From contig JAQMWT010000425.1 of the NCBI GenBank assembly GCA_029834535.1, positions 1 through 33,192 of the forward strand: a stretch of DNA of 33,192 bases. The letters are read 5' to 3'. How positions within the stretch are numbered: position 1 is the stretch's first letter; each line of letters begins with the position of its first letter. This document shows positions 1-33,192 of the stretch, in pieces. The notes under the pieces were generated by a model. The model was not told the origin of the DNA, did not search any database, and saw only the letters and a list, made by a program, of their open reading frames with translations. Position numbers and translations under genes: made by a program. The DNA comes from Chrysophaeum taylorii (lineage: Eukaryota > Sar > Pelagophyceae > Pelagomonadales > Pelagomonadaceae).

Positions 1-1362
1 AGTTTTGTCGCTTGGATATTCGTGGGGCTATCACAATTTACGATTGTAGCTAAATGCACAAGATGTGGTCACCTTCAATAGTCCTCTGGGAGCGTACAGC
101 TACATGCGTCTACCTTTGGGAGTCAAACCAGCCGGAAGTTTGTTTTGCAAGCAGTTGAACACTGACTTGTCGCAATGGCTATATCGTGATCTCGTGGCAT
201 ATATCGACGATATTCTCGCCGGTCACGCAGATACAAAGAATCACTTGCAGTGCCTTGTGCAAGTTATTCCCCATCTCGCCTTGAAAGGGTACAGCGCCAA
301 GATCAACAAGATTCATTTTATGCAGGAAGTCATTGAGTTTTTGGGTCATTTATCTACCCCGAACGGACTTCTTTCATCACCAAGATCTTTAGAAGCCATC
401 AGACACATGCCAATTCCTGGCACTTTGTCGGATGCTGACCCTAAGAAGCAAGTGCGATCTTTCCTTGGAATGGGGAGTTTTTGCCGGCGTTATGTAAGGA
501 ATTTTGCGAAAGTTGCAGAGCCATTAAGACAACTGACGTTGCTGGACGTGAAATTCTAGTGGACGAAAGAGTGTCAGGAAGCTTGGGATGCCATCATCGA
601 GGCTATTGTCACTTCGAAGGGCGTCTATCATCCTGATTACTCATTACCTTTTTACATTCGAACTGATGCTTCTGCGCATGGGTTGGGTGCTTACCTATTT
701 CAAAAAGTACCAGTCGTTGACGACGATGGAAGAGAAAGAATCGAAGAGAGAGTTATAGAGTACTGGAGTCGAACCGTGCCTAAGTCGATGAGGAAGTACG
801 ATCCTCGGCGCTTGGAACTCCTCGCAGTACTCTCTGCTCTCGAAAAATTTCCGATTTTATATCGAAGGTCATCAGACGAAGTTAGAGACAGATCATCGTA
901 ATTTAACGTTTCTGCGGGATTCGAATCATACGTCTGGACAGTTAGCACGATGGGCTATGCGGCTTGCTGCGTTCGACCGGGAGCTCGGATACAAACCTGG
1001 AAGCTCCCCTGGCATGCGTATTCCGGATTGTCCGTCGCGCAACCCTATCGACAAATCGATCGAGAAAGATGAAGACGGGGAACCAATCAATGAAGCTTTT
1101 TTGATTTTCCAAGAAATCCCCACCGATGTTCCTGGCACCGCTTGCTTTACCTTCTCTTCGGTGACGATGCCTATGCTGACGGACAGCGGACCCACCGCAG
1201 CTATGGTAGCAGTTAGTACGCGACAGAATGTACAACCGCCTCAATTCTCGTCTGAGCCAGTTGAATCCGTCGAACGTCTCCCTTTTTCGGATCAAGCGGA
1301 GGATGAGATCACTCTCGATGAGATAGCGAAAGAACAAGCTGACGGATTACTACTCGGACGTT
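1..1362 (+). pseudogene. Gypsy-B RT-RNase H fragment
   Basis: The translation follows the intact gypsy-A pol closely from the palm region onward: a short degraded stretch, then PLGAYSYMRLPLGVKPAG, the catalytic box YIDD (about 215-230), the GHLSTPNGL region, and RNase H pieces such as RTDASAHGLGAYLF and ELLAVLSALEKF. An amber stop (557-559) falls where gypsy-A has Glu (VKF-E-WT), and a frameshift near 870 breaks RNase H. The frame resumes at about 957 (DRELGYKPGSSPGM) and continues to the spacer that would lead into integrase (ITLDEIAKEQAD, up to 1362). There homology to gypsy-A stops and no integrase follows. It is a relic and cannot make a working enzyme. Confidence 0.92.
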
Positions 1363-1403
1363 GAGCGTATTTTTGTGGGTCTCAAGACAAAAAGCGAGCC
1401 CAG

Positions 1404-1485
1404 GAGACCACCCACAGTCTCCGAAAAGAGGCAGAAAGAAGGCCGGAGAGACCAACCATAGTCTCTGAGACCAACCATAGTCTCT
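1404..1485. repeat. Three short palindromic units GAGAC-N8-GTCTC
   Basis: GGAGAC CACCCACA GTCTCC lies at about 1404-1423. Two perfect tandem 19-bp copies of GAGACCAACCATAGTCTCT follow at 1448-1466 and 1467-1485. Each unit is a 5-6 bp inverted repeat around an 8-nt centre. The same units are present in the inverted copy (about 13480-13562). Confidence 0.8.
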
Positions 1486-1746
1486 GGCGAGGCAAAAGGC
1501 TCGTGCCGTGTAAGTCCGTCGCACCGGTCAACCGCGCGAGTCGAACAGTAGCCGGCAAATTTTGCTGCTCGACGAGAAGTTTTGGTGTTCGAGATAGCCG
1601 TTGATATCCGAGAGAAACCGCACCATGGAAACTAGAGGAGACTGACGTTTGTTCTGCGACCGCTTCTGCTGAAGAACGACGCTTAAGACCAGAAGACAAA
1701 GATCCTGACGGAGGTAGCTTCAAACACCTACGACCAAACATGGAGG

Positions 1747-1751
1747 GCTCT
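1747..1751. repeat. Target-site duplication of gypsy-A, left
   Basis: GCTCT precedes the 5' LTR and GCTGT (12040-12044) follows the 3' LTR, giving 4 of 5 matching bases. The paralogous empty site on the minus strand (13214-13218) reads GCTGT, so the left copy carries the mutation. Confidence 0.75.
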
Positions 1752-2088
1752 TGTGGCGGCAACTCCCGCCTCCTAAGGCTTACCCCTCTTCTAGGGCCCC
1801 CCCTTATCAGGGGCACCCTACTCCGTTCCGATGATGTCAGAGTTTTCTATGACATCATCTTCCTTTTCCGTGACGCATGTCACCCTGATTTCTGATTTTC
1901 GATTATCCTTGATCATAAAGCAACAGCCGATCCTCAAGTTGAGAGGACCAGGCGCAGGAGTTGTTTGTGGTCGCGTGGCGGGAGAACGGCCATCCTCGTC
2001 CAGTGATCCCACCAAGGGCACGGACGCGATCGGCGAGCCAGGATTCGAAGGCACGCCAGGTAGCCCCTAAAATTCTCCTTACGCCACA
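1752..2088 (+). repeat. Gypsy-A 5' LTR
   Basis: 337 bp, beginning TGTGGCG and ending CGCCACA, a perfect 7-bp terminal inverted repeat of the TG...CA type. It matches 11703-12039 over its whole length. The differences seen are GGG versus CCC in the poly-C stretch near 1794, one base near 1880 and one near 2012. Confidence 0.95.
1830..1859. promoter_or_regulatory. 10-bp inverted repeat in gypsy-A LTR (CRE/bZIP-like halves)
   Basis: GATGATGTCA, 10 nt, then TGACATCATC: a perfect 10-bp inverted repeat. It is kept unchanged in the 3' LTR (11781-11810). TGACATCA resembles a CRE/AP-1-type bZIP site. A role as an LTR enhancer or RNA hairpin is inference. Confidence 0.45.
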
Positions 2089-2090
2089 GG

Positions 2091-2108
2091 TGGTGGAGGA
2101 ATACGAGA
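2091..2108 (+). other. Gypsy-A primer-binding site (probable)
   Basis: TGGTGGAGGAATACGAG starts 2 nt after the 5' LTR. It begins with TGG, the complement of the CCA end of a tRNA, as expected for minus-strand priming. The tRNA identity is not resolved; its 3' end would read ...UUCCUCCACCA. Confidence 0.6.
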
Positions 2109-2493
2109 TTCGAGCGACTATATCGGTCGCAACGAACTAGTGCATCTTGCATTCTCTACACGGTCCGGACAAGCCGTGCGCGCCCTGATCAAGCGCGCCG
2201 ACAAGGAATTCCAGAAGGACCATTGCCGTGGGAAAGTTCCCCGGCCGGATACGTTAGTCGTCGGAAGTGACGACGCGCGATTTGGTGCTAACCGACGCGC
2301 AACCCGGGTACCGCTGCCGCAGGCGAGCGGAGTGAGATCGCAACTCACGGATAAGGCATTGTTTGCCGGGCAGAGACGAGTTCTGCCGCCCACCGTACGG
2401 ATAGATTTGTCGGTGGAAGACGCACGCAACGACGATATTACGCGTGTCGTGGACGATTAGAAGTTCCGGAGCCGAAGGAGCACGAGAACGACG
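2109..2493 (+). other. Gypsy-A leader with open frame
   Basis: An open frame (about 2113-2457) is in phase with the large ORF that starts at 2494 and is separated from it by one amber codon (2458-2460). It has no ATG. It could be an untranslated leader or an N-terminal gag part lost behind the stop. There is no domain I recognise. Confidence 0.35.
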
Positions 2494-5400
2494 ATGACTC
2501 AATTATTTTGGACCCGCTCTGATCTCGGCCGACTAGAACGAGCCAGAGCCGATATGGAAGACGATGATGCTGCCGTCGAGCAGCTACGATATGAAGAACC
2601 GCCAAGCCGTCAGGATGAGACGAACGAGCGGAATGACGATGATGATAATGATGACGATGAAGAAGAGCACGATACAGAAGTTGACGAGGAAGAAGAGCTA
2701 AACTACAACGACGGCAAGCCCACGGAGAGACCGGCGGGAGGACGATCGACAGCTCCGTCAACGCGTGCAGAACCCCCGGATGCAACGAAAATGAATGAGT
2801 TCTACGAGGCTCACTTGCGGGCATTACGCGAAGAGAACGAACGCGCGCAAGAACGACTTTTAAAACAAATAGGGGAAGAGAACGAACGAAAAGAACGGCT
2901 ACACCGGAATGAGATAAAAATAATGCGAGAGCAACTGCGTATGGCCAATGCTCGAGCAGACGCCCTCCAAGATCAAGCAAGCGCGTTGACACGTGAAAGA
3001 GATGAATTGCGTATGCCGAGTCGCCCGAGGCGAGCGAACAGTCTCGAGGGAGAATTCCGACCCTCGGAGGTACCGCCGCCCGCGCGAACGCGAGCGAAAG
3101 TTAGGAAGCCGCGCGACGACGACGACGAGTCGTCCGAGATGACCGAAACGTCGTTAAACTACGATCAAGAGCAATCCAAGTCGAAGGAGCTCACCCAAAC
3201 CAAAATCCCCACAGAATCGAAGAATTTGACCGAAACGTCGTTAAACTACGGGTCGAAGCCGTCAACCGCTTCTAACCCGGTGCCACCGTTGGTGGCACGA
3301 TATGATTTGTCGTCAACTGACACAACCCTCGGTTTTGACGACGCGCCGGAGTTATGTGTGAATCCGATTTACGAGCCCCGTGCAGCCGATGACGCCCAAA
3401 GTAAGGGACCCGCCGCTGCTACGCTCGATGCTATGAGTTTACCTCCGGACATTCAAGTGGATGGCACTTCGTCTCCACGATCGATCGACGATGCGTCGCA
3501 GAGGATTACCTCGAATGATAAGCGCGCACCTGAGTACACACCCATCGAACGTCACGTGCCCTTTGGTGGCCAGTTTTTGACAGATATGACGTCGGGGACG
3601 ACGCCTTCTTCTTTTGCAGCCCCCCCCGACGAACCGACTGCAGACTTTTTTGCAGATGTTTTATTCCCTTTGACGATGGCAGACAATTCGTGTGCCGACA
3701 TTTTTAGTGACGAGGCGATTGCCGATATTCGAAGCGATGGAGTTGATGATAAGCCGAGTGAAACGGCCGAGAAAATGAACACGAAAGCGGAAGAGATGAA
3801 GAATCTTATAACGCATGAACTGCCTTTGGAGCTCAGTGAAAGCCCTGGCGTATTACTCACGAACGAAGAGTTCAAAGATTTTCAGCCTGCATATGATGAT
3901 GGCTACGTGATAAAGAAAGATCCCGAACATACTATGAGGGATGAGTATAGCTGCCGCCCGGAACCGAATTTGGATGGGACGATCAGCATGGATAATAGGA
4001 AGATGAGCGTACCGACGATAAGGATACGAGCTCAATGTTTCCTGAAGAAGAAACCGCCAGAGCGGAAAGAAGTACAATTCCGACCCCGAGGCACGGAGTT
4101 ATTGGCCAACCGAGATTTAATTTACGTTTGGTCGGAGGTTTGGCAAAAAGACGACGAAGGCGTCGATGTTTCGATCGACGAGACGATTGAGCCAGTTCGG
4201 ATAGACTTGGGAGCACCAGTCGCCTACAGGGACGATCCAGAGGTACTAGGACCTGCCGAACTGACGCCAGAGAGAGACAAAGATAACAAGAGCCCCAGTC
4301 GAAGTTCGCGCCGGCACAGACGACGCCGATCGCGCGACGACGAATACGACGGAGGCCGACACCAATATAATTCGAGTTTTTTGAGCGCAACGCTCGCATT
4401 TACGACCCCTTGCGGTCAACAGTTACCATTAGGAGTGACGGTGTACCCGAACACGGACACCCGCACCGACGACGCAGCCGACGCCCTTGCCGCGGCCGCA
4501 TTCGAAGATCTTGCTCGCCCACCGATGGACGAGCCACCCAACGACGTGCTGACCAATCGTCGGTCTTTGGCACAGATTTATGAGCAGATGTCGAGCGATG
4601 AGCTCGAAGATTCGAGCGAGGAACTTGAAGCTCCACGATACTGGGAAGGCGATTCAGATTCGGAAGATGAAGAAGCTACACTTTGTGAACCAGTGTCCGC
4701 GTTAACGTTATTTGACAAGTCGTCCACGGACGACCCACCGTTTATTTTTGATGAGGAAGCCCTCGATGCCATCGGCTTATCTTTGGACCCTCCAGAGACG
4801 ACCGCTGGCGACCGAACTGGCTGTGAGCCAGACATGAATTTCTGCAGTGATAGCTCGTGCGCGCATTCGACTGACGAGACGATGACAAGCGCGAGTAATG
4901 CAGATGACGATTTTACGATAGAGTTGACGTCGGGGACGACGCCATCTTTTCCTGCGGACCCCCCCGAAACGGTTTCGATTACTACGGATCGAGACACGGA
5001 TACGCCGCCGGAAGAAAAGGATAGATTTATGAAGAAGATTAGCAGCGTTCTCAAGTGTGACGAAGACGAGACGACGTGGAACCTGCAGGATTGGTGGACG
5101 AAAGCTCGGAATTTCGTGCTGAAGAAGCCACCAGAACAACCGCGCAGCTGCAGACTCAAAGCCGCAGCTGACACGGAACCGATCGCCGATGCTGATGAGG
5201 ATCAGCAGGCGACGAATGAATTTACAGATGCATTCTGGAAAGACGAAATGAATGATTTATGGGAGGGGTCCTTTGCTTCCGTGAACTACGAAGACCAGGA
5301 TCCCCTACCAGCACTGATTCCCTCTGAGATTGTCTTGGAGGAAGAGCGGAAGCCGCCAGATAAAGAGGCTGCCGCGAGCGTTATGGCGAAGACGCCAACA

Positions 5401-6999
5401 ACAGATAATACGAAAGCTCAAGCCGCGGTATCGATGCCCAACCCCGGAGATGAGCGATTCAGAGCCCGATGTGCTCACACTTCGTTGACGCCGCGAGACG
5501 GCAAGACGATCGAAGATGATTTGATTACCCTCAGTTGTTTAGATACGGGTACTCTAACGTTTATAGCCTGTCACATCTACAGGAATCGTGACGGACCGAA
5601 ATTCTCGACGACCATCGGTGTCGATGGAATGGCAGATGTTTCTTATATTTGCCGAGAAATGGTCAAAAAGTTGACCAAAGATCAGTTGATTTTCGATGAA
5701 GGCGAACTTCCGATTAAGCGCAAGCTGTACGGATCAGGATTGAATACGACGACGATCCATCGTTGGATCGCCCTTCGGGTCGCTTTCGCCGACGACTTCG
5801 CTGCCCCCATTGTCGCTATTGTAGCCGATACGAATTATCTGTTCCTGTTGGGAGGGCGCGATATACGAGTTTTAGGAGCCATCGTGGATTTTCCCCATGA
5901 TCGGATCTGTTTTTGTCGAACCCAAGTCGTCTACGGGCGCAAGAAGATTAAAGTTAAGGATGAACGAGTCGATGCACCAATCGTGACCTTTCGGTCTATT
6001 TACGATCGAAATCCGATAACCGTACCGATTTACAATCATCAACACGATGCCTTTCGGCAGAGTCTCGACCTGGTCAAGACTCGAGTTTATGCTCGTTTGA
6101 GCACGATTAAAGATCTCCGAAGCCCGCCGCCGGAACGTAAGGTAGCCTTGGCTACGCGGGGACATGCTACGACCAAATTCTCCCCAGCTCCGGGAGAAGA
6201 CGCGCGAGAAGTAATCGCTTATGCTGCGCGCACGCTTCAAATCGAGCCCGGTCGAACGTACAATCTACCGGTTATTTTGTCGAAACCTATGGAAAGAGGA
6301 CAGGTTTTCGTCGCTACGTTTGCTGAGAACGAGCAGTTGGGAGTTGTCGAAGGAATGTGTTCTTCTTGCGAAGAGCGCAACCGGTCCGCTGCTCGGGTGG
6401 CGGTTACTGCCACGGAAGAAGTGCCGACGGTCGTCACTCAAGGCGAAGTCCTTGCGATTGGTGATATCGTTAGGTACGAAGATGAGTTGAACGTCTCTAC
6501 GATCAACGAACTTACGAAAGAATGTGAAGAAGGATACGACAAGGGGAACCTTTCTTTCACCGTTTCTGTCGCTAGTCACTTGACGCGATGCGACGAATCT
6601 CCCCCGCCGATGCTGCTGAGCACGGTGCAGAAGGACGCTACGACCGCTATGACGGACAAGTCCACCCTCAAACGACCTGAAGGCAGCGACGATTTCGCTC
6701 GAAGGTCGGAAGAAGATGAAAAGAAATGCCGCGAGATCACCGAAGCGGAGATCCGCCGCCGATATGAAAAGGTTCAATGGCTTCCAATCACTTATCGCAA
6801 GGTGGTGATGCTGTTCAGTGGAGCCGGAGGCAGTACTTTAGGTCTCCAACGAGCCAACGAAACGTGTGGGGCGTCGTTTCGAGTCGTGCTAGCACTCGAT
6901 CGTCGGACACCGCCAACCAGATCCACCACAAGAACTTTCCGAATATTCCTGTGGTGCAGCACACATTGTGTGGTCGCTATGTTACAACCTTACGGTTGA
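2494..6999 (+). CDS. Gypsy-A ORF1: gag-like coiled coil, protease-like domain, start of methyltransferase
   Basis: 1501 residues from an ATG. Residues about 1-75 are acidic and low-complexity. Residues 100-174 form a strong coiled coil rich in Glu, Arg and Leu, the likely gag assembly region; no CCHC zinc knuckle is seen. TETSLNY occurs twice (SLNY at 220-223 and 249-252) and LNY at 69-71. Residues about 360-890 are acidic, with an internal duplication (TSGTTPS...PPE followed by LKK-PPE, twice). A retropepsin-like region follows about residue 1017. It has LDTGT (D1017) and also the phase-typical but altered VDGMADVSYI (D1044), with a later LLGGRDI. At 1441-1446 FSGAGG begins a C5 cytosine methyltransferase domain that continues in another frame. 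Residues after about 1470 are out-of-frame tail. The strand and start are secure; which Asp is catalytic is not. Confidence 0.85.
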   Translation: MTQLFWTRSDLGRLERARADMEDDDAAVEQLRYEEPPSRQDETNERNDDDDNDDDEEEHDTEVDEEEELNYNDGKPTERPAGGRSTAPSTRAEPPDATKMNEFYEAHLRALREENERAQERLLKQIGEENERKERLHRNEIKIMREQLRMANARADALQDQASALTRERDELRMPSRPRRANSLEGEFRPSEVPPPARTRAKVRKPRDDDDESSEMTETSLNYDQEQSKSKELTQTKIPTESKNLTETSLNYGSKPSTASNPVPPLVARYDLSSTDTTLGFDDAPELCVNPIYEPRAADDAQSKGPAAATLDAMSLPPDIQVDGTSSPRSIDDASQRITSNDKRAPEYTPIERHVPFGGQFLTDMTSGTTPSSFAAPPDEPTADFFADVLFPLTMADNSCADIFSDEAIADIRSDGVDDKPSETAEKMNTKAEEMKNLITHELPLELSESPGVLLTNEEFKDFQPAYDDGYVIKKDPEHTMRDEYSCRPEPNLDGTISMDNRKMSVPTIRIRAQCFLKKKPPERKEVQFRPRGTELLANRDLIYVWSEVWQKDDEGVDVSIDETIEPVRIDLGAPVAYRDDPEVLGPAELTPERDKDNKSPSRSSRRHRRRRSRDDEYDGGRHQYNSSFLSATLAFTTPCGQQLPLGVTVYPNTDTRTDDAADALAAAAFEDLARPPMDEPPNDVLTNRRSLAQIYEQMSSDELEDSSEELEAPRYWEGDSDSEDEEATLCEPVSALTLFDKSSTDDPPFIFDEEALDAIGLSLDPPETTAGDRTGCEPDMNFCSDSSCAHSTDETMTSASNADDDFTIELTSGTTPSFPADPPETVSITTDRDTDTPPEEKDRFMKKISSVLKCDEDETTWNLQDWWTKARNFVLKKPPEQPRSCRLKAAADTEPIADADEDQQATNEFTDAFWKDEMNDLWEGSFASVNYEDQDPLPALIPSEIVLEEERKPPDKEAAASVMAKTPTTDNTKAQAAVSMPNPGDERFRARCAHTSLTPRDGKTIEDDLITLSCLDTGTLTFIACHIYRNRDGPKFSTTIGVDGMADVSYICREMVKKLTKDQLIFDEGELPIKRKLYGSGLNTTTIHRWIALRVAFADDFAAPIVAIVADTNYLFLLGGRDIRVLGAIVDFPHDRICFCRTQVVYGRKKIKVKDERVDAPIVTFRSIYDRNPITVPIYNHQHDAFRQSLDLVKTRVYARLSTIKDLRSPPPERKVALATRGHATTKFSPAPGEDAREVIAYAARTLQIEPGRTYNLPVILSKPMERGQVFVATFAENEQLGVVEGMCSSCEERNRSAARVAVTATEEVPTVVTQGEVLAIGDIVRYEDELNVSTINELTKECEEGYDKGNLSFTVSVASHLTRCDESPPPMLLSTVQKDATTAMTDKSTLKRPEGSDDFARRSEEDEKKCREITEAEIRRRYEKVQWLPITYRKVVMLFSGAGGSTLGLQRANETCGASFRVVLALDRRTPPTRSTTRTFRIFLWCSTHCVVAMLQPYG
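2695..2706 (+). repeat. Partial shared motif (LNY) in gypsy-A ORF1
   Basis: GAGCTAAACTAC encodes ELNY at residues 68-71. It matches the last 9 bases of the shared motif with a CTA Leu codon, as in the copia copy at 29374. It is short enough that chance is possible. Confidence 0.3.
3141..3163 (+). repeat. Shared TSLNY motif, gypsy-A copy 1
   Basis: GACCGAA followed by ACGTCGTTAAACTACG, encoding TETSLNY. It is identical over 23 bp to 3228-3250 and nearly identical to motifs in the unrelated copia element (23848, 27208, 29374, 31265, 32260). It lies after the coiled coil of the gag-like region. See findings for meaning. Confidence 0.85.
3228..3250 (+). repeat. Shared TSLNY motif, gypsy-A copy 2
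   Basis: A perfect 23-bp repeat of 3141-3163, 87 bp downstream and in frame (29 codons). The intervening sequence (DQEQSKSKELTQTKIPTESKNL) is polar and not repeated. Confidence 0.85.
3589..3630 (+). repeat. Poly-C cassette, copy 1
   Basis: ACGTCGGGGACGACGCC, a pyrimidine tract, then GCA GCC CCC CCC GAC (C8 at 3620-3627) in frame. Related cassettes are at 4926-4967 and 7866-7907. The first two encode TSGTTPS...PP. Codon phase over the C run is the same in all three. Confidence 0.7.
4926..4967 (+). repeat. Poly-C cassette, copy 2
   Basis: ACGTCGGGGACGACGCC, TCTTTTCCTGCGGA, then C7 and GAA. It is in frame and encodes LTSGTTPSFPADPPE. It is part of the internal duplication of the ORF1 acidic region. 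Confidence 0.7.
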
Positions 7000-7919
7000 T
7001 CGAATCTTATTTACCCTACGCGGAATGGTCGTCGTCGATGTGTGTCGCGTCGCCACCCTGCGTACACTCCGCTCTGTGCAACTTGACCTCCAGAGATGTT
7101 GGGAAAGGAGTCACCGCTACCCACTGGACGATGAAATTATGCAAGATGGCTGGGTTCTTCATGTGGTTGATAGAGCAGGAGGTTTCGATTATTTCTTACG
7201 TTGCACGTTTGCACCCGTACGTATACGTCGTCAATTTTTACGACATAACTCCTAGTTTGATGAGCTGTCGCGTGCGATTGTTGGTTTCCAGCCATCCGCT
7301 CCATTTGCGCGCAGTTCCAAAGACTTGCAAGAATATGCAGCAAAAGTTCGCCGCAGCACTTGGCTACGCCGACGAACGACATTTACTTCAGATGAACAAT
7401 TTAGGATCATCACGAGCCGCGACAGACGCAGCTTATACTGTTACGCGTGTCCCGCTTCGCGTAGGACCGCACCGTTCCGATTACAGATCTCTGAATCTGG
7501 AAATGACTTCGGAGTTGCTGACGATGCCCCCTGATTTTGATTGGGCCGGCCTCTCCAAGACGACCTCGTTGAAACACTTGGCGTCCGTCGTGCCACCTGA
7601 CACGATAGCTTTATTAATACTCGATCTGCACAACTCTGTGACCAAGGAATTTTGCCCGAGCGGCGAAACTTTGCCGTCAGCGTTGAGTCCTGCAGACCGA
7701 CCGTTTGATTATTATTTACAAATTGATGAAACCACCCTTCGTCACGTACAAGTTCCGCTGTTAAACACGCGCACACGTGTCATAAGATGGGTGTCGAATG
7801 ATGATCTTCAAGATCTCACCAAATGGAAACCTCCAGAGGTACCGTTGATTCCGCCTGCAACAGATGAGCCGGGGACGTCTCATGCTTCTTCTGCTGCCCC
7901 CCCCGACAACCAAATTTAG
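6777..7919 (+). CDS. Gypsy-A C5 cytosine DNA methyltransferase domain (main part)
   Basis: Would transfer a methyl group from S-adenosylmethionine to C5 of cytosine in DNA. Motif I (FSGAGGSTLGL, 6814-6846) lies in the ORF1 frame. From about 6903 the homology is in this frame: NQIHHKNFP (motif II/III region); ASPPC with the catalytic Cys at residue 95 of this ORF (7059-7061), i.e. motif IV; WLIEQE (130-135) at the motif VI position in place of the usual ENV; CRVR (164-167) at motif VIII; LNLEMTSELLTMPPDF (239-254) as motif IX; and HLASVVPPDTIALLI (267-281) as motif X. All key blocks are present in order. The minus-1 frame change between motifs I and II has no obvious slippery sequence and looks like a 1-nt loss. 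The first about 42 residues of this ORF are shadow. It lies between protease and RT in the element. Confidence 0.85.
   Translation: MASNHLSQGGDAVQWSRRQYFRSPTSQRNVWGVVSSRASTRSSDTANQIHHKNFPNIPVVQHTLCGRYVTTLRLIESYLPYAEWSSSMCVASPPCVHSALCNLTSRDVGKGVTATHWTMKLCKMAGFFMWLIEQEVSIISYVARLHPYVYVVNFYDITPSLMSCRVRLLVSSHPLHLRAVPKTCKNMQQKFAAALGYADERHLLQMNNLGSSRAATDAAYTVTRVPLRVGPHRSDYRSLNLEMTSELLTMPPDFDWAGLSKTTSLKHLASVVPPDTIALLILDLHNSVTKEFCPSGETLPSALSPADRPFDYYLQIDETTLRHVQVPLLNTRTRVIRWVSNDDLQDLTKWKPPEVPLIPPATDEPGTSHASSAAPPDNQI
7866..7907 (+). promoter_or_regulatory. Candidate minus-1 frameshift site at C8 run (poly-C cassette, copy 3)
   Basis: GCC CCC CCC GAC in the methyltransferase frame (C8 at 7897-7904) is followed by a stop 12 nt later (7917-7919). 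A minus-1 slip on C CCC CCC enters the pol frame, which is open from here through RT without a stop. The arrangement is that of a programmed minus-1 frameshift. A plain C indel is the alternative. Confidence 0.5.
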
Positions 7920-10738
7920 ACGTTCCGCCAGATCCTGAGCGAGATCGGGAACCGAAGATTAAGAGCGAGCCGAGTGTTCGTGTCAAAGGCGAGAGGATCA
8001 ACAAAAGCCACCCGGAAGTGAAACTAAAATACGAGAAAAAGTTCGATGTGCCATGGAAAGATGCGCCGCGCGATGCCGAGGGTGCACCACTGCCGCAGAC
8101 TCCTGAGCATGTCAAGGACAACGAAGCAATGAAAGTTAAAATTCCTACGAAGGAAGAAGTTGACAAGGTTGTGCAGGAGCTGGGAATTCCTGACAATCCG
8201 CACTTAGATGACGAGGCGAAACTGATGCTCCGTCACTGTGTGCAATATTCTTGGGCCTTTTTCGACCCGATTATGAGACCTGTGGACTCGCCTCCTGTGT
8301 CTCTACGATTCAAAGACGCGAATCCGCGACCGATTAAGATGACGCCCTACCGATTGACGCCTGCGAAGCTCGATTGTCTCCGCAAGCAGATCAGCGAGTG
8401 GTGCCGGGATGGAGTCATTCGTCCGGCCAACTCACCTTGGGGCTTTCCTGTGTTGATGCTTCCGAAGAAAGGAGCTGAGATTGGAACGTCAAACGCGTTC
8501 CGTGCTGCAGTTGACTTACGTCAGCTCAACGATCAATTGGTCAATGACAGTTGGCCAAACATTCGACAAGATGATGCTTTAGCTTTTCTCGCGATGAGAC
8601 GATGGCGGACATGCATTGATATTAGGTGGGGATACCACAACCTTCGTCTGGATCCGGCAGCGCAGGACGCTGTCACGATGGTTAGCCCACTTGGCGCTCA
8701 CAGTTTCTTGCGATTACCTCTAGGTGTGAAGACAGCCGGAGCTCTTTTCTGCAAGCAAATGGCGAGCGACCTTTCGAAATGGATGTATCAAGACTTGGTT
8801 GCGTTTGTTGACGATATTATGATGGGATCCGACGATCTTCATCGACATTTACAAGTTTTGATCGAAGTGATGTGTCATTTGGAACAGAGAGGGTACAGCG
8901 GTCGAACCGCGAAGTTCCACCTTCTCAAAGATGATATAGAATTTCTGGGACACATTTCTACCCCAGAAGGCTTGAAGCCGAATCCGAAGACGCTGGAAGC
9001 ACTGCAGAAGATGCCGATTCCAGGTACTTTACCGAATACTTCCCCGAAGACCCAGATACGCTCTTTCATCGGCATGGGTAATTACTGCCGGCGATATGTG
9101 AAGGGCTACTCGAAGATTGTAGAACCGTTGAGACGATTATGCCTCGGTGTAAAGTTCGAGTGGACGCCCGAGTGTCAGAAAGCTTGGGATACGATTATTG
9201 AAGCTTTGGTTGATTCCCGTGGAGTCTACCACGCCGATTATGATCTGCCTTTTCAGATCCGATCCGATGCTTCCAAGGATGGACTTGGAGCATATCTCTT
9301 CCAGATTGTCGAAGTCAAGGCCGATGCCGGAAGAGTGACTCGAGAAGAACGAGTAATTGAATACTGGAGCCGAGCTGTGCCGAAGGAGATGCGGAATTAT
9401 GAGCCCCGTCGGCTAGAGCTGTTGGCAGTTATACTTTCTCTAGAGCACTTTCGAGCCTACATCGAAGGGCACCATACTGTTTTGGAGACCGATCACCGAA
9501 ATTTGACGTTTTTACGTAAGGCGACGCACTCGTCTGGGCAGCTTGCTCGTTGGGCGATGCGCCTCGCCAATTTTGACCCTGAACTTGGTTACAAGCCGGG
9601 AAAGTCACCGGGAATGAGTATCCCTGACTGTCTCTCCCGCAACCCGATAGATCATGTCATCGAGACTGACGAATTTGGAGAACCTTTGAACCACGCGTAT
9701 TTAGTGTTCCAAGAGTTTCCCCGACCTGTTGATGACCGAGGAGTTCCCGTCTCCGGCTGCCACTTCATGATGTCGTTTATTACGACCGAACTGCCGGAAG
9801 ACGAAGACGAAGACCCTGAAAAGGATCCGATAAAATTGGCTACGTCTCACGCTACGAGACAACGTCGGAAGAACCGTGCGCGTGATGAGCCACAGATCTT
9901 CAAGGACGCAGCCGCTTACAAAGATTATATCGATAAGATACCCGATAATATGACGCTCGCTGAGATCGCACGTGAGCAAGAATCTGATGCTACGTGCGAG
10001 GATATTCGCTACCGAATGGCCCAAGGTCAGGCGCCGCGACGTTCCCGAGCGAACGAACGATTCGAAGTCGTTAAAGATGTTCTTTTTCGCATTTCTGCTG
10101 ATTCGCACCCGATGATTGTTGCACCTGCTACGTTGCGCAAACGCATTATTCGACTCTATCATGACACTCCGGTTAACGGTGGTCATATGGGACGTCACAG
10201 TACCGTCCAGGCTATCCAAGAACGATTTTGGTGGCCTCACATGTCGAACGAAGTTGGAGTCTTCATTGCTGAGTGCTTAGTTTGTCAGAAAGCTCGTACG
10301 CCTGAGCCGAAACGAGCTGGACTCTTGCAGCAGCCCGTCTACGATGGTGATGGTGCTGTTCTTTGCATGGATTTATTTGGACCCTTGCCCAGCGCTGGTC
10401 CCGAGACGTATCTTCTAGTATTTTTTGATCCGTTCTCGCATTTCTTGATTCTGGATGTTTTGAACGATAAGACTGCTGAGTCTGTCCTCGAGTCTTTTGT
10501 CATTAACATTCTCCTCAAGGGCTACTTGCCCCAGATGATTCGTACCGACAACGGTAAAGAGTTCGTGAACAAGTTGATGCGCGAGTTTTGCCATCTCTTT
10601 AACACACGATACCAAACTACGATTCCTTATCATGCCCAGTCGAACCCGGCTGAGCGTGTCAACCGATTTATCAAGGCCTTCCTCCGTGCTTGCCTTCAAG
10701 GCCGGAACATCACGGATTGGCCTGACTTTGCTCATTAG
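7901..10738 (+). CDS. pol: Gypsy-A pol: reverse transcriptase, RNase H, integrase (to amber stop)
   Basis: This frame is open from the C8 run at about 7901; there is no clear ATG near the start, consistent with entry by frameshift. RT includes FRAAVDLRQLNDQL, CIDIRWGYHNLRL, LPLGVKTAGALFCKQM and the catalytic box FVDD (about 8807-8820), with FLGHISTPEGL after it. RNase H has RSDASKDGLGAYLF, ELLAVILSLEHF and ETDHRNL. Integrase has an HHCC zinc finger (VNGGHMGRHST ... CLVCQKA, about 10165-10300) and a DDE core: CMDLFGP, RTDNGKEF and NPAERVNRF. The frame is broken at 10736-10738 by TAG where Gln would fit, and continues in phase. RT followed by integrase fixes the Ty3/gypsy assignment. Confidence 0.93.
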   Translation, partial: PRQPNLDVPPDPERDREPKIKSEPSVRVKGERINKSHPEVKLKYEKKFDVPWKDAPRDAEGAPLPQTPEHVKDNEAMKVKIPTKEEVDKVVQELGIPDNPHLDDEAKLMLRHCVQYSWAFFDPIMRPVDSPPVSLRFKDANPRPIKMTPYRLTPAKLDCLRKQISEWCRDGVIRPANSPWGFPVLMLPKKGAEIGTSNAFRAAVDLRQLNDQLVNDSWPNIRQDDALAFLAMRRWRTCIDIRWGYHNLRLDPAAQDAVTMVSPLGAHSFLRLPLGVKTAGALFCKQMASDLSKWMYQDLVAFVDDIMMGSDDLHRHLQVLIEVMCHLEQRGYSGRTAKFHLLKDDIEFLGHISTPEGLKPNPKTLEALQKMPIPGTLPNTSPKTQIRSFIGMGNYCRRYVKGYSKIVEPLRRLCLGVKFEWTPECQKAWDTIIEALVDSRGVYHADYDLPFQIRSDASKDGLGAYLFQIVEVKADAGRVTREERVIEYWSRAVPKEMRNYEPRRLELLAVILSLEHFRAYIEGHHTVLETDHRNLTFLRKATHSSGQLARWAMRLANFDPELGYKPGKSPGMSIPDCLSRNPIDHVIETDEFGEPLNHAYLVFQEFPRPVDDRGVPVSGCHFMMSFITTELPEDEDEDPEKDPIKLATSHATRQRRKNRARDEPQIFKDAAAYKDYIDKIPDNMTLAEIAREQESDATCEDIRYRMAQGQAPRRSRANERFEVVKDVLFRISADSHPMIVAPATLRKRIIRLYHDTPVNGGHMGRHSTVQAIQERFWWPHMSNEVGVFIAECLVCQKARTPEPKRAGLLQQPVYDGDGAVLCMDLFGPLPSAGPETYLLVFFDPFSHFLILDVLNDKTAESVLESFVINILLKGYLPQMIRTDNGKEFVNKLMREFCHLFNTRYQTTIPYHAQSNPAERVNRFIKAFLRACLQGRNITDWPDFAH

Positions 10739-11662
10739 ATTGCGTTTTGCTACAACCGCAAGTTTATTCCAGGCACGCAGATTTCTCCCTTTATGCTGCG
10801 CCTGAACCGGCAGCCGATGCTGCCGACTGACTACACGCTCATGGATTTTGATACACGATTGTTGCCGAAGACTCGCTCTGATGCAGTCGCCGAGACTCGC
10901 GAACGATTGAAATATTATACAAAGATCGTCCGCGAGGCTCGTGATAAAGCTTTGAAGAAACAGCGATTGGCTTACAATGCTGATCATGTTGATGTTGAAT
11001 ACAAGGAAGGATCGCACGTTTTGCTCTACATCCCTTTCCTTCAGAACAAACTTCGACCGGAATGGCGAGGGCCGTTTATTATCAAGGAACGCCTCTCCCC
11101 GGTCACCTATAGGATTGAGTCTCTCGACTCTCCGCCCGAAGAACGGCGTGTTCATGTCAGTCAGATAACGCCGGTGATGGTACCTCCTATCGTTGATCAG
11201 ACCATCCGCAAATCCGAAGAAACCTTCCGTGATGATTATCAGCACGGTATGTTTGTTGTTTTCCGGATTCCTGACCGGAAGCGCTCTGATTGGCGCAAGA
11301 AGCTTTATGTTGCTGAAGTTTACGAGCCTTACGATTACCAAAATGATCGTGTTGCTCTACATTTCTATTCCGATTTGGGTCCGAACGATGATGTCGCTTA
11401 TTTCAAGCCGACCTCTCACCTTTCGCACCGCAAGCTCAAGCCCGAATTCAAGGACGTTGAAGGTCGAAGTTTCACCGACAAGTCCCGAATTTCCTCCTAC
11501 ACAACTCCTTGTGTCACGGATTTCGCTCCGCACGAGATTGACGTGTTGGTCCCCAAGTTTACTTTACGCAGTGGTCGAGTTCCTGAACCGATCATCACCC
11601 GCGTTTACCAGAAGACTCGTTCACGAGATGCTCGTAAGGCGAAGCCGCGCTCCTCGCGCTAG
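10739..11662 (+). CDS. Gypsy-A integrase C-terminus with GPY-like module and extra domain
   Basis: In-phase continuation of pol after one TAG. It starts with the end of the integrase core (IAFCYNRKFIPGTQISPF). A helical linker follows, then KEGSHVLLYIPFLQNKLRPEWRGPF and VTYRIESL, a GPY/F-like module of Ty3/gypsy integrases. The next about 80 residues (GMFVVFRI ... DWRKKLYVAEVYEPY ... VALHFYSDLG) are rich in aromatics and beta-type sequence and resemble a small SH3-like barrel. They are not a recognisable classical chromodomain. The tail (DFAPHEIDVLVPKFTLRSGRVPEP) is conserved in gypsy-B. It ends with basic residues and a TAG 40 bp before the 3' LTR. Confidence 0.75.
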   Translation: MAFCYNRKFIPGTQISPFMLRLNRQPMLPTDYTLMDFDTRLLPKTRSDAVAETRERLKYYTKIVREARDKALKKQRLAYNADHVDVEYKEGSHVLLYIPFLQNKLRPEWRGPFIIKERLSPVTYRIESLDSPPEERRVHVSQITPVMVPPIVDQTIRKSEETFRDDYQHGMFVVFRIPDRKRSDWRKKLYVAEVYEPYDYQNDRVALHFYSDLGPNDDVAYFKPTSHLSHRKLKPEFKDVEGRSFTDKSRISSYTTPCVTDFAPHEIDVLVPKFTLRSGRVPEPIITRVYQKTRSRDARKAKPRSSR

Positions 11663-11692
11663 CACCTCGCTGGGGCAGCTCGAATTCTTACC

Positions 11693-11699
11693 AGGGGAG
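11693..11699 (+). other. Gypsy-A polypurine tract (probable)
   Basis: AGGGGAG lies 3 nt before the 3' LTR start. Gypsy-B has GTAGGGGG at the same place with the same TCC or CTCC spacer. Confidence 0.55.
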
Positions 11700-11702
11700 T
11701 CC

Positions 11703-12039
11703 TGTGGCGGCAACTCCCGCCTCCTAAGGCTTACCCCTCTTCTACCCCCCCCCCTTATCAGGGGCACCCTACTCCGTTCCGATGATGTCAGAGTTTTCTA
11801 TGACATCATCTTCCTTTTCCGTGACGCATGTCATCCTGATTTCTGATTTTCGATTATCCTTGATCATAAAGCAACAGCCGATCCTCAAGTTGAGAGGACC
11901 AGGCGCAGGAGTTGTTTGTGGTCGCGTGGCGGGAGAACGGCCATCCTCGTCCAGTGATCCCTCCAAGGGCACGGACGCGATCGGCGAGCCAGGATTCGAA
12001 GGCACGCCAGGTAGCCCCTAAAATTCTCCTTACGCCACA
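11703..12039 (+). repeat. Gypsy-A 3' LTR
   Basis: 337 bp, TGTGGCG...CGCCACA, about 5 differences from the 5' LTR. It includes the same 10-bp inverted repeat (11781-11810). Confidence 0.95.
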
Positions 12040-12044
12040 GCTGT
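12040..12044. repeat. Target-site duplication of gypsy-A, right
   Basis: GCTGT. The left copy is GCTCT. It matches the empty site in the inverted gypsy-B copy. Confidence 0.75.
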
Positions 12045-12185
12045 GAACCCTGTGTGACTGATTTTCGCCCGCATGAAATCGATGTCCTCGTCACTAACTT
12101 CGATCTCCACAGCAACAAAGTTCCTGCTGATGTAGCTGAACGAGCTTATCGTACCATTCGTGAGCGTGACCTTCGTCACCCTTGA
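12045..12185 (+). pseudogene. Gypsy-B pol C-terminus
   Basis: DFRPHEIDVLVTNFDLHS followed by NKVPADVAERAYRTIRERD and a TGA. It is homologous to the gypsy-A C-terminal tail and to the inverted copy at 12994-13257. It resumes directly after the gypsy-A insertion. Compared with the inverted copy it has a 2-nt insertion just after the junction. Confidence 0.8.
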
Positions 12186-12220
12186 AGTCGAGGACGACTT
12201 CATCTCAAGTAGGGGGCTCC

Positions 12221-12556
12221 TGTGGCAGTAACGCCCATTTCCCCCACTTGCCTGCCTGCCACCTGACTTACCCTGATTGTTGCCCTGGTATTGACCTTGC
12301 ATTTAGGGGGGGGGTGTCATCTCGACACCTTCACCTGCGCTTCCACTGGGCCCAATGTACCGTAGCGGGCATTTGTATTGCTTTCTTGCTGTCTTCTTGA
12401 TATTACCCTCTTTTGATTGTCCGATTTCGTGATGGCGTGAGGTATTACGCTGAGATCGGGCGTGTGGTGGTTTTACCCGCGGTTCGGGTAAGGAGAAAGG
12501 GTTGTTGTGGCCCCCGGTCCGGCCAGGAGGGGCGGGTATCTGAGAAAACCACTACA
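12221..12556 (+). repeat. Gypsy-B 3' LTR (copy 1)
   Basis: It begins TGTGGCAG after a purine tract (GTAGGGGG-CTCC) and ends CCACTACA. Its boundaries are set by comparison with the inverted copy 12705-13038 and the fragment 13797-13963, where similarity ends at the same base. It contains a poly-G run (about 12304-12313). It is not alignable with the gypsy-A LTR beyond the first bases. Confidence 0.85.
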
Positions 12557-12704
12557 ACACACCCCCCTCTTAGCAGTCGACATTTAAAGACAAACAGACA
12601 GACAAACATCTGTCGATTAGGAGTAAGGACAAGTGCAGGCCAGTAAGTTCACCTAGTCCCAATCTCTAACCCCAGTAAGTTCACCTGGTCCGAGTTCACC
12701 TGGT
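12557..12704 (+). repeat. Flank repeat R1 between two convergent gypsy-B ends
   Basis: 148 bp containing CCCCCCTCTTAGCAGTCGAC, a short GACA repeat and twice AGTAAGTTCACCT. Parts recur at 13963-14101 (R2) and 14477-14591 (R3). It separates the 3' ends of two gypsy-B copies in opposite orientation. Confidence 0.75.
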
Positions 12705-13038
12705 TGTAGTGGTTTTCTGAGATACCCGCCCGTCCTGGCCGGACCGGGGGCCTCAACAACCCTTCCTCCCAACCCGAACCGCGGGCAAAACCACCACACG
12801 CCCGATCTCAGCGCAATACCTCACGCCATCACGAAATCGGACAATCAAAAGAGGGTAATACCAAGAAGACATCAAGAAAGCAACACAAATGCCTGGTACA
12901 TAGGGTTCAGTGGAAGCGCAGGTGAGGGTGTCACGATGACACCCCCCCCCCCCCAAATTGCAAGGTCCGTACCAGGGCAACAATCAGGGTAAGTCATGTG
13001 GCAGGCAGGCAAGTGGGGGAATGGGCGTTACTGCCACA
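12705..13038 (-). repeat. Gypsy-B LTR (copy 2, inverted)
   Basis: A full-length reverse complement of 12221-12556 with scattered substitutions. The minus-strand start TGTGGCAG is at 13038 and the end at 12705. It has a long C/G homopolymer at about 12940-12955. Confidence 0.85.
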
Positions 13039-13257
13039 TAAGCCCCCTACTTGAGATGAAGTCGTCCTCGACTTCAAAGGGTGACGAAGTTCACGCTCAC
13101 GAATGGTACGATAAGCTCGGTGAGCTACATCAGCAGGAACTTTGTTGCTGTGAAGGCCGAAGTTACTGACGAGGACATCAATTTCATTCAGGCGAAAGTC
13201 CGGCACAAGGTTCACAGCCGTCCATATTCGTTCGTAGGCGAGTGAATCTACCTCCAT
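12994..13257 (-). pseudogene. Gypsy-B pol C-terminus (inverted copy)
   Basis: VPDFRLNEIDVLVSNFGLHS then NKVPADVAHRAYRTIRERE, parallel to 12045-12185. A 1-nt difference removes the stop, so the frame runs into the LTR. Reading upstream it covers the gypsy-A target site uninterrupted (GGCTGTGAAC). Confidence 0.8.
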
Positions 13258-13261
13258 CGTG

Positions 13262-13622
13262 GTCTTTTCTTCTGGTCTTAAGCGTCATTCTTCAGCAGAA
13301 GCGGTCGCAAAACAAACGTCAGTCTCCTCTAGTTTCCATGGTGCGGTTTCTCTCGGATATCAACGGCTATCTCGAACACCAAAACTTCTCGTCGAGCAGC
13401 AAAATTTGCCGGCTACTGTTCGACTCGCGCGGTTGACCGGTGCGACGGACTTACACGGCAGAAGCCTTTTGCCTCGCCAGAGACTATGGTTGGTCTCAGA
13501 GACTATGGTTGGTCTCTCCGGCCTTCTTTCTGCCTCTTTTCGGAGACTGTGGGTGGTCTCCTGGGCTCGCTTTTTGTCTTGAGACCCACAAAAATACGCT
13601 CAACGTCCGAGTAGTAGTCCGT
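13262..13622 (-). repeat. Gypsy-B internal block (inverted copy of 1341-1700)
   Basis: The reverse complement matches the left block including the three GAGAC-N8-GTCTC units. Upstream of GACGGACTACTACTCGGACG on the minus strand the two copies diverge, so this copy lacks RT-RNase H here. Confidence 0.8.
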
Positions 13623-13749
13623 CGACCGTTTATTCCGATTCACGTAAAGAGCCTCAATCGCTCTTCCGATCCTTCGAAACCGCCTACCAACACGTCGGCT
13701 TTGCGTTCACTCAACCGCTGCGAACCGACTCGCCGCCGAAAAATAGGAG
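13623..13749. other. Spacer without identified feature
   Basis: About 130 bp with no coding signal or repeat I recognise. Confidence 0.5.
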
Positions 13750-13778
13750 ATCGATAGTCCGGGAGTTGGACTATCGAT
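13750..13778. repeat. 11-bp perfect hairpin
   Basis: ATCGATAGTCC, 7 nt (GGGAGTT), GGACTATCGAT. It ends 18 bp before the truncated gypsy-B LTR 13797-13963. Function unknown. Confidence 0.6.
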
Positions 13779-13796
13779 TCCCGTTTCTGAGACCAC

Positions 13797-13963
13797 TGTA
13801 GTGGTTTTCTCAGATACCCGCCCCTCCTGGCCGGACCGGGGGCCTCAACAACCCTTCCTCCCAACCCGAACCGCGGGTGAAACCACCACACGCCCGATCT
13901 CAGCGTAATACCTCACGCCATCACGAAATCGGACAATCAAAAGAGGGTAATATCAAGAAGACA
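13797..13963 (-). repeat. Gypsy-B LTR fragment (copy 3)
   Basis: Matches the 3' half of the gypsy-B LTR in minus orientation, ending at the same terminal CCACTACA. It is cut at about 13963, where R2 begins. Confidence 0.8.
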
Positions 13964-14101
13964 AGTACCCCACAAACCCACCCACATCCTTCATGCTCCC
14001 CACACACACCCCCCTCTTAGCAGTCGACATTAAAGACAAGTGCAGGCCAGTAAGTTCACCTAGTCCCAATCTCTAACCCTAGTAAGCTCACCTGGTCTCA
14101 T
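13963..14101 (+). repeat. Flank repeat R2
   Basis: Shares TACCCCACAAACCCACCCAC and CCCCTCTTAGCAGTCGACAT with R3, and AAGTGCAGGCCAGTAAGTTC onward with R1. Compared with R1 it has lost about 38 bp between two GACAA copies, a typical deletion between short direct repeats. Confidence 0.7.
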
Positions 14102-14278
14102 TAAGTCGGCGAAAAGAACTCCGACGCCTCGTCTCCGGGAAAAAAAGGCCGCGGTCATGCGCGCGTTGTCAGCATCGACAACATCGTTTCGACGGGGCGT
14201 GAGAATGGCGCGCTGAAAGAGCCTTCGCGGGTCGTGGAAATAGTCTGCGGGGTCGTCGTAGACGGCTTGGAGGATCAA
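14102..14278 (-). pseudogene. PIF1/Helitron-like helicase fragment
   Basis: Minus-strand translation LQAVYDDPADYFHDPRRLF followed by QRAILTPRRNDVVDADNARMT. The pattern of a Phe/Leu-rich segment, R-AIL-TP-N--V---N, is typical of PIF1-type helicases, including the helicase part of Helitrons. There are only about 60 residues and no Walker motif, so it is a relic. No Helitron end is visible. Confidence 0.45.
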
Positions 14279-14476
14279 TGGCCGGCTCGCGGGCCTACCT
14301 GATCCTTACCCTAAATCGAGGGATAACAGCATGCATACGACCTACGGGCGGGGCCCGTCCTCTCTTCCCCTGCCCCGTCCTCTCTTCCCCTGCCCCGCGC
14401 CTCGGCGATGACCCCCGACTAGGTCCCGCGTACTTATCTCCCCGCGTACTTATCTCCGCCCGTCAGGCACGTCCCT
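14279..14476. other. GC-rich spacer with short tandem duplications
   Basis: CCCGTCCTCTCTTCCCCTGC is repeated in tandem (14354-14373, 14374-14393), and a GCGTACTTATCTCC unit is repeated twice near 14428-14458. No gene seen. Confidence 0.6.
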
Positions 14477-14591
14477 CATACCCCACAAACCCACCCACGT
14501 CCTTCATGCTCCCCACACACACCCCCCTCTTAGCAGTCGACATTTAAAGACAAACAGACAGACAGACAAACATCTGTCGATTAGTAGTAAG
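14477..14591 (+). repeat. Flank repeat R3
   Basis: Shares its first about 70 bp with R2 and continues with the GACA run and CATCTGTCGATTAG segment found in R1. R1, R2 and R3 together look like one parental sequence copied and trimmed. Confidence 0.7.
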
Positions 14592-14626
14592 GGCTTTCTC
14601 ACCGTTGAGTCTCTCACAACCATAGC

Positions 14627-14694
14627 GGGATCTCCGTGGATCGAACACGAGACAGATTTTCAGTATGGCACTCTCCCAGCTGAGCTAAGGCCCC
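14627..14694 (-). pseudogene. Degenerate tRNA-Phe copy
   Basis: The minus strand shows TTAGCTCAGCTGGGAGAG (box A), a loop CTGAAAA with GAA anticodon, and GTTCGATCC (box B). Acceptor and anticodon stems have mismatches and the length is short, so it is a pseudogene. Confidence 0.7.
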
Positions 14695-14699
14695 GCTTT

Positions 14700-15030
14700 C
14701 TTCGCGGTACAGCACACACCCAACATAGCACACTCATTCTTGTGGAAGGACCAGTGATACAAGTCCTTCAACCGGTTGTACGCCACGCCGTACACTCCCA
14801 GCCCGTACACTCCCCGTACACTCCCTCCCTCCTTCCCGATCACCAGTCATACCACGCAGCACATAGCTCGCGGACGAGGCATCTTCAAATTCTGCGAAGA
14901 TCACACCGCCTCGGCGCCTCGTGTCACATGAAAATTCACGAAGTATATGGCTTCGGAGTATATACGTAGCCATATGGCTACGGAGTATATATGGCGAGCG
15001 CATGCTGCGATCTTCTTTCCACGCGTTCTG
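14700..15030. other. Spacer with simple repeats and an 18-bp palindrome
   Basis: GTACACTCCC-type repeats lie at about 14786-14832. The perfect palindrome CGTAGCCATATGGCTACG lies at 14965-14982, flanked by two copies of CGGAGTATATA. No gene recognised. Confidence 0.6.
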
Positions 15031-15356
15031 TAACTAACTAACTTCATATCTCTCCAGAGCATGGGAGCCAGGCCGGACCGTCAGGAGCCAGTCCGGAACC
15101 ACGGGCCTGTAGACGAGGAGTGCCGAAAGGTCGGTCGGCGGAGGGTGATCATCATGCTTGTCGCCATGCGGCGAGGACACCGCGATGTGACTGACAATCA
15201 CATCCAATTCGTCGATAACCTCCCGTCACGCGTTCTATGTTCTATGATGTTTTGTTATCCTTTTCTCCATCCCAGAGACAATTCGGGGTCTCCGTGGATC
15301 GAACACGGGACCTACAGATCTTCAGTCTGGTGCTCTCCCAACTGAGCTAAGACCCC
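15031..15356 (-). mobile_element. SINE-like unit 1: tRNA-Phe head, body, GTTA tail
   Basis: Reading the minus strand: a full tRNA-Phe (15356-15285), then about 240 nt of body, then GAAGTTAGTTAGTTA (15044-15031). The body from GGTTATCGACGA to the tail matches the insertion at 24573-24939 over about 180 bp. Structure (Pol III head, body, simple-repeat tail) is that of a tRNA-derived SINE. No target duplication is visible because the head abuts another copy. Confidence 0.6.
15285..15356 (-). tRNA. tRNA-Phe(GAA) or intact SINE head, copy 1
   Basis: A 72-nt cloverleaf with all stems paired: acceptor GGGGTCT/AGACCCC, anticodon loop CTGAAGA giving GAA, T arm CCGTG-TTCGATC-CACGG. The next base is G, not the A73 usual for tRNA-Phe, and no T-run terminator follows within about 45 nt. 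It may be a gene or the head of a SINE. Confidence 0.75.
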
Positions 15357-15360
15357 ACCG

Positions 15361-15596
15361 TGTGATCATCAAGCTTGTCGCCTCAAGCTTGTCGTCCATG
15401 CGACGAGGAGACTACAATGAGCCCGCGACGTGACTGGCAACCTCAACCACTTCGTCGATAACCTTCCTGTGATGTGCTGTTATCATTTTCTCCATCCGAG
15501 AGACAACGCGGGGTCGTCTCACGCGGGGTCTCCGTGGATCGAACACGGGACCTACAGATCTTCAGTCTGGTGCTCTCCCAACTGAGCTAAGACCCC
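15361..15596 (-). mobile_element. SINE-like unit 2 (truncated)
   Basis: A tRNA-Phe head (15596-15525) is followed by the same body start as unit 1 (GGATGGAGAAAA, GGTTATCGACGA, CGACAAGCTTGATGATCAC). It is cut where unit 1's head begins, giving a head-to-tail dimer on the minus strand. It lacks the distal body and tail. Confidence 0.55.
15525..15596 (-). tRNA. tRNA-Phe(GAA) or intact SINE head, copy 2
   Basis: Identical over 72 nt to copy 1, with the same G after the acceptor stem and no T-run terminator. A 9-bp CGCGGGGTC duplication lies just downstream. Confidence 0.75.
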
Positions 15597-15635
15597 GCGG
15601 ATCATGAGAACACATACGGTAACGACTACTGGTGT

Positions 15636-15731
15636 TAAGCATCGATCACTGCTGTTCTCTTCCTTCACACGTCCACTCGCTACTAAGCATCGATCACTGC
15701 TGTTCTCTTCCTTCACACGTCCACTCGCTAC
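15636..15731. repeat. Tandem 48-bp repeat, two perfect copies
   Basis: The unit starting TAAGCATCGATCACTGC and ending CCACTCGCTAC occurs at 15636-15683 and 15684-15731. Confidence 0.9.
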
Positions 15732-15799
15732 CGCCTTCAATTTCAATTACGGCGATATGATGCCATAATCTCCCTACAGCTCTTCACACATCCACACGC

Positions 15800-15864
15800 A
15801 CGGGAGAGGTCCGAAATTAGTTAGTTAGTAGAATTAGTCGGGGTCGTCGTGGATCGAACACGGA
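15800..15864. other. SINE tail fragment (+) next to tRNA 3' fragment (-)
   Basis: GGGAGAGGTCCGAAATTAGTTAGTTAG on the plus strand resembles the end of the SINE-like body and its tail, in opposite orientation to units 1 and 2. It is followed by a tRNA 3' fragment on the minus strand (box B GTTCGATCC, 15840-15864). Confidence 0.45.
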
Positions 15865-15960
15865 GCTTACACCTTGTCATACATGCACACGCAAGACCGC
15901 AACCGCCTTGAGTTAAGTACGGCAACATAGTGCTTGGACCTCTTTCACGTAGAATTCTTC

Positions 15961-16032
15961 GGGGTCTCCGTGGATCGAACACGGGACCTACAGATCTTCA
16001 GTCTGGCGCTCTCCCAACTGAGCTAAGACCCC
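15961..16032 (-). tRNA. tRNA-Phe(GAA), copy 3
   Basis: A 72-nt cloverleaf that differs from copies 1 and 2 by one base at the anticodon-stem junction. It is not followed by the SINE body, so it is the best candidate for a real tRNA gene. It again has G at position 73 and no nearby T-run. Confidence 0.8.
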
Positions 16033-16136
16033 GAGTCGAACGCGCTAACCTTCCCATTCTGACGCGCGATTACACCTCGCCTTCAACACGGCTCGCGGGT
16101 TTAAGCTAGAATGTATTGACCTTGTAGCAGAAAGGC

Positions 16137-16147
16137 TTTATATACAA
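16137..16147 (+). promoter_or_regulatory. TATA-like box
   Basis: TTTATATACAA. It is the only clear TATA-like element in the 16033-16594 interval, but lies about 450 bp before the next ATG. It might serve that gene with a long leader. Confidence 0.3.
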
Positions 16148-16475
16148 AAATCGTGGGCTGAGAGTTAAAACTTCACGATCGTTGTTCTGTAGTTTCTTTT
16201 TACTTTCTTGAAAGAGAAATTACCTACAGGACGCAAGGCTGCTTCGGACGTCTTCCGTTTTTTTTTTTTTTCTCATTGTTTGGTGCACCTCCGTGATCAT
16301 CTTGGTTATGCACACCGTCCACGTGCCGTTGCAATGTTCGTCTGCTCAGAAGAGCCTTGCGCACCCGCAACGGCCGCGCGCTCGTCTTCCCTCACGTGCA
16401 GGGGGCAGGGCCTCGGCGAGCATCGAGTCCGTACGGTAGTCGCGCTCACAAGAAGGGGGTAATGCAGCGTTGTCA

Positions 16476-16511
16476 TTAGTTAGTTAGTTAGTGAGTTAGT
16501 TGGTTAGTTAA
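16476..16511 (+). repeat. TTAG-type simple repeat
   Basis: ATTAGTTAGTTAGTTAGTGAG and continuation to TTGGTTAGTTA. It has the same repeat unit as the SINE tails, but no SINE body is seen beside it. Confidence 0.6.
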
Positions 16512-16594
16512 ACCTAATAACTTTAAGGTCTCAAGGGTTTTTAAAAGGTCGTCGACTGCTAATGTTGTTTCTAAACTTGTTCTGATGTGTAAGT

Positions 16595-18037
16595 ATGCTC
16601 GAGTTCTTAACGACGTCGGTGGACGACGAGACAGGGGGCTTGCACAAGAACCTCGAGAAGGCCATGTCGCTGGCCGAGGATGAGCTCGTGGGTGTATCGG
16701 GCGAAATACTTGTCGGGGAGGAGGTGGAGCAAGAGGAGGAGGAGAAGTCCTCTCCACAGCAGAGCGACAGTTGTGCTGCTTCGGGTGTGCCGTCGGGCCC
16801 CCAGCCGCGCGTGCTGCTCGACTACGAGCTCGAGCAGCTCGTCTCGAAGCACGTCGCGACCGTCGAAGCGTCCTTCTACCTCAAACTCCAGTCGCAACTG
16901 TTGCTCGGCGACGCGCCGTGGGCACGCGTGCTCGTCGCGCTGTTTTGCATCTGGCTGCAGCAATTCGCGCTTCACACGGTCTCCGCTGTCCTCTTCCTGA
17001 CCTGGAACTACGCGCACACCGACGACCCAGACGTGCTCGATAAGGCGTTCCCAGCGGGGATTTCCCTCCCGGCCAACTTCAAATATATGGTCGACGAGCT
17101 CTTCGACGGCCGCAGCGGCGCGTCCGTGCTCGGCGTACCGGTCCTCACGTCCCTTCCGTTGTTGTTTTGTGTCTTTGCTGTTGTCCTGACGATCCACGAC
17201 GAAGTGGAAGAGCTTCGCATCGGGTTTCTCCTCGTGTGCCACCGTAGTCGTCTTTTCCAACCGCGCTGGCTGGCCGCGTGGCTCGTGGGCGTCGGCAGAT
17301 TCTGCCTCATCCTCAAATTCTCCGGGACCACGATGCAATTGCTGGGCACCGCCGACGGTCCGGTGAACATAATCTTGAACTCTCTCGCCTTGGCCTTCAT
17401 TCTGGAATTCGACAATTCTGCGGCCATGGTGTTGACCGCTTACGGGCCGCTCGAACACTCGTTTTTTGGGGTGCTCACGGCCCGCAGGCGCGTCAAAGAC
17501 CTCCTTCGCTGCGATACAATCACCGACGGCACCCAAGGTCTGAGAAGCTCCCTCTTCGACATCCTCTCCCAGACCTTCGAGGCGAAAAGAACCTTACTAC
17601 TCGCCTACAACGCGATCGAGCGATGCAAGCCTCTCGCGTTCTCCTTTTTGATTTTTAACGTCTCGTTTCGCATGCAACGATTCGCGTGCACGGCGAGGCT
17701 AGCGAGTGTCGATGACGACTTCACCTCGCATCAAACCACCATAACCAAACACTACAATTGGAGCGAGTACTTCATGGCCTTCTTCTTAACGACCTCGATG
17801 CATCTCGCGTTTGTCGTCTCTTCCCCCTTCACCTCCAACTACAAAATCCTCCTCCGTCGCATTGCCCTTTTGGTGCTCGACATTGCCATTCTCATCTTGG
17901 TCTACGAGACCGTCTTCCGCTGGTGCAACGACCTCGTCATCTTCAACTTCCACCAAGATTCCTATGACCTCTGGGAAAGTGTCTCCCCGATGCCGAGAAG
18001 ACAAGGTCGCCACAACAGGAACGATGCCCTCCCATAG
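16595..18037 (+). CDS. Multi-pass membrane protein, unknown function
   Basis: 480 residues from ATG to TAG, uninterrupted, with G/C-rich third positions unlike the retroelements. An acidic N-terminal tail (Glu-rich around 42-50) precedes about six hydrophobic segments near 108-138, 178-200, 224-242, 257-285, 391-411 and 418-441. A long soluble stretch (about 290-385) lies between segments 4 and 5. The C-terminus is basic (MPRRQGRHNRN). There is no motif I can assign to a transporter or receptor family. The next gene downstream on the same strand is also a membrane protein of similar codon use; a functional link is inference only. It looks like an intact intronless host gene. Confidence 0.75.
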   Translation: MLEFLTTSVDDETGGLHKNLEKAMSLAEDELVGVSGEILVGEEVEQEEEEKSSPQQSDSCAASGVPSGPQPRVLLDYELEQLVSKHVATVEASFYLKLQSQLLLGDAPWARVLVALFCIWLQQFALHTVSAVLFLTWNYAHTDDPDVLDKAFPAGISLPANFKYMVDELFDGRSGASVLGVPVLTSLPLLFCVFAVVLTIHDEVEELRIGFLLVCHRSRLFQPRWLAAWLVGVGRFCLILKFSGTTMQLLGTADGPVNIILNSLALAFILEFDNSAAMVLTAYGPLEHSFFGVLTARRRVKDLLRCDTITDGTQGLRSSLFDILSQTFEAKRTLLLAYNAIERCKPLAFSFLIFNVSFRMQRFACTARLASVDDDFTSHQTTITKHYNWSEYFMAFFLTTSMHLAFVVSSPFTSNYKILLRRIALLVLDIAILILVYETVFRWCNDLVIFNFHQDSYDLWESVSPMPRRQGRHNRNDALP

Positions 18038-18058
18038 ATGGATATTCGTCTTTGAAAC

Positions 18059-18090
18059 CTCCGCCTCCTCCTCCTCCTCCTCCACCGAAT
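18059..18090. repeat. CTC trinucleotide microsatellite
   Basis: A CCTCCGCCTCCTCCTCCTCC run just after the stop of the preceding gene. Confidence 0.8.
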
Positions 18091-19643
18091 TTTCTTCCGC
18101 CGGATCGATCGGATTAACCCTTCTTGTTGAATTGGCAATACCCTGATACGACGACGACCCTTCGGGAAGGGTGGTTGCGGATATTTACTTTCTTCGCGGC
18201 GGGGGCTGCGTCGTAGCATGCAACACCGACTATGGCCTCTCTTTTTGCGCAACCGTCGATAATTTGGCGTCAGCACGAATTAAGACCCAATTTTTTTGTT
18301 GCAACCGCCGGAGATTGGATGCCAAAGTGGTGTCAGCAGCCCAAAGGAGGGCGAGCTGGCAATCAATTGGTGTTGCGCAGGAAGCTGAAGTCATATCCGG
18401 CTTCCTACATGGCTGAGTGGACATTCTTATCGGCTGGTTCTCGTGGTTGACAGCACTCGATTTCTCCAAAAGCACTTAAATAGATCCGCGTCCTGGCCTC
18501 GAGGGGTTTGCGATAGCGGAAAGAGCCCCTGGACTGGGAGTAGTGTCCCGCACACCGATGGCGAAGAGGCGTGTGGTCACAGGATCCGGGCATGGGTCAC
18601 AACTTCCGAGAGCGCAACTTCAAGCGCGCTTCCGTCCTCATACCGCGCATCGCCTTTCTCTGAAAGGTAGATGGCTGAGGCTTCGCGTGGTGCTACCGTC
18701 AATTCCCTTTTCGCTACGCCCTCATGATCAACGGCGCACAATGCTCGACACTTATACGCGTCGCTGTCTGCCTCGGAAATTTGTTTTACCCACAGCCAGC
18801 CTGTTTTTTTCTTGTGTCGCTGCCTCCCGGCGCGCTAGCTACCAGCCAGTTGCCCCCAAACCCTGTCGTCGACACCGCATTTTATATCACTCATTGCAAT
18901 AATATAGTCTACCAAAAGAATTTCGGTCGGCAATTCAACGTGCCAACCCCAGAGGAGCTTTTCGAGGCTCTTTTGTCTCGAAGTTATTTATACCGATGAA
19001 TTTAAACACATTGCTATCATGGTATAAGGCAACTACCAGGCTCACTCGAAGAGCCAGAATGAATGGTCGCAGAGGAAGTGAAAGAAAGAAAGACCACGGA
19101 CGACAATCTTTCTCTTTAATCCAGCTCGCCTCTGGCGGTCTATTGCGGAGCGCAGCAAGTTGGCAGGAGGCAGACTCGATCGCCGCCCGCAATCTCACAA
19201 CCAACGCCTTCTTCTTTGCTCACACAAAACCAGTACACTCCTGATTCAGGTCCGGCGTGGCACCCCATTTCAGGAGCAAGAGGGAGAGGTTGGAATGCTA
19301 GCCCTGGCAGTCTGCCAGAATGCGAGAAAGGAGAGCCTGTTGCGCGCCTGCGCACCTTCCCTGCGAAACACTTGACACAGGGTTTTTGACAGCTCACTGC
19401 GAAGAGGATAGGGAAGGAGAGCAAGCAGTCATACAGTCCTTTTTCAAGGGCGTCTGCTTAGAGGGGAAGGCGGGGAAAGCACGCGGGACTTGGGCGGCCA
19501 AAAGCTCGGAGACGCAGGTAGGCGTCACGCCGGGTTTAGAACCAGAGTTGCAACATTACGCTAATAACCCGTGCACACGTTCGTTACCGTGCCGCTGCGG
19601 GTGCATGCAATGCCTCTACTCATCATCGGACTTCAAACCAACG
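18091..19643. other. Long intergenic stretch, nothing recognised
   Basis: About 1.5 kb with only short unsupported frames. I found no 5S, U6 or tRNA sequence, no LTR ends and no repeat shared with the rest of the window. Confidence 0.5.
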
Positions 19644-19652
19644 GATATATAG
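19644..19652 (+). promoter_or_regulatory. TATA-like box upstream of second membrane protein gene
   Basis: GATATATAG, 85 bp before the ATG at 19737. Position and sequence fit a core promoter. Confidence 0.4.
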
Positions 19653-19736
19653 ATTTCTGAAAAGTCTTCAACGGATCAACAACGGGAACGTGCCGAAGTA
19701 ATAATAATAAGTCTGACCCAGTGTGAGGAGAGTCCC

Positions 19737-20510
19737 ATGTCGAGCGTCGCCTTGTCGCACCAGCTCAGCGCGCTCCAGCTCGCGAGCGTCGGGAATTTCG
19801 GAGTCGCCGTCCTGAGTTGTGTCTACGGCGCTCACAACCTCATCATGTTGTTACTTACGTTCTTAGATCACAATGACGACGACTGCGGCGATCCGTTCGA
19901 GTCGCGGCTCGCGCGGTGCGGCTCGCCGGTCAGCGACGAGGTGTTCCACTTGCTCGATTTCTGGCCAACGTTCGCGTTCGCGCTTCTCACGTCGTTCTCG
20001 TTCGCGCAGTCCTCGATGCGTATTATGTTGATGCTCGAGGTGAGCTTTTCTTTCGTGCCGGCGATGCTCGTCACGCTCGACCTCAAGAAATTCGAGGTCC
20101 TCTCCCACGAAATTGAGTACCTCGACGAACTCGCGCGCGCGATCCTTTTGGCGGCGCTGTTGCGCAAGGCGCGCGTCATCAGCGCGCTCATCCCGTGCGC
20201 CCAGCTCCTCTCCTACAACTGCCTCGCCGACGGCGAACGAATATCCCACTACTTCGAATTCTGCTCGGGCCTCTTCTCAGCGGCGGCCACCTTCTGGCTC
20301 TGCATGGACAACAAAATCCAGGCCGAGTCCGAAATTATCTGCATCTGCCAGGCCCAAGGCTATTGCCGCAATCTCGACTCGCCTCACTCCGCCATTCGTC
20401 GACGCTCTCGTCGCGGCCGCGTCTCAATCACCCTCCCGACGCTGCTGCGTCAGGGCACTTCCCAAAAGAACCTCGAGGAAGCTCCCATCGCCGACTACGG
20501 CGCGGTGTAA
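19737..20510 (+). CDS. Small multi-pass membrane protein, unknown function
   Basis: 257 residues, ATG to TAA, strongly G/C-ending codons. Hydrophobic segments lie near 18-43, 72-92, 96-115, 134-160 and 170-190. The C-terminal 60 residues are soluble, with a basic patch (RRRSRRGR, about 221-228) that could be cytosolic. It has no domain I recognise. Codon use and overall design resemble the gene at 16595, but I see no convincing sequence similarity between the two. A host gene is likely. Confidence 0.7.
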   Translation: MSSVALSHQLSALQLASVGNFGVAVLSCVYGAHNLIMLLLTFLDHNDDDCGDPFESRLARCGSPVSDEVFHLLDFWPTFAFALLTSFSFAQSSMRIMLMLEVSFSFVPAMLVTLDLKKFEVLSHEIEYLDELARAILLAALLRKARVISALIPCAQLLSYNCLADGERISHYFEFCSGLFSAAATFWLCMDNKIQAESEIICICQAQGYCRNLDSPHSAIRRRSRRGRVSITLPTLLRQGTSQKNLEEAPIADYGAV

Positions 20511-20910
20511 TTAGGAGAAGGCATGCTTTCCGTGTGGTAGAAAACGTATATATGGTACAGTTGTACAAGCTCATTCGACCATAAACCGCACCAACATATC
20601 ACAGATTTTTGAGAAGGTTTATTGTCAGGGTCGTTGTTCGGCCATCAAGGAGAGGGTTAAAGTTGCTTAGATCGGCGTAGAGAACAGTAATTTCAACTGT
20701 GTTACCCTTCAGTAGAGTGAGCGCAGTGGTAGTCTGCCCTCGTCCTGTGCTCTAACAACGAGGACAGCACGGTGTGAATAACACAGCGTTTTTCTGAATT
20801 AAAAGTGACAGAAGTAAGAGAGCTAACCCTAGGATAGGGGGGTATCAACCCTAAATCAAATTTTCTATCTCTACGCCCTCACAGATTGAACTCGGTGAGC
20901 GAAATCTGGA
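20511..20910. other. Spacer, possibly end of the older copia element
   Basis: No gene. It lies downstream (on the minus strand) of the copia RNase H relic, so an LTR could lie here. CAATAAAC on the minus strand near 20620 could be a poly(A) signal. No partner LTR is in the window to prove it. Confidence 0.35.
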
Positions 20911-21528
20911 TCAAACTAAGCAGGAAGCGACTTTCCATCGACAAGTATGTGGAGAGTGTTCTGGACGGAATTGTACGGTGGAAGAGTAGCGGAAAGAGTA
21001 ACTTGATGAGATGGTGGTGAAGAAGAGGTGGAATGAACACCGTAGGCGTTCTTGAACTTGTGGAACAAGTTGCAGGAGAGAAGTGTCGAAAAACGATCTG
21101 ATAGTGAGTAGGACACCAGAGGGGACGAATGACCGAGTTGGCTTGGTAGTCACGAATGCGAAATTCTCGTTAATTGATATGACGAGAGGGAGCACTGACC
21201 TCAGGGAGATTAGCGACATGTAATGCGCTAGCGTTGTCAATAAGCAGGGAGATAGCGCGAGCTTGATCACGTGAAAATTGATAAGGGGGAGAAGAGAAGA
21301 TCCTATGAAACCACTGGCATTCATCAGTGGCTGCGCTAGCGGGCTAGCGGCGATGAGTTCGGCTTCCATGGTGCCTTTGGCAGTAAGGGTTTGGCGTTTG
21401 CTAGACCAAAATACGAGGTTGCCAAATACGAAAATACATGCTCCAGAATGAGATCGTAAGCGAGGGTCAGAACTGCCAGCGAAACTGGTATCAGTGAAAC
21501 AAATAATAGGTGAACTAAGATGATGCAA
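20911..21528 (-). pseudogene. Older Ty1/copia RNase H fragment, opposite strand
   Basis: Minus-strand translation CFTDTSFAGSSDPRLRSHSG, then VFWSSKRQTLTAKGTMEAEL: the typical Ty1/copia RNase H block (D-SFAG, RSHSG, W-SKRQ, EAEL). After about residue 70 the homology breaks into other frames. It was the insertion target of the plus-strand copia element: the frame appears to continue from the far side of that element (33131-33171, read on minus) through the AATTC duplication. Confidence 0.8.
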
Positions 21529-21531
21529 TTC
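21527..21531. repeat. Target-site duplication of copia, left
   Basis: AATTC, repeated exactly at 33131-33135. 5 bp is usual for Ty1/copia. Confidence 0.75.
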
Positions 21532-21846
21532 TGCAGAGAAATCTGCTGCCTCTTACCCTTATCCGTCCGTTGAGAACGTGATCTCTTCCTTACCCTTCTT
21601 CTTCCTTTCTACACAATCAAATAGTCCTCTGATTTGTGCCTACGCTCATCATCATGGTCTAGCGCGCCCCGAGGTATGTAGCACTATACACTTTACCTTT
21701 CTCGTGTAGTTCTAGATGCCGCCTGTCGTGTTCTGAGGATATAGGGAACATACCTTTTCATTCCCCGAATTAAATACTTCCAGACGTTCATGATGAGACG
21801 GGATGGTTTCCCAGGTGACTTACCACTGCTTGCTAAATGTTCTGCA
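21532..21846 (+). repeat. Copia 5' LTR
   Basis: 315 bp, starting TGCAGA and ending TCTGCA (a perfect 6-bp terminal inverted repeat). It aligns over its length to 32792-33130 with many differences. Confidence 0.9.
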
Positions 21847-21860
21847 GGTTATGGGCCCAG
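21847..21860 (+). other. Copia primer-binding site, tRNA-iMet half-molecule type
   Basis: GGTTATGGGCCCAG follows the LTR with no gap. It is the reverse complement of the conserved anticodon arm of eukaryotic initiator tRNA-Met (CTGGGCCCATAACC). Drosophila copia is known to prime with a 5' half of initiator tRNA-Met using this region. Confidence 0.85.
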
Positions 21861-22372
21861 GCGGGTCCCTGAGAAATCATGTGTTAAAACGTGCACGTAA
21901 CCTATGGGTATTGGGTCGTTACCGCGCCGACCTAGCCTCGCCACGAAAACACACTTGTAAATACAACGCCATTACCATTGGGCTGTATATAATACTTTTT
22001 TTTTTGCACACGTGATCGTGTAACCTTGTGTGCACCTGTTCATAGCATCGTATTGTCATGTCAATGTTGATGTGTGTGTAATTGGCTAACCTGTACTCTT
22101 GCACACATGTTATGGAATATTTTGGGTACGTCCACTCGTACATTCCATGGCAATGCTTAACAAGCTCCTTGAGAGCACCAGAACTAACCAGCTGCCTGAG
22201 TGACTACGCTTAGCGACACTACTCTGGACTCACAGCTTGCACAGTCGTCATATAGACACATTTTCCATCGAAAAATCGATGAGTGTACATAGACACCGAT
22301 AGACAGACCCCCTTAGAATGTCTAGACAGTGTCAACTGCGTGACTGAACCCACAGGTTCCCCGTCAACTGCT
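21861..22372 (+). other. Copia leader, no gene
   Basis: About 510 bp with a T10 run near 22000 and no convincing frame. The gag frame is open from 22283, but the first ATG is at 22373. Confidence 0.6.
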
Positions 22373-23857
22373 ATGGCAGAACACGCAGCACGAGCCGCAC
22401 CCAAGGCGATCACAGGTGCGGATATATTGAAGCTCGAAGCTCCTGTAGTTGAGTTTCTTAACTTTTTTTTTTGTTGGCATTTCACCAACGAAGCTTTCCC
22501 CCACTTACCTGATGCAGAAGTAGCTCAGCTAACTACTGTCTGTTACGACTATGAAGTCAAGGCATTACGTCCTGAAATCAATGCTTGTCTCTTAGAAGAG
22601 GAACGAATCTTAAATCGCGCGCACCCGAAGGCACTAGCTTTCGACACTCGTGTTCGTGCCCCGGTTACCATGTTTTCGTTAACTGCAGCTGACTGGCACA
22701 CTTACCAGAACACGTACGCTACATTCTTGCATACTTACTTCAATCTTGAAAGTGTTGGAAAACCGGCACTTGCGGCCTGGCCCGCCATCAATGAGATATA
22801 CAACAAAAGCTATTTACCCAACAAGGCTCGAGCTATTATGCTCATCGCCTTTAGTCACTACGAGTCTGTTACGACTACTGATGTGTCTTATTTGAAACAG
22901 CAATTTAACTCTGTTGTTTATAATCCTAACTGGTATGTCCATGTATTTATCGAAGCTGTCCTAGCATTTAGGCAAATCTCTTACCAACTTAACCAGGAAG
23001 AGACTGACCTTCAATTCGACTTTGGCACTCTTTGCAGAAAAATCTATGAAGAGATACATCGGCATTATGCCGATAATACCAGCAACAACCGCTACGATCG
23101 TGGTTGGGTAGATTGGTGTTATATGTACGAAACCCGATCTTCATCTCGACCTGTACCAGAAGCTGAACGATTGTGTCACCCTACCAACCCAAGCTACATT
23201 TTAGAATACGCATTAGACCTTTACAATGTCGTATCAAATGGGTCGAACAAAAGACGCTTAGAACGCCCTGTTTCTTGGCAACCCTATGTCGAAGGTTTAT
23301 CATCTCAACCAAAGCCAAAGTTACTCCTTACACATACTTTGGACTCATCGGACAAAAGTCTGACTCAAACTGCTAACACACTCGCCTTCATCACTTCGTC
23401 CCAACCTGGTACATCTTCCACGTTTAATGCTAGACGCTTGCGTAACTCTAATGATGCTCGCCAGCCTTTCTCTCGCAGCGATTTATCGTATTATCGTCCT
23501 GGTGATTCTTACGTCACCAAGAAAACTGCCGGACAGTCCCATGACCGTCCAATTTATCCCCGCACTTTTGACAGGTCCTCTCGGTCTAACATGAAATTAT
23601 TAGATCGAACAAGTCACACCTTAAACACCCTGCGAGAACAGTGTAGCGAACTCACGAAGCATGTGACAGATAATGATACCACGGCTCAGCTACAACATAA
23701 TATCAACAAGTTATTTGAGACTTTGCTACAATCAGCCGATATCCTGTCAACGACATCTACTGAGGACAACAGTAGTTTACTTCGTCTAAACGAACAGCTC
23801 ATGTTTGCAGAAGACATCATTTATGATGTAGACGTTCATCTATCCTCGACCGAATAG
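22373..23857 (+). CDS. gag: Copia gag-like protein
   Basis: 494 residues from the first ATG (MAEHAARAAPKAITGADI). The N-terminal part (to about 290) is helical, with W-, F- and Y-rich segments as in copia gag; no CCHC zinc knuckle is seen. A polar linker (about 330-400) and a C-terminal predicted helical coiled region (HTLNTLREQCSELTKHV) follow. The frame ends in TAG (23855-23857), which lies inside a copy of the shared motif: STE-stop-SLNY. The next ORF is in the same frame, so a single suppressed or mutated codon would give a gag-pro fusion. Confidence 0.75.
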   Translation: MAEHAARAAPKAITGADILKLEAPVVEFLNFFFCWHFTNEAFPHLPDAEVAQLTTVCYDYEVKALRPEINACLLEEERILNRAHPKALAFDTRVRAPVTMFSLTAADWHTYQNTYATFLHTYFNLESVGKPALAAWPAINEIYNKSYLPNKARAIMLIAFSHYESVTTTDVSYLKQQFNSVVYNPNWYVHVFIEAVLAFRQISYQLNQEETDLQFDFGTLCRKIYEEIHRHYADNTSNNRYDRGWVDWCYMYETRSSSRPVPEAERLCHPTNPSYILEYALDLYNVVSNGSNKRRLERPVSWQPYVEGLSSQPKPKLLLTHTLDSSDKSLTQTANTLAFITSSQPGTSSTFNARRLRNSNDARQPFSRSDLSYYRPGDSYVTKKTAGQSHDRPIYPRTFDRSSRSNMKLLDRTSHTLNTLREQCSELTKHVTDNDTTAQLQHNINKLFETLLQSADILSTTSTEDNSSLLRLNEQLMFAEDIIYDVDVHLSSTE

Positions 23858-23870
23858 TCGTTAAACTACG
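23848..23870 (+). repeat. Shared TSLNY motif at gag/protease border, with stop inside
   Basis: GACCGAATAGTCGTTAAACTACG. It differs from the gypsy-A copies only by TA for AC, which turns the Thr codon ACG into TAG. It sits exactly between gag and the protease frame. Confidence 0.85.
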
Positions 23871-24572
23871 TGGAGCCACAACACCATACTGTCGTTACTG
23901 CTCCCACCCCAACAACAACTCCTCCTACTACAAACAAACAGGGTAATCCTTCCAATACTGTGTCTAACCTCTTTACCGCTTCCGCCATCTCGGCTTTACC
24001 ACCAGCATTATTGTCCTCGCTATCTTCACAGGTCCAATCTGCCCTCAACCTACCATCACAAGCCGAAACCAAAAGGGATGCCGATCACACTTCTCTATCG
24101 TCATTTGACGAAAAGCACGGCATGGCTGATGAGGCTGACGAACCATCACCACCTGTTCAACCGATCATTATTCCAACGAGCCTGCTATTGCTGAAGAACT
24201 TTTTTACAGCCAGCCTCTCCACTACTTGCCCACATTCGGAAAACGCCTTCCTCACCAACTACATGAAGGTAAACAGTGTCCCTCCACATTGCTCTTTTCT
24301 ATATTTTGACTCTTATGCTACCATCTCATTGATGTCCACCTACTATTTCGCAATGCCCAATCATATAATTCCATTGGACTCCACATACGCTCCGATTGTT
24401 ATTCAGACGGCAACAGGACAACAACGGGCATCACACATGATGTTAGCACGCAACATCATTATTCCCCTACCAGATCATCCACAAGTTGGCTACGTTAAGA
24501 TCGACTTCGCTTTATATCTTCAACCAGTGCATGACCGTCATCTCGCTATCCTGAGCATGCTCGAGTGGAACC
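23858..24572 (+). pseudogene. Copia protease region, split by SINE-like insertion
   Basis: In phase with gag after the TAG. A proline-rich linker is followed by SFLYFDSYATISLMS (about 24296-24340), at the place of the copia protease active site (usually DSGAT); Gly is replaced by Tyr. MLARNIIIPLPDHPQVGYVKIDFALYL fits the later protease strands. The frame stops inside the insertion at 24573. Omitting the insertion and one duplication lets it continue in phase to 25284 (see 24950). Confidence 0.65.
24563..24572. repeat. Target duplication of SINE-like insertion, left
   Basis: GAGTGGAACC, exact copy at 24940-24949. Confidence 0.85.
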
Positions 24573-24939
24573 TAACTAACTAACTAACTTCAGCCCTCTC
24601 CCGAGCATGGGAGCCAGGCCGGACCGACAGGAGCCAGTCCGGAATCACGGGCCTGTAGACGAGGAGTGCCGAAAGGTCGGTCGGCGGAGAGTGACCATCA
24701 AGCTTGTCGCCATGTGACGAGGAGACCGCGATGTGACTGACAACCAACTCGTCGATAACCTTCCGTCTTCGCCCCCCGGCTATACCCCGTCCCACTGCGA
24801 ACGTTCCGGCTGCCAACCGGCCCGCCCGGGAGGCGAATAGGTGCCAACCTACGCCGGGAGGGCGGATGCCCTCGCAAGGCTTAGGATTCATGAGGCACCG
24901 TCCTCCATCGCCACCGCAGTCAGCGATCAGGGTAAGGGA
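24573..24939 (-). mobile_element. SINE-like insertion in copia, without tRNA head
   Basis: 367 bp between 10-bp duplications. On the minus strand it ends in a GTTAGTTAGTTA tail (24594-24573). The 180 bp before the tail match unit 1 near the tRNA cluster (about 15044-15235), including GACCGACCTTTCGGCACTCC. The 5' part (24939 to about 24766) is GC-rich, differs from unit 1 and has no tRNA cloverleaf I can find. It is a different head on a shared tail module. Confidence 0.8.
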
Positions 24940-24949
24940 GAGTGGAACC
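24940..24949. repeat. Target duplication of SINE-like insertion, right
   Basis: GAGTGGAACC. Confidence 0.85.
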
Positions 24950-25284
24950 AGACTGATCTTACCACCGTGTTCAATGATCGAGCTGAGCCAAAGCTCAGCG
25001 CTGTCACGAGCCGCATAGACAAAGATGTACGTATACCCATGCACTATGTAGCAGCTAATCTACCCGCTCTCCCTTGTATCACTTACAACATCGCGCGCGA
25101 CAAGCGGCTGGAACTTCGCTCCCTTGCATTTCCTCTCAAGCGATATCATGAAAACAGGGAGCTACTGGCATACTACAATTGCCTACTCCAACGAGTTTTA
25201 CCAGATCGGCCGTGGATTCGCCCTTTGGTTCTCAATCTTCGGAAACAGAACAAATTTGTTCAGCAAAATACGCAGCCATTAAGT
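24950..25284 (+). pseudogene. Copia protease-to-methyltransferase linker
   Basis: Continues the protease frame after the insertion (QTDLTTVFNDRAEPKLSAVT...). It contains a basic-hydrophobic stretch with WIRPLVLNLRKQNKF. It ends in TGA (25285-25287); the same frame goes on directly into the methyltransferase-like domain, so the TGA is one in-frame stop. Confidence 0.6.
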
Positions 25285-25287
25285 TGA

Positions 25288-26640
25288 CTACTCTCACGGC
25301 CAGTTTTTCTCTCACAAGAGTCCAATCTCCGCAAACCCTCTGTCATGTTACTTTGTTCTGGTTTGTCAACTCCGGCGTTCCTGTCTCAAGCCACTAATGA
25401 CTTAGGCTTAAATATCAATGTAAAAGTTGTTGTTGAGTCTGATGATACGCTTGTTCGTATGTTACGCCACCGTTTTCCTACTGTAGTATTATTTGAATCT
25501 CTCCCCGCCTTTATTAACCATCTTCACCTAATCTCACCAGAGGAAAGGTGCACATTCTATTGTGATATAATTGAGATCACTCCTCCCTGCACAAACAGGA
25601 ATTTACTAAAACAGCAAAAGTCAGAAGACTTACACAGCCTGCTGGACGATTCTCTTTTCGACAGCATGCTGTCTGTCATCAAGCTACTCCAGCCCTTGGT
25701 ACTACTGGCTGAGATGACGCCTCCGCATAAGTACTGTCATCAAGACCACATCACCGTGGCTAACCTTATCTATACTACCCTTGATTACTGTGTCGATGTT
25801 GTTGATAGGTTCCCGACCTACCTATGTGGCGACTACCAATCTAGAGAAAGGTGGATATGCATCGCACGCAGATATTCTACTGGACCAATTAAACTATCAT
25901 CGTGGCCCATCCTCCATCCACGCCCCTTCCTAAAGATCGTGGATGATCTACAAGCTATTCCCAAGCGCCTTTGGCTACCTAACCACATATCCAAAGACTG
26001 GATCCGGGTGTTCCCCGATCCTCCATATATATCCGTTCCTAAAACGCTGGCACCTTACTCTCGCACAGGTTCTGCTCAGCTTACTCTGGCTGACCTTGAA
26101 TCCCTCAATATGTTACTGCTTCGCCTTCACTCACAACAGGCTCACGAGCAACGTACTCACTCTGTTCAATCCGAGTGTACGTACCATCAGTTGTGCTTTA
26201 AACGCTCCTCTATGGAGCCATTACTCAATGCAACACATCCTATACACGTCAAGATTTTTACAATCCTCTATAACGTGTTTGCAAGCTTACATACTAACTC
26301 ACCCACTCCTGTGTCCTATTACATAACCGTTTTCGAAACTAACCAGCCGTCACACAGGCTATTACTTACAACCTCATCAACATCACACAACTCCTACTTC
26401 TTAACTGGTGGCCACCATTCCGACGGCGACCTCACCATAGAGAACGCCACCACAAAAAAACTCCACTCACATTAACGCCTTTGGGAGCACGTATACGTTC
26501 ACTGCTTCCGACATCCCCCGCGACCGGGACAGGTCCATATATCTGGAGCCGTTTATGGGTTACTTGTGGATAGTCCAAGCCCTTCCCCAAGTTGGCTCCG
26601 CTACCACCTATGGCACCGCCATACAAAACCTCGTGTCCAG
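25288..26640 (+). pseudogene. Copia C5 cytosine methyltransferase-like domain
   Basis: In order: MLLCSGLSTPAFLSQATNDLG (motif I-like, 25345-25407); VVVESDDTLVRMLRHRFP (motif II); DIIEITPPC with the catalytic Cys codon at 25588-25590 (motif IV); PLVLLAEMTPPH with Glu at 25711-25713 (motif VI); and GDYQSRERWICIARR near 25832-25875 (motif VIII). A variable region follows. An A7 run (26454-26460) shifts the frame by one; beyond it, RSIYLEPFMGYLW and QVGSATTYGTAIQNLV fit motifs IX and X. Spacing matches a roughly 400-residue enzyme. Motif I departs from F-G-GG, so SAM binding is uncertain. It is clearly not a copy of the gypsy-A domain. Confidence 0.75.
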
Positions 26641-27650
26641 ATGCGCTCTCGTGATGCCTGGCTGCCTTACCTACAAGGCCACCGACAACTCTTTCGATTA
26701 CAAGGATTCTCTTTTTGCTCTGGAAGATCATCACCTATCTCATAGTCGCTATATAGGGTACCTTCGTGGAAGTGACCGCAAACTCGGCTCTAAAATCCAC
26801 TCCATGCATGCTCCATTGCCTACCGTCCGAGGGTACGCCAATATTATTTTACTCGACCCCCGCAACGGGAAATTACGCTACCCCACTCGACCGGAGTTGA
26901 TTCGTGCTAACAACCACACCAAACAACAGGAATCTTTCCTCTTGTCTCTACGCCATGACCTTTGCTGTGACATGCTCAGCAATGCTCTGCCTGCCGGTAC
27001 GTACAGCACTCTGTACAAGCACCTTTCGCTCATCGTCGCCGATATTAAATCCCTTATGTTGGACCCTACCTTCCAACATACTGCTGCCGTGACGAAGAAA
27101 TCCTATGTATCCAATTTCATGACCGTTGACCAAGCCTCCACCACGTGCAGCACAGATACCTTGTCTTTGGCACAACCTTTTATGATGTCTATTTCCAGCA
27201 ACTGCTTGACCGAAATGTCGTTAAACTATATATCGTCGTCCTACGAAGATACTCTCGCTACTCGTGATAATGAGGACGCACCTCCAAGTGACCCTGCTGT
27301 GCACCAGGATGACGACGCACCGCCTTCCCCTGCCTTAGACACCGAACTCAAGTTCGATGTTCGGCGCAAACGGCACATTCCCGCTCATCCAATTCCTCGT
27401 AAGTCCCTCGCACACGGATCCACCGAATATCTCAATGCCAAAGAACGTGCTAATCGCTTTCACCGGGTGCATCACTGCCCCGACAACGTCGCTGCCAAGG
27501 CCCCCAACGTACTTGCTCGCCCTGGATTCTCTGCTTCTGACATACCATATCGCGACTTATGCACCGACTGCATCGCACACAACAAGCGCCACCCGCACAA
27601 GCATTTCAATGCGACCAAGCCTTCTTTGAGCAAACCCACAAAGCCGGTGA
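26641..27650 (+). pseudogene. Copia linker and integrase zinc finger
   Basis: In the frame used after the A7 run. An about 190-residue region of unknown function (YANIILLDPRNGKLRYPTRP...) leads to a TSLNY-type motif (27208), an acidic linker, and the integrase zinc finger: NRFHRVHHCPDN ... DLCTDCIAHNKRHPH (His-His-Cys-Cys, about 27455-27600). The frame is lost near 27650. Confidence 0.7.
27208..27230 (+). repeat. Shared TSLNY motif before copia integrase
   Basis: GACCGAAATGTCGTTAAACTATA, encoding TEMSLNY. It lies between the methyltransferase part and the integrase zinc finger. Confidence 0.85.
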
Positions 27651-28262
27651 AGTCTGGGCGTGCGACGACGGCGATGTGACCATCCCATCCGAATGGGAGG
27701 CTTCACACATATCATCGTCTTCAAGGAACTCATTTCGAAATTTCTCTTGGTGTACTTTACACGCACCACCAACGCCACGGAGTTCACTCAAGCTCTGGAT
27801 TTTGTGTATGACTTTTGTCGTACACAACTCAACGTGCACATGCGCACCCTCTACTCCGATGCATTCAAGCCCTACTTTAGCCAGCACATTACCTCCCCGT
27901 ACCGCGTCGATAAGGGCATTCAACTCATTGCCTTCCCGCCGTACATGCACCACTTTAACTTTGAAGTTGAGTCTGCCATCGGTTTCATCGCCTCCGCCTC
28001 CTCAACTCGCCTTCGTTCTCTCCTTAATGCTCACTATCGTGGCGCCAAGATCGTGGAACCCGCTATCATGTTCCCATGGGCGGTGATACACACCGTTCAA
28101 AGCTATAACCTTCTCCCGAACGCCACGCTCGAGCGCATTCATCATGCTATTCTGAGTCCGCAACAGCTACTCTACAACCAACTCAGCACTCCCCAACACG
28201 ATATGCTCAAGATTTTTGGCGCTGAATGTTACCTCCTATTGGAGCCCATGAACACCACAAGT
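27650..28262 (+). pseudogene. Copia integrase core
   Basis: The catalytic segments are in two frames. KAGEVWACDDGD carries the first Asp (about 27645-27680). Then GGFTHIIVFKELISKFLLVYF, LYSDAFKPYF (second Asp) and NFEVESAIGFIA (Glu) follow in the frame open at 27660-28445. Later parts (LSPQQLLYNQ...MLKIFGAECYLL) match the usual end of copia integrase. Frameshifts at about 27645, 27690 and 28262 inactivate it. Confidence 0.75.
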
Positions 28263-30012
28263 GGGAACCGTGCCGCCGCAAATATCTGTATCTCTGTTGC
28301 GCCAACGCACAAAACCCGCTCGTCTCCCCACGCGTCGACCATCTCGCTGACGTCGTCCTCAACCCTGAAAACGGACAAATCTGTGTTTCGTCCAAGCTGC
28401 AATTCCTCTACATGTTGCAGCACCCTACTCCGGATCCTGAACTAGCTCCTCCGCCACACGCTCCTTCCGCGCCTTTCTCGCTCACACCCCACACCACTAT
28501 GCAAGACCATGTCATTCAGAGGGGGACAAGGACTCCTCATCCTCAGAGGGGGCACTCCCCACCTCCTTCAGCTCCTCCTTCTTCGTCCCCTACTCCGGCC
28601 TCTTCTCCATCTTCTGACGCTACCGCCGACGAATCTGGCTCTATGTCACCGCCGCCCTTGCTTCCTTCTTACAAAGACCTTTTTGCACAAGATGACCTCA
28701 TTCTTGTTCCAGGTTCCAAACAGCCTAACACTCGCAAGGCCACTTCTATGAAAACTATCCGAGCCCGGTTACAAGCGTCTACTATTGGTGCTTACAAAGC
28801 CGCTGGTGGCAAGCTCGCCGATTTCCGCTGGGATCTTCGCCACCACTTTCTTACGTTCAAGTCCCCCCCCCTCTCCGCCCTTCATCTCCGTGGTGGTATC
28901 CTCTGGTCTGCTATCTGCTCAGAGGGAGAACATGCGTTGTTAGCTCGTCTTCTTCTCCCGTTGCGTACTGACTTACTTGCCCGCTACCTGCACGTCGATG
29001 GTTACTTCGCCCACGCCAAGTGCGCATCCAGCATCCCAGCTGCAACCTTTTTAACTGCTGATGGTTCGCCTACGTGCCCTATTCCTCAGCCCCTTTTATC
29101 TGCGTTCACTGAACACGCTGCTGCCTTCGGCACTTCTTCCTTACAATATGCACTTACGTACCTGGCGCCGACCAGCTTTATTGCTCACAACTCATCCGAG
29201 TTTGGCGCTACTTCTGCATCTCTGGCTGACTTGGAGGAATACCTACTGGTCTCTACAGAGTTTATCACCCAGGTCTTACGTACCGACCCTACTATCCATA
29301 TCCAACTGGAATCTGCCCCTACTACTCCCACTGACGCTGTTTCCGCTTATCCCGAAGTTGCGCACACTGCCTCGACCGCAACGTCGCTAAACTATAATTC
29401 ACCAGCCATTGTTGGTCCTGACGAATATAAGGTCCAAGAAGCGGACGTTTCCATTGACGAATATAAACTTAAGTGCCTCCACGGTTTGTCGCCTGAAAAC
29501 AGGCACGCCTACCTCAAGGCCATCGCCAAGGAACTCCACGACATTATCCGCTTTGGCTGCTTCAAACTTTCCTTGCCCGACGGTGTCTCTCGTCCTATTG
29601 ACAGCAAGATGGTGCTGAAGATTAAAACAGACTCTGCAGGCAAATACGTTAAGCACAAGGCTCGCCTCGTACTACGTGGCTTCCTAGCATCTCTTGGCGC
29701 CGATTTCTTTGGTACCTTCAGCCCCATGGCCACTATGACCGCAATCCGGGTACTACTAGCTATTGCAGCATACAAGCAATTGCCTGTCTACCATGCAGAC
29801 GTCCCGAACGCCTTCGTTCAGTCTGACATCGATGCCAATGTCTATGTTCAATTACCAGACGGCATCAAGCTTATCGACCCCGATGACGCTAAGTACAAGG
29901 GCCGACGTCTACCGAAACTGCTGAAGTCACTTTATGGACTTAGGCAATCACCATCCCTTTGGAACAAAGAGATAGACGGCTTCTTCCGTAGCCTTGGTTA
30001 CAACGCCTGCAT
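28263..30012 (+). pseudogene. Copia extra domain and reverse transcriptase (N-terminal part)
   Basis: A Pro/Ser-rich linker (about 28435-28680) leads to an about 220-residue domain of unknown function (KTIRARLQASTIGAYKAAGG ... EYLLVSTEFITQVLRTDP). A TSLNY motif (29374) follows, then a clear RVT_2-type reverse transcriptase: IDSKMVLKIKTD, KHKARLVLRGF, FSPMATMTAIRVLLAIAA, HADVPNAFVQSDID (first catalytic Asp) and PKLLKSLYGLRQSPSLWNKE. The frame slips near 30012, just before the YVDD-type box. Confidence 0.8.
29374..29396 (+). repeat. Shared TSLNY motif between extra domain and RT
   Basis: GACCGCAACGTCGCTAAACTATA, encoding TATSLNY. It is the only copy with a CTA Leu codon. Confidence 0.85.
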
Positions 30013-31244
30013 TCGGACTCTTGCCTATATGCTCGAGTATCCGCACATGCTAAGTTCGTCGTATGCAGTCTGTCTGTAGACGACATTGTTATTGTGTCCA
30101 ATGACGACCCTCTTCGTACTGAATTACAGGATGCCCTCCACAAACGGTATGCTGTAGAGCAGTTTGAACCTGTCCATACCCTCCTAGGCATGCGTGTGTC
30201 GCACATCTGACGGCTCCATTTCTCTGGATGTGCAAGCCAAGCTGGATGAACTCTTCGCTGATCACCCAGTCTTGCAGCAACTGACCCCGCTTAAATATGT
30301 CATCGTCCTTCAAGTATAAAGATGGCACTCCCAGCACTGAAACAGAGTTGTACATCAATTCGCACTTTGCCACCCTCCTTGGCAAGCTGGTGTTCATGCA
30401 AGTTGCCTGCAGACCTGACTTCTCGCAAGCCTTGGGCAGATGTTCGCGTGGTATGCATGCACCCACGTATGTTCACGTCCAAATGCTAGAGCATTTGCTT
30501 CGCTACCTCAAGAAGCCGGAAAACCGCTCACTTCGCCTCTGGTTCCATCCTAAAGGTAATGCCATTGAAGCTCACCTTCGCACTGTCTCCGCTAATCGAA
30601 TTGATCTATCCACTGTGGTCGACTACCAACCGCAGGATGTATCTACTGGACAGTTTGACCCCTTAGTTGCCATGGTTGACGCTGACAATGCCCCTTCCTT
30701 AGCACAGGAAGATAGGAAATCTACCACCGGGTTTGTCTTCTATCTTTTCAACTGCCTTATTGGTTGGAAAAGCAAACTTCAACCGATTGTCTCCTGCTCA
30801 ACTCACGAAGCTGAGTTGATTGCCCTCAGTATTTGTGCTGATGAAGCTGTTTGGCTACGCAAGCTGCTGTTGGAACTCTCCTTTGTCGTCAACCCCACCT
30901 TCTACGTCAACAATGCTAATGGTGAGAACACCGCTGACCCTGTTGACTTCGATGACAATGACAACCCAATTGCTGAAGATATGCGCTTCATCCCTCTCTT
31001 GTCTGACAATGCTGCCGCTGTTCACACCTCTAATAACCCAGATGGGTCCTCTCGATCCAAGGCACTGTCGACCAGATGGTTTAAAATCCGTGAGTACATC
31101 TCGCTACAGAAAATACGAGTCCATCATGTTCCCGGCAAGCTGAACGTGGCGGATGGTTTTACAAAGCCACTTGCTGCTGAGTTCTCCACTTTTCGTTCTC
31201 TACTCGGTATGCATCATGCCTCTGACGACAAGCCTTTACAGGAT
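30013..31244 (+). pseudogene. Copia reverse transcriptase (catalytic box) and RNase H
   Basis: SDSCLYARVSAHAKFVVCSL followed by SVDDIVIVSNDD gives the catalytic Asp pair (about 30077-30082). Frames change again near 30205 and 30295. RNase H is in one frame from 30297: MVDADNAPSLAQEDRKSTTG, VSCSTHEAELIALS, SDNAAAVHTS and VHHVPGKLNVADGFTKPL, all expected for Ty1/copia. It stops at TGA (31245-31247). Confidence 0.85.
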
Positions 31245-31264
31245 TGAAGATGCCTAACTCTAGT

Positions 31265-31287
31265 GACCGCAACGTCGTTAAACTAGC
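31265..31287 (+). repeat. Shared TSLNY motif after RNase H
   Basis: GACCGCAACGTCGTTAAACTAGC. It encodes TATSLN then TAG where Tyr would be. Confidence 0.85.
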
Positions 31288-32259
31288 CCTGGCCTTACCT
31301 TCTTTTGCCACAATTTTTTGTGCACGTATACTCACCTCAGTCGCTGACGACGTTCCAGGACGGCCTCAGTATTGACTATGCTGCTTACAGCGAGGAATCT
31401 CTCTCCTTGAGAACTTCCGTGTCCCTGTCACCCATTTCTCTTTCTTTTATGCGAGTGGAACTCACACTGACCTATGAGTCTACTGACTTTTCATTGTTTG
31501 TAGACCTGATCACATTCACATCCATGCGCTTACCCATTACTATACTTTGGGAAGCTGCTCCTGCTATTGTTTTTATTGGCTGCTACAGATGCCCCAAACG
31601 CGAACGTTTCATTTTGTCGCTTTCTTTTACGCATGCCTCAATGATCGGGGCAACCTACATTTTTGCTCACCACATATAATTGAAGTCACAAGCACCTAGT
31701 GAACTCCACTGAAGTGCTGAGTCACCTCACACAGATGACCACAAGAAGAATGGTCACATTCCATCTCAACTGTCACCACCACCGATCAGGTGCCCATACA
31801 ACCTATCGTATGTGCACGTAATGCTACTTCCTTCCAACCCCCTGTGATGGTGCTCAGCTGGTCATATACGCGCAACCATCATACGCACGTATCATTTGCC
31901 AAAGGAGCTACATACTCTTGACTAGCAGTCTAACGCAATATCCGTCACTTGCTCATTTAGTCTTATCAGTAACCGATGCAGCCAGATTCCACCACTCAAC
32001 TGCCATTCGCACTGGATTCCGGCTTATTACTCAGATGCACCTGGATATCTTAACTTTCTTGTAACTCGTGTTCGAACACAGAGTCGACAGCTCAGGCTAT
32101 GCAAGCCATCCATTCAGCATTTGATTACTACTGTTGCTCGATCGCGTGTACAACATCTTAACAACTAGCATCATCCTTGATGATAGAACCGCTATCACTC
32201 TGATGTAATGTTCGGCCACACTTATGTTCAGGCAGAACACTAAGGGTCTTTTAACTTTT

Positions 32260-32282
32260 AAACCAAACGTCGTTAAACTACC
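32260..32282 (+). repeat. Shared TSLNY motif in distal 3' region
   Basis: AAACCAAACGTCGTTAAACTACC, with the core ACGTCGTTAAACTAC intact; the frame that reads QTSLNY stops 4 codons later. Confidence 0.8.
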
Positions 32283-32783
32283 ACACTCCACGCTAGACGC
32301 TACTCTGGAGATATCTTCGCCATCGTTACCTACGTCTTCTGCTTCGCTTGCTGATTTCGACGTCTTGTGCCAACAAGTCGACCAACTCCAGGAAACTCTT
32401 CGAATGTATATTACCGAGGCTGCCATTGCTTCAATCACCTCCCTGGAGAACCGGTTCTTCTCCTACAGCCAACACCCACGTGTTCTATACTGTACAAGAT
32501 CACAGAGCTGTTGTCTCGCTTAACACTCACCGCTCGATCCTAACTCACTGTCTGTTGTATCTGTGTTTTTAAATGTTATGTTCAAAAGGGTCAAAGCGAC
32601 TCTCAGCTCCACCAAGTCCAAGTCCAAGTCCTAAGACCCTTCTATACTCTTGATGCTTCGTATGTGACCCTTCTGTGACCATCAAGACTGTATTCCTCCT
32701 TTTTTTTTTCCCCCTTCATCATCATCTTTCTCAAGAGATGGCTCCCCTAAAGTCGCACCTTGCGCTTCTAAGACTAATCCTTC

Positions 32784-32791
32784 GAGGGGGG
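32784..32791 (+). other. Copia polypurine tract
   Basis: GAGGGGGG directly abuts the 3' LTR start. A T-rich tract lies about 75 bp upstream. Confidence 0.85.
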
Positions 32792-33130
32792 TGCAGAGAA
32801 ATCTGCTGCCTCGTACCCTTATCAGTCCGTTGACAACGTGATCGATTCCTTACCCTTATTCCTTTCTACACAATCAAATAGTCGTCTGATTTGTGAGGTC
32901 CTTCTTAGCGCTCATCAATCAGGTCTAGCGCGCCCGAGGTATGGAGCCATATACACTTTACCATTTCTGTGTATTTCTGATTGCCGCCTGTCGTGTTCTG
33001 GGGTATAAGGGAACATACCTCTTCATTCCCCGAATTAAGTACTTCCAGACGTTCATGATGAGTGACGGGAGTTGGTTTCCCAGGGACTTCACACTGCTTT
33101 TGGTGCTTGTTGGTGCTACTGCTCTGCACA
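32792..33130 (+). repeat. Copia 3' LTR
   Basis: 339 bp, starting TGCAGAG. It ends TCTGCACA, an extra CA compared with the 5' LTR, probably slippage. Many differences from the 5' LTR indicate an old insertion. Confidence 0.88.
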
Positions 33131-33135
33131 AATTC
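33131..33135. repeat. Target-site duplication of copia, right
   Basis: AATTC, matching 21527-21531. Confidence 0.75.
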
Positions 33136-33192
33136 GGGGTAGTTGCTGTAAGATGCTGAATAGCGGGCGTAAAAAAAAAAAAAAACAAAAAG
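33136..33192 (-). pseudogene. Continuation of the older copia RNase H target, then A-rich end
   Basis: On the minus strand the sequence YARYSASYSNYPE is open and joins in phase to ELHHLSSPIICFTD of 20911-21528 across the duplication. The outer part is a plus-strand poly(A) run (about 33171-33190). Confidence 0.5.

Follow-up and report, generated by a model that had tools for sequence, protein, structure and literature searches.

A retroelement that carries a DNA methyltransferase (DNMT) presents a paradox, since retroelements are usually silenced by cytosine methylation. The locus described here raises this paradox for a Ty1/copia element: is the domain between its protease and its integrase a cytosine methyltransferase (MTase), how might it be expressed, and what could the element gain from it? 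The element lies in a window (the whole stretch of DNA analysed, 33,192 nucleotides) of a genome assembly of 70.8 Mb in 697 contigs. The chlorophyll-binding family PF00504 has 84 matches across this genome, which points to a photosynthetic alga as the most likely host.

The Ty1/copia element occupies 21532-33130 of the window (11.6 kb, + strand). Its membership of Ty1/copia is borne out by an RVT_2-family reverse transcriptase (RT; E 2.1e-29), by the order protease (PR), integrase (IN), RT and RNase H (RH), and by TG...CA LTRs and a 5-bp target duplication. In this order PR and RH were placed by motif only, and IN by motif together with a weak rve match in another copy (L013, E 0.016, under the cut-off). 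The features of the element are as follows.

21527-21531 and 33131-33135: target-site duplication AATTC, 5 bp, flanking both LTRs
21532-21846, + strand: 5' LTR, TG...CA, from local alignment to the 3' LTR, last bases by eye
21847-21860, + strand: putative primer-binding site GGTTATGGGCCCAG, directly 3' of the 5' LTR
22283-23857, + strand: 5' part of the Gag-like ORF1, named by its place
24308-24580, + strand: retropepsin-like protease stretch, DSYATISLM..., by motif
~24563-24939: 377-bp insertion, a SINE-like repeat private to the window copy, which breaks the ORF1 frame
25285-25290, + strand: UGA CUA, in-frame stop between the protease ORF and the MTase-Pol ORF
25288 to ~27060, + strand: C5-cytosine-MTase-like domain, ~590 aa
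27218-27229, + strand: SLNY, candidate protease site where the MTase meets the integrase
27461-28442, + strand: integrase, zinc-finger-like part (27461-27580) plus core, by motif
29573-30007, + strand: reverse transcriptase, RVT_2 (PF07727), by Pfam, E 2.1e-29
30285-31247, + strand: RT end and RNase H in copia order, by motif
32784-32791, + strand: polypurine tract GAGGGGGG
32792-33130, + strand: 3' LTR, end uncertain by 2 bases

The LTRs are identical at 275 of 317 aligned columns (local alignment of 21532-21831 with 32792-33099). GGTTATGGGCCCAG would pair with the anticodon arm of initiator tRNA-Met, for half-tRNA priming of the kind known from Drosophila copia. Neither the protease stretch (24308-24580) nor the RT end/RNase H stretch (30285-31247) has a Pfam match, and the integrase frames of the window copy are broken. 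The 377-bp insertion is missing from all five copies compared (L004, L010, L013, L014, L016). Part of this SINE-like repeat recurs at window 15031-15200, and part is found at the edge of L013 and, by translation, in L049. Two further observations were made by eye on the minus strand of the window: a fragment like the RNase H end of a second copia family (family B, below) at 20911-21552, directly upstream of the element, and three near-identical 75-bp copies resembling a tRNA-Phe gene at 15282-16032.

The initial annotation had recognised ordered blocks equivalent to MTase motifs I, II, IV, VI, VIII and X between protease and integrase. The first five are present in that order and at those places, downstream of the retropepsin-like DSYATISLM at 24308 and upstream of the zinc-finger-like part of the integrase and of RVT_2. 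The block taken for motif X, QVGSATTYGTAIQNLV (QVGSATTYG), was rejected: it is unconserved in family B and in two copies of family C, a third copia family of the same genome (the window element belongs to family A). The corrected placement of the motifs is listed below.

25348-25374, + strand: motif I equivalent LLCSGLSTP, SAM site, divergent
25426-25446, + strand: motif II VVVESDD, with a Glu invariant in families A, B and C
25573-25590, + strand: motif IV EITPPC, with the catalytic Pro-Cys
25705-25728, + strand: motif VI LAEMTPPH, with its Glu; ENVPP in family B
25828-25854, + strand: motif VIII GDYQSRERW, containing QxRxR
26588-26635, + strand: QVGSATTYGTAIQNLV, formerly called motif X, not a conserved MTase motif
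26870-26905, + strand: motif IX KLRYPTRPELIR
26966-27016, + strand: motif X CDMLSNALPAGTYSTLY, including LSNALPAGTY, with N, A and P of NAxP invariant in families A, B and C

Since the true motifs IX and X lie at 26870-27016, the domain reaches ~27060 and not 26640. Across families A, C and B, motif IX reads RYPTRPELIR, RHYSTRELAR and RYATLNEIAK, and motif X reads LSNALPAGTY, IANAIPAGTY and LANAVPHHM; residues E536, N565, A566 and P568 of these two motifs are invariant in the aligned copies of all three families. Motif I has a single invariant Gly (G25), the second Gly of FxGxG being missing in A and C; the motif-VI Glu sits in EMT in family A and in ENV in family B; QxRxR is degenerate in family B. 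A frame change near 26441-26475 (frame 1 to ~26475, frame 2 from 26441) is private to the window copy.

The family-A MTase stretch is encoded at no fewer than 105 places in the genome, counting that of the window (108 matching stretches were listed, three of them second fragments), and recurrence on this scale argues that the ordered blocks are not chance. Among the 150 best RVT_2 matches, one lies 3.6-6.3 kb downstream and in the same direction at 33 of the 105 places (the three second fragments excluded), and none lies upstream. Unbroken versions were recovered: of 14 translated copies chosen for open frames, 13 are free of stops across 639-644 codons, a span from before motif I to beyond motif X, and the fourteenth (L086) has a stop at residue 642, beyond motif X. 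Conservation of the catalytic Cys, proposed in the initial annotation as a check, was found in all 36 family-A copies checked (L001-L020, L067-L076, L081-L086; mostly best matches, window copy included). Pro-Cys was seen by pattern in 35 of them and by translation in L068, and is invariant across families A, B and C and the transcript protein P0001 described below. The motif-VI Glu is likewise retained in 36/36 copies and in the three families. QxRxR is retained in 35/36 family-A copies (34 by pattern, L071 by translation), the exception being L003, which has a stop within it.

The median pairwise dN/dS is 0.17 (61 of 78 pairs among the 13 unbroken copies, pairs with dS<=0.1 dropped), a value biased low by the restriction to unbroken copies. 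Amino-acid change is least at alignment columns 60-180 and 480-600, which hold motifs IV, VI, IX and X (column means from pairs with dS>0.15). There is purifying selection among the unbroken copies, and the MTase domain looks like a working part of these copia elements. These data also bear on the view that the domain is an MTase fold without catalytic activity, which Pol retains as a module for structure or for binding nucleic acid. Such a module could explain the non-canonical motifs I and VI, as well as the missing CpG signature reported below, but it fits poorly with a Pro-Cys and Glu kept in every copy checked and in three families, with the near-universal QxRxR of family A, and with the slow change of the stretches around motifs IV, VI, IX and X. 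It is considered unlikely.

As judged from homology and a predicted fold, 25288-27060 is a divergent C5-cytosine MTase-like domain in Ty1/copia Pol. The homology is to family B, which matches PF00145, to family C and to P0001. The window sequence itself scores 11.8 bits against PF00145, where the Pfam cut-off is 22, and family-B homologues exceed that cut-off; the domain is therefore named C5-MTase-like by homology and not by Pfam membership. P0001, a protein from an MMETSP transcript (392 aa), is 38% identical to a family-A copy, which shows that a relative of the copia MTase is transcribed in another microbial eukaryote. The Rossmann-type fold that the initial annotation anticipated was predicted for the N-terminal half, with medium confidence and with family-B rows in the alignment, and the best Foldseek rows are C5-type MTases. 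Other SAM-binding folds trail these by ~1.5 Z at most. Foldseek places DNMT2 structures first, with slight E-value gaps to DIM2, MET1 and DNMT1 rows; VIA ranks DNMT1 and M.HaeIII first. Profile-profile comparison, made with shallow family profiles, was weak and used as support only, and an AF2 model of the whole 643-aa domain from family A alone was uninformative (pLDDT 27.6).

Pfam returned no significant direct match for the window-copy MTase, and neither did searches of PDB sequences with four queries (the window protein, A1, A2, A4). A protein database search with family B found nothing at E<=0.01 among 7995 candidates scored. In NCBIfam, two family-B copies matched dcm under its cut-off (E 2.7e-8 and 1.3e-7), and families A and C and the gypsy copy had no match. 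No relatives of A4 or A2 were found in viral contigs. The failure of the window copy in Pfam and PDB searches would be expected if its motifs were chance resemblances in a copia-specific linker. Family-B homology with PF00145, the homologue P0001 and the fold match all speak against this reading, which is very improbable.

Family B (L023-L050, L066) is a copia family with a PF00145-positive MTase between a protease-like stretch and the integrase. Fifty-five PF00145 rows were assigned to it; the other 66 of the 121 were left out (two host-like, the rest off the profile range or short, not individually checked). Its linkage to copia comes from one contig (L037, L066), and none of the 55 MTases has an RVT_2 match close by among the 150 best RVT_2 rows. 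Family C (L087-L090; contigs C344, C338, C84 and others) has a homologous MTase in 123 matching stretches, some of which are pieces of one copy. MTase identity is 46-48% between A and C and 19% between A and B; for the RT the figures are 114/161 and 73/156. RT and MTase identities thus rank alike across the families, which fits capture before the family split. With at least two further copia families carrying a homologous MTase, the capture in copia probably predates their divergence.

The window holds a second MTase, in the gypsy-A element at ~6700-7800, from a family with 107 genome matches. Like the copia domain, it is C5-MTase-like and follows the protease; it differs in its near-canonical motif I (LFSGAGG) and motif IV (SPPC) and shows no specific similarity to the copia domain. 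The strong divergence between the two that had been noted at the outset was confirmed; the pairwise z scores with the gypsy domain are 2.5 (family A) and 0.1 (family B). Family A scores 3.0 against the host DNMT2-like protein and 2.9 against the DNMT5-like one, so that its z with gypsy is no higher than with host DNMTs and there is no specific signal of common origin for the gypsy and copia domains. These sequence comparisons favour neither independent capture nor ancient gypsy-copia exchange. The host-type DNMTs (L021/L022) are a DNMT2-like 360-aa ORF and a DNMT5-like protein in a 2086-aa frame, named by motif and, for L022, also by database hits. Because the PF00145 search sees exons only and 123 of 474 candidates were scored, other host DNMTs may exist.

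Expression of the domain can be approached through the stop codon that precedes it. TGACTA stands before the MTase in 19 of 20 family-A loci (it is missing in L002), and an in-frame TGA followed by C is found at the homologous place in both family-C copies. In three copies (L010, L014, L016) the ORF1 frame that encodes the protease stays open into the UGA, with the MTase in frame; L013 has an additional stop in the protease frame. Family B has no such stop, and in L037 a single open frame covers both its protease-like stretch and its MTase. According to the available text of PMC4359377, UGA CUA is the human high-readthrough consensus. Together, the sequences suggest that the MTase-headed Pol is made by UGA readthrough. 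Alternatively, the UGA might not be a programmed leaky stop, being a sense codon in this host or preceding an MTase-Pol ORF with its own start. This is doubtful, given that the frame upstream is open into the UGA and that UGA-C is kept in frame in families A and C, between whose MTases about every second residue differs.

Processing of the polyprotein might involve a recurrent peptide. SLNY stands at the Gag/PR (23858), MTase/IN (27218) and IN/RT (29384) junctions of the copia element and also twice in the gypsy ORF, and could be a protease site. The peptide is the end of what is encoded by GACCGMAACGTCGTTAAACTA, a motif that recurs in a single orientation in both elements of the window.

3141-3161 and 3228-3248: GACCGMAACGTCGTTAAACTA in the gypsy element
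23848-23868, 27208-27228, 29374-29394, 31265-31285 and 32260-32280: GACCGMAACGTCGTTAAACTA in the copia element

These places are domain junctions and sites outside ORFs; six have 0-2 mismatches, and 32260 holds the 3' part only. The genome contains 618 exact copies of the 14-mer ACGTCGTTAAACTA and none of its reversed-letter control. Since this nucleotide sequence itself recurs, also at 31272 outside the listed ORFs, a role as nucleic acid is possible. GTCGTTAAACTA is absent from the family-B and family-C loci examined, which span only parts of those elements.

The preferred reading, with a probability of roughly 0.78, is that a captured and diverged C5-MTase has been fixed as the first Pol domain in a Ty1/copia group, together with a mechanism of readthrough and self-methylation. 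The element would be ordered Gag-PR, UGA, MTase-IN-RT-RH. Most ribosomes would halt at the UGA and release Gag-PR, while a minority would read through UGA-C and make Gag-PR-MTase-IN-RT-RH, which would enter the particle. The protease would then free the MTase, possibly at SLNY-like junctions. Methylation of cytosines in nucleic acid of the element by this enzyme would rely on SAM, on the Cys of motif IV, on the Glu of motif VI and on the Arg residues of motif VIII. The simplest substrate would be element cDNA, before or at integration, and methylation might mark or mask new copies against host chromatin surveillance. In this scheme the MTase activity, its substrate, particle packaging, processing and benefit are inferred.

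There is no mutational sign of CpG methylation (CpG o/e 0.90; hypermutability 4/94 vs 27/470), which counts against a CpG version of self-methylation. The missing CpG signature, the first rank of DNMT2 structures in Foldseek and the putative initiator-tRNA primer site after the 5' LTR, its complementarity presumed, speak for an enzyme that is a C5-MTase by descent and has, like DNMT2, an RNA substrate, either element RNA or the tRNA primer. Against this stand the slight E-value differences among DNMT2, DIM2, MET1 and DNMT1 and the different ranking by VIA; target recognition may lie in the long stretch that separates motif VIII from motif IX, which does not discriminate RNA from DNA. An RNA substrate is judged improbable. 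A bolder proposal is that particles carry the MTase as an m5C writer, and that it acts not on genomic CpG but on element RNA, the tRNA primer or a specific sequence tag (e.g. around ACGTCGTTAAACTA). If this long shot were true, a self-marking code that distinguishes element from host nucleic acid would be common to unrelated retroelements of the same genome. The leading idea is self-methylation of cDNA, on the model of the retrotransposon DNMTs in PMC5890265.

Three copia families (at least 105 places, 55 rows and 123 stretches) and one gypsy family (107 matches) thus carry such domains in a single algal genome of ~71 Mb. The copia domain falls below the Pfam cut-off yet keeps its catalytic residues, which suggests that surveys based on PF00145 only can miss domains of this kind. 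The benefit to the element and the substrate of the enzyme can now be tested. No description of a copia-borne C5-MTase was found in titles and abstract openings of mainly open-access literature, and the arrangement appears new. One paper, in its available text, places some DNMT3 members of streptophytes and dinoflagellates in 'LTR Copia and DIRS' (Mol Biol Evol 2025, PMC12344493); no description of a copia element was found in that text, and 'LTR Copia' may be a slip, because the 2018 paper it cites says LTR Gypsy.

Retroelement C5-MTases are known in LINE, DIRS and Gypsy elements, and retrotransposon DNMTs methylate CG de novo, according to the available text of de Mendoza et al. (2018, PMC5890265), on which the following comparisons also draw. 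KnitGypsy-Dnmt3 of Klebsormidium nitens, likewise an LTR element, encodes a C5-MTase within its Pol ORF and is present in several copies, with purifying selection. It is a Gypsy element and its domain is recognisably Dnmt3, whereas the window domain is in copia and has diverged too far to be classed here; that text makes no mention of an in-frame UGA ahead of the domain. SymbioLINE-Dnmt and SymbioDIRS-Dnmt3 of Symbiodinium are also retroelement-borne C5-MTases, present in hundreds of copies, and self-methylation of the retrotranscribed copy has been proposed for them. Their architectures are LINE and DIRS, as opposed to copia here, and Copia elements of Symbiodinium are described as lacking any DNMT domain. 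SymbioLINE-Dnmts are CpG-depleted, whereas the window element is not clearly so. A further algal parallel, from the accessible part of PMC12477816, is Sola1-1_Ec32 of Ectocarpus, a transposon with a DNA methyltransferase gene for which modification of its own sequence has been suggested. Sola1-1_Ec32 is a DNA transposon of the type ParB-like plus N4-cytosine or N6-adenine MTase, in contrast to the C5-type domain that heads Pol in the copia element.
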